Origin: Sclerodactyla briareus
Lineage: Eukaryota; Echinodermata; Holothuroidea; Dendrochirotida; Sclerodactylidae
Length of the DNA stretch: 64,000 nt
Direction of reading: 5' to 3'
Assembly (NCBI GenBank): GCA_026419785.1
Contig: JAODTK010000555.1
Span: forward strand, 62,001-126,000
The stretch's first letter is position 1; each line of letters begins with the position of its first letter. The notes under the pieces were generated by a model. That model was not told the origin of the DNA. It searched no databases and worked only from the letters and a program-made list of their open reading frames with translations. A program made the translations under genes and the position numbers. Below are positions 1 through 64,000 of this stretch, in pieces.

Positions 1-1600
1 GGAAGAGCGCCCTAACAAAAGTTCCATTTGGCAAATTCCTCTCCCCATTGATTAGTGTGTAAAGTTACCCTTTGAGGTGCTTTTCGTTTTTTGCCCCCTG
101 CCCGTCACAAAAGGCCCCAGCCCACTGATTCTTCAAAGACAGAAACGCTACTTCGTTTATAACCATGTACCCATCCCCACGTCTTTGGACGCCAGGTGGC
201 ACCGGAAAAGTCCCTACAAAGTGCTATTTGTGCAAAGAGCTCCATTGACTTTGTGTAGGAAAATCCCATTGACTAAGCGTGTGGAATTGCTTTTACCTGT
301 GAGGTGCATTTTGTTTTTGGACCCCTCTCGTACCGGAAGGGCTAACCTAACGCCCCCAAAAAAATTTAGGGGATGGGGAAGACACCTCCGCTCTATACCC
401 CAGTACTATCGACGCGTACAACAAACGCCAGGATGGCGCAAGAGGGACGCTCAAAAAAGTGCCGTTGTGCCAAAATTCCTCCCATTGTTTTGTGTGTATG
501 TACATGTGAGCGTTCTTTTTTTTTTGGCCTCCTCTTTTTTTGCCTCCTCCCGTCACGGAATGCGCAGCCCACTGTCTCTCAGAGCCGAATGAAGCTCCTT
601 AGCTGTTATATCATGGTACTGTCCTCACATGTTTCCATGCAAGATGCATGGCGCCGGGAGAATGCCCTAAAAAGTGCCATTTGTGGCAAAAAGCTCCTAT
701 TGCCATCCACCACTAAGTCTATGGAGGCCTTTTTGCACAATAGCACTTTTTAGCACTCTCCGGTGCCACGGGTGGCGATCAAGGACGTGGGGATGGTACC
801 ATATGGTATAAGCTAAGTAGTGTCTTTGTCCCCTGGGAGAATCAGTGGGGGGCTGGGGCGTTTTGTGAGAGGAGGGGCAAAAAACGAAAAGCACCTCACA
901 GGTAATTTACACACAAAGTCAATAGGAGAATTCTTGCAATACAGGGCACTTTTCAGATCGCCCTTCTTTCGACATCTTGGTGTCGATGCACTAGTGGATT
1001 GGTACTGGGTATAGAGCTAAGGTGTCCCCCCCCTTTTCCCTCCCCTTTAAATATTGGGCTGAGCCCTTCTGTCACCGGATGGGGACCAAAACAAAAGCAC
1101 CTCAAAGGTAAAATGCCAAATTCCACACACTAAGTCAATGCGGATTTTTCCTCCACAAAGTCATGAGAGTATCTTTGCACAAATCAACACTTTTTAAGGG
1201 CACTCTCCCGGTGCCAACGTGGCATTCAAGGACGTGGGGATGGTACCTTGGTATAAAGCTAAGTAGCATATTCCGTCCTCTTGAAGAATCAGTGGGCTGG
1301 GGCCTTTTTGATGGGGAGGGGGAAAAAAAGAAAGCCCTCACAGGTAACTTACACACTACGTCAATGGGAGATTTTTTTGCACAACAGGCACTTTTCGGAG
1401 CACCTCCTTGTGCCATCTTGGCTTCGATGTACAAGTGATAGTACTCGGGGTAGAGCTAAGGGGTCTCCCCCCGTCCCCTCCAAAAATTTTTTAGGCTAAG
1501 CCTTTCCTCCACCGACAGGGGCCCAAAAACAGCACCTCACAGGTCAAACAACCAATTCCACATACTAAAGTCAATGGGATTTTTGCCTAACACAAGTCAA
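1..1600. repeat. Satellite-like repeat with an internal inversion
   Basis: Seen in sequence: the block around 840-1,290 recurs in direct orientation about 447 bp further on (shared words such as aatcagtggg and aggacgtggggatggtacc). Positions 60-560 carry the same words in reverse complement (gaggtgcttttcg, ccccacgtc). The flip lies near 600-700. Reading frames here are not coding: every frame is short and the same words occur on both strands. This is probably an array edge or an inverted duplication. The array may continue left of the window. Confidence 0.7.
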
Positions 1601-2380
1601 CCTAGCTGCGCACTGACTGTGTAAGTTTCGGGTTTAGCTTGGTGTAGCGCTATAGACCCTACCTGAAAAATCCACGTTATGAATAACGTAACCATATAAA
1701 TAGCAAGCCCTTATGGAGCTACAAAATTTGGTTCGCCATGACTCCACGATATCCAAGCCTAGTTCGTTAACCGATACAAACATTGAGGCAATAGCACCTA
1801 CTACTAACCCAAATTTTCTTATCCAAAATTACTTGATTGCACGTTCACCGAAGCAAATGTATCAATGACTGTCGATACGTCAGATTTAAAGGAGGAAACC
1901 ATTGAATATTTATTTAAATACAATGTACCTGTGTATTTTCGGAGAGACGGATTATGAAAAACGTCAAGTTAGGACACTTCGGTTACGGAAGTCAAATCAA
2001 AAGTCTCAAGGTGACACGAGTAGAGGGCAAAAACTGATCAGCTGGGTTACCGTAGTAACGCTATTTGTGTACAACTGGTTTGCAGCTGACACGAACAGAC
2101 AGGAACATCATGGTGAGACCGAACGAAACGCGGAGACGCCGTGTAGTGCTTCGGTTCAACAATCCTGCCCCAGCTAACGATTTATAGTTTATATAGCGGG
2201 CAAATCCAATGAAAGATGACACAAAGAAATACACACGGTTTTTTTTCAAGGTGATAAAGAAAGATGGTATGGTGAATATGTTCGCTTCCTCTTGTTGTAT
2301 AAGTTGTATTGTGTTCTTCGTAGTCGTAAGTCGGAACTTGCTGCGATTAAAAGTTGTCGTAGATGAGTATCTAAAGTAAA
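1600..2380. other. No gene recognised
   Basis: Mixed-composition sequence without a convincing splice-bounded reading frame or a repeat I recognise. A 91-codon open frame at 1,902-2,177 has no recognisable motif and is treated as chance. Confidence 0.4.
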
Positions 2381-2790
2381 CCAGGGTACCAATAACGTTT
2401 ACTTTAATTGACCCCTGTGAGCCAGATTCCACAGGTCATATAGGGGGGCACACTAGCCAACACAACACATGGATGAGGAATGCTATGTCCATACCACGAA
2501 GGCTAACCTTTCTCTTTCAAATTACGAACAATAAAATAGTGCCCAATCGCACAGGTTTTACGGGAATCCAGGCCAATCATATGCTAACCAAGAAAATCAT
2601 TTTGCTGATTTGATTCATTCTGCAAGCTGTCTGATGAGTGAACTTAAGAGCAAATATTAATAAATTGAAAAATTCTGTATTTCCCATTGTCAGGCCACAT
2701 CGAATTTGGTTCTAATGTGAAAGTGGTGCTTTGCGGTTACTCAAGCCTGCAGCAGCACTGCTAACATCGTTGCAGTTTCCTTCTAGTTTT
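2380..2790 (+). repeat. Dispersed repeat, copy 1 (pair with 60.2-60.6 kb)
   Basis: This stretch aligns by eye, with many differences, to 60,200-60,640 in the same orientation. Shared landmarks in order: a 'ggtcatat-ggggg' block, 'ctagccaacaca', 'aatgctatgt', and a 'cctgcag' block before a 'ctgctaaca/ctgctacac' end. No protein coding is evident. The family is unknown to me. Confidence 0.55.
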
Positions 2791-5264
2791 TAGCTCACCA
2801 TTCTTGAAAAATTCAACCTTTCGGTATTTCTATCGAGGGTTGGTGCTTGAAAATTTACATTTAAGGCCCGCCCGAGTAAGAATTATTAACATGTTTAGGT
2901 CCGGCTTTTCTAAAATGAGGAGGAGGCGACACCTTGATTGTATTATCAAGATGTTATATACCAGATGGGTGTCCCACATGTCCCTTTTCTCAGGAGGCGG
3001 ACCTTTTCTCATTCCTTTTTATTTTATGTTTCGAATGGTTTTTACTAACCTAAAACATGCTTCGAATTGTTCCTTTGTCAAAAGCAAACTGATTCATGGA
3101 TGTTAACTTTCAAAAAGTTCTTTCAAAAAAAAAATATGGCCGGAATTGAAGAAAAAAAATAAAGTTTCAGAAGCCTTCCAAAAAAGGAGGCGTGAGGGGA
3201 GCAAACCATTACAAATTATTTGTATTTTGCTTAAAATAATTACAAAGAAACTTTTCCCAATATCATAGACCACAACCACCATGAAATAAAGCCAGTAAAT
3301 TTGGTGGCCATATCAGAATATCCCTATTCAGTTGCTCGAGTACACTAAATAAACAAATTACGCAGCCAGTGAGCAAAAACTGGAATACCAAATTTCGAGC
3401 AAACATTGAACCATGACAGCCTATAAGTATTTCACTGTCCAAGCCCCCATTTCAGGTTCCTGAAATATCCAGTAGTTTTAATGAAAAACTGACAAATCGG
3501 GCACTGAATGTGCCGGAGGTGGGAGGGGGTGGTAGGCATACCCCACAGTTGGTTAAATTTAGACTGGAAACTATAATTGTTGGGGGTTCCTGCGTGTTAT
3601 GACCCACCACATTTTCCCAACGGTACAGTAGCTCAAATCACAGAAATTTGTGAATTAAAAATGGTCTTTTAGAGTTTGAAATGATGCTCAGGCCAAGGTA
3701 ACATCAACTATATGATAGGCGACATTCAGGCGGTCTACATGTACAGTCCTTCGACACATGTGTGCATTTTTTGTGGATGACGTGGGTGATGGTGTCAGGG
3801 TAGATTCCAATTCAAAGTTATATCCAAATTACATGAATTCACACAGGAATGATGGTTTTCCCTTCAGCCTCACAGGGTACACTTTTGTTAATTTTTCACG
3901 AGACTTGGAGGCCAAAACAATAACTCCAAGTGAGGGAGTCCCTGACTGAGTCCCTATACAGTGGTTAGATTGCACTGTTTTGCAGCCGCACCTGGAGACA
4001 CAAAATATTGTCAAAAGGGGAGGCGGACACCCCTCCTTCTTAGACTTAGACCCTCCCCCACAGATTCTGGATTAGGGATGTTTTTCAAAAAAGATATGGT
4101 AACCCTAAGACAATCAACCATAGATGCTATATTAATTTCCAATTATCCAGGAGAAGAATTTGGACCCCCAAACAACCTTTATGGGTAAAAAGGTCTCCCA
4201 GATCAGCTAGGCCCCAAATCCTAGCACCCTTATTGGGCATACCTGACCCCATACGTATCAATTTCAATCTCCAGGAAGAATTTGCCCCCCTCAACAACCT
4301 CTTGGGTAAAAATGTGCCAAAATACTTAGCAACCCATATGAATGGCCTACCCCTTACCCCACAATTCCTCATTCCAAGAAGATTATATATTGTTCTATGT
4401 GAGAGAATTAAAATACATTTGCCCACACCTCTGCAGTGACTTTTTGGCAATAATGTGATACTAACATAACAGTTAAACCATATAGGGAGATCTTTTTTTT
4501 GTGTCGAATACAAATTTGTTTTACTGTTTTTCTTACAGAAGACCATCAATAGCTACCAACCCCAACAGCAATATCCCTCTCAGGGTTCAAAATAAGGGAC
4601 CAGAAACAAGGGGTTTCTTTCGAGAACGGAATAAACCCCTGGTTCATTATTCTGGCACGACACCAGGGGTATTTTGGTAGACTCAGTGGCGAACTCAATT
4701 GGAGTAAATTGTGATGATAATGACTTTCTCTGGTTATTATCAGAGGAATACAACATTGTTTTCTACAATCAAAATTCACAGCATTCCACCGTTTTCAAAG
4801 CTGCATCCAGTTTTTCCAAGGAGATACGTTCCAGAATGGAAAACGGACATGAAAAACAGAGAGCTTATAGTCAAGGTTTGCCAATGTATACACAATATCT
4901 TACAGTGTATCATAGATCTGCTCATAGGGACGTTAGTTTTAAAATTAATAGCCTCTGATCTTTAGGTGTCAGTTTCGGCCTTATACTGGTAGTGTAAGAG
5001 AGATGAAAGAACAATTAATAAATGATCATCACCAAAGATGTCATCTAGCTGAACATGGTGACGGAGCCTGCATGCCCTCATTTTCTAGCCTGGCAGTGTC
5101 TCGTTCGAGGGGGGGGGGGGGGGATTGGTATATGACAGCTGCAGTGAGAAGGAATGTATTAAGTGGGTGAACTGGAACCCAAAGTATACCAACATATGTT
5201 ATAGGCCTTAAGTATTATACAGTACTGTGAATTGATTGATGTTAACCAGAGAGGCAGAAGGCTC
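2790..5264. other. Intergenic or intronic, no firm gene
   Basis: Only weak open frames. A possible plus-strand exon near 4,813-4,875 follows a pyrimidine-rich stretch ending in AG, but two frames are equally open. A 15-17 base G run lies near 5,109-5,125. Positions 3,900-4,560 contain degenerate pieces resembling the 300 bp repeat family described below. Confidence 0.4.
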
Positions 5265-6370
5265 AGTGACTCCTTGACTGCTACAAATGACCTTTGACCC
5301 CACAAATGTAAAGTTTGGAGCAGATCTGATCCTGAACCAAGTGAAGTATCAATTTTGGACTCAACATGTTCACAAGGTTTTCACACTTTGATCTCTGTTG
5401 ACTTCAAAAACTACATTAACGAGAAAGCCAATAGCTTAGTGATTCCTTGTCACATTTCCCGACCTGAGAAGCTAAGTTTTGTCAATCTGACGTATTTACA
5501 AGGTTCACAGACTTCAACCTTAGACCCAACTCCAAAAATAATAGGGTTGTACCAATACAATTATGGGTAAAGTAATGTACCAAATTATCGTGTTCACAAA
5601 CCAAAATATCCATCTTTTGCAATTTTCTCAGTTTCACTGGCAATAGGGTTCTTGTACTCCCTATAGGAAAGCTGCATACCAAATTTCACCTTCAACAAGC
5701 CAAGCCTAGGATTCTGAATGTGTCACAGAGAATGTCCGACTTTGACCTCAGATGACCTTCGACTTGACCCAAAACAATAGGGTTCATGTAACATTATGGG
5801 GAGCCCACACACCAAGTATGAGCTTGATCCATCCAGGTGGGGTCAAATTATTGTTTTTCACAAGCATAAATTGTTCAAAATGACACTTTTCCACCATTTC
5901 CCCCATTTCACAGAAATTGAAAAATTGTAAACAAAAACTGATTACTGGTCTACACCAGAACCAGGGGTGCATTACAGGGTGCCAGGTGGCGATTTCACCC
6001 CTGAATTGACCAAATAAAGTAGCTCCTTAAAATTTCAGCAAAAATGTGTTATAGGAGCCAGATTGCACTGAAAGTCTCCAAAGTTCACTGAAGTGATTCC
6101 TGAAAATATTAAATATTAGAGGTATTTACAGCTCTGCACCAAACACATAGGGTTATTGTTGTCCCAGAAGAAAGCTTGCGCTACCAAGTTCAACCCTCTG
6201 TCTTGACCCTAAAACAATGGAGTTCATGTTTTCATTGCGGGTACCACATGCCAGGATATAGTGCTTGAGCCAGCTAGGTGGGGTCAAGCTATCATAACAT
6301 GTTCACATCCAGGCGCCACATACATACATACATGAATGCATAGATTCACTTTCGCAAGGGTTAAACATAA
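5265..6370 (+). repeat. Member of the ~305 bp 'gggttcatgtactc' repeat family with ATAC-rich tail
   Basis: Contains the family landmarks in order: 'gacctttgac', 'caatagggttcatgta', 'accaagtatgagctt', 'atccatccaggtggggtc', then a 'catacatacata' tail and 'gcatagattc' close. It carries about two to three diverged units. Other copies lie at 33.9-34.9, 38.6, 51.6-53.8 and 57.2-59.4 kb. No coding potential. Confidence 0.75.
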
Positions 6371-6804
6371 TAAATCCACATTTTTGCAGTCAAGAAGTTA
6401 TGTTGGTCCGATTCCTTTCTTCAGTGCCCCTGGACAAGGCACTAATAAAGATCACTACCTTTATACTGATTGAGAACCTGCTATGTGCACTACCTGAATG
6501 TATGGGATCCACATTAGTACACATTTTTGTAGTCAAGGAATTCTATTATTGTTCTGATTACTTTTCCAAAGTGACCATGGGCAAGATGCTCTCAATCCTA
6601 CTGTCCTGGATGCTAGGCGAGTACGCTGTTGGGTGCAACCTACTGCACCACCAGTAACTAATTGGCTGCTGCCATATCATCTGTGAAGCACTTCGCAGAA
6701 CAGCATTGCATAGCATTTATCACATTATGTTTGCATCCAGAATGTATCCTGATAGAAGATTATTCCAATCTTCCCTGATCTTCCATCTTTCCCTCAATTC
6801 TCAG

Positions 6805-6987
6805 AATTGTGATGCAAGTGGAGTTATCCCCAAAGGTCCCCACGACGAGAGCCTCTTTCTTGACAAGAGAGAGAGAATGAAACAGGTGGAGCCACGGAAG
6901 CGTGTGAATGCCAAGAGACCGGATTTCCCTCGCAGTACTGCCTTGAGACCGGAGTTCCACACGGCACAGTCCAAATCCCAGGAGTAG
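6805..6987 (+). CDS. Last exon of an unidentified plus-strand gene
   Basis: A strong splice acceptor (long pyrimidine tract ending ttctcag at 6,801-6,804) opens directly into 60 codons ending in TAG at 6,985-6,987. The encoded tail is hydrophilic and basic: it begins N-C-D-A-S-G-V-I-P-K, has a charged middle (D-K-R-E-R-M-K-Q-V-E-P-R-K-R) and ends T-A-Q-S-K-S-Q-E. It looks like a disordered C-terminus with possible nuclear-localisation-like basic clusters. An ATTAAA polyadenylation hexamer lies at 7,160-7,165, giving a 3'UTR of about 180-200 bases. I do not recognise the family and could not find the upstream exons, which may lie left of the window or in small exons I missed. The frame is intact, unlike many others here. 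Confidence 0.6.
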   Translation, partial: NCDASGVIPKGPHDESLFLDKRERMKQVEPRKRVNAKRPDFPRSTALRPEFHTAQSKSQE

Positions 6988-7159
6988 CCTTATGTTCTCG
7001 AACTGATGATCATGAGTCAAACGATAAATGAAAACAATGGTTGCCTGGAAATGAATGGTGGTTGTGACTAGTGGAATATTATGTATATTCATGGAAGAAA
7101 CAAATCATGGACCAACTGTGTGTGTAACATGTAAATATATGCTGAATTCTTGTACATCC

Positions 7160-7165
7160 ATTAAA
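7160..7165 (+). terminator. Candidate polyadenylation signal (ATTAAA)
   Basis: The common variant hexamer lies about 175 bases after the stop codon at 6,987, followed by a T-rich stretch (ttcctttttgtctcg). It fits cleavage near 7,180 for the plus-strand transcript. Confidence 0.45.
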
Positions 7166-7169
7166 AATT

Positions 7170-7740
7170 CCTTTTTGTCTCGCCTGATTGAAATTCAGGA
7201 GGAGACTTAGTGGTCACTATGGCGTGCGTGTGTGCACAACTTATCGTTAGCAGATTATATTTCGAACAGTAAGTGCAATTGCGACAAAATTTTCATCGTA
7301 GCCTCATTGGGGTTGGGTGAACACGATTGATTAGATTTTGAGCACAAAATTACTAATTAAGTAAGGTAATTAGCCTATTTTATGTAATTTATTGTTTAGG
7401 CTTGTTAGCAAAATTACAGATGAACTGTAGGTGCTATGGTGACTTGGTTTGGCACATAGATGCGGGATATAAGGTAGATAAACTTATTATATTTTCAGCG
7501 TAAAATATGGTAATTAAGTCCTTTAATTTCCAAAATCTTGTAGTTGCTTGGATTTTCATGAAACCTGGTGGGTATTGTTTACCTCGAGTTCCAATTTTTT
7601 TATCATGGATCCAGGGTTACTGGAGGTCATTCAACATGTCTAATTTGCATAATTTATGCATAATTTTAAAGTTTGCCAGATTTTCGTGAAACTTGGTAAA
7701 TTGCATAAATTAGGCAATTCAGTCACATTTCACAACTTTT
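7170..7740 (+). repeat. Dispersed non-coding repeat ('ttcatgaaac(c/t)tggtggg' type)
   Basis: Contains 'gattttcatgaaacctggtg', 'ggaggtcattcaacatg' and 'tttgccagattttcgtgaaa'. Inverted relatives occur at 30,540-30,800, and more distant relatives of the same wording at 48,890-48,960 and 55,390-55,860. The beginning (gaggagacttagtggtcac) looks like a repeat head. No coding. Confidence 0.55.
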
Positions 7741-8411
7741 ACTCCTTTGGTAGACATTGTCAATAATCAGTCCTTTTGAATATGAAATCGGTCACTGATT
7801 AGTAGGCTGTTTCTCTTAAATGCCGGAATCATCAGGTGACACATGGAATGCCTTGTAATTGTTTGCATAGTGACTCGCCTTGTTGTATTCATGTGAAGCA
7901 TTGGAATATGGAGGCAATCATTTTTCTGCACAAACATTCCAATCACTGAATCTTGTACCAGATAAGGACATCTTGTAAAATAATATATCAGTATTCATTG
8001 TGGTTTATTTCCACTGAGATGTTGGTGCACTTCTAGATATTCCCCTGATAAATTTGTCATATTCGTTATAGACAACACTGTATGGCACATGTTGTGTTGT
8101 GGGGTATGAGCTACTGATTGAATTCTCTAGGTCTCAGGACTCAGGGAGGCATGGTGCAGATAATCTGTCTGACCCGAGGACTAACTGTATCATTAAACTG
8201 ATAGTACCCACATAACTTTGAATCAACTTAATGAGCTAATTGGACCTCCATACAGTACATTCTGCATAACATTCATCTTGTCAGTTTTAAATTTGACAAT
8301 GGTGATTACCTAGTAGGCTAATTAACCCACCATCGACCATTGTAGCACAACCTAGCTGCAATCACCCAGCCTCCTCTGGGTAAGTGACCAGACCTGAATC
8401 GCTACTAGCAG
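7740..8411. other. No gene recognised
   Basis: AT-rich sequence with no splice-bounded frame and no repeat I could match within the window. Confidence 0.4.
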
Positions 8412-8501
8412 AAAGTAACGCCCATGCACGATGCCCTGGGTAACGCAGGGTCTGGAATCCTGTCACAATCCCCGAAAATGTCAGCGCACAACAAGGAGTA
8501 G
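8412..8501 (+). CDS. Possible terminal exon, unidentified
   Basis: An acceptor-like 'actagcag' at 8,404-8,411 is followed by 29 codons and a TAG. The peptide starts K-V-T-P-M-H-D-A-L-G-N and ends S-A-H-N-K-E. It reads like a genuine protein tail (Ser/Pro/Gly rich), but it is short and the pyrimidine tract is weak. It could be an alternative last exon of the gene ending at 6,987, the end of another gene, or chance. A different frame stays open to 8,637 and is judged less likely. Confidence 0.3.
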   Translation, partial: KVTPMHDALGNAGSGILSQSPKMSAHNKE

Positions 8502-8639
8502 GGCCATTGTTCTCAGTAATGTGGTAGAGAGAATTCATGGCATGTTATTCGGATCAGAGCTGGTCATGGCAAATCCAACGGTAGCCAGCCAGTGGAGGGA
8601 GAGAGGAACAAGCCAGGTCAGGGGTTATAGTCACTGATA

Positions 8640-11117
8640 TTAGGTTTTATTTCAAGCGTGGCAGACATATGATTACAAGCATTATGTGGGATCCTCTTGT
8701 TGTTTTCAGGTGTGTGACCCTACTGACTGCCCTGGGCCTAAAATCCCCATTCTTGGTAATTGTTGCCTGATGACATGCAAAATGTCCTTTTACGTTGTTA
8801 CAAAACTCACAATCACTCAGCTATTGGAATCCGCAAATATCTTAGGAAATGTGAGAAATTAGTAGAATGAAAAATGGCCTCAATTTTTTTTTCTCGTAAA
8901 TTCCACAACCTTTTGTGTAATTTTCCCGCAATTATGGTGTTTTGTGAGATGTCCCTTTAACTGTTTTAATTTTAACAATGCTGCTACAACCAAAACTGGA
9001 TTGTTTTATGAGATATCATTACATCAGCACATACATCCTATTGTGTTGTCATAAATTGTACAATAGTACGAGTCTACCTCTGTTAGTCTAAACAAGTAAA
9101 CATACCTGGCTATTACACAGGGCATGGGAGTATGGATTCACACTTATAGTAACCGTAGTCAAACATGCATCAAAATTTCGTATATACAAATATTTACATC
9201 TCACTTAGCAAAATATTTTACATCTGATTGAAATGTGTTCCAACACCAACTGCCACTACATAAGTCATCAGTGAGCACACAGCAGAAAGTGTCAAATCTA
9301 ATATCAAGTCACCATTTGGATTGGATCTTATGTGAAACAACCAGGTGACATTCCATTTGAGATTTCGGTTCAATGGAAATGCGCAATGTAAAGCCTAAGC
9401 CTACCTAATGCTGTACAGTGGCCACAATGCTCATGGTCCTTACGGTAACCTGCCAACACAAAACTTGACCACGCCCTCCCATGTATTCATCAAGAACATA
9501 GTAAGGATTAAATGAATTGGGAGGGGGGGGGGGGGGAATGCTACCTGTACACCCAGACTGCAACTGGCTTACTGAATAACTCATGTTAAGGTCAAAAGGA
9601 AATCACCATTAACAAGTCAATATGGACAATTGCTATGATGTAGTGTACTCATGACTGGTGAGTTTGTAATAGCTAGTGTTTGGGACTAGGGTCAAGATAT
9701 TTAAAAGGCAAGTCAGCCAAAAATATTCAAATGTCATATGATTGTGCATTGAAATTCATGCCAATCAAACTGTCAAAAATTTTCATAGCATGTTCAGTTA
9801 TTATGTTACAAATCTTTGAAGATTATTTTTTTTATCATGCCTTTGTAAAAAAGTTCGCCAATTGCAAGTGGCAACAGTGATGATGTCCAATCACAATTTT
9901 AAATAAAAGGTTTAAGAAATATGTCTTGACTTTTTCCTTATAATTGGTAGATATGACATCATAAAAAGGTTGCCAGTTTGCCCAAATCACCAAATTATAT
10001 GAAATTTGGAGGGGCAGAGAAGGGGAAGATCTTCCCAACCAAGCATGCTATAAACCTGGAACAAAGTGATATTTGAATGATTTTTCATTCTCTCTAACAT
10101 TATAACACCAAAAGAAGTATTAATTTGACTGGACTCTGCCTTTAACAAGATAACATGCTTTAGTGGACTTCTTCTACCACACTGCATCTGTACAGACATC
10201 GCTGTTAGTCATCGGCTCATCTCCAGAACTGATAGTATAGACTATTGTGAATCTGAAACCGAGATATAAAGCCAGAGTGACATTTTTCGGCAGTGCTCTA
10301 GACGAGGCATATGGTCTCATCGACTTGTATCACACTATCAATGTGTAAAAGTGAGTGAGTACCTTGTGAAGTGATATACAGCGAGACAATTTTTGTTGGG
10401 ACGTCCATTTTCCCTGGGTGAAATTGTGGGGACAATAATGCCTCTTCAACTTCAACCACTATATCACACAATATCTGTCATGAGTCTTCCATATACGACT
10501 GTGGATGTCTGTAAACCTCTGACTGACTCCCTCATTAATTGCGGACCTCAACGTAGGACCTGTCACTAAATTTGTGGCCCTTTCTCCCAGGAGTTATTTC
10601 ACGGGTCATGAAAAAATGTTGAATCCCAACATAATTGTATTTCTTTAAAATGAAAAACATAAAACAGTCCAGAGGCTAAAAGAAATTTGCAGATTTTTCG
10701 CAATAGGCTAACGGCTTAGCTAAACATAACAAATTTTAGGTGGTGTTAGGTGTAGGCAAGTGGTGCAAAACAATAACCGATTGCCGATGCTGTGTGTAAA
10801 TCACAAATTTCTCATGCACCTGCTTTTTTACACTTTTCATTTCAGTGGCAAGCATCTTGCCAGGTTATCCACCCACACCATGACAGTATATGTCAGTATT
10901 ACATTCATAATCAATTGGTTAACAATCCTACAGTCTCACATATTAACTCCAGATTCTTTCAGCAGGCAAATCGCCATGGTCCTCTAGGTGATTTCAAGTC
11001 CTCCAAGAAGGAATCCTATAATGTGCACCACTACATTTTACACATTGATTGAGCATAATCCCCATCTAGCAAGATGGACAATGATTATGAAGTCCCTCGC
11101 TCAAGAGCTCTTGTTTT
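8640..11117. other. Non-coding, no gene recognised
   Basis: AT-rich intergenic or intronic DNA. It holds a poly-G run (about 9,521-9,536). Short frames at 9,680-9,880 and 9,835-10,199 are hydrophobic and low-complexity without splice support. Confidence 0.4.
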
Positions 11118-11290
11118 ATATATTGTTATGGTATACTTGCTGAACTAGGATCGAGCCTATTCAAGGACTACAAGGGTGCAGACCTGGATACTGCACCTTA
11201 TTGGTCACCGCTGCGAATCCTTTACCATGTACACGAATTAAGGCAATCCTCTTCATGGTACCTTAACTGTGGGGTGGGGTAATCACAAAG
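11118..11290 (-). mobile_element. SINE copy, 3' part (tRNA-headed family)
   Basis: In reverse orientation this matches the body and tail of the SINE at 24,462-24,796: the 'ggtatacttgctga-c' tail junction, 'ggatcgagcctattcaagg' against 'ggatcaattctatttgagg', and the 'gaggcaat' block seen here as 'aaggcaatcctc'. The tRNA-like head is not evident. It is decayed by many substitutions. Confidence 0.55.
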
Positions 11291-11652
11291 AAAGAGACTA
11301 CTCTGCAACATTGAATTGCCAATCTTTTTGGATATGAACTGGGCAAACTAAGAAAGGTAAGCTAGCGATATTGCACAGCAAAGTGGCACACTGCATTTTG
11401 ATTTTTATCAATTCAAGAATAACACAACTTTTCTGGGTAGGGGGATGCTTATGTATTAATTACCCTATTTACCATTGGTTGGGTGATAAATCACAGAATC
11501 AGGCCCTTGTTAAGGGCCTCAGCTGACTAAATACTGTACCGAATTTTCAAGAACCCCTCTCCTTTGTAAGGGATTGAGCTCCCTTTTTGAGGGATGTAGT
11601 CTCTTGTTAGGAGTGCGAGCATGCTAGTAATCAGAACATCTTTCAGCCTAAC

Positions 11653-11880
11653 CTGTCTCTGTTCGTTGGCTAGTTCCAGCAGTTGGTCTCACTCTTGTAC
11701 AGCCTTGGCCAGCTGTCTGTGCTCGGCTTCATTTTACAGGATATTTCGATTTCATCCCAATCATGATGACAAGAAACCGCCATTGTGTACAGTGTCCTCA
11801 TAATCCTTCTTGAGGGAAATGCGTTCCGAATAGAGCTTGTGCCACATCGCAAAATGCTCCTCAAATAGCAAGATTGCTAC
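11653..11880 (-). pseudogene. Coding-like, frame-broken coiled-coil segment
   Basis: Minus-strand reading gives heptad-like charged stretches in different frames: E-E-H-F-A-M-W-H-K-L-Y-S-E-R-I-S-L-K-K then, after a break, E-A-E-H-R-Q-L-A-K-A-V-Q-E and L-L-E-L-A-N-E-Q-R-Q. The last is followed by a donor-like GTTAGG at 11,652-11,647. At least two frame changes or one stop must be bridged. It may be an exon of a coiled-coil protein damaged by indels or a decayed copy. I see no link strong enough to assign it to the KNL1-like gene. Confidence 0.3.
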
Positions 11881-13380
11881 ATACGTTAGTATTGTGCATA
11901 GCAGTAGCACCAATTTGTAGACAAACTCTGACAGCATACAGGTTCTCCACAAGGCCTCTCCCAAACTGCGCCACAAGTTGTCCGGACTAGTTCAACAACC
12001 TGTGAGGAATACCACATCATTATGAATTGAAAAAAAAGCAAGAACTCTTACCCATATTGATCCAATTTGAAAGATTCTTTTCAGCTACTCTCCAGTTAAC
12101 ATCTCGGATCATGTTTCTCATGAGACTTGATGTATCATATAAACAGTTCATGGGTCAGGGAACTGCATTCAGCTCTGTTCAGTTGCTCCTTGCCTTGTTG
12201 TTATCAGGACAAGGTGTATTGTTTGTCATTTGCCAACAGATCGGCTATGCACCCCATGATTTGGAACAACCCCATCTTTGATTTTGATTAGCAACTCTCC
12301 CGGAGAATCAAGAACAACATGGATACAAAAAAGACCAAGAAAGTGGTAGTTGCAGGGTAACACTAAAGTCAGAAACCAATCCTTATAATCAACATGACAA
12401 CCATAACCCAAGACCCCAAAAACATAATCCAACAATATGGAGTCCTCTTCTTCTTCCACATTAATCATGAGATGTTTCCTGATTGCACGTTTAAGATATC
12501 AAGATTACCATTTCTGTTAAGTAGATGGCAAGGAGTTCCGCAAAGTACAGCCAGTATAATGAAGAATATGGATACCATAATTTGTGGCATACCTAGGAAC
12601 AACAACTGAAAAGAACTACGGTTCGGTATTAATACCGATGAGTCCACAGGAGGACTTTTTAGAGGTCAAGTAACTAGGGACAATCTATTCAGTACCCTAT
12701 AAATATGAATTTAACTTTAATGGGAAACTCTATACTTGACTGGAAGCCATCTCATCTTCCTTAAATGTGAAGATTCGTGGAGCAAAAGGTTTCAGTTTAG
12801 CAGAAAATGAACGACCTTATTTTGACAAATTTGAAGCAAATTTCCCACTAGTTCCTACAGATGGTCCACATGTCCAGGAAACCTGGTATAGGTGTTTGAC
12901 CTCCCATTAACCTGAAACTATAACTACGAAGAAACTTCTTAGATACTCCGATATCTTGTGATGATGTTGTGGCTATTTGACCTGATGAGAAATCGTTCAA
13001 GTCGAAGATCACAATAAATTCAGTGAGAGTCCCACACTAGAAATTCCATATGTACACTGCAAAGAGAAATGAAAATTTGAAATGAAAACTTAGTAAATTA
13101 TTACGGCAACACATCCCAGTCAAAGCTTGTTTACATTTGCCAGCAATCCGATGAGAAATGTGGTTTGGTATTAGCATCATAATGTTTTTCTCTAATTCAG
13201 TTCTACTTCTGTGTGTGGAAATGTGGGATATAAACTATTTTAAATAGAATTATTAGCACAGTGTTCATAGTAATCTCATGATGCAGCAGCACACCCCATA
13301 TCCATGAGAACCACATGAGAGAATTTACTTTTGCGATGTAAAAACTGTAATATTTTGAATTCTCCATACAGTTCAAGGCA
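11880..13380. other. No gene recognised
   Basis: AT-rich sequence. Open frames on both strands at 12.0-12.65 kb are short and hydrophobic and lack convincing splice sites. Confidence 0.35.
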
Positions 13381-13762
13381 GACCAACACAGATGTCGGAA
13401 CTTTCAACAGTAGAATGCCTGATCTTTTGAAACTAGAATGTCTTAACTTTTAACACTGGGCTGTCTGATCTGTCGAGACTGAGGATGTGAGATCATTTGG
13501 AACACTAGATCCCTATCTATTACCAACTGGGATGCCTCTATTTTTATTAACATTGGATGCGATCTCTAACACTAGGATCCCCGATCTTTCAACACTTAGA
13601 ATGCCTGATTTTTAAACGTTAGAATTGACACTAGAATGCCAGATTTTTTTTAACACTAGGATGCCCAATCTTTTCACATTAGGATGCCTGATCTTCTCTT
13701 ACAGGATCCCCGATCTTTTAACACTAAGGTGCTTATTTTTAACTTAGAATTGAACACTAGAA
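13380..13762 (+). repeat. Minisatellite, ~23 bp unit (left of the DIRS element)
   Basis: Degenerate tandem units close to AACACTAGGATGCCTGATCT plus a short T run, with unit lengths of 20-28 bp. Units become imperfect toward 13,740. The same unit resumes at 20,560, so the array has been split by the mobile element between. Confidence 0.85.
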
Positions 13763-13926
13763 TAACCCCCCCCTTCGTTAAGGGGCTACTTACGGGGCAA
13801 CTTACCTTCTTGACTTACTACAAATTTCATTTTTCGGCCAAACGCCGCTTCAACACACCCATACCACTAAAAAAAAGAGTTAACACAGCCCCGTACCGAA
13901 CGCAGCCGTGTAACTAGCGGGAGCGT
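13763..13926 (+). repeat. DIRS left inverted terminal repeat (3' end of element)
   Basis: Reverse-complement match to 20,408-20,545 across 'ttcggccaaacg', 'accactaaaaaaa' and 'cagccccgtaccgaacgcag'. The outermost 40 bp (cccccccttcgttaagg...) is absent from the right end but is complementary to the internal region at 13,991-14,043. Confidence 0.85.
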
Positions 13927-13990
13927 ACCGTGCTTACTAGCATTCCAAATAACACCCGAGGTCCCGGCTTATTGGGGAGGACGGGCGGGT

Positions 13991-14043
13991 GTCCAGAAGG
14001 TAAGTTGCCCCTCTAAGTAGCCCTCCTCAACGAAGGGGGGTTA
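13991..14043 (-). repeat. DIRS internal complementary region
   Basis: The reverse complement of this stretch reproduces the outer left end (about 13,764-13,815) with few differences: 'ccccccttcgtt', 'gggctactta', 'gggcaacttaccttct'. In DIRS1-type elements such a region is thought to template the circular intermediate. Its presence next to the 3' terminal repeat fits the family. Confidence 0.8.
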
Positions 14044-14399
14044 ACTTACTTCATCAGGGCCTCCCCTTCGGACACTAAAAATTGGCCAGCCTCCCACCGC
14101 AAGAGGTGGAAGCCGGGGAGCGAATTACTCCAACTAGAATCACGACCACTCACCCGTAAAAGAGGTCTTAAGTACCCCCTCCTCCGCATTCAAACCAGAA
14201 ACAACATCTGAGCGGGGCACCATTCCGTCACAGGCAGGATGTCCCCTAATCAGCCACCTCCCAACACAACACGCTCTACTAGCAAGGCCGCGTGGGGAAG
14301 GGGGTGGGGCGCAAAGCCGACGCTTACTTAGAGGCCAGTGACCCCCCGGCGCGAGGGGCCACCACCCCACGCGGAACCCGAACCGCGACCTCCGCGCGG

Positions 14400-15360
14400 G
14401 GGGAAAGCGGCGGCCATGCGGGATTCACTCCGCTGGGGGTCCCGAAGGTAGGCAGCGATAAAGGTATTCTGCGATTTCCACAGCTCACAGCCTCGATGGA
14501 ATCTCCTCCAAACGGCACACCTTTACCGAGCGGAGGGAGGAGGCCAACCGTCACCGCACATCAGAGAGCTCGCGGTCGAGACGGACCACCGCCCGGCGGG
14601 AATCGCTGACGATCCAGCGAGAGATTCGTATCTCGGTAGGAGGCGCGTGAAGACGGTCGCTGCGTGTGTAAAACAACAGCGACCGTACACGGACCACGGA
14701 GGGGAAGGGTCCGATCCAGGTTAACCGGAAGGGCTCCGAACACGGACACAAACGCCCATTCCCCCTCACTCCCGAGAAAACTCCCCATAGCAGCGATGAA
14801 AATCGGGAGCGGGAGAAAAGAGAAAATGACCGACTGCCGGTCTTGTGAAGAAACGACGGTCCGGAACCAGGCGGACCCGTGAGGTCAAAACGCATATGGC
14901 CCGGGAGGATAGACGGGCAAGCAGGGCACTACGGCGCCGAGCCGATCCCGCCGCAAGAAGGAACGCGGTCTTAACCACAGCCCTGCGGCAGAAGAGCGTC
15001 AGCTATAGCGAGTTTTTCAAAGGGAGGCTCCGCTAGTATCCGCAGGCCGTCCCCCATGTCCCAGGACGGAATTAGAGTGCGAAACACCTAGGACGATCCA
15101 AAAGAACATGCTACAAGGAGAAGGGTTCAAGGGCTTGCAGAAAGAAACCGTGACCCCATCCCCGAAACGCTATGTATACCGCAACAGCGGGGCGGTAACC
15201 CCGGATTGTGTTCACTTGCCGCACCTAAACGGAAAAACAAGAAGAGGAGGAGGAAATCGGCCCACCTCCCCGACAGAGTTCGCGGCCGGAGAAACCTGGC
15301 ATCCGCACACCATCCTCGGTACAATCCGAGTCGCGAAATATCACAGGCGAAGGGTAGATT
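14400..15360 (-). pseudogene. Tyrosine recombinase of the DIRS element, frame-broken
   Basis: The core is visible in pieces on the minus strand: I-S-R-W-I-V-S near 14,600-14,625, a G-V-P-x-E-E-I-like helix near 14,505-14,530, and the terminal W-K-S-Q-N-T-F-I-A-A-Y-L-R-D at about 14,438-14,481. The Tyr of Y-L-R-D at 14,448-14,450 is the expected nucleophile. A clear H-x-x-R is not readable because the frame changes between these blocks. The N-terminal half (14,700-15,360) is only inferred from position. This enzyme would integrate a circular DNA copy. It lies 3' of RT/RNase H, as in DIRS. Confidence 0.65.
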
Positions 15361-15489
15361 AGGATTTAGAACTCTCGAACCGGGCACAGCCCCCGCCAGG
15401 ACCAGAAGTGGCCGGAACCACGCTCGGGTCGGCACAACCCAAAACGGCGCTATAGGGAGAACCCAACCGGGCTCCCTGCCCCACCCTTC

Positions 15490-16100
15490 GACTAGGCCCC
15501 AACGGCGGAAAGCGGGTGATGCTCGAGAAAAGGCCAAACCGAGCCAGAGCGTAGAGAGACGAGTGGCAGATTTGCGTTGAGAGGCGATGCGAAAGTCCAC
15601 CTCCGGACGATTGAATGTTGAATGCAACGCCCAAACAACGCTTGACAACTCTGAGAGGGGAAGCACGAGAGCAACGTACGCGATGGAGTTTTCTGAACCC
15701 GGAAGGTGAACCGCCTGAAAGGGCACCCCGTGCGTGCGGCACAACAGAAAAACAGATTCCAGGTCAATGACCAAAGACTCCGCGAACGCGTCCGGCCCTG
15801 TCGGGTTATGTACGACACCGCCGCAGTAGTAAAGTTAGTACTGTCGCAACCCGACCAGTACGAGACGGCCCGCACTCTCGGTGCAGTGTGATTCAAGGCC
15901 GCGCAGAACAACGCCAACAACTCGAGCACATTGTGTGGGGCCCCGTAACTCCGATTCCCACACGTGAGCCAACGCGACCCCGGAGGCGTCCGACGTGAGG
16001 ACAAAAAGTTGGACGGGAGAAGGCTGGAACGTACCCCCTGCTTATAACGTTGTCCGTTCAGCCCCCACCGCGGGTTATCGGCTCCAGGTGTGACTGCCAC
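15490..16100 (-). pseudogene. RNase H and downstream domain of DIRS pol, frame-broken
   Basis: Minus-strand frames give the RNase H pattern of DIRS/Ngaro-type pol: L-T-S-D-A-S-G-V-A at the start, then Y-I-T-R-Q-G-R-T-R-S-R-S-L at about 15,800-15,840, then C-P-F-R-R-F-T-F-R-V or the alternative H-L-P-G-S-E-N-S-I-A (metal-binding and last-helix region). Then come F-A-S-P-L-N-A-N-L-P and, in another frame, P-I-A-P-F-W-V-V-P-T, which resembles the conserved 'DLFAT...N...P' and 'P.W....W' blocks after RNase H in these elements. Several frameshifts separate the blocks. Confidence 0.75.
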
Positions 16101-17152
16101 GGCACTGGCGACGACAGATACCGAGAACAACGGGACGAAAACGCCAAGCAAGAGGGATCTGGAGGGGGCGTGTGTACAGCCCGCAATAGGGACCAGGTCC
16201 CCAGCCTGCCATGAAGCCGAGAACACCCCCACGCCCGCACAGGGAGGGTTCGCCCTGAACCAGCCGCCACCCGGCTTGTAGGGCCTCCAGTCTCCCCGGG
16301 GTAGGGGTGGCCACCCCGTCCGCTAATTCGATCTGCGGTACCCAGATAAACGGATACGGTCTCAGGTCTGACACTTGGCAAAGTGCGAGCCATCCCAGGC
16401 TCCGCGCCAAGTGAGGACCGTGCAGGGCTCCTCTGCAACCTCGCGCTGAGTCCTCACGATGGGCAGTCGTCAAAATAAGTGAAAAATCTGGACCCTGACG
16501 GACGCAGACGGGCCACCTATGGCCCCCGAACCCGTGTAACACACGGGGCTCAGTTGACACCCAAAAGAGAGGAGATGGTAAATCGTAGGGGGGCGAGCGC
16601 GACACGCGAAGCATAGGAAGAAGGAATCCTCCCGTCTGACGGAGATAAGCAGTACGCATCCGCTAGGTCCACCCAAACGTCGCCCAGAGGACCCCTCCGC
16701 GTATTCCGGTACGTCTCCACTGGGAGGCGTCCTGTCAGGACCGGGGGGGGGGAGGCAGCCCCCGAGGAGGTCGGGGCCCAAAATACGGGCGCTCTGGAGT
16801 TCGCCCGCGGTGAGCGGAGAGAGAGAAGATTCAGGTCCAGAGGACCCACATCTCGCCGCAATGTCATTGCCCGAAGGGCAATGAAGGCAAACTGATCGCA
16901 GTAGTAACCGACCGAACTCTGGACTCTCGCCCATAACCTCCCGGAGGGAGGGGTCTGCGACGGTGCCACCTGGGCGGCCCCGCCGCTAAGAAAAGTGGAG
17001 AGCTGAGCCTTAAAAACCGAATCTCGCTGCTCGATCAAAAAACTGGCGATGGGCGTCTCGTTCCGCTGGGCCGATCCTTCAACGGAGGAGCCTTTCACCC
17101 CATGGCCGGGATGGGACCCGTGCGCCATACCCGACAGGACAACCTGTCCCAA
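16100..17152 (-). pseudogene. Reverse transcriptase of the DIRS element, frame-broken
   Basis: Recognisable RT blocks in order on the minus strand: W-V-D-L-A-D-A-Y-C at about 16,650-16,675 (the D-L-x-D-A-Y block with the first catalytic Asp); S-F-G-C-Q-L-S-P-V-C-Y-T near 16,535-16,570 (the P-F-G-L-x-x-A-P block); the catalytic Y-F-D-D at 16,466-16,477; then L-G-W and V-S-D-L-R-P (thumb-side K-S-x-L-x-P block) and a P-T-P-G-R-L-E-A-L-Q segment near 16,270. Frame changes fall between each block. No intact polymerase is encoded. Confidence 0.8.
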
Positions 17153-17299
17153 CGCCTACGGAGGTAGGAGAGGGGAAACGGAGAGTGGCATCGAACTGTG
17201 CCTGGGGTACTCGAATGAGGCGGTCTTCCCGCTGTAGGACGCTCAGCAAGGGAGGACGTCCTGGCCCTAGCTGAAAAAATCTGGACACACGTACAGCGG

Positions 17300-19600
17300 C
17301 ATGGGAGGGTAGGAGCGGGCGGAGCGGAATCCGTGCGGGCTACGTCGCCAAGTCTGTCGGACCTCTGTCGCGCCTCATGGGTCTTTGACAAGTCCAGGGA
17401 GAAAGGAAAGCTCGAGCCAGTTCCGTCACCGCCCAGCGTAGTCTGCCTCAACGAGGGCCCGCAACGGGGGGGCTCATTCATGAAGAGACTCTGGCCCGAC
17501 AGGGCACCCTCAACCAGAGGGGTGAGAGATTTAGCGGCGAAGACGGAGCGTCCGACCCTCTGACCAACGGGCGCGATGCGCGCGGCACGTCGATCTCCGG
17601 TTCGCGGACCGGCGGGGGGAGATTGACGTCTGTCTCCTCGAGGCTTGTCGCCAGAAAACAGGCGGAGACGTACGGTGTGGAACAACCGGACAGTGAAAAC
17701 CATCCCGGCTCGGGGCGTGTCTGGTGTTGTCCGAAAGAGGGGGGAGGTGGCCGCGACCCCGGTCCCGGGCGGAAGGCCGTTAAATCGGGCATGAAAGCCC
17801 TTGAGCCAACACCGCCGTCGTGACTGAAGGTTCCAGCGTCGAAGCGAACTTGCCCGCCTGAAGCATCGCGCTTCTTCTTAGGCTTAGGGACTTACGAGGA
17901 GGGGGTGCTCCTTCCTTATCCGGGGACGACTGCAGGGGGGACACCGTTTTCCCGTCGCCGGACGGTCCTTGAAGTCTGGGACGGGATCGGAGGTGGGGCA
18001 AGCGACCCCCGGTCCCCGCGGAAGAGGCCAGTAACTGGGCTGACAAGCCCTTGAGCCAACACCGCAGTCAGGGACTGAAGAGCTTCCAGGTCGAAAGCTA
18101 ATGCCCGCACGAAGAATCGCGCTTACTCTTGAGGACTTACGGGGATTTAAGAGGAGGGGGTTACTCCCCTCTTCCGAGGACGACCTGCATGGGGGGACCC
18201 GTTTTCCAGTCGCGGACGGGCCTGGCAGTCTGGGACGGGATCGGAAGGACAACAAACTCCGAACCAGTCCCGAGGTCTCTGACCGGGTTCCCAGCATAGC
18301 AGGAAGGGGGTGGGGCATCCAGAAGCGACCCAGCGGTGGGGAGAACCTGGCGAGGTTTGATTGGGCTGCAGCCCAGGGGGCAGCGCCCAAAAACCCGACT
18401 ACGTCAACGAAGCCCATGTGGAAGGCCGTCCCCCTGAACACGGACCAGGGCCTGCGGACCGAAAGGGTTGGGAGGAAAAAAATAAGGAGAGAACGCCATA
18501 AACATATGGCTGTGGGGTTCCACGGAAACCCGTCCCCCCACGGAGGAACGTTCCCTGCCCCTGCGCCCCCGGCCAGGGGTTGTGTCACCCCCAGGTTAGA
18601 GCCAACTGATCCGGTGGGGGGGCCTGAGGCCGGAAACCCGACAGCGGCGAGGGAGGCCTGCCTAACCCGGTTGGACAAGGACGACGGGAAAAGGGTGACG
18701 GCAACGCCGACGTAGTCGGCTCTAAACAGCGGTCCCCGCGGGGACCTATTCCCTCCAACCCAGGCGACGCATCGTGGTCGCCGGATGGTGGAGGGAGAAG
18801 GGAGGTGGGGGTCTGATCGACAATGGTCCATGGAAGACTCAGTGGTGGACGAGTGTTATTAAGCCGTGGCCCTGTCAACGAAGTGACCGTCACCACCAGA
18901 ATCTCGGCCCCACGCAGGGCCTCATTCCCCCCAGTACTGGCGGACCCAACAAAGGAGCCAGCAGTGGAGGGATACGAAGAACAGGCACGCAAGGTCCCGA
19001 CCGCGCCATATAACGGGGGGACCCGGAGGATCCCCCCCCAGCTTGGATTGGGAGCGAACGCAAGCGCCGACGCCGCAGTGAAACGGGAGGGCCTCTGGTC
19101 CTCGCTGCAGGAGTGCGCGTGGCTCAAGGGACAATGTACACGTAAAGCTCTTCGTATTACAGATCTTCAAAAGCACCACGACAACCAAGTTTTGTACGTC
19201 AGCAAGTCCTCAACAAGTATCTACATAGACAATGTACTCTCGAAATGGTCAAGGACCCTAGGAGCCACCCCGGGGGGTCCAACAATGAAGCCCCTGCGCC
19301 TAACCTAAATGTCAAAGTTGGCAACCTTTTTTTTGGAAAACCTCTCCCCCTAGGGGGCTTACCGTTTACTAGATATAGGCAAAACCTGAAAATTGCACGA
19401 AACGGGTAGGCCCACCACCCCCCCCTAACCGAGGGGGGGTGGGGAGGAAAACAATGTCCTCTCGAGGGCCCTAAGGGGACCCAAAGACACCCAAACCCCT
19501 GATCAACAGCCCTCACGGCTTCCAGGGGGGGACAAAAGCCTCTACGTGCGAAAATAACAGATGTCCGCCAAAATCCACGGCGGTGTGACGTCACCGCTCG
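17300..19600 (-). pseudogene. Gag-like region of the DIRS element
   Basis: GC-rich region upstream of RT with the longest open frame of the element (17,884-18,831, 315 codons), rich in Ser, Pro, Arg and Gly. I see no zinc knuckle. By position it corresponds to ORF1 (gag) of DIRS-like elements. The frame is probably not the original one throughout, since codon content is shuffled between frames. It contains a ~250 bp tandem duplication. Confidence 0.5.
17760..18250. repeat. ~250 bp tandem duplication inside the Gag region
   Basis: Two adjacent diverged copies offset by about 250 bp. 'caagcccttgagccaacaccg' at 18,036-18,062 matches 17,786-17,815; 'gtctgggacgggatcgga' recurs at 17,970 and 18,225; 'gacgac-tgca-gggggga' recurs at 17,926 and 18,180. 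A weaker third copy may begin upstream. Confidence 0.75.
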
Positions 19601-20407
19601 AAAGAGGGCTCAACTGAAAGAGGAACAAAATGCTACGTCATGACATGAAAAAGAAAATTTTCTTGCCCCTCCTAACTCCTGATATAGCTCGCCTGATCAG
19701 AGCGACATATATATAATATGACTATGAACCACAACAATTGGCACCCCAAGTCATCCGTAGCGAATGCGGGAAAGGAACGTGACGCTGCCCTATTGATATT
19801 CAAATGAGGCAACGGCCTAAAGTGCCAAGCGCTCTGCGCGCCTGTGGGCCTAGCCACCCCGAATCGGGGAAGAACCCAACCCCCACAACGTCACCAACGG
19901 AAAACCCCGTACAGCTACAGTGTGGAAAAGTCCTAGCTGCAAAAAACGATCGAAGGCGATCGGAGGGGGAAAACCGCTACGAACTAGTGAGGAAAATACC
20001 CCCTCCTACCCGATCCCGGGGGAACAGAACATAGGCCAGAAAGGGCCTCAACGAACCGTAACAAGATAGCGAGAAGGAAAACACACCATAGCCCTAGCGG
20101 GGAGGGAGGGAAAAACCCCCAGTCCCCACGGATAAACGGTCGGCCCAACGAAGCCCAATACAAAGACCAGGGCACACACAGACTACCGCACGGCCCTCTA
20201 CGCAAGTTACGAACCCAAGCATGGGCAGGATGAGGAAATAGTTAGCAGACAATACACCGCAAACCCCAAAAAGGAATAATATCACCTGATAGTGGTTGGA
20301 ATTGTGGTAGGAAGTGGCGTGAGAAGCGTCGCAAGAGAGACTGAGACGAGTCCCAGTAGCCGTGTTTGTAACCCACCCGAAAGACTGATATACAGCCCGG
20401 TACAACC

Positions 20408-20545
20408 CGCGCTCCCAGCTAGTTACGCTGCGTTCGGTACTGGGGCTGTGCTTCACTCCTTTTTTTAGTGGTATAGGTTGTGGTTTGAAGCGGCCGTTTG
20501 GCCAAAATGCATTTGTAATAAGTCCAGAAGGTGTGCCCTGAGTAA
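20408..20545 (-). repeat. DIRS right inverted terminal repeat (5' end of element)
   Basis: Reverse-complement partner of 13,800-13,926. The shared core includes 'ctgcgttcggtactggggctg', a T-rich block, 'gtggtatag', 'cgtttggcc' and 'gtaataagtccagaaggt'. It lacks the outermost left extension. Confidence 0.85.
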
Positions 20546-20559
20546 AAAGTTGCCTGATT

Positions 20560-20830
20560 TTTTATATTACACTAGATGTCTGATCTTAACACTGAATGTC
20601 TGATCTTTAACACTAGGATTCCCTGACCTTTTAACACTAGTGTCTGATCTTTCAACACTAGGATGTCTTATCTTCTGACCTGGATGCTCATCTTGCAACA
20701 CTAGGATTGATGATCTTCTAACACTGAGCGAGAATTCTAAACTTCTAACACGTGTGAGTGAGATGCCTCAACTCTAACACTAGGATACCCATCCTTCAAC
20801 ACACCACATTATGCCCTGATCTTCAAATCA
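20560..20830 (+). repeat. Minisatellite continuation right of the DIRS element
   Basis: The same ~23 bp unit as 13,380-13,762 (aacactaggat, tgtctgatctt), fading out by about 20,820. Confidence 0.8.
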
Positions 20831-21240
20831 TTAATTTCAACTATCACACTCACTGTCATTCTTCCTCAGATTTACCATTGACTCTTTTCAAAGCACAGTC
20901 CCTACATTTACCGGATGGAACTAACCATCATCTTCATGGTGTCATATGATCCCAAGTAACTCTCGTAGCTCATCCTCTAGAAGCCTTGGCCCTAGGACCT
21001 CCCTGGTTTATCAGCTGTAACATCTGCCACCAAGATTCCAAGTTTAAGAATCTCACCTCTACTGCAAAAATTCCACACAGATGTTGAATGTAGGTTCATC
21101 TGAGCTAATTCTGGACAATCGCATAGCTCGTTTAGGATCAAGGTATTGTATTTTTCTAATAATATTTATTTACAGCCTAAATTTAGACCACGTTAATCTC
21201 TAATAGGTCATAGAAGGGTGTTCCTTTTTGATTCCTTGCT
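20830..21240. other. No gene recognised
   Basis: Short spacer between two tandem arrays with no open frame of note. Confidence 0.4.
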
Positions 21241-22140
21241 GTCGAAGGCAAAGAATCTAATGCAGTCATGCCAGTGAATGTGTATGTGTTGGTATGTTTG
21301 TCTGTTGACACTTCTTGTACACAGAAGTGGGAAGACGCGAGGGTCCATTTGATTCATACTTGGGTGTAATCACCCATATAGTAGATGATCCCGTATTGTT
21401 TTTCGTGTGCGACTCATTTCATATTCATGCGTGGGTGGGGCTTGGTGAAATTCCAAAAATGTAAATATCCCCACCTGGCGTGCGTATTGCTCAACCTTGC
21501 TTCAGTGTAATTGGCAGAGATCAGGTTTATAAGTAGGGTACACTTTGATGCAGTTCATTAATAATTTGTTGGCCGGAGCCTAAATCGTAATTTGTGTGGG
21601 CTTGTGTTACGCTTTTTTGTAAACGTGATAAGTGGGAAGACTCAGGTCCTGATGTTCATACTTTGTTTTTTGTAGGTCACCCATGGTCTGTACATGGTCC
21701 CTATTGTTTTTTTGTGGCCACTCTCATATTTCATGAGTTGGCAGAGCTTAAGAAATGGCTATAGGAACTTCAAATATCATATCTCCACCCCGTATTGCAC
21801 TTTTAGCTCAAACTGGGTTCAGTGTGATTGGCCAGAGGGAGGTGTATGGTTGGGTACACTTTCCGTGTAGCTTATTATATTCTAGGGGCGGAGTCCTAAA
21901 TAGGATTTCGCCCTATTTTGACTTGTAACACGATAACTTGGTAAAAGCAAGGTTCCGATTGGTCTCATTACTTGGATGGTAAATTCCCATGATTTTTATA
22001 TGATGCCTATTGCTTTGGTGCTATCTCATTAATTCCAAGAGTGGGCGGATTAGGGAAAATTTTCCAAAATGTCCAATCTCTCCACTCATATCTCCATTTG
22101 GGGCAAGCATCTTCTTAACTCCAAGCTGGAGAAAATTATG
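21240..22140 (+). repeat. Tandem repeat, ~307 bp unit, about three copies
   Basis: Landmarks recur every ~305-310 bp: 'ccgtattgttttt' at 21,391, 'ccctattgttttttt' at 21,700 and 'gcctattgctttgg' at 22,005. 'ggtacacttt' and 'cggag-cctaaat' recur likewise. Copies are diverged. No coding. Confidence 0.75.
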
Positions 22141-23030
22141 ACTCCTCTCACACGAAATCCCTAACGATAACTAAAACGTGAACATTAACACAAATGAAAA
22201 TCTCCAATAGAGTAAAATCAGTTGAATCCTCACTAGGTATGTGTGTTCACCAACTACAGGAATCACTGCCTTTTGGCTCTTGTTTGTTTTCTCAAGAGGG
22301 GATCATTATGGAAGAATTATTTTGTTCAACTAGCTAAGCTATGACTTTCATTATGGCGATGTAGTTTGTGTTGTTCTTCTCTTCTGCATAGAGTGCTTTA
22401 GATTTCTAAGCTGTCAGATTCTGGCCAGCATTGGAACCATTAGTAACTACTCATTGACAATTTTTTTTTTGTCTCTTGACCACCATTTTTAACAAGGTCT
22501 TCCTCCTAGATGGTCAAACGTTCATGGCTGCATGAACTGGCACCTTGATCAACAGCATTGGGGACTCGAGCTGGCATCATTTTTGAGGGCCATTTTTCTA
22601 GCTCAGTCTCGCATCAAATGCCTCTGCCTTGGGCCCGTGGCTCCCCCCTCATAAATTGGTCGAGACCAGGCCGAGGCCAGACATGTCCATGATGGAGATT
22701 AGTAAAGTAATATACTCAAGAATATATTCCTACAACAAATTCCACATATCACACAGAGGTCTGAAAGACTGACTGAAAATTCGAAGGTCGTTGAAAAAAG
22801 CAGCCATACAGTTTTCAGATAAAAGTGTATTTAGGACTTACCATACTCAACATGCAGGTCCATAGTATCGACAAGTATGTAAGTAACTTGTCCAACGGGG
22901 AGATGCTTCCTTCAATCTCCATTCGGTGACACTGATGAGAGTTGGAAAAGAAGAGAGGTTCACTTAGGATTTGTTGTACAGACAGTATATATTGCTATGC
23001 TGTCTGCAGCGTGTGCCTCTAACTGTTAAA
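22140..23030. other. No gene recognised
   Basis: AT-rich DNA with no splice-supported frame. Confidence 0.35.
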
Positions 23031-23034
23031 CATC

Positions 23035-23110
23035 AGCAGTGCTCGCAACTTCTTCCTCTAGTTTGAAGAACTGGATCACTTCCCTTATTTCTTTGTTTAT
23101 GCAGAGCACC
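23035..23110 (-). CDS. Possible short coiled-coil exon or protein end
   Basis: The minus strand reads N-K-E-I-R-E-V-I-Q-F-F-K-L-E-E-E-V-A-S then a stop. The charged, heptad-like character resembles other small minus exons further right. The acceptor is not strong and the neighbourhood is LINE-rich, so chance is possible. Confidence 0.22.
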
Positions 23111-23299
23111 ATGGACAACAGTATATGGTGTAACCAGAGTGCACACCCAACAGATCCACTGTGCAGTCAACATGCTGAATGCCAATCAGAGCAGCAGGAA
23201 ATTGTGAAATCCGGTATCTTTACATATTAGTATAAATGTGTCTATTTTTCTTCTTCCCCGTTTTTTGCCCTTATCTCACTAGTATAAACTCTAGAAGAA

Positions 23300-23520
23300 G
23301 GTGTGGATCCTGAGTATGGAGGAAGGCAAATGTTACGCCCATTTTCAAGAAATGGTAAACAATCTCACTCTTGTAATTATAGACCAGGAGTCTTATCAGT
23401 GTGGTTTGCAAATTCTTTGAGAAACCTGTGTTCGAAACCTGTGGCAGAGCAGGTGACAATTCTTGCACGTTTTACCACTGCATCTTCCAATGCTGATATC
23501 ACCCCCCACCAATCATCTGA
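23300..23520 (+). mobile_element. CR1-like LINE fragment, start of RT domain
   Basis: The plus strand, over two frames, reads K-A-N-V-T-P-I-F-K-K, then N-Y-R-P, then I-S-V-V-C-K-F-F-E-K-P-V. This is the hallmark start of the RT domain in CR1/Jockey-type non-LTR retrotransposons (A-x-V-x-P-I-F-K-K-G ... N-Y-R-P-x-S-L-x-S). It is decayed by frameshifts. The next RT blocks appear 2.6 kb downstream at 26.1 kb. Confidence 0.75.
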
Positions 23521-24238
23521 ACTTCACAATATTTCTTATCATACTTTTTACACACTGACAAAGGTTTTTCCTTCCATTGGGTAATTGAATATAATGTTCA
23601 CCTCAACTGAATTTTTATACCACACAATCCATATTGCCAAATGGACCAAGCTTCACATTTCCAACTTCCGTTTCGAACATCCTTCCACAATTTGTTTGTG
23701 TAAGCTATTACTGGCTGAATTCACAGCGAATAATTACAACAAAATACTTATTATTCGCTGTGTTAACTAACAAGCAGATCAAATGGCAGATCAAAATATG
23801 GCTCACAATTTCAAAATGCTAAAGATTGTGACTTGTTAGATTGACACATTTTCTTTCCCAAATCATTGTCATTCATTGATAAGGAAAAACATAGCTTGTG
23901 AGACATTCAAAATATTGTGTTAAAAATGTACTGGAACTGGAGATGGAAAACTCTAGTATTTAGTGTCACAAAAAAAAAATGCAAAATGGGCTATGATGTC
24001 CCTTCTGCCCATATAGTTGCTTATGTAACTGTCATGATATTCACCAACCTCTGGTTGCTGTTAGGACAAATTCTACATTATTATTTACTCTCTTCTAATA
24101 TTCCCAGTATTCCCCGCTCAGGGAGAATATATCGGCATGAAATACCAGGCGGTATCTCCCGCCCAGGTATTTCCCGCCAACCCCTGGCAAGAAGTGAATT
24201 ATAAAATAAAACATGGATGAATCCATCATGTCCCTTAC
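23520..24238. other. No gene recognised
   Basis: AT-rich sequence between a LINE fragment and the 24.2 kb exon. It contains a cluster of short inverted GGGA/TCCC motifs near 24,105-24,175 (cagggagaatat, tcccgcccag, tcccgccaac) of unknown meaning. Confidence 0.35.
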
Positions 24239-24396
24239 CCTTCAAGAACTTCCAGTTCATCCCTCAACTCTTCCACTTTATGTTGTGAGCTTCTTCAAGC
24301 TGTTCAAGGTTGATTCATGGAAAGCTGCCAGCTTAGTTCAAGAGCTTCAACCTGTTGTATCAGTCCCTCCTTCTGCTCCTCAGATCCAGCTTCTCT
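24239..24396 (-). CDS. Coiled-coil exon, possibly C-terminal part of the KNL1-like gene
   Basis: The minus strand has a good acceptor (ttattattatattcag ending at 24,397) and a consensus donor (GGTAAGG from 24,238). Between them the sequence encodes heptad-rich helix: E-E-Q-K-E-G-L-I-Q-Q-V-E-A-L-E-L, then L-E-Q-L-E-E-A-H, then V-E-E-L-R-D-E-L-E-V-L-E. Two one-base frame changes are needed to read all three blocks, so the exon is either mis-sequenced or decayed. Coiled coil is expected in the C-terminal half of KNL1, encoded by many small exons in vertebrates. The assignment rests only on strand and order and is tentative. Confidence 0.5.
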
Positions 24397-24461
24397 CTGA
24401 ATATAATAATAAAAAATATTAAAAATGTCAAATAACAGAGAGAGCTTGCAACAATAAATTC

Positions 24462-24796
24462 TTTTCATTTTTTTATGGTATACTTGCTGAGCAGAGGATC
24501 AATTCTATTTGAGGCCCAGCCAAACCTAATTGTCAGCTGCAAATCCATCACCAGGTACATGGAATGAGGCAATGCCTCTTTGGTGGTCTCTCAATGTGGG
24601 AGTTGGGTAAACCACACGCAGACGGCAACTTGCCTACCCCTCGTTTGTCCCTGCTCCAATTCCTTGCTGAGCGCCCTTCGAGAAGGCAACAGGTTCCATT
24701 TTTGAAGTCTTAGGTATGACCCGACTGGCAATCCAACCCTGGTCTCGCGGGGGTGGGGTTGGTGAGGCCAATGCTCTACCAATTGTGCAACCACTC
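24462..24796 (-). mobile_element. tRNA-derived SINE
   Basis: The minus strand begins with a tRNA-like head: an A-box-like 'ttggtagagcattggcctc' and a B-box-like 'agggttggattgcc' about 35-40 bases later, then a ~200 bp body and an A-rich tail (accataaaaaaatg) ending near 24,462. It is not a functional tRNA: there is no complete cloverleaf and the spacer is G/C homopolymer-rich. Two more copies of body and tail are at 11.1 and 34.3 kb. Confidence 0.75.
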
Positions 24797-24799
24797 TGT

Positions 24800-26090
24800 A
24801 AAATGCATTCCAGATTCGCAGATGGTCAGCACTCTTGAACTTGATCCTCTTGACATCAGATGGAGGTCCAGGCGCTTATGTGTATTTAAGCAGGCAATTC
24901 TTGGTCACTTGAGCTGCCCATTGAAGATCTCTTACAGCCGATTTCGCGTCAATCAGCGAAGGCCTGACAGTGTTTCATTTGGCTGCCAACCCATATCCTG
25001 GTCGTTGGCTCCTAACAGGAGCATTGACCAGTATCTCAAAGTTCAAGATGTTTCTGTTGTTAATGTGTTCATTCATCCAATAGAATGAGTGGTATGGCCA
25101 ATAGTCCAATAGAAGTGCCAAAATACATAACATATGACAGTGTTAGGCCTGTAATGATGGACTAAGTAATTAAATAGCAAGAGAAGTTTGAAACTGAACC
25201 ATTTGATGAATAGCTTGAGGGCCGAAAGAACGAAAAGCATTTCAGAATATTGACAAAATTGAAACATGACCATATAAACCAACCTATAACTATGGCACGC
25301 ATTCAGCAGATATTCCATGATATACAAGTCACCCTACAGCCCCCACTGCAGAGATGAGGTCCAAAAAGCCAGGTTGTGGTCCTGTAAGTGCGGCAGCTCA
25401 CCACTGAACAGTTTGGGGGAATAGGCAAGATTCCCCCCACAGCAAAGTTGTTACCACTTATTTTTAAACTGTCACCACTATTTGAACATGCAACCAATTC
25501 TTCCCATGATTCCGGATGTTATTGTTGATGAGTATGGGTGGGGGGGGGGATCTGTGAAGTTTTGTGTTGTAATTTTCTGGCACGAGGAGTTTCAAAAGAT
25601 CGTTCGCACACTGTACGTTCAACTTCAAACAGTCATCGTCACCTCATGACATCTGACACAATATCATTATCATATCATTAAACTGTAAATAGAACTTATT
25701 AACGCCCAGGACTCTCAAGTTCCAACAATAAAATAATTAGGACTAACACAGAGAAATCAACCCAGAGATAAAATTACCCACTGGGTACCTAACGAGAACC
25801 CTGCTACATGCCCTGGTCCTTGGTTTCACCCATCCTCCTAGTGTCAACCTAATAGTATGTATGCTATGGGAGTTAGGCATGGATGTGACGAACGACAAAC
25901 AGAAAGAGCGAGATAATATTGTTTGAGCTGCTCACCTGCAGCTAGAGAGTAAGGATGAAGTAAGGTTTTGGTTCACATTATACCTTCTCATCAAAGCAGT
26001 CTATTATCCTGTTGGGGAATAATGGGTTTGCCTTACCCGCCAGGCAGAAATCTCACATGGATGATGTTTGATCCAAATGTGGTTGTTACT
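24800..26090. other. No gene recognised
   Basis: No splice-supported reading frame. A G run lies near 25,540. Minus-strand open frames at 25,073-25,497 are hydrophobic and unlike the exons elsewhere. Confidence 0.35.
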
Positions 26091-26099
26091 ATGGTGTAA

Positions 26100-26900
26100 A
26101 GTTTTGATTGGCTTTTTCTCGTCTGGAGAACCTCAGGGTTCAGTTCTTAGACCATTGCTGTTCTCCTAGTAAATTAATGATCTGTCAAAATATATGATCC
26201 CTAACATTTGGATGTTTGCTGAAATTGCTGATGACTGCATTTTTATACCGAACTACCGGTTGCATCAATGACAGTCTTAGGACTTCAACAAATTCTAGAT
26301 GAGTTTTCGTCATGGAGCAAGAACAAGTCTGGATCTAAATGATTTGAAGTGAAACTCTGGCTTTTAAAATTGAAAGGAAAGACATACAATCGGTATGTCA
26401 TTGATGACACCACTCGAACTGGTGATAGAACATGCATACCCCAGTGTAACAATCACAAGTGATCTCTCCTAGTACATGACATATTGACAATACTGTCTGA
26501 GAAGCTTCCAAGTTCTTGGTTCGATTTGTAGACATCTTCATGATTGTGACATTAAAACTAGAATTACAATCTCTAGTTCACCATTGCTTGCAATATTCCT
26601 CATCAGTTTAGGTTCCATATAAAGCTTGTAGCATAAACAAGTTGGAGATGTTTCAACATGAAGCTGTTTGCTTTGTTGTAGAGCCTATCTAGGACCGACT
26701 ACTGTGTCAGCTCTCCTTCAACAGCTTGGGTTGCCTACACTGCAGGGAAAAGGCATGACGGTTCATCTTTGGGTTTTTGAGCTTGTGCAGTGCGTGCTGC
26801 CCCTATTCAGTGGTAACGCTAGTAGGTGTTTGCATACCGACAAGAAAAGACAAAGGGGAGTTATTGAATTGCTTGACAAAGCACTGTTGTAAGATGCGTT
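26100..26900 (+). mobile_element. CR1-like LINE fragment, RT palm to C-terminus
   Basis: Plus-strand blocks across frames: S-G-E-P-Q-G-S-V-L-R-P-L-L-F (the G-V-P-Q-G-S-V-L-G-P block), I-N-D-L-S, then A-D-D-C-I-F (catalytic box; the usual F-A-D-D is A-D-D here), S-x-W-S-K-N-K-S-L-D-L-N, V-T-I-T-S-D-L-S (usually L-G-V-x-I-x-x-D-L-x-W), and K-L-E-M-F-Q-H-E-A-V (usually L-E-x-V-Q-R-x-A). Many stops and frameshifts, so a dead copy. Probably the same family as 23,300-23,520. Confidence 0.8.
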
Positions 26901-27392
26901 ATTGGGTCACATGACAATATTTGATAAATTAATCATTAATCCAGTTTTTCATGTCGAGCCCTCAGCCAAGGGACGTAGCTTCAAATTGATATGACTTTAT
27001 CCAGACCATGTATATCTATGTATATGTCATGGCCCCTGAAAATGGAATTGAGAGCAGACAACACTCAAAGAGGCTACTGAAGGGGATGCAGTAATACTAC
27101 CCCCCCACCAACCGGATTAACAGCAGTTATATCATATATTCATGAAACCTATAGCTCAAGGATTTTTAACCTGGGGACGCGAGCTTGTCCCAAGTGCCAT
27201 AGAAAAAATAATGGCAAAATGATACATTCTTATAAATTGTATTTTTAAAACATCAGAATAATTTGAGATACCTTGAACAAGGCGTGCTGTGCAGTGAATG
27301 TGAGCAACAAAATCGACAATACTGTCGCAGGGTAACTTTACAGTGTGTGGGTATTTTCGAAATGGGGAAATTCCGCCCCGTCCGTCCGTCAA
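26900..27392. other. No gene recognised
   Basis: AT-rich spacer ending at the target site of the hAT-like element. Confidence 0.35.
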
Positions 27393-27400
27393 CGTGACGA

Positions 27401-28580
27401 CAGGGACGTAGCGAGCGGGGCGTGTGGGGGTTGTCACCCCCCAAGAATTTTGTCGCCGTCGGCAAATTTCGGTTTGTCGGCAAAAGGCGGAAGAGGAAGG
27501 AAAGAAGGGGGACAGGGGAGAGGAGGAAAAGATGGAGGGGACGGGAAAGGAAGAGGGAGTAAGGGAGTGGAGGGAAGTAAGGGAGTGGAGGGAAGACAGG
27601 GAATGGAAAGTGGAATAGAAAAAAGAAGCCAGACTTTATTATCGGCTATTTCGACTTTGGCTCTTCCTCTAATTGGCTCATTCAGCGTTGGCAAGAGAAT
27701 GGCACGTCGGCAAAAAAAAAATTAGATAATGTGACCGCCCGTCGCCGTCGCGTAATTGGGACAGTGACCGAAGTTGTCGGCAATAAGGGTTTTAGCGTTT
27801 GACATTTCATTTTCCATGAGTTTGACAGTTTTTGTTTCTGGTCCTAGATTCCAGAGATACAAACATTTTTTCAAGCCATTTTGCTGAAAACAATTAAGAA
27901 AAGAAATCCAGAACTTAGAATGACACAGTCGGTTCTAGGCGGGAAACCATGCGAGCGGCATAGCTTAGAATACAAGGCGAAGCTAGAAAAGCACCCCCCC
28001 CACAGTTTTTTTTTTGAGATCGAAAATTCGGGCAGGAAACTATAAGACGGTTTTGTTTTTGTTTTTTTGAGATCGGAAAATTCGGGAAGAAATACACACT
28101 GTGCACAGAGGGTAAAAATCTGGTTAGAGATATCCTAATGCGAAAGTGGAAAGATTTTTCTGAAATTTGTACTAAATGGCCGAAATTGATCAATTGCCCC
28201 ATTGAAGTGTTCAATAAATTTTGCGCGCTGCGAGTGCATGTGTAATGGATGGTCTGCTTCATACTCCACGATCTGCCACTAAAATTCAGGCATCGTTTAG
28301 GATTTGGGCAGAATTTTCGCGTCTGTTCCAATTTAAGGGTCCGCGTAGTGGTGAGGGGGCTAGAGTGAGGGAGAGTAGTTACTGAACGACCATTTTACTG
28401 AAAATATTGCAACCAGATTGCATCTGAGGACGTTTCAATGTTCAAAATTTTTCAAAGGGGAGGGGAACACCCCCTTCCTTCAAACCACTCCCCTATTATC
28501 GGTAACCTATCCATTGCCAGATCCGTCGGCAAAACATAATCTCTACACCCCCCGATTATCAACCCTTTGCTACGCCCCTG
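27401..28580. mobile_element. Non-autonomous hAT-like DNA transposon
   Basis: The ends are inverted: the left begins 'cagggacgtagcgagcgggg' and the right ends 'ccctttgctacgcccctg', reverse complements apart from a few bases. The inner parts also match ('gtcgccgtcggcaa' against 'gatccgtcggcaa'). Flanking 8-mers cgtgacga (27,393-27,400) and cttgacga (28,581-28,588) agree at 7 of 8 positions, as expected for a hAT target duplication. No transposase is visible. The interior has a long purine tract and two copies of 'tttttttgagatcg-aaaattcggg' (28,011 and 28,063). Confidence 0.8.
27485..27615 (+). repeat. Polypurine tract inside the hAT-like element
   Basis: About 130 bases nearly free of pyrimidines on the plus strand, including a tandem 'agggagtggagggaagta' duplication. 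It could form triplex or other non-B DNA. A charged 60-codon frame on top is a by-product of composition. Confidence 0.7.
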
Positions 28581-28589
28581 CTTGACGAG

Positions 28590-29228
28590 TGCCGTGCGTG
28601 AATCTATAGGGGACGTGCTCCTAACAAATCACAAAACTGCACCATTTAAAGTGTTTTATCATTTTTCCTACTCATACGCTTCATTTAATTATGGTGGGAC
28701 GTGATACATTCATAAATGTCAATATTGGGACGACAACCAGAAAAGGTTGAAAACCCCTGCTATAGCTATTGCACTTTCCCTGTAATACCCATCCCCTGTG
28801 TTTTCTGAGGACTGTATACAGTTTCAAAACATATTCGATTCCACCAAAATTCCCAGAATAGTTCCAAATAATACTTTTGAAATTTTACCTGCTCATAAAT
28901 CATCATTAATTATCCCCACACGATTAGACTGGTCACTAACTTGCAATGCAATTGAGAGCAAATAGTTCAGGTTTCTCTGAATCTGTTTCAGCCAGTATTT
29001 GTAGGCAACTGATAATCGCTGCATATGCGGTCAAGACAAACTGTACCCAGTCTGAGTCAAGATTTACCCATGATAGTCGAACATTTCCGAAATTGTAATG
29101 TCCGCTGTTGCGTTTAAATCAAATCAATCAAATAGTAGTGCGCTAGTGATATGTAACAAACATTACCTCATCAATCTTCTAGCGTATATGAACTGTTGGT
29201 TCATCATGGAACTCTTAGCAATATCTTA
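28590..29228. other. Probable intron, no feature recognised
   Basis: AT-rich, with no frame or repeat supported, lying 3' of the 29.2 kb minus-strand exon. Confidence 0.35.
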
Positions 29229-29229
29229 C

Positions 29230-29375
29230 TTGTCAAGACTTTGACTGCATACTCTGCTGTTGACCGTCCCTACTCCAATCAGAGAGTTCTCTCATTGCTC
29301 TTGTATTCATCCATTTCTTCTTCGTTGGCAGAACTGTATCCGAAGCTTGTGGTAGTCTTCATCAATTTTCATATT
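29230..29375 (-). CDS. Small exon of the minus-strand gene, frame uncertain
   Basis: Acceptor tttactctttcag (ending at 29,376) and consensus donor GTAAGATA (from 29,229) bound 146 bases. One frame reads S-F-G-Y-S-S-A-N-E-E-E-M-D-E-Y-K-S-N-E-R-T-L then a stop. Another opens with K-I-D-E-D-Y-H-K-L-R-I-Q-F. The charged, helical composition suits a coiled-coil protein. One or two indels must be assumed to keep it open, as in the 24.2 kb exon. It may be KNL1 C-terminal coiled coil, inferred from strand and position only. Confidence 0.45.
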
Positions 29376-29379
29376 CTGA

Positions 29380-30540
29380 AAGAGTAAAAATGTTATGTTC
29401 CCTATATTCTATGGCATGTGCAAAATAAATTAGGCCACTTTCAGGTACTACTTGGGGAAAGTAGGCTGCAATATATTTTAAGCTCAGAAAGCTACAATGT
29501 TTAGTGTTCTTGCCTGATCCTCACTCTGTTGATGTCATGGCTCAATATGGGGCATCCAAACCAAATGTTTATTGTGTCAACAAATTGCCACAATATCTAT
29601 ATAAGATATAAATATATATTTTTCCAATTTCTCTGCTCCCACCCCCAAAAAATTACCCCTTTTTTCAGCCAGAACAATATACTCATCTGCTACCCATGAT
29701 CGTTGCATGAAGCATTTTGGAACCATTGTGTTAACAAGGTTGCTCTCCTATATCTGTCTCAGCAGCTTGTGCACATAAGATTCCAAGAGAAACTGTAAGT
29801 TGCTGATACATGTTTACACATAAAAATGCAGTTGCTTCTCATTGGTGTAGCTCACACAGGGAATTTTCTCTCTTCAATGGTTAAACATCTTTTGCACGCC
29901 ATTTCCTCTCAGTTATATAATAGTTCTCCATGGTGTAACATCACGGTAGTGCTGTGCACCATGGGTTGAACTCTAACCAACTGGCGACCACATGGACAAT
30001 AGTTGGTCCAACTCGAAAAATAATAACATGCTTGTTTGCAAAAAAATGTTCCTCAAATAGACATCTGCTGCAGTAAGAAATGTGCGACCCATCTACCAAC
30101 TCTTTTTTGCGTTATTAACATATTACAAAGTAAAACTTTGACAACTTACAGCAAGTGAGTTCTCGAACTGCTGGTCTTGCCTGTTTCCAGGGTTAGTTGT
30201 TGCCTACTTTTCATGTAATTGTTTATTTCATCAATCCTGATCTGAAAGAGGGGTATTTCCTATTAGTATATAATAACAGCTGAACCTAAAAGCCTTAGTG
30301 GTATGACTGTATATTAGTTTACCAGCACCCAAGTTGTTTTATCAAACTACCAGGCACTCCCAGTGACCACACCGTCAAATTCATTGGGACCTGAATGGTG
30401 ACCATGTAGTGATATTGAAAAAAAAAGAATTTTATTAAAATTGGCAAGATTTGAAACTGGCATAAAATTATGCAATCAGACACAATTATTTACCTCCAGT
30501 TTCTTCTTCTCTAGCTTTATATATCAAGACCAAAGGTAAA
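29380..30540. other. Probable intron, no feature recognised
   Basis: AT-rich, no supported frame. Confidence 0.35.
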
Positions 30541-30800
30541 TAACACCCAACAAGTTTCATAGAATTCTAACTAACTCCAGAATTTACATATCATGTAATT
30601 ATAAACTTTAATGACCTTCACAGACTCGAACTCGATCTTATCACTGAAGACCGAAGGCAATCCACATCCTTCAAGTTCGGTGGGAATCCAATAACTTCAG
30701 AGTTAGGCATAGATCATTCAAATCACGCGCATTGAATGATCTCCAGTGACTTGACTCTTCGTTAGACCCTAAATCCATCGTTTCATGAAAATCTGACAAA
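30540..30800 (-). repeat. Dispersed repeat, inverted relative of 7.2-7.7 kb
   Basis: The minus strand contains 'agattttcatgaaac', 'ggagatcattcaatg' and related words in the same order as 7,549-7,690. The open frame at 30,671-30,865 belongs to this repeat and is not a gene. Confidence 0.55.
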
Positions 30801-30869
30801 CTTAAAAATATGCAAACTAGATTTACTATTAAAACAACATATTTATTGCTGGCATCTGAATTCACTTCA

Positions 30870-32410
30870 TGTACCTACTATCTAGATGCCAAACAATGAA
30901 AACCTACTTTAATCAGTGGACTTCATGCCAATTCAGATCGTGATCACTCAACCACAATACCATATACAAAATTTCATCAAAATAACTTTTGATAACGGGG
31001 TAGCCTTGTTACTGGGCAAACCTGACACACACTACATACCATGGACAAGTGGATATTCCTATTCTTTTTCCCTTACTTGAGACAGAAATGAACCAAACAT
31101 TATGTCAGGCGTACTACTAAGGTTATTGAATGAAACATGTTTTATACACTGTGCTGATACATAAGCCATATGGGGGGATTAATTTGCATATAACTCAAAA
31201 TGTAGCCCAGAGACATGTCCCCTTTTCCATTTTGATAGAATTGGTCACATTTCGGAACATACGGTTTGCAACCAATTCATATTTGTTTACACAGTAGGGC
31301 TTGACATTAATGATTGCTAAAATACGGCCGGCAATGCCAAAGCAAATGTAAAAGCTGACTAAATATTCACAAATCATTTGCACAAATTACAATAACCACT
31401 AATTTACATGTGGATATCCCAGGCAATACTGAACGATGTGCGTGCGTGTGCAAGGTTGCCTTGTTCTCGACAAATCTCAGGGGTGTGCCTGTTACGAGTA
31501 AGATCCTCTACTGTTGCTATGTGCAGTGTGTATTTCACGAATGCATTTTAGCAGTGTTTCCATAGGTTGTGCATAGGCAAATGCGGAATTCAAAATTGAT
31601 GGAGTTTGGAGGATTCCATTTTAGTGTTGTTGTCTGAGGGGACACCTCCATGAATTGAGTAGTGTGTCGACGAGCACTGTAGTGGTGATTGAAGTTTCAT
31701 TTGTACCCAGGTTACTGATGAATTAGGAGTAATTATTATAATTTCATCTGCTAATTGGTTCATATGCTGACCAGTCAGACACTTCATTCATACTCTGATA
31801 ATGATCAATCTTGATTTAAACTACAAATTGTATGTGTCTGTCAACAATACAAAAATGATTTTCATTTATTTACTTTGTCAGATTCTTGGCCTGCCTTTCC
31901 TTGGTCTTCATATCCTTGGAAGTAGTTTATTTTCGCCGCTATGCGTCTGGTCATAGATGGCCTGTGAATTTATCACCATTATTACCTGGACAGCAGTGAG
32001 TTTACCCCATAACCTTATAATACCAGGAGACATCTAACCTCTGACCAAATTGTTTCTGGTTAGTGCTACACCAGAGATTGTTTCACTAAGCACGTTTGCT
32101 AGCATTTGGCAGTCAACCTTTGTAAATTCATTACAAGAAATTTCCAATATGCTTGAAATTGCTTGCAACACTTCGCAATTCCTGCAAACTTAGGCGAAGG
32201 ATTGCTACTAATGTACTGATTTTTGCTGAATTTGTGAATTCCGTCGCGAACATAAGCAGGTGAAATTTGTTGTCATGAGAGCCCAAGAAAGATCTGTTCG
32301 ACCTGAAGGGTGAGGGATCTGTACCTCTGGGCTGCCAATCACTCAGTTTCAGCAGTGTGAGCTTTGATTGGGTAGCATTCACAAATCACAGGGCATTAAA
32401 TCACATTAGG
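30870..32410. other. Probable intron, nothing firm
   Basis: A minus-strand frame at 32,131-32,382 is open for 83 codons and has a protein-like stretch (S-H-D-N-K-F-H-L-L-M-F-A-T-E-F), but I found no good acceptor and left it uncalled. The rest is AT-rich. Confidence 0.3.
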
Positions 32411-32414
32411 CTAC

Positions 32415-32503
32415 CTTATCAAGGCGTCTTCCAGAATGGTCAATTCTTCTTTAATCGCTTCAGATGTCATCTCCACTTTCGGAGTCAGTTTCGTTAAATC
32501 ATA
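32415..32503 (-). CDS. Intact small exon, probable C-terminal part of the KNL1-like gene
   Basis: Excellent acceptor (ttttttttcccttctaaacag ending at 32,504) and donor (GGTAGCC from 32,414) bound an 89-base exon that is open without any correction: Y-D-L-T-K-L-T-P-K-V-E-M-T, then S-E-A-I-K-E-E-L-T-I-L-E-D-A-L-I. The second half is an amphipathic helix. The V-E-M-T resembles a lone MELT-type motif but lies outside the array and may be chance. This is the cleanest of the small minus exons and argues that a real gene continues left of the MELT exon. Confidence 0.65.
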
Positions 32504-32509
32504 CTGTTT

Positions 32510-32885
32510 AGAAGGGAAAAAAAAATTAGTGCAGTTGCAATTCCAGGAATTGACCACAAACACAAGATATTTCATAGTTGCTTTTCTAATATGACATTGG
32601 CAACAAGACAAGTCGTTATCAAGGGCCATGTGCAGACCCCAAGCCATTAATCAATTTACAGTCAAATCAGTGTTAAAAATATCCAAGTTCCTATTTACCA
32701 ATGTGAGTGCATTGAAGACAAGGAATTGATCCATTTCTGTCCACCGTCCCTATCTCACCTGGCTTGGACTTCGTTGATGCTAAAAACTTGCGGCTGAAGA
32801 GTGATGATCAATCTGAGTGACTATAAAAGTTGAACAATGTTCACAGGCCATATATCATAAAAGATTGATGCTGTCCGTCTTCCCG
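32510..32885. other. Probable intron, no feature recognised
   Basis: AT-rich spacer between the 32.4 kb exon and a LINE fragment. Confidence 0.35.
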
Positions 32886-32889
32886 TTGT

Positions 32890-33680
32890 TCAGTCATTTT
32901 TCAATTGAGTCATTGTTAATAAATCCTGAAAGCAAGCACCAACACAAAAGTCCTGAAAAAAATGGTGGTAATTCTTCTTCTTATTTGTCATACCCTGCTT
33001 CTTTTGACGTCCGACCCTTCTCTTTCCTTCGACCTTCCCCTCTATTGTTTGAAGTGTTAGTTTACTGCCACTTCCTCTAAGAATGTGACCAAGGTAAGTT
33101 AGTTTCCTGCTGACAACTTCTCGAAGCAACTGTCTTTTTACTTTGAGTTCCTCTAAGATGCTTCGGTTTATCCTTTTCTCTTTTTAATTTTTTTATATTT
33201 TTTATTCTCTTCGACCTTCCCCTCTATAGCAGCCGGTTCTCATCTGTTTTAGTCAGACTCCAACCCTCCGAGCCATACAGTAGCACACTCTACACCAGGA
33301 TCAAGCTTCATTTTTAGCTCTGTCGAGGAGGTTGGCATCATTCCAGATGTCTTCAAGATCTGTCATTTTTCCTTTGGCCATTCCAATCCTGGCTTTGATG
33401 TCCATTGTGCAGTTTGCATTTGAGGTTTTCACAGAGCCCAGGTATTTAAAACGGCTAACCTGCTCAACCAGTTCACCATTTATGCTAATATTCAGGCAAA
33501 TGCAATTATTACCCTGGTGGTTTCTGCTTGAGAATATTTCACAGTTGTTTTTTTCCTATGATATGGAGTCGATGGAGAGCGAATCACTCGGCAAAATGTT
33601 CCTCTGTTTGCTGCAATTGGTCATAGGTGAAATCAGATATATACCGTTCTACAGGCACTTCTTAGACAGCTTTATGACAC
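32890..33680 (-). mobile_element. Non-LTR retrotransposon (LINE) 3' fragment, decayed
   Basis: Minus-strand blocks in order: N-G-E-L-V-E-Q-V-S-R-F-K-Y-L-G-S-V (the V-x-x-F-K-Y-L-G block after the RT palm), M-D-I-K-A-R-I-G-M-A-K, L-L-Y-G-S-E-G-W-S-L-T (usually V-L-L-Y-G-x-E-x-W), and at the end R-K-L-T-Y-L-G-H-I-L-R-G and I-E-G-K-V-E-G-K-R-R-V-G-R. These are typical of the C-terminal region of RTE/L1-like non-LTR elements. Frame changes and stops are present. The family differs from the CR1-like fragments at 23-27 kb. Confidence 0.85.
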
Positions 33681-33919
33681 CATAGAAACGGTGCCGTTGA
33701 AAGTTAACGGGAGCCAAGCATATTCTTGTCCGCATACTCGTAGAAACATAGTTCATCTCTGTTTGTTAAATTCTCAATTGTTCACTAGAAATGATAAACA
33801 CCACACACCACACAACCCCAACAACCAAGTCGAGATGTGCTACTCCCACATAAGAAAGCGACGCCATAAATTCCAGCGTGACTCAGCCTATGGAAATTCT
33901 CGACTTTCTACCTCCTTTT

Positions 33920-34860
33920 CTCAAAGTTCAGAATTTGACCTCTGTAACCTTTGACCTGACCCTAAAACATAGAGATAGGTTATAATATGGGATCTCCACA
34001 TATCAAGGATAAGCCCTCCATTCATCAGGGGTGGGACCATAGGTTCACAAGTACAGTTGTAAAATATCAACATTTTTTAAAAAACTTAGCAAATACACCC
34101 CTCCAAACCAAAAGTATAGTGTATGTACTCTCATAGGAAGTGCATAACACAGTCTTAGGCCTGATTTGACCAAGCATCATTTTTGTACGATTCATGTTCA
34201 ATGGTATTCAGACTCTGACCTATGTGGACTTCAGATGACCCTGACCGGATTCTGAAACAATGGGTCCATGGACTCATATTACTGGCCGAGAGGCATTGCC
34301 TATGCGTGTACTTGGTGAGGATTCACAGCTGACAAGAGGTGCAGTATTCCAGGTCTGCACCCTTCCTGGGCCTTGAAAAGGATCGTTCATCTGCTCGGCA
34401 AGCATACCATGAAAAAAAAAAAAAAAAAACAAATGATGGGAAGCCACATCCAAGCCACATCCATCCACATGAGCTTGATCATCGGTGAGTAAAGGGCATT
34501 GGGGTCAGATGGCAAAATTTGGCCTATATCTGTTTGCACAATTCCCTATTTTGGCCAAAATATGACCCCAATCTACACCAAAAATATTAGGGTCCATGTC
34601 TACCCATAAGAAAGTTGTATTCCAAATTTCGCTTGGTAGACAGAGTATTCTACCAAGTTTCAGACGGACCTCAATTGACATCAGACCAATCCCAACTTAA
34701 TAGAAATCATGTACTCCTTATGAGGACCAAGTATGAGCCCCATCCATCCAGGTGAGGTTGAGGAACTGTGCTCACAAGCCAGGCATCCCACACAAACATA
34801 CATACAACATAGTCATGGACTGCATAGATTCCTCTAAATTTCGTCAAGGAATTAGAAACC
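33920..34860 (+). repeat. Member of the ~305 bp repeat family, interrupted by a SINE
   Basis: Family words ('ctttgacctgaccctaaaaca', 'gggtccatg', 'cacatgagcttgatcatc', 'ccatccaggtgaggt') run through the segment and end with 'catacatacaa' and 'gcatagattcctc...cgtcaaggaat'. The break at 34,280-34,435 is filled by a SINE. Confidence 0.75.
34283..34432 (+). mobile_element. SINE copy, 5'-truncated, with A18 tail
   Basis: The same body as the minus strand of 24,462-24,600 ('gaggcattgcct', 'acttggtgaggattcacagctgaca', 'tctgctcggcaagcatacca'), ending in a run of about 18 A. The tRNA-like head is missing. The long pure A tail suggests a younger insertion than the copies at 11.1 and 24.6 kb. Confidence 0.75.
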
Positions 34861-34869
34861 ACCTACAGC

Positions 34870-36005
34870 AGAGGCGATCCACAAACTTCACCACAGTTCA
34901 ATGCTGCAATTAGCTTGGTGACTGATAACAGAAAGCCAGGAAAAATAGGTATGAATTTCATAAGAATGAATATTCTCTAATATTGTGAACAATCTTGATG
35001 AGTTTGATAAAGACCCCATTTCTAGTTCTTTGTAAGGCTTCTCCAAAAATGCACATTTTCTACATTGACTACATATTCATGTGATCCCACTTACAATTTG
35101 ACGAAAAAGGAAAAAACGACCAGACAGCTGATGTGCCTTACTGACAACAATCAACAGATGAAATGGTCTGGGGTGTCGCTGCCAGGTTATTAATTAGGAA
35201 GTACCAAAAAGTCCAATCGTGGTACCATGACTATTGAACACTGATGAATTTAAGTAGGCCATATTACACCAAAAGTACAGAGATTGTAGAAATAACAGAC
35301 AAGTATCTCGGTTGAAACACCTCAAGTATGCATAAAACACTAGATTCAACCCTGTCAATATAAATTTGAACATTTCTGAGAAGTTATACAAAGGTAGTAT
35401 GATTCGTTGAACAGATATACTCTTTCAATTTCAATTTAGGAATTACAATTTTTTAATTCGTGCGGCGGTACCCAACAAAACTGCATACGCATGCGCAGAG
35501 ATAATCCAGTGGCTCCGGTTTCATTTAGGCTTCAGATGCATCAGTATTGGATAAATTCTCATTTTCACTATTGAAGAGGTTAATGATGTTAAAGTGTGAC
35601 CTGAAAATTAATGACCAATTGGTAGCTGATTTTCTCACAGAAAATATTCAGGGTTGCTCCATCCATATAAACGCCTGTGTCAGTATACGTGCTTATGAAT
35701 ATTTATAATGATGGGGCGGAGAATTGTCACAATTACTATGGCTTAAGTTTTAAAGGACTGCCCACATGGTAATTTGGTACCAGACGATTATTCAGTCAGT
35801 CGGGCTCCTTTTTTTTTTTGTAGTCAGTTAAGGGACAATCCAGGTTCAGGAAGGGCTAAAAACAATTATCGTCTTAAACAAGACCAGGCATATACTAGCT
35901 GAAGAACAATACTATTGCTTCTCCAGGCTAAAACTTGATTTAACAGCACTAGCACATTGCAATTATAGTCAGAAAGGAGGTACAGTACTTCCTGCCACAA
36001 CCAGG
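34870..36005. other. Probable intron, no gene recognised
   Basis: AT-rich, with no exon or repeat that I can support. Confidence 0.35.
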
Positions 36006-36101
36006 GAGGTCTTCATTTTGTCGTTAGGGGGGTCCATTCATGAGACTCCTTCTCGGTGCCTTTCACATGGTGTCCATACCACTGCTTCAGTGCATCAAGG
36101 T
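36006..36101 (-). CDS. Small exon, unidentified, possibly KNL1-like gene
   Basis: A good acceptor (gttgtttctgccaacag ending at 36,102) opens into L-D-A-L-K-Q-W-Y-G-H-H-V-K-G-T-E-K-E-S-H, followed by E-W-T-P. The frame then meets a C6 run, after which a different frame gives N-D-K-M-K-T-S-L. A one-base homopolymer error would join them. The donor is not clear (GTTGTGG near 36,005 is weak). Trp/Tyr/His content suggests a folded or helical segment. I do not recognise it. Confidence 0.45.
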
Positions 36102-36109
36102 CTGTTGGC

Positions 36110-36480
36110 AGAAACAACATTAGATCAGGTTAAAGGTCAATGGTTACGTAACAGATGTCTCATTTTTCAATATTATACTTGCCAAGCAGTGGGATCAAAA
36201 CTACAAGCTAGTTTGGAGTTAATCACTGTTAATGAGATGATCATAATATGTGTCAAAGGTCATAGGGGAAACGACCGCAGTTCGACGTTGAATGCACAGT
36301 GTGCAGACGATCTTCGAAAACTCCCCTGCCAAAAATTACAAATCTTGCAATCACAAAACTTACAGATTCCCCCCCCCCATACTTATAACAATAACATCTG
36401 AAACCATGGATGAACTTGTTTGCATTTTCAAATACTGGTGACAGATTAAAAATGAGCTGTAACGACATTGCTATGGGTGG
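36110..36480. other. Intronic; decayed repeat
   Basis: 36,165-36,215 resembles the SINE tail junction ('atattatacttgccaagcagtggatc'-like). 36,250-36,340 shares 'tcaaaggtcat-gggg' and 'cagtgtgcaga' wording with 54,340-54,410. Confidence 0.35.
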
Positions 36481-37800
36481 AATCTGTGGACCGAATATTG
36501 ATAGCCTCCCATGTTAATGCTGTTCGTGTCGGCTGAGCACTGCCGCCCCACTCGTAGCACATCCCCATAACACCTTTCCCACCTCTAGCGCCTCTTTACT
36601 ACCCACAGCTCCTCCCAAATTGCGGTTGACCACGTACCTGTGCACTTACTTGCCACCATTTTCCATAAATGTGAATCTTTATCCAGGGTAAGGGGATAAA
36701 CGGTGTAAGCGCTTCTCTTTAGCCCTTTTCTGTGAGTACCATTTGTAGTAGGCTGTTTCCTAAGAGTTGAATAACGTATATGTTGGTTCAGCCCTTCGCC
36801 AGATTTTTTGGTGAGTTTGTGCGCGGAAGGGTCTGTCTTCTGTTGACGCCCTGCTGTCGGATTTCCTTTTATTACCCCCCTCACCCTGTATGTCCTTCGC
36901 TGACTTTAGTCAACTCTCTATTGTCACCAGCCTCATGTTACTGGTCTTTAACCCCCAGTCACAACGTTGAGACAACCCCTCATCCATATGGATAATCTTG
37001 AATTTAGTTTACCCTAGTTGGGTGCAATATTTACGTTTCCTCTCTTATACAAATCTATTTTGAAAATTACTGTTATTTGGGGAAAGAAGAAATGGTTTGG
37101 CGCTAGCTGTATCTACCCTAGTGTAACTTTTTTGTGTGCATACATCTTTGACATGAGATTTGAAGTCCATTGCTTATTTTTCTTTTAGCTGGCTAATCCC
37201 ATGAACACCATAGCTATATTGTGTTGATGGCTGAGTCAGTGTCACCTTCGTATGCAGGAAGTAGATTAAGCAGCCTTAACGTGGTGTCAAGCTGAGATGT
37301 TCATCGTGGGTCACGTTATTCGCTTCACTTTCTAGAAACTTGATCCTATGTACCAGTTCCTCATTTTAATTGCTGGCGGGTGGGATGAGATCGCATACAG
37401 ACAGCATAGTGAATGCTAGAAAATGTCCTACAACAGTGGTTTACCTGTGGCAGACTTGCCGTTCTTTCTGTACTATGCATTTTGTTCCTGTTCCAATCCC
37501 TGTCTGTTGCGACTAGTGGCACACAGCACCCCCCACTCCATTGTCTTTTTCGAGGTATCTCTTTTCCCACATTTTGTCGAGCCCTTTACAGGTCATCGGT
37601 TCCCATGACGTTCATACCGCGTACACGGGATTGCAACCCCACCAATATCATCCCGTGATCAAGGGTCTGATGGCTTACACAATGTGCATACAGACCGGTT
37701 TGAACGGCACCGAACAGTTCCAGAGCGAACAGTCCCCACTCTTATGGGGGTTAGGTGGTAGACGGAAACAGCTTCATGCAGTCCAAAAATAGCTGAGCGA
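36480..37800. other. Segment with more CpG and less AT than its surroundings, origin unknown
   Basis: CpG-containing words are frequent (gttcgtgtcggctgag, tgccgcccc, gtgcgcggaagg, gacgttcataccgcgtacacggg) against CpG-poor flanks. A 'ctggcgggtgggatgag' near 37,372 vaguely recalls a tRNA primer-binding site, and open frames at 36,585-36,884 and 37,361-37,792 could be remnants of a retroelement. No terminal repeat pair or domain was found, so the call stays open. Confidence 0.3.
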
Positions 37801-37939
37801 TGCTTCTTCTCTTTGAAGAATGGTCAGCAATACTGTTCTGCAGGCTCTATGGTTCCAATAGTCTAGCCACATATGCAGAAGAGTTTCATCATAACAATGC
37901 CAGCAAAGATGATTTGGTTATACTGAGCAAGTTTCATTG

Positions 37940-38060
37940 CAATGTAATTTTCATCGTCGATGGAAGGGTATGGAGGGGGGGTGGAGGGGGGGCGTCAATG
38001 GAGGGTAGGAGGGGGCGGGGGGGGGGGGCGGGGGGGTTAAAAAAAAACACCCCCCCCATA
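37940..38060 (+). repeat. G-rich low-complexity tract followed by A/C runs
   Basis: About 70 bases of nearly pure G with scattered A/T/C (37,972-38,037), then a run of 9-10 A, then a C8 run. Multiple G-quadruplexes are possible. Assembly error is also likely here. Confidence 0.8.
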
Positions 38061-38134
38061 ATCAATAATTGGGGTCCACAAGTGTCACAACCCAATGGAA
38101 GGACCTAGATGACGATGTTCACGTTGTGACTTAC

Positions 38135-38211
38135 CGCCTCTCTGGTAGTCTGGTCCTTCAACTTCCGGAAGATAATCAGGAAACTTCTCTTGCAAAGCTG
38201 GGATTATTTCA
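38135..38211 (-). CDS. Small exon, unidentified, possibly KNL1-like gene
   Basis: A consensus donor (GGTAAGTC from 38,134) ends a 77-base open segment whose frame reads S-E-I-I-P-A-L-Q-E-K-F-P-D-Y-L-P-E-V-E-G-P-D-Y-Q-R-G. The acceptor (ttgcaag at 38,212) is preceded by a pyrimidine-rich stretch but is not classical. No frame break. The acidic helix-plus-tail looks protein-like, but I do not recognise it. Confidence 0.45.
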
Positions 38212-38559
38212 CTTGCAATTTGCGTCCAAATTAGGGAAGTGAAGGATAGGAATACGCAATAGATGGCCATTATGTGAATACTGCTTTCAGTGAAGGAACA
38301 GATAGGATAACGAGGCAATCATTGAGGAGTGATGACTGAGCAGTAATGAGGAGTGATAATAGTGAGTCCTACCTCATGTTTACACACAGCATGCACTCTA
38401 ACTGTGTTGATTTCAGTAGTGAAGCCCAGATCAGAGCAAAAGGGACCATCATCCAGTTATTTCCCCACAGTTGGATCATAACCATAACCAGAAAGCCAAA
38501 AGGCTTAGTTATTTCTGACTGAGCCCCTGAATTGAAAAAAAGGCGGCATAACCAAATTT

Positions 38560-38790
38560 TCAACTGATTGACTTTGAAAAAATAGGGAATCATGTACTCT
38601 TATGGGGAACCCACATACCAAGAACAAACTTCATCCATCAGGGGGGGTCGGGTTATCCATATTGACAGCTAAAACTTCAGGCCAAAATTGCAATTTCTCA
38701 CATTTTCCCCATTTCCCAAAAAACTGGCCACTGGTCTATACCAAAAACATAGGTCTTTGATGGCAGGTACCACACTCATGGCAGTAGCCT
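38560..38790 (+). repeat. Single unit of the ~305 bp repeat family
   Basis: Carries 'gggaatcatgtactcttatggggaac', 'accaagaacaaacttcatccatc', 'gggtcgggttatc' and 'ccaaaaacatagg' in family order. Diverged. Confidence 0.65.
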
Positions 38791-38799
38791 TGTCTCGCC

Positions 38800-39390
38800 T
38801 CTTTTCTACAAAGTTTACAGCCAGACCTGAGAAGAATTGCACCACGAGGGAAAAGAAAAAACTTTCATTTAGGGGATTACACATACAATCGTGTGTGTTA
38901 ACAATGTCATTTTTATCGTTATGATTCAGAGTAATTTGTTCATATTAGTAGATGATTTTCAATGTCGTTTGTTTTAGTGTACAGCACAGTGAGTTTCCTA
39001 TTGTATGTGCTTATTAATATTCAAATCAAAGGATTTGTTTCAATACATTATCATCACTAGATTAATCTTTGCCACAGAGCAAAAAGTGGTCCCTCACACC
39101 GGAATAACAGTCTAGCCAGGCAGTAGAGCTCTGGTCTCCAGGTCACACGGTTGTTACATAGAACCTGTGGGAGACGATCCAGCTCTCTGTTTGGGCCCTT
39201 GGGGAGGCACAAATATTCAGGGGCTAATAGACTGTCAACCACAGATTTGTGCAACCCAGGTGCAATATCATCTGCTACCTTGGATTCTCCAGGTTGTGGG
39301 ATGGTCTTATATTCCATGAAAGGGCTTCAACAACCCTTATCCCCACCCATAATCAGCACAATACCAGGAGGGGGTGGTTCTTTGCCTATC
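38800..39390. other. Intronic; possible decayed tRNA-like repeat
   Basis: 39,110-39,185 has an A-box-like 'ggcagtagagctctggtctcc' and a weak B-box-like stretch. It may be an old SINE head on the plus strand. Nothing else is supported. Confidence 0.3.
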
Positions 39391-39399
39391 ATATTTGCA

Positions 39400-39860
39400 C
39401 TGTGGCGAGGTTAAGGCGGCCAATATCCCTAAATCAAGAGATACATGCTACAACGGCATGTCCCGTGGTGACGCGGAGAGTTGCGCCCCACATGCTATGC
39501 TGATATGTTACATACCGTACAGTCTCCCTAGAAAGTTACGCCATTGTCGAATTTCTCTGTACTATTGAGGGGGTCAGGCAACTTCCATAGCCATGCCATA
39601 GACCGATCCTACAGTGTTGTACGATAGGCGTACATTGTCCCTCGCAATGGTCCCTTGCACGCTTGGGTTGCCCGTTCCCCCTAGCATTTAGACTCTAAAC
39701 TCCCTACCAGTAACTATGACTGCCTACAGTCTCCCGTGGCGCTCGATGCTAGTCTATGTCGCTGATTGCCCGTAGTATGGCACAATTTCAACAGCTCATA
39801 GGTGGCATGTCTCAACCGTGACCATCCGAGTCGATAGCCTCGAAATCATCCGCTGCTGCA
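39400..39860. other. CpG-rich anomalous segment without repeats or exons
   Basis: Dense in CpG (ggcggcc, gtgacgcggagagttgcgcccc, cgataggcgtac, gtggcgctcgatg, gagtcgatagcctcg) with balanced base composition, between CpG-depleted flanks. No frame, splice site or match elsewhere in the window was seen. It could be an unmethylated regulatory island or a recent insertion. Confidence 0.35.
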
Positions 39861-40329
39861 GATTTTCTGTTCCAGAAATTCCAGTACACATTGGCAGCAG
39901 CCAGTCGTAACAATAGTGACTGCTACTGCTCATGACTGTGGGAATGATTGGCGGCCTCAAGATATGGCACTTTCCTGCCATGGAAATTTCCAACCGCAAC
40001 GGCTTGCCAACCAAATACATGTGACCTATGCATTAACTCCCCTTTTCTAGAAGTTGGTCTTTATTTGGGTATCGGCCCATTCATTATTTCTTTGTCTGTT
40101 TGTGTGAAGAACACCTTCAAGAAATGCTCAGTTCCACAGTTTTGCAAGCTTGAAACAAGAGATTGATAGTTCATCAAAGGCAGTTTTTCTTGAGATAGTA
40201 TGTCCAACATGACTGATAATCAATCGAGATGAAGTGCAAAGGAAAATCATTCAGTCTCTTCATTTTCATAGGACAGGACAGGACATCTCAACTGCATAGG
40301 AGAACAGAATCGCTTCAGTTGCTAGTACA

Positions 40330-40461
40330 AGTTTTAACCCACAATTCAGGCTTTTCTGAAGTACCAAATTAAACAAGGCAAGGCTCTCATTGTCCTCAGG
40401 CTTAACAGGCCCCATATTACCCATTGAATCATTCATCAGTTTGTTCATTATGGTTTGCTGT
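40330..40461 (-). CDS. Exon after the MELT exon, unidentified (possible KNL1)
   Basis: A strong acceptor (ccttctttttccttag ending at 40,462) opens into Q-Q-T-I-M-N-K-L-M-N-D-S-M-G-N-M, followed by P-V-K-P-E-D-N-E-S-L-A-L-F. The frame stays open to 40,266. The donor is ambiguous: GGTAATA at 40,420 would make a 41-base exon, and GTACTAG near 40,320 a longer one. It lies on the same strand as the MELT exon and immediately 3' of it, so it is the best candidate for the next exon. Confidence 0.5.
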
Positions 40462-40783
40462 CTAAGGAAAAAGAAGGTCTTTTCATGTCTAACTGACCAC
40501 CTTTATACATCTCCGCACAGGTTTTTTACAGCGTCAGTAATTTTTAACTGATGCATGGAAATGAATTTCATATAACAAAATCCCACGAGGGACCTCCCTA
40601 TAGTTTTGTTTTACATCAGGCGGTAGTACAGGAGCCCCATTTCACCCTGCCCCTCCCCTCTCCCACCTCCATGCAGCCCACAGTAATAAACAACAGATTT
40701 CTTACAGATCAATACACACTATGGTCTCCCGGCCAACTTTTTTTGCAATCCTTCACCAGCCCACGTTGCTGACACATCTCCAG

Positions 40784-40911
40784 AAACGAGCGTGGACAGG
40801 TCATCTGGGACAACATCGACCATGTCTCCATCCGGGACGTCGCTGTGGCAGTGGTCGGTTCACCCACTGGCCTCCAGGCAGAGGCTTGAAAATTGGCGAG
40901 ATTCAGAGCTG
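40784..40911 (+). CDS. Exon 1 of an unidentified plus-strand gene piece
   Basis: The acceptor cacatctccag (ending 40,783) is preceded by a long T/C-rich tract. The frame reads N-E-R-G-Q-V-I-W-D-N-I-D-H-V-S-I-R-D-V-A, then V-A-V-V-G-S-P-T-G-L-Q-A-E, very protein-like (a beta strand-turn-helix look). It then meets a TGA. A one-base shift continues as R-L-E-N-W-R-D-S-E-L to the donor (CTG|GTGATAG at 40,912). With that shift the exon ends in phase 0, matching the next plus exon. I do not recognise the family. The plus strand is opposite to the flanking KNL1-like exons. Confidence 0.5.
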
Positions 40912-41034
40912 GTGATAGAAAATAAATAATTGTACGTAACCACCTGTGAAAAAAAAAAATTGAATATTAAAATTGTGGGATCATTACAACAAAATTGTAC
41001 TTTTATTCTGTCCCCCATGTCATTTCATGTGCAG

Positions 41035-41151
41035 CGAGACATGGATGCTTCCCCCAACTTTCAAAACAGGATGGCCTGGGTGGAAGAAGGAGCAGATTGG
41101 AGAGGAATAGTGGCATGTTTGATGACAGTTGAGAGGGCACATGATGAACAG
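41035..41151 (+). CDS. Exon 2 of the unidentified plus-strand gene piece
   Basis: Acceptor ccatgtcatttcatgtgcag (ending 41,034) and donor CAG|GTGAAT (41,152) bound exactly 39 codons with no break: R-D-M-D-A-S-P-N-F-Q-N-R-M-A-W-V-E-E-G, then A-D-W-R-G-I-V-A-C-L-M-T-V-E-R-A-H-D-E-Q. It is 3n long and phase 0. It has strong coding character with two Trp and a probable helix. It is nested between minus-strand exons at 40.4 and 41.4 kb. No family recognised. Confidence 0.6.
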
Positions 41152-41399
41152 GTGAATCAGTAACTCAGGAAGGCAGCTATAACTCAAGGGTTCCATTCCA
41201 AGACATTTTGAGAGAAATTTGTGGAATACCAATGGATACCAGGCGTCATGCTCAATGTGAAGAAAGAAATCACAAGTAAAATGTTTCTAGCTATGGACAA
41301 AGAAAATCTTCAGAGTTAACAGTCAAAGAACAATACCAAATGGTGACTTTGATAGACAACATACAAACACCTTTGCTTAATGGCCACCTGGCGGCTCAA

Positions 41400-44300
41400 A
41401 CCACATTCTCCAAATCCCAGTTACAGTCTGGGTTCAGTTGGAACTCTTCCTCCATGGGATTCGCCATCATACTGTATCCAAGATGTTGGCAGGAAATGTC
41501 AATCCCTCCAGCAACGGTCTCTAGAGTCCCCTTCTCGTGCCATGCTCCGGTTGTGCTGCTCCTGGAAGGATCGTTTATCCTCGTATCGATACGAGGAGCA
41601 GACACCGTACTCGTCTCCAGGGTGAACGTGTCTGAATCTCTCATTGTCGATGCGTTGATCTATCGACTGTTATTTTTCGCAGTCTCATGCGCTCCACCCT
41701 CTCATAAACATTGTCTTGAACTTCGCATGACCAACTGAATATTCTCTGCTGGCACTGGAGCCCTGGGTCTGGTCATCAGCTGCATTATATGAGGTATCCT
41801 GGACCCATCTACAGTGCTGCCAGTACCAGGCTTGGACTTCTTACATGGTGGGGGTCATTCTAACTCGCCAGATGCTGATTCAGTCTCCCTGCGCTGTGAC
41901 ATGGGTCCGGTTCATTTTCTCCATTTGACCCACCTTCAAATAGATCAGTATCATTAGGCTCCTGTAGTGGTAAATCAAGAGATGGAGTTTTTTTCGAATT
42001 CCATTTGATGAAGTTCTCAAATTAATATAATGAACACCGTACTTCTGTGAAGTAGCAATACGGCAATCGATGCACTGATCTCAGAACTCCCAGCTCTTCA
42101 GCTGTTTTCTCAGGAAATATTTTCGTGCGATCCTGATGGTTAAAGCTGTGGACGCATTCTCAGAAGACCAGCAAATTCCCCGTTAGTTCTGATGCTGGAC
42201 AGATGTAAATCCATTTTTGCCAGATCATCAGCGCCAAACGGGTCCGTTCATCATAACATCTCTGTCCATCTCCATGGATATTTGGTTTGTCGGGTCCCAG
42301 TATTGGGCCAAACTCTGTGGTGAGAGGATACACAGGCTGTACATCTCCATTCCAGCCGCGGTCACATCTCAGAACTCAAAGGGTGCTCACACAGGCAGAA
42401 GACCAACAAGATCCTGGCGTCACTGGCGTGCCTCCACTCTGTTTGGATGGGCAGAGAGTATGCTTTCTGCATTCTCTGTCGTCTACATTAGAGTCAAGCA
42501 AGCTGTCATGTCCATGCCCGATCCTCAGCGCCGTATCTCTGGGTAAGTTCCTCAGTGGTCTTGGAGTGGGCTGGGAACATTTCCAGGCATTGTAATCTCT
42601 ATACCCATTTAAGATCAGTGTCAAGCAAGAGTCATTTCCATGTCCAGCACCGCTCCATTCACAAATCTTCTGGTATGATCATTCTGAAGCAGTATGGTTA
42701 TCTCCGGAAGTGGTGCTGGAAACATTCCTACTATGTGTGGCTCTCTCTTGACGTTTGAAGATTAGAAGAGGTTATGCAAGTGGTCATTTCCATTCCAGCA
42801 GCGTCATCTTCCCCGAATCGTTTGTATGCTCTCCTGAAGTTGTCTGTCCACTTTGCAAGTCAAGATGCCAGCCGGCTGATTTGCTCTGGATTACATTTTC
42901 CTCTCAATTCCTTTGTGAAGGGAGGATTAAAGGGGTCATCTCCATTCCACCCCCGCTCTCACCCCACAAAATCGCGGGTATATGTTCCTCAGAGGCAGCG
43001 ACATTGTATGAAATGGTCCTGTGAAATCCGCTCGGGTTCAGTAGTTCCATGTCTTCCTATTACCTACCAAGTTGGAGGGGACACAAGTTGTCATTTCCAT
43101 CCCATGCAGCATCCTATCCCAAGAATCGCCGGGTATGTTCCTCCCGGTAATCACAGTCAAACGCAACAGATTTGTCAGAGGCAATTTGGGGCTCTGCGTT
43201 TCTTTCTGTCAGGGTCCTGTGCTCGCATCCTCAATCCTTTCACCAGAGATCTGCTCACCCTTCAACACGGAGCTTCCAGGTCCCAGATTGGAAGCAGAAC
43301 CTCAGGAGCCAAGTTCTCCTTGGCTATTTAACTTTGTACCCTGAAGTAAGACAAGTGGTCATTCCCTCTCCAGCGGCGTCTCATCATGGAAGCGCACAAG
43401 TATGTTTCACTTCCGTGTCAGAATCCATTCTGCCTAAATTTCCTCCCACTAAAATTTTGGGTGTGTGTCTCTTATCCTAATCCTGGAAGGAATTGATAAT
43501 AGACAAGTTGTATTTCCATGCCTGCATTTTTCAATTGGGGCCGGAATCTTCCAGTGTGTCACGAGACAAAGTTTGGGGACTGTTCTTATGTCCAGTGCAG
43601 ACTGGAGGTTTGAGGTGAGGCAGCGCGGTCATTTCCATCCAGCAGTCTCATCACTGTCAAACCTTCTAGTTTGATCATCAACAGCAGTTCTGGAAAGCTT
43701 CTTCTCCTTGCAAACCTCAGTTTGGTGATCTGAGGTCAAACTAGCAGTCATCTCTGTGACAGTGACTCCCTCACTTACCCTCTCTTTGGTCTGATCACCC
43801 GAGCCAGACTTGAGAGGCTGTGTCCTGGTATCAGGTCCACTCTGGAGTTTTGAGGTGAGGCAAGCCGTCATTTCCATCCCAGCAGTCTCTTCGCTTCCAA
43901 ACCTCCTAGTCTGCTCGTCTGAGGTCACTCCCAGATTCTCGCTTCTCTTGTCCAGTTTACCTTGAAGGTTTGAGGTTAGGCAAGCAGTCATCTCCATGCC
44001 AGCTGCATCATCTTTTCCAAATAGCTGGGTGTGTCTCTCAGGATCTGATAACTGCTCATGCAGTTTTCCTGATGGAATACTCCCTAATTCTGTCACAGCA
44101 GGTACTACAGGCTTCTTTGCTATCAGTGCTGCATTTTGACGTTGCTGGGCTTAAAGGGATCAGTCATCTCCCTTTTTTGCCTCCTGCTTCCCCTGGTATG
44201 CCTACACGACCTTGGTCCATGTCAGAGATTTTTGGTACCACTTCTCACAGAGAGTTTATCGCTAGTGCTGTCCAGCAAGTCATCATTCAGTGTCATCGCT

Positions 44301-47086
44301 GAATACTTCACACCAGACGTTGAATCCAGCAGTGACGAATGCAGTTCAGTGGTAGACCCCAAGCCTTTCTGGTAACCACCTGATGATAATCGTGGATGTT
44401 TATTCACTGCAGGTTTTGAAGAACCTTCATCACCCTCCCTCTCTCCAATATGAGGGCCTGCAGCCCTGGAAGGTTTCTCTTGAAACAGTCCGACCCTGGC
44501 TTTGGAGGATTGGGACTTATCCAGAGATTTCAGTGCTTCCAATGCTCTCTTTGTTTTCTCAGTACTGCCCTTAAAACTCATGTTCCCCTCAATAACTTGG
44601 TTGGTGGAATCCCAGTTGCGATCTGCTGCTGCACTGATACACTCTGGATTCCCCAGGCTTGCTTTTGATTGCAGAGGATGGGAAGAAGACTGATCGTCTC
44701 CCCATGTGATCGTTTGCGTATAGGTGTGTGCTGTCAAGAGGACCGTCCCCTTTTGGTAAGTGAGGTATTCACCAGAGGTCCAAGTTGGGTCCACTATATC
44801 AACCTTCATCTTGGTCCCGACATGATCCCTTTCCATTCCTGCACAAGCCTCCGCTGCTAATCACTTAATTGCTCTTTGCCCAGTCTGGATATCATTTCCA
44901 TGCTAGCCTGGGCAGCACGGTCCTCTTCAATTTGACTGGTATCATCAACTCCACTACTCTCTTGGGACTTAGCCTTTGCTGCCAACCAACTGTTCATCAG
45001 GGTCTTCACCAGATCAGGACTTGTTTCAGCCTCACCTGCTTCCGTCTCTCTGATGCTACTTCCGACTCTTTGGTGGACTTTGGATTTCATTTGCTTGCCT
45101 TTCATCAGTGATTTGGCTTGTGTCACTCCCCAAGTTTCCAATGGTAGCCATCTCCTTGTTGTCAGGGAAACTGCTAACATTCTTTTTATCCACATCCCCC
45201 TCTACATAGCCCCTAATGTCAACGAGAGTCTTGTCATCATCATCTACGCCTTTCACTTGCATAAATTTATCAAGAGCTCTGCAGGCCTCCTAATTCAATG
45301 TGGGACACTCTAGCCATGTCTGTCTGTTCCTGCTGACCGACCTTTGAAGCAGTGACTGTTCCTCTTGACTGCTGTATGCACCCAGTCATATCCATATTAC
45401 CAGTCATGTCATCTGACATAAATACCCTGGTCAGTTCCTTCTGTTCCTGATGACCAGTCATTGAAGCAGTGACTGTTTCTCTTGACTGCTGCATACATCC
45501 AGTCATCTCCATATTACCAGTCATGTCCTCTGATGTGAATCTTCTGGTCATGTTGCTCTGTTCTCGGTAAACCATTCGTTTGAAGCAGCGACCATTCCTT
45601 CCGATGGATGTATACATCCAGTCATCTCCATATTCCCAGTCATGTCATCTGACCTAAATACCCTGGTCAGTTCCTTCTGTTCCTGATGACCAGTCATTGA
45701 AGCAGTGACTGTTCCTCTTGACTGCTGTATACATCCAGTCATCTCCATATTACCAGTCATGTCCTCTGATGTGAATCTTCTGGTCATGTTGCTCTGTTCC
45801 CGGTGACCAGTCCTTGAAGCAGCGACCATTCCTTCCGATGGCTGTATGCCCCCCGTCATCTCCATATTCCCAGTCATGTCATCTGATGTGAATACCCTGG
45901 TCAGTTCCTTCTGTTCCTGATGACCCCTTTGAAGCAGTGACTGTTCCTCTTGACTGCTGTATACATCCAGTCATCTCCATATTACCAGTCATGTCCTCTG
46001 ATGTGAATCTTCTGGTCATGTTGCTCTGTTCTCGGTAACCATTCTTTGAAGCAGCGACCATTCCTTCCGATGGATGTATACATCCAGTCATCTCCATATT
46101 CCCAGTCATGTCATCTGATGTGAATCTTCTGGTCAGTTCCTTCTGTTCCTGATGACCAGTCATTGAAGCAGTGACTGTTCCTCTTGACTGCTGTATGCAC
46201 CCAGTCATATCCATATTACCAGTCATGTCCTCTGATGTGAATCTTCTGGTCATGTTGCTCTGTTCTCGGTGACCAGTCCTTGAAGCAGCGACCATTCCTT
46301 CCATGGCTGTATACATCCAGTCATCTCCATATTACCAGTCATGTCATCTGACCTAAATACTCTGGTCAGTTCCTTCTGTTCCTGATGGCCAGTCATTGAA
46401 GCAGTGACTGTTCCACTTGACTGTTGTATGCACCCAGTCATATCCATATTACCAGTCATGTCATCTGATGTGAATACTCTGGGAATGTTGCTCTGTTCTC
46501 GGTGACCAGTCCTTGAAGCAGCGACCATTCCTTCCATGGCTGTATACATCCAGTCATCTCCATATTACCAGTCATGTCATCTGACCTAAATACTCTGGTC
46601 AGTTCCTTCTGTTCCTGATGGCCAGTCATTGAAGCAGTGACTGTTCCACTTGACTGTTGTATGCACCCAGTCATATCCATATTCCCAGTCATATCATCCG
46701 ATGTGAAGACTCTGTCATTCTCGCTGCTCAACTTCAAACAGATGATGCTCACCACAGTTAATGAGGTATTACTGAGGGAGCTACTATTGTGGAAGGTGCT
46801 GCCATGGAGGCTTATAGAATCTGAGGAGTCCCATGAGGGCACACTGAAGGTTATATAGTTGGAACCCAAGAGGCCAAGTTTATCGCAATATAGCTGCTGG
46901 GTCACTTCATCAGCCACAGATGCCCTCCTTCCGAGGTGACTGCAGTGGGGCCTTGGTCATGCCTGGGTTGGGCCATATTTTGTTGGATGGTCCGGTCATA
47001 GCAGGAGGTCATTTCCATGTTCCCCTGGTCAGAGTCGACATTGCTGCTGAACAGGATGGTCTTCTCTGATACCTCTTTCTTGGCTG
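41400..47086 (-). CDS. KNL1: KNL1-like kinetochore scaffold: large MELT-repeat exon
   Basis: The exon starts after a good acceptor (tgttcttatttttctcacag at about 47,087) with A-K-K-E-V-S-E-K-T-I-L-F-S-S-N-V, soon followed by N-M-E-M-T-S-C, a textbook MELT module (aromatic residue, Ser/Asp, then M-E/D-x-T). At least 25 M-E/D-M-T motifs follow: a tight array (45.36-46.70 kb), a looser array (42.25-44.01 kb) and a last G-I-D-I-S-C near 41,500. In KNL1 the MELT threonine is phosphorylated by MPS1 and recruits BUB3-BUB1/BUBR1 for the spindle checkpoint (known biology). About nine frame shifts interrupt the exon (near 46,925, 46,535, 46,302, 45,930, 45,575, 45,285, 45,075, 44,860, 43,630). In each case the adjacent frame continues the repeat, so sequencing indels are the simplest explanation. 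The end is placed near a GTTTGAG donor at about 41,400. Confidence 0.82.
42250..44010 (-). repeat. Second MELT array, loose ~120-160 bp units
   Basis: Minus-strand motifs G-M-E-M-T-A-C-L-T-S at about 43,992, 43,868 and 43,629, T-E-M-T-A-S-L at 43,749, then more diverged copies near 43,514, 43,355, 43,090, 42,940, 42,782, 42,635, 42,508 and 42,336. The flanking consensus differs from the first array: D-x-Q-T-R-R-F-x-S-x-E-T-A-G-M-E-M-T. Spacing is less regular, so this array is probably older. Confidence 0.75.
45360..46700 (-). repeat. First MELT array: twelve ~117 bp (39-residue) units, two alternating types
   Basis: M-E/D-M-T codons recur at about 46,670, 46,555, 46,438, 46,320, 46,203, 46,088, 45,970, 45,858, 45,740, 45,620, 45,502 and 45,385. 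Type A carries G-H-Q-E-Q-K-E-L-T-R-V-F-R-S-D-D before the motif; type B carries G-H-R-E-Q-S-N-M-T-R-R-F-T-S-E-D. A and B alternate, giving a ~234 bp higher-order unit. Every unit also has D-M-T-G-N immediately before M-E-M-T-G-C-I, a second M-T core. Near identity between units points to recent expansion or gene conversion. Confidence 0.88.
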
Positions 47087-47089
47087 CTG

Positions 47090-48035
47090 TGAGAAAAATA
47101 AGAACAAACTGATCACTAACTGGTTTACCCAATTGCACCTATAGTAGTCACCTCCCCTACTCCTCTGCTCCGACGCAAAGCAAAAGAATCAATTTATCCC
47201 TAAAAAACGTCCATCCTCAGATCTGCCTGCCCTCCTCCCATGCGCAGAAAGGCTATTCAAACTATGCTAAAGCCTACTGCAAAGTGCAAACAATCATCTC
47301 TTCCTGTGAAGCATGATCAGACTTTTCGAATGTGAATGTAAGTTCCATGCACGCTATTATTTTCATTAACCAATGACTCGGAGGCTTCACTGCAATTTAA
47401 AAATTTACCTTCAATAAATGCCCCCTGTTTTGGTAATGCAATTCCTGACAGGTTTATTGGGAGAAATACATTAGGTTTCTTTTTCTTTCACTCTTTTGGT
47501 ATTGACTTGAACTCTCCTGGATGTAAGTGAGATGTTCTAAGCAAAAATGGTAAATGTTTCAGACATACTACTATAAAAATGCAGTAATATGCTCTTCATA
47601 ATTTAAACTCAGTAACACCTCAGCCTTGGCACCAGTTAAATCTTCCCTGTTGTTCATACCAAGGTACAGTGGCATGCATGATGGAGGCATTTTCCCCCAA
47701 GGGTCGGAGGGGGGGGGGGGGGTGATAAACTAATCAGGGGTAATTAGGAAGCAGTTTGACACAGTAAGAACAAGAAGGAGTATAATTTTTCCCCCTGCCT
47801 CCCAAATTTTTGGTCAAAAAAAAAATACATTCTTCATGTATTCATGCCCGAACCAGTGCCCTATCCTACAAATCAACCTGGTATGCCTCCTTAGAATGCC
47901 AGGCTTCTGGTTACCCTTGTAAAAGGCTACCTACATTTCCTCCACTTCAGAGACATATTTTCTAATAGTGCACTAGGGCTATGGTTATACACTGAGCTGG
48001 CTGATAGAGTTTTGAATTATTTCAGCTGCAACAAC
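47090..48035. other. Intron of the KNL1-like gene
   Basis: Lies between a donor-like GTAGTT at 48,038 and the acceptor at 47,087. It holds a poly-G run near 47,709-47,724 and otherwise AT-rich sequence. Confidence 0.55.
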
Positions 48036-48038
48036 TAC

Positions 48039-48217
48039 TTTGTCTCTTTCTCTCCCGGGATGTTATCATCCTGAAGAAATCTGACATGGTCTGAGGCTTG
48101 TTGGGTGCTTGCTGTGGTTGGAACTCTGTCGATTCTTGGGGCGTTAGCTTGAACTCTCTATCTGCTCTAGCATGCACCTCTGATTCCCTGCTCGTTTCAG
48201 GGGATTCAGGATAGGAT
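48039..48217 (-). CDS. KNL1-like gene, upstream exon with duplicated module (copy 2)
   Basis: Acceptor cgctttctttag (ending 48,218), possible donor AAA|GTAGTT at 48,038. The frame is open throughout: S-Y-P-E-S-P-E-T-S-R-E-S-E-V, then T-E-F-Q-P-Q-Q-A-P-N, then K-P-Q-T-M-S-D-F-F-R-M-I-T-S-R-E-R-K-R-Q. The end phase (one base over) joins in frame to the MELT exon's A-K-K-E-V-S start, which supports the model. It would be part of the disordered N-terminal region before the MELT repeats. I do not see the expected PP1-binding S-I-L-K or R-V-S-F motifs here. A diverged copy of this module is at 49.7-51.3 kb. Confidence 0.6.
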
Positions 48218-49741
48218 CTAAAGAAAGCGACAGAAGCAACGATCATTTTTACAGTGGTAGCATCGCATCTACAAGCTTCAGGGGAGACTAGTGATGGTCC
48301 TACAGCCTATATAACACAACTTTCTTCACAATGAAGCTTTTCATAGAGCAGTTGCAGGTAAGAGTATTTGCAAACCAAAGCAGGTTGAGTTCTGGACCAT
48401 GTGGCTCTCATTTACTGAAGGGGTTATGAGAAAGTGTTTCATGGTGCAATTTAAACATGGTTAGGAAACACACAACAGAACGTAAATTAATTAATTCTGT
48501 AATGCTACTCGGCCTAGGCCCACATCGCTTAGTTATAAGCACAGGCCCAAGTGTGTAGACATTTTGTGGGGAAACCATCGCAGTCAGAGTTACCCTAACT
48601 TGTAATTCCATGGAACTTTGTAAGGGCAATGCGCAATCACACAGTGCAAAAACAATACAAATGATTCAATAATACGACTGGAATGCATCTAGCAGGAACA
48701 TAATCCAGGCTGAATTACAAAACCACAGAGCGATAAGAGGTGATTATTGGGGTGCTTGAAGCCAAATGGGCTCTCGAGCATATCCTCTGTTAAAATGACT
48801 GAATCATCACAAAGGGGGGCCAATCTACCTGCATCTCTAAGAGGTAAAGGGGCACTGTGTCGAGTACATAGCGTAGATCGGCCAGTACCAAAAGCCTTCA
48901 AATTATTCAAGACTGAAGGTAGATCATATCCACCAAGTTTCATGAGTATCCAACAAGCTTTGAAGAAATGCACAAGTTATATGTCATCACCAAAACATCC
49001 TCTGATTATGTAATATCTTGTACACAAGCTTTTGGGCAGATAATCACAGCAGCGTGATAACCCTTGACCATGTGCCCCCCACACAACATTTCAGCATGTG
49101 ACAATTCATTCCCGGTTCAGGAGATATCACATATGCACAATATTATTTGAATCAGATACTGTTAATAACAATTTGCATGAATGATGCCAATTAGACACTT
49201 TTAATGACCTCCAGCCAACCTGGCTTCACCATAAACATTCCCACAACCAAATTATAACACTCCATAAACAGTATGGGAATCAGATGACTTTCGTAATTTG
49301 CAATAGTCATGCAATTAGTCACATGAAATTCTGTTACCTCAACACTACTGTTGTATCTCGGGAACTGAAGTTGACCAAACCCCCCCCAGTCCATGGAATT
49401 GAACATCCTTTTGAAAATAGTGTAAATCATGCCAAAACTAGACAACTTTGATAACTGGCATGTGTCTCATGCTTCCACAGGTATAAGTTGGGAGATTTTT
49501 TAAGGATTGTCCCTCAGGTGGCACGCGCCATTGGAAGGCCGGCTCGCCTTTTCCAAGGTATACAATATACTGGCAATGACATGACATACGGAATATTTTC
49601 TGTCAGGAGTGATCTCACACTGAACTACTACCAAGCTACTCACACAGGGGCAATTGGACACCCACTAATGATCAGGTTCTTCTCTAATGGGCGCTAAAGG
49701 GACCTTCGTTTGGGAATGGTAACATAAACACAGAATCTTAC

Positions 49742-49882
49742 TTTGTGTATCTTGGGAGGTTTATCAATCCTGAAGAATCGACATGGTCTGAGGCCTTGCC
49801 TGACCCCTCACCATTGGCAGTCTCCTGGGGTTGGAAGTTATTCCCACTGAATCCCTGTTTGTCCTCAGAGAACTCGGAGAAT
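49742..49882 (-). CDS. KNL1-like gene, duplicated exon (copy 1, second half)
   Basis: Both splice sites are canonical (gtcttctgcag ending 49,883; AAA|GTAAGAT at 49,741) around 141 bases. The open frame reads F-S-E-F-S-E-D-K-Q-G-F-S-G-N-N, then F-Q-P-Q-E-T-A-N-G, then D-H-V-D-S-S-G-L-I-N-L-P-R-Y-T. In DNA it matches 48,060-48,120 (tcctgaagaa, gacatggtctgaggc, ttggaagt), but an extra G shifts the frame after F-Q-P-Q, so the conserved K-P-Q-T-M-S-D-F-F appears in another frame. Its phase (2 in, 2 out) fits the exon at 48.0 kb. Confidence 0.55.
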
Positions 49883-51196
49883 CTGCAGAAGACAATGTAT
49901 CGAATATTGATCACTAGTAGATACAGAGAAATTGATTCACGTTCCAGAGCTTACATAAAGCAGTTCCTGAACAACAGATGTTAAATATTGATTTGATGTC
50001 TAGGGGTTCAGGAACCAAGTAAGGCTCATCTAGGAACCCTAGCCTTTTTTTCCTGACTAGAAGTCCTACACCTTTTTCTTCATTATTCCATAACTTACAG
50101 TTTTTTAGCCCCAAATGTAATGGCTTCCTAGGACTTCCACCTGCTCATTTAGACCAATCTTAATTGCACATGTGTGCTACACTTAACCATTCAAAATGTT
50201 GCTCTGATGTGTACATTTCTATTTATCCCTTGTATTTATTCTCCTGAAAATGTTCATCCTTGACCAATTAATGGCATGTCCTCTAGCTCACCATTAACCG
50301 GATCCCCATTTATTTTGAGAGAGGACATGTTTAATGTCACACTCAGTATATCCCACAGTTCCACACTCTGCCATAACACCAGTCTTCACTATTTGACCTG
50401 ACATTCATCCTGACATCAATTGCTGCCACACACCAGCTCTCCCTGTATTATGGCCACTCACCCACTCTTCATGTCAGCCCTGTATCGCCCATCCACACAC
50501 ACTATACAGGCAGGAAGCCAATAGCTTATACTATAACCCAGCAGAGTGTAATAGACTTGAAAAAATTGGGCAAGTCTATATGCTTCAAATGAGAATATGA
50601 ATGAAGGTCATGCTCAACAACATAACAAGAAATGCATATTATATGTGGTCCACGACTGTATTGGTTTTCCATCTCCCCAGTAGTCATTCCTTATAAAGGT
50701 GTGGGAGACCATTCATGGGCATATTTACAACAACTAGCCCACAGGCGTAACTACGCATTCAACTGTTTTCACTACATGTACACTACATGCGTTCTTTACT
50801 AGTTTGTTTGTCCAAGTAGTGCACCCAGACAAATTGGGACGATGGCTTTGGGACAAAGGTGTGTCACCTGGACCAAGAATGAAGAAAACAGCTTCCAGGG
50901 CAAAAATTGGTGCATTATGTCATAATGCCTTCTGAACTGACTAAAATCAAAACCTTCAGTGTAAACATTGTAAAGCGTGATCATGTTAGCTCTTGTTGTC
51001 GAAATAGCTTTAATCGAATTCATTGTTCATTTTTTCCAACAATTCTTCATCCTGGCATGCTGTTGGTTCACTGTGTGCTCCACAACCTTTGAGCACGCAC
51101 ACACCAAATTTGGATCATTCGAAAAAGCTGCATGTTGTGGAACATACTTGAGTGATCTCATTAAATCTTTGGATAAAGAAGCACTAGAATACTCAC

Positions 51197-51267
51197 TGTT
51201 CGTCTGGTCGTGGTTCAGGTTGTTGTGTGCATGGTGAACATTGGGGCTGTCCGGAGTGTATCTAAAC
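51197..51267 (-). CDS. Small exon upstream in the KNL1-like gene (copy 1, first half)
   Basis: Acceptor gttttctgcag (ending 51,268) and donor A|GTGAGTATT (51,196) bound 71 bases in a single open frame: R-Y-T-P-D-S-P-N-V-H-H-A-H-N-N-L-N-H-D-Q-T. The Y-T-P-D-S-P start resembles S-Y-P-E-S-P of the exon at 48.2 kb, so this exon plus 49.7 kb may together equal the single 48.0 kb exon. Its end phase does not match the 49.7 kb exon, so an indel or a missed exon lies between. Position on the 5' side of the MELT exon suits an N-terminal KNL1 segment. Confidence 0.5.
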
Positions 51268-51639
51268 CTGCAGAAAACCAGAAAGCCCAACATGCTCAGA
51301 GTGAGTCCTTGACTGAACCTGACCTGGTCGAGCCGAGCAGAGCATTGCCAGTTTCATGTTTACAAGGAACCACATGCGTTGACCTTAGAATTAGCCCTAA
51401 AACAATATTGTTATGTACTCATTATGGGGAACTCACTAAGCTATAACTGATTTCATCATGGTGAGGCTGGCCGAAATTGGCCAGAATATCACAATTGCAC
51501 AATTTTCCAATTTTGTTGTTCAATCAAAGAGCCAAAAGCTTGGTGATTCCTTGAATGATTCTGACTTGATCGAGCTAAGCACTGGCAACTTGCTTGCAAA
51601 ATTACAAAAACAGGGACTAGTAGTAACTCATTATGGGGA

Positions 51640-53800
51640 ACTCACATCCAAATTATAAATCAACAGAAAGCCAAAGCTTAGTGATTCCTTGACTGTTTCT
51701 GCCAACCATACCGACAAGGGCCAAATTGAGATAGTACCAGCTCATTCTGGGACATAACGTCTGACAATTTCCTATCTTTAACCAACCAACTATGGGTTCT
51801 GTACCCTTGGTAAGAAAGCTACAAGGTAAAACCAATTTCAAGGTGTTTAGACTTTGAACTCTGGTAACCTTAGCTGACCTCCGACTGACCCCAAACAATA
51901 GGGTTCATGTACTCCTCATGGGGAATACATGAACCAAGTATGAGCCTCTTCACCCCGCTTTACCAAAACCATAGGGTTCATGTACTCCCCTAGGAAGATT
52001 CACACCTAATTTCAACTGACCAGACCCACCGTTTCTGGACTTATCGTGTTACAAGGTTTTCAGACTTTGACCTCTAGTGACCTCAGATGATCTCTGACCT
52101 AACCCTAAAAACAGTATGGTTCATGTACTTATAATGGGCAACAAACACCTAAGTTGAGCTTCATCCATCCAGGTGGGGTCAAGTTATCGTGTTTTACCCA
52201 GCCAAAATTGTCCAAATCAATTTTCACAATTTCTATTTCGATCAAAATTCACTCCTGACCTGAACCAAAAGCAATAGGGTTTCCGTGTACTCCGGATAAG
52301 AAAGCTATACACCTAATTTCAACTTGATCCGCCAACCATCTGGACTTCGGTTACATGTGTTTTCAGACTTTGACCGCCCGGGTGACCTCTGATCTGACCC
52401 CAAAACAAGAGGGTCATGTACTCATCATGGGGAACACACATACCAAGTATGAGCTTCATCGCTCCAGGTGGGGTCGAGTTATCGTTTGGGGTTTACAACC
52501 AAAATTGGCCAAAGATCGAATTTCACAAATTTTCATTTTCGACCAAAATTCCCCCGACCTGCAACCAAAAACAATAGGTTCCTGTACGCCCCATAAGAAT
52601 TCTATACACCTAATTTCAATTTGATCATACTCAACCATTCTGGACTTAATCGTGTTTACAAGGTTTTCAGACGTTGACCCTCTGGTGACCTCATATGCCT
52701 CTGACCTGAACCCCAAAACAATGGGTCAATGACTCATCATGGGGAAACCACAACCAGATGAGCTTCAGCCATCCAGGTGGGGGTCGATTATCGTTTTAAA
52801 GTAAATTGGCCAAAATATCAAATTTTCACAAATTTTTCTATTTTTGACGAAATTCACCCCGACCTGAACCAAAAACAATAGGGTTCCTGTACTCCCGGCA
52901 TAATAAAGCTAGACACCTAACTAGATCAACTTGATCAGGACCAACCATTCCTGACTTTCTTGTTTACATGGTTTTCAGCTTGACCTCTGGGTGATTCAGA
53001 TGACCCGACTCTTGACCAGACCCAAAAACATAGGTTCATGTACGCATCATGGGCAACACACATACCAAGTATGAGCCTAACCTACCCAGACCTGATCAAG
53101 TTATCGTGTTTACAAAAGCTGGGCGTCACACAATCACACAACATGACTGCATACATTCCCAGACTTCAGTCAAAGAATAAAAATCCACGGTGGATGTCTT
53201 GTCAACAAGCTGAAATCAGTCAAAATAATAATTTTTCACAATATCCCCGGTCTGCACTAAAAACAAGAGTTTATGTACTCCCGTGAGAAGATGCATACCA
53301 AATTTAAAACTGATTAAACCAGGGAATTAGGAATTTATAGTGTAAACTTTCACCTCTCCGCCTTGACATGACCAGGAAAACAATAGGGATAATGTACTGA
53401 TTATGGGAAACAAAATACCAAATATGAGCTTCATCAGGCCAGGTCGGGTCGAGTTTCGTGTTAACAAGCTAAAAAATTTGCCATATATCAATTTTCACAC
53501 TTTTTTTCTTCTAAGTGACCCCAGTTATGCCCAAGAAACGACTATGGTTCCTGTAATCCCCATGAGAATGCTTGCAAGCCACATTTTGACTGATCAGACC
53601 AGGTATTCTGACCCCAAAATGATAGGGAGACGTCTGTACTATTATGGCGAAACCCATATAATAAAAAAAAAAAGTATGAACTTCAGCATCCAGGTGGTGT
53701 TGCGTTATCGTGTTAAAAAACAAGGGCTAGGCCTCACATACATTTACGAACACACACACTGTCATTCAATCCATAGATTCCTTTGACTTTGTCGAGGAAT
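51640..53800 (+). repeat. Tandem array of the ~305 bp repeat family, copy 1 (about six units)
   Basis: The landmark 'ccatccaggtggggtc...ttatcg' recurs near 52,168, 52,466, 52,770, 53,085, 53,435 and 53,690, and 'aatagggttcatgtactc' between them. The array starts with a distinctive 'agatagtaccagctcatt...aacgtctgacaa' block and contains a near-terminal 'acctacccagacctgatcaagttatcg ... gctgggcgtcaca' block, both also found in the array at 57.2-59.4 kb. It closes with 'catagattcctttgactttgtcgaggaat'. No coding. Confidence 0.88.
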
Positions 53801-53814
53801 GAAAAATTAAACTT

Positions 53815-54640
53815 GTGTTAAACCTTGCAGTCAAAATTCGCAAGGCAATGCGGCATATGACAAGATGAAGCCGCTTGGAGTGGAAAGGCCTGCTTCCATC
53901 GCTACACACTGTGCAGTCATGCGGAGACTCTGGGTCTGACCCCAAGCTTCAGCAGATAGCGCAAAGTATGAGGCAGGCTCCTGACTTCCTATTTCCTGAA
54001 CTCTCCATATGTGTAGCAGCAGTCCCCAATAACACTAACTCTCACGATCTTCCTATTCCCAACTGTAGGCAAAGATGCACTTCCTAATTTTTCATGAATT
54101 GGCTAAAACAAGCCGCCACATAACCTTTTGCCCCGGGTTCATAAATACACCAAATGCCCATTCACTTGGTGATCAAGTTACAATGTGATCTCTCAAGACC
54201 AGGAAGAGTAACCGTTTGAATAAATTCCGATGAACGCATGAATGTACAGTATATTGTACAACCTTTGGTTGATAGTGCAATTTGCCCTATATGCTAGTTC
54301 ACGGCTATAGTTATTGAGATTATAATATTATGGTATCAAAGGTCATCGGGGTACGCTCAAAGCTGGCAGTTCATCATTCCCCTAACAGTGTGCAGAACAA
54401 TCTTTCAGCACTCTGATAAAAATTACACATCCTACCAGCATGATACTTCACAGATTTTCCCTCCAACTAATCAGCAATAAGAGAGTGAAACATGAGATGA
54501 ATTGATTTTGTTTTCAGAAAGTGTTGTGACAGGGAAAAAATGTAATGCTTAGCACTATGGAAAAATCTCATTGTTCGTTGGTGTACATGCACACTCACAA
54601 CCATGAACAGTCTTCAATACAGTGTTTGGTAGGTATTCTA
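53815..54640. other. No gene recognised
   Basis: Spacer after the array. 54,340-54,410 shares wording with 36,250-36,340. No splice-bounded frame. Confidence 0.35.
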
Positions 54641-54650
54641 TCTACTGCAC

Positions 54651-54778
54651 CTGTTATACAGTGCCCCGCTCCAGATGAGACTCCGGGCACAGCATGGCTC
54701 TGTCTCTTGAGGGCCGACTCGTCGACAGAGGACTCCAGAATACCAGCTCCCTCGCATCCTTCTCCTTTAATGAATTCT
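54651..54778 (-). CDS. Small exon, unidentified minus-strand gene (possibly KNL1 5' part)
   Basis: Acceptor tgttatcattccaacag (ending 54,779) and donor ACAG|GTGCAG (54,650) bound 128 bases. One open frame reads E-F-I-K-G-E-G-C-E-G-A-G-I-L-E-S-S-V-D-E, then S-A-L-K-R-Q-S-H-A-V-P-G-V-S-S-G-A-G-H. Its phase fits the exon at 56.9 kb exactly (TT|A codon). A second frame is also open almost to the end (A-R-E-L-V-F-W-S-P-L). It has S/T-rich disordered character. Confidence 0.5.
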
Positions 54779-54789
54779 CTGTTGGAATG

Positions 54790-55380
54790 ATAACAGAGGT
54801 GGATAGAAATGATGGTACCGGTATTAGGCTGGAGGACAACCATGGGATAAATTATAAAGAGGCTAACAGAATAGCTGCCAGAAAAACGAATGTGTCAGTC
54901 CAAACCCCGCATTCATAAAACCTTTCCTTACAGAGTTAGAGGCCTTTTATTGTCAAGATCAGTCACCTTTACTAAATAGATTTTTGAGAACACAACTGCT
55001 GAATGTGCAAATTTATGGGAGAGTCAACAGAAATTACAGATTTATCCTTCTCTCACACATTTCATAATTTCTTGCGATTCAATCTAGCCATATATCATTT
55101 TGAAAAGCCCAATTGTGTGATTTTGATAGTGAGATTGGTGGCATCACTTTTTTAATCTGGGTTCTAATAAAGGAAATAATATAGAGTGATGGGTCCGCAA
55201 TCAATTGAGACCATGCTTCTTTGTTTCTTATGGACAGAACGGGACAACAAATGCAATAGTCTTGTTGTTGGGTTCTGACAAGTTTGCCATTATATCCCTG
55301 TGACACTGGATGTGTTCGGGGATATTATGGATGGTTTTGGGTGTGTAGCTGCCGCCGTCACAGGCTCCACCGCCGGAACG
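54790..55380. other. Probable intron, no feature recognised
   Basis: AT-rich without a supported frame. Confidence 0.35.
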
Positions 55381-55389
55381 GAGAAAAAA

Positions 55390-55870
55390 TTTAGGCGTTA
55401 GCGCTTCAATGCTTCATCCGATTGATCTGAAACTTGGTAAACATGTCTGCCCTAGTGAAATCTTGGATGAGTTCGAAAGTGGGCATCACTGCATGTCTGC
55501 TGCCCTCTATTTTGCAGGTTTTACACGAAAATACTTATCCGATTTATACGAGACTTGGTGGGTGGGGACAAAAGTTAGTCCCGAATCACATGATGTTGAT
55601 TTCAAAGTCACCAGAGGTCAAATTTGTGTTTTTTTCCACAATTTTTCCAGCTTTGTTGGATTTCAACAAAACTCGGTGGATGTGGACTGTTGTTAGTCCT
55701 AAATAAAAACAACATGAAGGTAATTTCAGGGTCACAGGAGGTCAAATTTGCCTAAATCATGCAATTTGTTTGTTGTCTTTAAACAAAACTTGGGGAACGT
55801 GGACTACAGTTGGGCCTGAACACCGGTAGGCATTTCAAAGTCACTGGAGGTCAAATGGACTTAATATAAT
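55390..55870 (+). repeat. Dispersed non-coding repeat, ~100 bp sub-units
   Basis: The cycle 'aacttggtggatgtggact...gttagtcc', 'tttcaaagtcac', 'aggaggtcaaattt' repeats about four times with a ~105-130 bp period. It is a relative of the repeats at 7.2-7.7 and 30.5-30.8 kb. The open frames at 55,409-55,706 are products of this repeat. Confidence 0.6.
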
Positions 55871-56880
55871 GTGCTTCCACAAAGGCTGTTTCTGCCGGGT
55901 TATACCGACGACGGTTTACCCCCCGGCTCATGTCTAGTTGCACGTTGTATCTGTTGGGAATTATTATACCATAACAGGCCAGACATTGCAACTTTAATAC
56001 CTATCTACTAGCTCCAATCTTTTGGGTCCTAGATTTCCCTTGAGCTGGCTCTACACCAACACCAAAAGCTGTAAATTGTTGAAGGAATAAACACAGTTTT
56101 GCATGCATTTTGTGGTGCATGATGAACCAAATATTGTTTGAATTTTTCAACTTTTACAGAAGACAGGACTAGAGCAGTGCAAGTGTATATTTTTTATACT
56201 GACATGTCATCCTGAAAAATGTTTCAATTAAACTGTTGGGGCAAGAAAATACTTTTTACCAAAGTTTCCAAGATGTGGAACTGTCCATAGATGCACATCT
56301 AAAAGGGGCTCACAGTAAAGTCCTGCAGTTGGCAATCATGTACAGGTACTGGCAAAAATCCAAAAAAGATTTGAATACTACTTGACTTCATGAGTGTTAG
56401 CAAAGTGACCCGCTTGGATGACAGCCGATCCACGCCTCTTCCTCTGTTTTTCTGAAATTACAAGCAGAATTGTTGAATTTCAACCATTTCAGGGGAAAAA
56501 TCACCAAATCACTCAGACCAAGGACACCAGGTTCTTGTAGATATATTCACTGCACCCATCTTCAGGAATACCCACTATTCTCTCCAAGTCATGGGATATT
56601 AGACTGACCCCTTGGCCATACTAACTGGACTGTGTACCGCAAAAATACAGGATTATTAGCTGATCATGGATTCATGCCACTCACCAAGATATGTACTCCA
56701 TAAGCACTTATCAGAACCCTTGGGTGCAGCAGTTTTTCATCTATATTATATGTATCTAACCTCATGATAAAATGGTTACCATAATAAAGTGGGAAACCCT
56801 CGGTATCGGAGTCTGGGTCGTCCAGAAGAAAAGCTGTCCTTACCTGGCAATGTAAAATGACTACAAAGCCTATTTCTCAC
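55870..56880. other. Probable intron, no feature recognised
   Basis: AT-rich without a supported frame or repeat. Confidence 0.35.
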
Positions 56881-56991
56881 AATAACTCAGCAGCACGTCC
56901 AATTTTAAATTCTTTGCTATGGCGTCTGGCTGCAGCCTGGTATCGCCTGCAGTGCAATTCGTACAAGAGGACCGCCCCAAGTATCTTGCCC
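56881..56991 (-). CDS. Small exon, unidentified minus-strand gene
   Basis: Acceptor cggatgcgcaaaaccag (ending 56,992) and donor TT|GTGAGAAAT (56,880) bound 111 bases. The favoured frame encodes a basic helix: G-K-I-L-G-A-V-L-L-Y-E-L-H-C-R-R-Y-Q-A, then A-R-R-H-S-K-E-F-K-I-G-R-A-A-E-L-L. It joins in phase to the 54.65 kb exon. Two other frames are also open, so the frame rests on protein-like composition and phase. Function unknown. Confidence 0.45.
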
Positions 56992-57189
56992 CTGGTTTTG
57001 CGCATCCGAAACAAAGATAATAACCACATCTACCAAAATCATATACATCAGTAAAACTTGGTTGCCACCCCTAATGTCTTCCATGGCCCTGGCTTTCTCA
57101 GTGAAATTGTTCACTATTAACAGATGGACCCCGTCTGAAAACTTTCATGTAAACCAAACAAACTTCAGAAATGTGCATGATTATGCAAA

Positions 57190-59400
57190 AGTCACATTAA
57201 CCCGAAAGCCAAAAGGCTAAGGAATTCCTTAACTGATTTTGATCAACCCATATCCAGACACAACGGACAAATGGGAGATAGTACCAGCTCATTATAGGCA
57301 CCTAATAACGTCTGACAAATCCCCTATCTTTACCCAACCCTATCTGGTTCGCTGTATCTTGGTAATAAAGCTACACACTAAATTTCATTGCCTCAAGGTT
57401 TTCAACTTTTGAACTCTGGTAACCTTGATAACACCTCCGACCTACCCCAAAATAATAGGGTTCAGTTACTCACTGGTGAATACCACAAACAACTTGAGCC
57501 TCATTCACCCCGCCTTTACCAAAACAATAGGGTTCAAATGTACTCTCCCCATAAGGAATATGCACACTAAGTTCATCTATCAGACCTGGTCGACTTATCA
57601 TGTTTACCACGTTTTTTCAGACTTTGACCTCTGGTGACCTCAGATGACCTCTTGAACCTGCCCCTAAACAAGGGTTTCATATACTCAATCATGGGGAACA
57701 AACACACCAAGTATTACTCATCCATCAGTGGGGTCAAGTTATCGTTTTTACAACCAAAATTGGTCTAGAATCAATTTTCACAACTTTTCTATTTTCGTGA
57801 TCAAAATTTCACTCCTGACCTGCGCCAAAACACAGGTTCCTGTACTCCCCATAAGAAAGCTTTAACAAAACCTAATTTCACTTGATCAACCAACCATTCG
57901 TGATTATCGTGTTTTACAAATGTTTCAGACTTTGACCTCTGGTGACCTCAGATGACCTCTGACCTGACCCCAACCAACACTAGGGTTCATGTAACGCAAT
58001 CATTGGGACACACACACCAAGTATGAGCTTCATCCATCCAGGTGGAAGTCCGATTTCTCGTTTACAAGCCAAAAATTGGCCAAAATATCGATTTTTCACA
58101 AATTTTCCTATTTTCGACCAAAATTCACGCCTGACTTGAACCAACAACGATAGGTCAATGTACTCCCCATAAGAACGCTATACACCTAATTGCAACTGGA
58201 TCAGACCAACCATTCTGGACTTACCTACCGTGTTTACAAGGTTTTTCACAGCTTTGACCTTGTGACCTCTGATCTGACCCAAAACAATAGGGTTCATGTA
58301 CTCATCATGGGGAACACACATACCAGTATGAGCTTCATCCATCAGGTGGGGTCATTTGCGTGTTACAAGCCAAAATTGGCCAAAATAATATCGAATTTCA
58401 CACTTTTCTATTTCGACAAAATTCCACTCCTGACCTGAACCAAAAACGATAGGGTTCCTGTACATCCCCATAAGAAAGCTTTACACCTAATTTCAACTTG
58501 ATCAGACCAACATTCTGGACTCACCGTGTTTACAAGTTTTCAACTTTGACCTCTGCGGACCCTCTGACCCGCCCCCAAAACAATAGGGTTCATGTACTCC
58601 AGTCATGGGAACACACATACCAAGTTGAAGCTTCATCCATCCAGGTGGGTGAGTTAAGGGTTTTACAAGCCAAAATTGGCCAAATATCGAATTTTCATCA
58701 AATGTTCTATTTTTTTGAACCAAAATTCACCCCCACCTGAACCAAAAAACATAGGGTTTCCTGTAGTCCAAATAAGAACGCTATACACCTACTTTCAACT
58801 TGACAGACCAACCATCTGGACTTATCGTGTTTACAAGGTTTTCAAGACTTTGACCTCTGGTGACCTCAGATGACCTCTGACCTGACCCCAAAACAATAGG
58901 GTCATGTACTCATCATGGGGAACACACATACAGTATTAGCTTCATCAATCCGGGTGGGGTCCCGAGTTATCGTGTTTACAAAGCAAAATTGGCCAAATAT
59001 CAAATTTTCACACAAATTTTCTATTTCGCCAAAAATTCACTCCTGACCTGACCAACAACGATAGGGTTCTGTACCCCCCATAAGAAGCTATACACCCAAT
59101 TTCAACTTGATCAGACCACCATTTCTGGCCTTAACGTGTTTACAAGGTTTTCATACTTTGACCTCTGGTGACTTCAAATGAACCCTGACCTGACCCAAAA
59201 ACAATTAAGGGTTCTGTACTCATCATGGGAACCACATACCCAGTATAGGGGCTTACCTACCCAGACCGGATCAGTTATCGTGTTCAAGCTGGGCGTCACA
59301 CCAACACATACCCACAACAACGTACACAACAACACGCGCACACGCACACACACACACGACGTGACTGCATAGATTCCTCTGCTTCTGTCAGGATAAAAAA
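57190..59400 (+). repeat. Tandem array of the ~305 bp repeat family, copy 2 (about seven units)
   Basis: The same start block ('agatagtaccagctcatt', 'aacgtctgacaa') and end block ('acctacccagaccggatcagttatcg', 'gctgggcgtcaca', 'gactgcatagattcctc') as 51,640-53,800, with an extra unit: landmarks near 57,725, 58,035, 58,340, 58,645, 58,955 and 59,265. Internal CA-repeat near 59,335-59,365. Units differ by many small indels. No coding. Confidence 0.88.
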
Positions 59401-59985
59401 TGACCTGCAGTGAACTTGGATCTACTGTTGAATTAAACAGGATGAAGGAAGACCATATACACAGAGAGTTGTAGAAATGGAACAACCTCATGAAAAAAGG
59501 CTAAATTATGCCAACAGACTACTATAGCAAATACTTATCCACAAAATATATACATATGCAAATTCATGGAACCTAGTCAATCGGGCTTGTAAAAATGAAC
59601 TGTGGGGTGACACTTAATTTGTTCGCTTGATCCGATCGTCCCGTGCAGGACTTTGGCAAAATCCCATGCAGGGGATATAAACACCAAGAGCAGTTCGTGC
59701 CAAACTAACAAAAAAATTAACAGATTGATGAGAACCGTGTTGACATTTTACTGTTCTTAGTGGGTCTCAAACCACAACCTCATGGTTGGAAAGGGCTGGA
59801 GGTTACTACCCAGAAGTGTGCACCTTCACACAAAATTGCGCATGAGGGCATTATGCTCAAAGAATCCGGTGCACATATTCATGGCAGACAAAACACAGAA
59901 CCAAGGGGACCGCTATGTCTCTCCTGGACTGAAATCCTGGGAGAGAAAACCATGATGGTACGAGCAGCCTTAGAGTGACAACCGT
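59400..59985. other. No gene recognised
   Basis: Spacer or intron between the repeat array and the 60.0 kb exon. The plus-strand frame at 59,760-59,978 is antisense and unsupported. Confidence 0.35.
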
Positions 59986-59987
59986 AC

Positions 59988-60075
59988 CGTATGTCGGTAG
60001 TTGTAGCTTCTGTGTCATCCGGCTGTTGTCATCACATTCAGCCAAGGCCTGTATGAGGGAGCAGACCTTCAGTAT
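59988..60075 (-). CDS. Small exon, unidentified minus-strand gene
   Basis: Excellent acceptor (cttcccctcctctccctcag ending 60,076) and donor TACG|GTACGG (59,987) bound 88 bases, open with no correction: I-L-K-V-C-S-L-I-Q-A-L-A-E-C-D-D-N, then S-R-M-T-Q-K-L-Q-L-P-T-Y. It looks like a helical segment of a folded protein. It starts in phase 0 and ends in phase 1. It may belong to a gene upstream of the KNL1-like gene or to its 5' end; the phase does not fit the favoured frame of the 56.9 kb exon, so at least one exon between is missing if they are joined. Confidence 0.6.
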
Positions 60076-60199
60076 CTGAGGGAGAGGAGGGGAAGATTTT
60101 CTGATGAATCGGGTACTTAGCGAATGCGGAATGCTTCTATGATGCTGCGCCAGGCGCCAGGTCAAACCTATGTGTATCTATAGTTTAAAGGCTGTATGG

Positions 60200-60640
60200 A
60201 TCAATAATAGCTAAAGTAACAAGATACCGATAATGTGAACTTTGTTGAAACCCGGTCGCATAGAGTTTGTAGGTCATATGGGGAATGACTGTACGCTAGC
60301 CAACACACTGAAATGCTATGTTTATTTGAATACAAAGGCTATGATTCCCCGCTGCAATACTAATGTCAAAATCTTGCACAATCGAACACTTCTTCTTTGA
60401 AATAGGGCCAATTTCCACGCCTACTAGAAAATACTTTTACTGATATGTTATAATGCTAATAAGTGAATTGAAGCCAATTTTAAACGGAAATGAGATTAGT
60501 GCTGTATCTTTCATCCTTTCTAAGGCCAACTAATTTTTTCAAATGTTCGGGTGCTTGATGTTTTCTCGAGACCTGCAGCCGTTCTGCTACACTGTAATTC
60601 TATGCAATTCAGCTCACATTAGGAAAAATTCATGAAGATC
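60200..60640 (+). repeat. Dispersed repeat, copy 2 (pair with 2.4-2.8 kb)
   Basis: Diverged same-orientation match to 2,380-2,790 through 'ggtcatatgggg', 'gctagccaacacac', 'aatgctatgt', 'gcacaatcg' and 'gcagccgttctgctaca'. Non-coding. Confidence 0.55.
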
Positions 60641-60950
60641 AGTGGACAAGTGCGTTATAACCCCAGAACTTCTGTGTTTGGGTTATCAGTTGTTCCAGTC
60701 CAATGACATCACAAGGGGAATCAAATGATTGCTCCTTTGAATTTACACAGTAATTTCTATTTTTTCACTCATTTCATAGGCGAAAGTGCATGAAGGATAA
60801 TTTTGCTTCAAGTCAATGAAGCTCACAGGATCACGGCCAACAGGGTCTAGTATGTGGATGTGTTGTGTGTGAATGCTTCGAAGTTCTACGTATGCTGGCG
60901 CAATCTTGCTAAACTAAATCATAAAAACACTTGGACCCTCAATATTTTAT
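60640..60950. other. No gene recognised
   Basis: Spacer before a short repeat element. Confidence 0.35.
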
Positions 60951-60954
60951 TCAG

Positions 60955-61090
60955 TGATTTTGGCATCAATTTTAAGAGTAAAATTAATAATAACTATATA
61001 GCGCAAACTCCCACAAAAGAGTTGTTCAATGCGCTTTACGGAGCTGAGAGTGCAGTAGAAACAATAGGGAACTGGGAAAAAGGACAGTTT
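60955..61090 (+). repeat. Short dispersed element with 'tatatagcgca ... gcgctttac' core
   Basis: 'aataataactatatagcgcaaa' followed about 35 bases later by 'caatgcgctttacgg' is a wording seen in abundant short repeats of many marine invertebrate genomes (from general knowledge). Only one copy is in this window. The open frame 60,854-61,108 over it is not a gene. Confidence 0.45.
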
Positions 61091-61289
61091 CTCAAAAACA
61101 ACGTATGAAAAGCACAATAGAGTCAAGGACCTCAAACAACCGAAGAAGTTCAATAGCAGGAAAAAATAGTTGATAAAGCTACGGTGACGGTTCGAATATG
61201 TTTTTGTTCGAGCCCTGGGAACCTGAAGTTATTAATGAAGATGGGAGCGAATAGGTCGTGACTCGTCACGGGTGTAGCACATTATGTAA

Positions 61290-61402
61290 ATGGCTGGCGA
61301 ACCAGATTCGATAGAACAAAATGCAATCAGAGGTTTACAAAGTAGTATGCTACTCCAGATGAAAGTATTGCACTCCAGAATCTTCTCCTCCTCTTCCGAC
61401 CA
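61290..61402 (-). CDS. Possible exon beginning with a SANT-like start
   Basis: A very good acceptor (ttcttgctccctcttacag ending 61,403) opens into W-S-E-E-E-E-K-I-L-E-C, reminiscent of the first helix of Myb/SANT domains (W-[ST]-x-E-E-x-x-x-L). After this the frame becomes unlike a SANT domain, and a second frame (R-K-R-R-R-R-F-W-S-A-I-L-S-S-G-V-A) is also open. The end is not determined. Treat as a candidate only. Confidence 0.3.
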
Positions 61403-61659
61403 CTGTAAGAGGGAGCAAGAATAAAATATTGTGTTAGCAAAGGATTTAGGGTGAGGGCCTCCTACGATTGGGGAAAAGGAGGACATCAGGCAAGCAGTTA
61501 ACAAGAAACATGAGGGTATTATCGGCAGGGCAAGGTGATGCCATTTACCCAATAGTTCTCTGGGCTGGCAGTCATCCGAGAGGGCAAGTAAAAAGTCAAA
61601 TGCAAGGTTTCAAAGTTTCAGAAGGGTTACCTCTGGCTAAGTACAGCCACTTGACTTAA

Positions 61660-62310
61660 TAAACATCACTCTAATTATGATTAAGGTCAATTGGTAGGGA
61701 TCATCTATTCATGCGGGAAACAAATACATATATGAGCTCCATCAACTCATACCTGATCAAGTTATCATGGATACCTAGACACAGAAAAATTCTGTATTGT
61801 GTGCATTATATGGTAGCTACAAGTACAGTGATCATGTGAATTTCAGCTGATAAAAGTGAAAATAGGCACAATTCAACAACATCAAAGGAACCTTTGTAAT
61901 GAAGCAAATGCAAAATACCTTTGAGAAGCCTCTGACAAATGACTATGATTGGCAACTGGATAGAAAACATTTTTCGTGAATCTTTTTCTCTTTTTTCTGT
62001 TATCAGCGAGTAATACACTTCTACAGCTTGAATTAACTTTAGGGGGGAAACTGGATATGAGGTTCATTTTATGTGAAATAACATCTACAGGACCAGAAGA
62101 AAGGCCAAATTGAGGTCTTCAACCCAGTGATATTGATCATAGATGAGCACAGATGATAACTAGACTTCCTCTCTTGACCAGTGCTCAGATGCTCGAGCAG
62201 GGCGGTTACCAATCCCAAACTGCTCCCAGGACCGCTCTATTGTATGCCCCATCTCATGATCTGACTCCAGGACCCTGACCCACTTTCTTGGGTCCTGGAG
62301 GAGCAGTGGA
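61660..62310. other. No gene recognised
   Basis: AT-rich, with one weak 'accaagtt-tcatccatc'-type remnant of the ~305 bp family at 61,720-61,790. Confidence 0.35.
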
Positions 62311-62455
62311 AGTTCAAGTTAAATCGTGAATGCTCACAGCTGGACCGCGAGACCAATTGCACAAAAACACATAATCCCAGGAAAGTTCACGCATTGCGCG
62401 GAGACATGAAGTAGTGAGGAACAGACCTTGACAACACAACTGCAATGCAAAGACA
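62310..62455 (-). CDS. Possible terminal exon, unidentified
   Basis: A pyrimidine-rich acceptor (cgttttttctctggtggctgtctttgcattgcag ending near 62,441) is followed by an open frame with L-R-A-M-R-E-L-S-W-D-Y-V-F-L-C-N-W-S-R-G and a stop at about 62,314. A second frame is open for about half this length. It is too short to identify. Confidence 0.25.
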
Positions 62456-62459
62456 GCCA

Positions 62460-63630
62460 CCAGAGAAAAAACGTCAGTGAGTGGTGACTGCTGGATTTTA
62501 ACTTTGCTTGGCGGGAAAGTTGTCACTGATACCACTCTTCCACCCAAAAGCGGTTAACAACTCTCAATGGCCAACAGGTGTTTCAGCTTGAGGAAAATCT
62601 GTTACATGATTATTAGACTCTAAGGGGTTTCACGACGTGGGTCACGTATGAACACAGGAATAGAGTTACACAGGTTCCTGGGCCATAGACACTTTTTTTT
62701 TAGCAGTTTGGACCCCTAGATCAAAAGGAGGGGAACATGACACATTTCCTATGATGCTTCCAACCCTATCTTACAGAATTTCATTGAGAAATTTATGTAT
62801 TTTAAAAATTTGGGAATTCGGGTCAGACGACCTAAACAATCACTTGAGTTATACTGTCCTTTCAATGTTCATTTTGAAATTGCACAAAACTTCAAAGTTT
62901 TCCTTCCATGGGAAAAAAATACACACAAACCAAGTAATGCCGCCATAGTGAACCTTGCTCAAAAGCAATGATGTGAGAAGTTCACCATTCACAATCTCTC
63001 TTGACGATTGGTCTTTAGGGGAAAACCTGTGCAGGCTAAGTTTTAGTTGAAATGATGTTATGACTGTTATCAAAAATTTACAGACAAGCAGTGCTCCAGG
63101 AGAGTTAAAAATTCTGATATGATACATTGACATTTTCTAAGTTCCAAGGCTTCAATGAGACTAACAAATCGAACTGTTTAAGAAAGGCCAGCAAATTTGG
63201 GCTGAGGGTATGGCAGGAAACAATTTTCTCATAAACTAGGTTTCACAACATGGCATGGCAGCCAGCTCTGGCCTCTGATACTCACTAATAATTAGCATTT
63301 CATCATTGAGAAAAAATGTTGGGTCATGCTCTGACTTGATTCCATGAATGTTTATGTTTTAAAGAATGCAACATTGTTTAGGATCTTGAAACCTTCCTAC
63401 CGTACAAATACCTGTACAGTGAGTCCATTGAGGCCACTTACCGCCGAGATGAACCTGTCGTTGTTTCACATCATTCTCTACATCCCATTAGCAGCTGTTC
63501 GAACCAACCTGGAAGTGATGAATATGGGACAGTTCTTGTAGTTCATGTTGTTTTTTACATCAGGCAACAAAGGACTTCACCTAATGTTGTGTAACGTTCC
63601 TCCAAATGCTTTGAAGACAACAACTATCTT
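62460..63630. other. No gene recognised
   Basis: AT-rich, without supported exons. The right part may already belong to the LINE that becomes recognisable at 63.64 kb. Confidence 0.35.
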
Positions 63631-63639
63631 CTTTCCGAC

Positions 63640-64000
63640 ATGCTTTTGAACGTTATAGGAAGAGTACAATCATTATGGGTGATTCAAATTATCAGATATG
63701 TATTGGTCTGATGGCAATAGTGGCAGTCCATGGATCTGGCTTCTTTTCAATGTCACGCAGGAGTGTTTCCTTTCTCAGCATGTCATTTTCTACCAGAAGC
63801 ATAATATTTTGGATTGAGTTTGAGCAGATGACCCAGATTCTGTAGATAATGTAGAATGCTTGGGTAAGCTCGGTGCAAGTGATCACGATATTTTAGCTTC
63901 AATGTGTCTTGTTCCGTTAAATCCCACAGAGTGTAGAGCTGTTCCTTGTTCGCGAAGGCAATGTCGATGGCACTTCTAGGTTTTTTAGCGAAATAGATGG
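63640..64000 (+). mobile_element. LINE endonuclease fragment, runs off the window
   Basis: Plus-strand pieces match the end of the apurinic-like endonuclease of CR1/Jockey-type LINEs: M-Y-W-S-D-G-N-S-G-S-P (usually D-W), F-N-V-T-Q-E-C-F-L-S-Q-H-V, N-I-L-D (usually N-x-L-D-L-V), A-D-D-P-D-S-V-D-N-V-E-C-L-G, and the catalytic-site G-A-S-D-H-D-I (S-D-H block) near 63,875. After the S-D-H block a frame gives N-V-D-G-T-S-R-F-F-S-E-I-D, as in the linker before RT. Stops and frameshifts occur, so a dead copy; the RT would lie to the right of the window. Confidence 0.78.

Follow-up and report, generated by a model that had tools for sequence, protein, structure and literature searches.

The window analysed here, a stretch of 64,000 nucleotides from the sea cucumber Sclerodactyla briareus, contains a large exon that reads as part of the kinetochore gene KNL1 and is read from the minus strand (Table 1). 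Along the exon, a founder-like module (KTILFSSNVDSDQGNMEMTSC) is followed by a tight array of MELT repeats, a spacer, a loose array and, finally, degenerate sites that end in GIDISC. In the loose array, 43632-44150 (minus strand) is one open frame of 173 aa. The exon coordinates proposed in the original prediction hold up, and a good acceptor is present just outside 47086, although the 3′ end near 41400 is an approximate border only. The other landmarks named there are also in place: the founder-like MEMTSC at the exon start, a second and looser array, and GIDISC near the exon end, itself a weak MELT-like candidate.

Table 1. Coordinates of the KNL1-type exon, its parts and a candidate coiled-coil exon in the window
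Feature	Position	Strand	Evidence
Large KNL1-type exon, both MELT arrays inside	41400..47086	-	Acceptor, frame-by-frame reading, 21 M[DE]MT motifs
Splice acceptor: end of polypyrimidine tract + cacag	47087..47093	-	Sequence; clear acceptor ttatttttctcacag just upstream of 47086
Founder-like MELT (MEMTSC), TILF 42 nt upstream	47007..47018	-	Motif list; alignment with human MELT consensus
Tight array of twelve 117-bp units that form six pairs of ~234 bp (TRRF/TRVF...DDMTGNMEMTGC)	45323..46714	-	Tandem Repeats Finder, unit alignment
Spacer between tight and loose arrays; strict MELT absent; long open pieces	44200..45322	-	Frame reading, motif list
Loose, older array: T-x-x-aromatic + MEMT units, ~120-bp period at start	42504..44030	-	PF19221, motif list
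Terminal GIDISC, weak degenerate MELT-like candidate	41489..41506	-	Frame reading, motif list
Candidate coiled-coil exon (REAGSEEQKEGLIQQVEAL...KVEELRDELEVLEG), acceptor + donor, frame broken	24239..24396	-	Composition scan, reading

MELT motifs of KNL1/Spc105 follow the pattern [MILV]-[ED]-[MILV]-T. On the minus strand of 41400-47086 there are 21 strict motifs (M[DE][MLIV][ST]; 1 in the founder, 12 in the tight array and 8 in the loose array), against an average of 0.56, and never more than 3, in 200 dinucleotide shuffles, and the plus strand of the same interval has none. An upstream T..[FYW] element (TxxΩ), sought 24-60 nt away in any frame, accompanies 19 of the 21 (shuffle mean 0.09, maximum 2), and in 15 of these 19 pairs it shares the frame of the MELT. 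The distance between the two is 42 nt in the founder, 36 nt in ten tight units and 32-34 nt in six loose units, with two further loose units at 54 and 29 nt. The two tight units without TxxΩ (46680, 46447) have D and P at the expected T. The earlier count of at least 25 MELT motifs is borne out for the 21 strict ones, which are far above the shuffles, and reaches 25 only if degenerate sites are added (TEMT 43757, GMTT 43365, MEIQ 43519 and REMT 44173). MEMI 44901, MEMY 42350, MEMD 42275 and GIDIS 41506 are weaker MELT-like candidates. GMTK at 46963 was also considered and looks like chance.

The 173-aa open frame of the loose array matches the Pfam MELT family PF19221 at E 4.9e-10 and 39.5 bits, above the curated cut-off of 30 bits. 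None of the tight-array proteins passes this cut-off in Pfam, and the segment that spans the founder and the first tight unit scores 10.7 bits, below it. When the MELT profile was run against the whole 319-Mb assembly (3171 contigs, the window being 62001-126000 of contig C551), four matches were listed. The top two (E 0.011 and 0.25) and one more are at this locus, and the fourth is a weak match on contig C2364; all of these single matches are below the cut-off. No second copy of the locus was found in the assembly using protein queries, DNA queries or the MELT profile. The founder, EKTILFSS...MEMTSC, resembles the human MELT consensus DKTILFSEGDDMEITRSHTTAI (PMC10577578), and all six peptides aligned (the founder, two tight units, two loose units and the human consensus) have T, F, M, E and T in common. 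Counted against a KNL1 reading, PDB searches with the loose ORF, the tight ORF and the founder segment returned no KNL1, though full-length human KNL1 is in the library. Flagellin, at E 1.4, was the sole PDB match of the loose ORF and was discarded. Overall, the identity that had been predicted is well supported at the level of sequence features. We place the feature in KNL1 because of the match of the loose array to the MELT profile above the cut-off, the TxxΩ-MELT grammar with its regular spacing and a founder like the human consensus, and the uniqueness of the locus; the C-terminus is not among the grounds.

A C-terminal RWD domain (PF18210), which the original prediction had put forward as a check, gave no match in the window, the flank or the assembly, in searches that were all of limited sensitivity. 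In Pfam searches of stop-masked translations, this holds for all six frames of the window except minus 44001-46399, at a power that is low (the MELT array itself reached only E 0.0068), and for the minus strand of 50 kb of contig flank (30 kb below and 20 kb above the window). The PF18210 profile was equally without a match over the whole assembly, where controls were likewise silent. A tblastn search with the human KNL1 C-terminus against window positions 1-41400 gave no stronger match than the same sequence reversed, and against the window plus L004-L008 it did not find the RWD; the human query sequence had been checked against PDB chains. Ten segments chosen by eye yielded no RWD in Pfam, and an RWD-like stretch noticed by eye near 21120-21040 (minus) was dropped when Pfam gave nothing. 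The human KNL1 N-terminus aligns weakly with the founder region (E 6.2).

In a hexamer-based coding scan whose training data included the KNL1-type exon itself, the strongest minus-strand peak within 1-41400 is at 8365-8463 (17.4, compared with 80.8 in the array), and this is not KNL1 text. The candidate coiled-coil exon listed in Table 1 has no Pfam match, and its similarity to the human KNL1 coiled coil is at noise level; it may belong to the KNL1 gene. No convincing pair of PP1-binding SILK/RVSF motifs was seen on the minus strand of 47000-64000. Upstream of the exon, on the minus strand of L007, RVTF (4237-4248) and SILK (5763-5774) occur 1.5 kb apart, in the order of the KNL1 PP1-binding motifs; they are in stop-rich text and may be there by chance. 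The first exons of the gene may be further away.

Elsewhere in the window, a TEX43/SPMIP10 exon, coding for a microtubule inner protein of sperm, is present at 6787-6984 (plus) and is open over 65 matched residues. Its best PDB match is the Tex43 chain of 8snb (E 2.8e-26; the next TEX43 is only 0.023), an entry from sea urchin sperm, and this match makes an echinoderm the most likely source of the DNA. A search of the assembly for COX1, whose genetic code might have shown the phylum, gave no match. A GC-rich block at 14000-20000 (58-62% GC vs. about 40-44% around it) has long overlapping ORFs on both strands and includes a 254-bp tandem repeat at 17753-18245. With E values of up to 1 allowed, Pfam has no family for its ORFs, and it is possibly a retroelement. 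There is also a plus-strand ORF of 122 aa at 24700-25100, with a small coding-scan peak at 24925-24975 (plus), and a tandem array of ~308-bp units (5.3 copies) at 57614-59246, similar phrases of which appear elsewhere in the window.

The tight array had been described as twelve near-identical units of 39 residues. The twelve units and the 117-bp period are there, but near-identity does not hold across the set: mean DNA identity is 93% among odd units, 86% among even units and 78% between odd and even, and identity reaches 98% for some units of one type. In Tandem Repeats Finder, a 233-bp period gives 93% matches versus 78% for a period of 117 bp, so that, judged from the alignments, the main repeating element is a pair of 78 residues that occurs six times. 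Identity among these pairs ranges from 82% to 97%; pairs 1 and 2 are the closest (97%) and pair 6 is the most distant. Unit 12, in an even place, is 80-85% identical to odd units versus 74-78% to even units; it begins like an even unit (RVF.SDD) and continues like an odd one, and it looks like a hybrid.

The three loose units that share one frame are only 51-61% identical in DNA and have 11-20 of 40 residues in common, and the sequence divergence indicates that the two arrays are of greatly different ages. When five tight and two loose units are compared, their MELT cores have 32-37 of 60 bases in common, for which reason both arrays probably trace to one module type. The original prediction also held that the gene had expanded its repeats at least twice, independently. 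Separate rounds of expansion fit the very different ages; the word "independently" claims too much, since both arrays are built on the core TxxF...G(N)MEMT.

Variation within the tight array points to selection on a protein. Across the 12 units, variable columns fall at codon positions 1, 2 and 3 in numbers of 9, 11 and 27 (27/47 against one third, p 0.0006), and among the odd units in numbers of 2, 3 and 12 (12/17, p 0.002), where the p values serve as a guide only, related units not being independent. Even units have 8, 10 and 19 (19/37). Because variation favors third positions, the tight array appears to be constrained protein, and the young array to have been maintained as protein during its growth. 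Of three unit pairs compared in the loose array, one has a clear third-position excess (10, 12 and 25 differences) and the other two scarcely any (19, 17 and 23; 14, 22 and 22); this weak signal would be expected if old differences are saturated, and it lends no support to constraint there.

The exon is not one open frame. Read frame by frame, it switches many times, and tight units 2, 4, 7 and 10 carry indels of 1-2 bp relative to the consensus. Such breaks would suit a decayed KNL1 pseudogene whose working counterpart is in genomic sequence that the assembly lacks, as would the C-terminal domain that was not found. The same holds for the identical 1-bp deletion in units 2 and 4, which is hard to obtain from independent random errors, resembles a copied real mutation and may be either that or a systematic error. 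Frame breaks are, however, common in this assembly. For the GPCR family PF00001, 126 matches were listed, 93 of them on contigs with several matches, and among those 93 are 16 adjoining pairs at 14 loci (overlapping by up to 37 bp or separated by up to 79 bp) that are consecutive in the profile and all frame-switched, the last partly by construction, in that in-frame neighboring matches tend to merge. Some of these split loci may be real pseudogenes or short introns; HSP70 exons, tried as another gauge, were too short to judge. Because GPCR genes at other loci of this assembly show breaks of the same kind, those in KNL1 are most simply read as assembly errors. The breaks in the tight array, moreover, are just 1-2 bp, the third-position excess implies constraint while the young array was growing, and the assembly has yielded no second copy, all of which makes a dead gene improbable.

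If the assembly makes many frame errors, it may also have miscounted the repeats. KNL1 could be real and the number of tight units an artefact of collapse or false duplication, the true array being longer or shorter. The 97% identity of pairs 1 and 2 and their common deletion are what such an artefact would leave, but the units have private differences and the identities between pairs extend from 97% down to 82%. We think a miscount unlikely, if a good deal less so than gene death, and it is compatible with a KNL1 exon in any case. The least probable alternative by far is a gene other than KNL1, i.e., another fast-evolving disordered repeat protein with MELT-like repeats. It would account for the RWD not being found and for tight units with neither a Pfam match over the cut-off nor a PDB match, but is difficult to reconcile with a loose array that exceeds the curated MELT cut-off, a nearly constant TxxΩ spacing and a founder that resembles human KNL1. 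The reading that we hold to be highly probable is thus that of a middle exon of KNL1 (CASC5/Spc105), putatively BUB-recruiting, with an older, decayed array and a younger array copied in pairs, the frame breaks being assembly errors and not signs of gene death.

MELT threonines are phosphorylated by PLK1 as well as by MPS1, and the number and quality of the modules set the BUB1/BUBR1 load at an unattached kinetochore. Once phosphorylated by MPS1, the threonines are bound by BUB3-BUB1; recruitment is strengthened by TxxΩ and, in vertebrates, by SHT, and MELT number tunes checkpoint and attachment signaling (PMC7614552, PMC6468716, PMC10577578 and PMC7292645). By analogy with known KNL1, the TxxΩ-MEMT modules of this exon would dock BUB3-BUB1 after phosphorylation by MPS1. 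The older array would have arisen first and then decayed, and later a pair of modules, A-B, would have been copied about six times to give the tight array.

The two arrays also differ just after the MELT. No unit in the exon reads SHT, a motif that is not defining outside vertebrates, because the priming mechanism is thought to be unique to them (PMC7614552). Threonine occupies the position of the SHT threonine in four of the eight strict loose units (43997, 43877, 42793 and 42515; e.g., MEMTACLT), and two others are frame-broken there. In the tight units it does so in 0 of 12 (10 Q, 2 H), and the founder has D. The best-kept loose units accordingly read xCLT or xCIT after the MELT, and the tight units xCIQ, xCIH and similar. 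Young units would thus have kept MELT and mostly TxxΩ, without threonine at the SHT position, and might bind BUB1 more weakly or by a different rule. A tentative extension, toward which we are more doubtful than confident, is that one KNL1 could hold two chemically distinct classes of BUB dock. Docks of the old class would combine TxxΩ and MELT, in many cases with a threonine like that of SHT; those of the young class, copied as A-B pairs, would have TxxΩ and MELT but lack the SHT threonine, and would carry an additional T in [DE]DMTG immediately ahead of the motif. If so, copying of the A-B pair would be one way in which checkpoint gain is still changing today, and it might differ between individuals.

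Human MELTs, too, are mostly within one giant exon, and TxxΩ upstream of MELT is also seen in metazoan KNL1 other than human. As in vertebrate KNL1 (CASC5/Blinkin), the exon has repeated modules with T-x-x-aromatic upstream of M-[ED]-x-T; unlike vertebrate KNL1, it has M-[ED]-M-T rather than MDLT/MEIT, lacks SHT, and has a tight array that is a paired higher-order repeat. Rapid turnover of MELT repeats in eukaryotic KNL1 was reportedly described by Tromer, Snel and Kops in 2015. Echinoderm eggs and embryos are classic cell-division material, and papers on echinoderm KNL1 were absent among the matches listed in our literature search, which is weak evidence of absence. KNL1 evolves by repeated expansion and diversification of MELTs (PMC7614552, PMC10577578), with copy numbers from 2 to 27 across organisms (PMC7614552); 21 strict motifs is high in that range, not beyond it. 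That KNL1 expands its MELTs repeatedly has thus been published before, and the one distinctive trait here is the paired young array. In yeast and in human cells, checkpoint strength is set by how many MELT modules there are and by their quality (PMC7292645, PMC10577578). In budding yeast Spc105, which has five or six MELT motifs (PMC7292645, PMC7614552), checkpoint strength is set by the number and strength of the docks for BUB3-BUB1 (PMC7292645); the docking function was tested there and is predicted here. Set beside these systems, a KNL1 whose two arrays differ in age would offer a natural comparison of module types.
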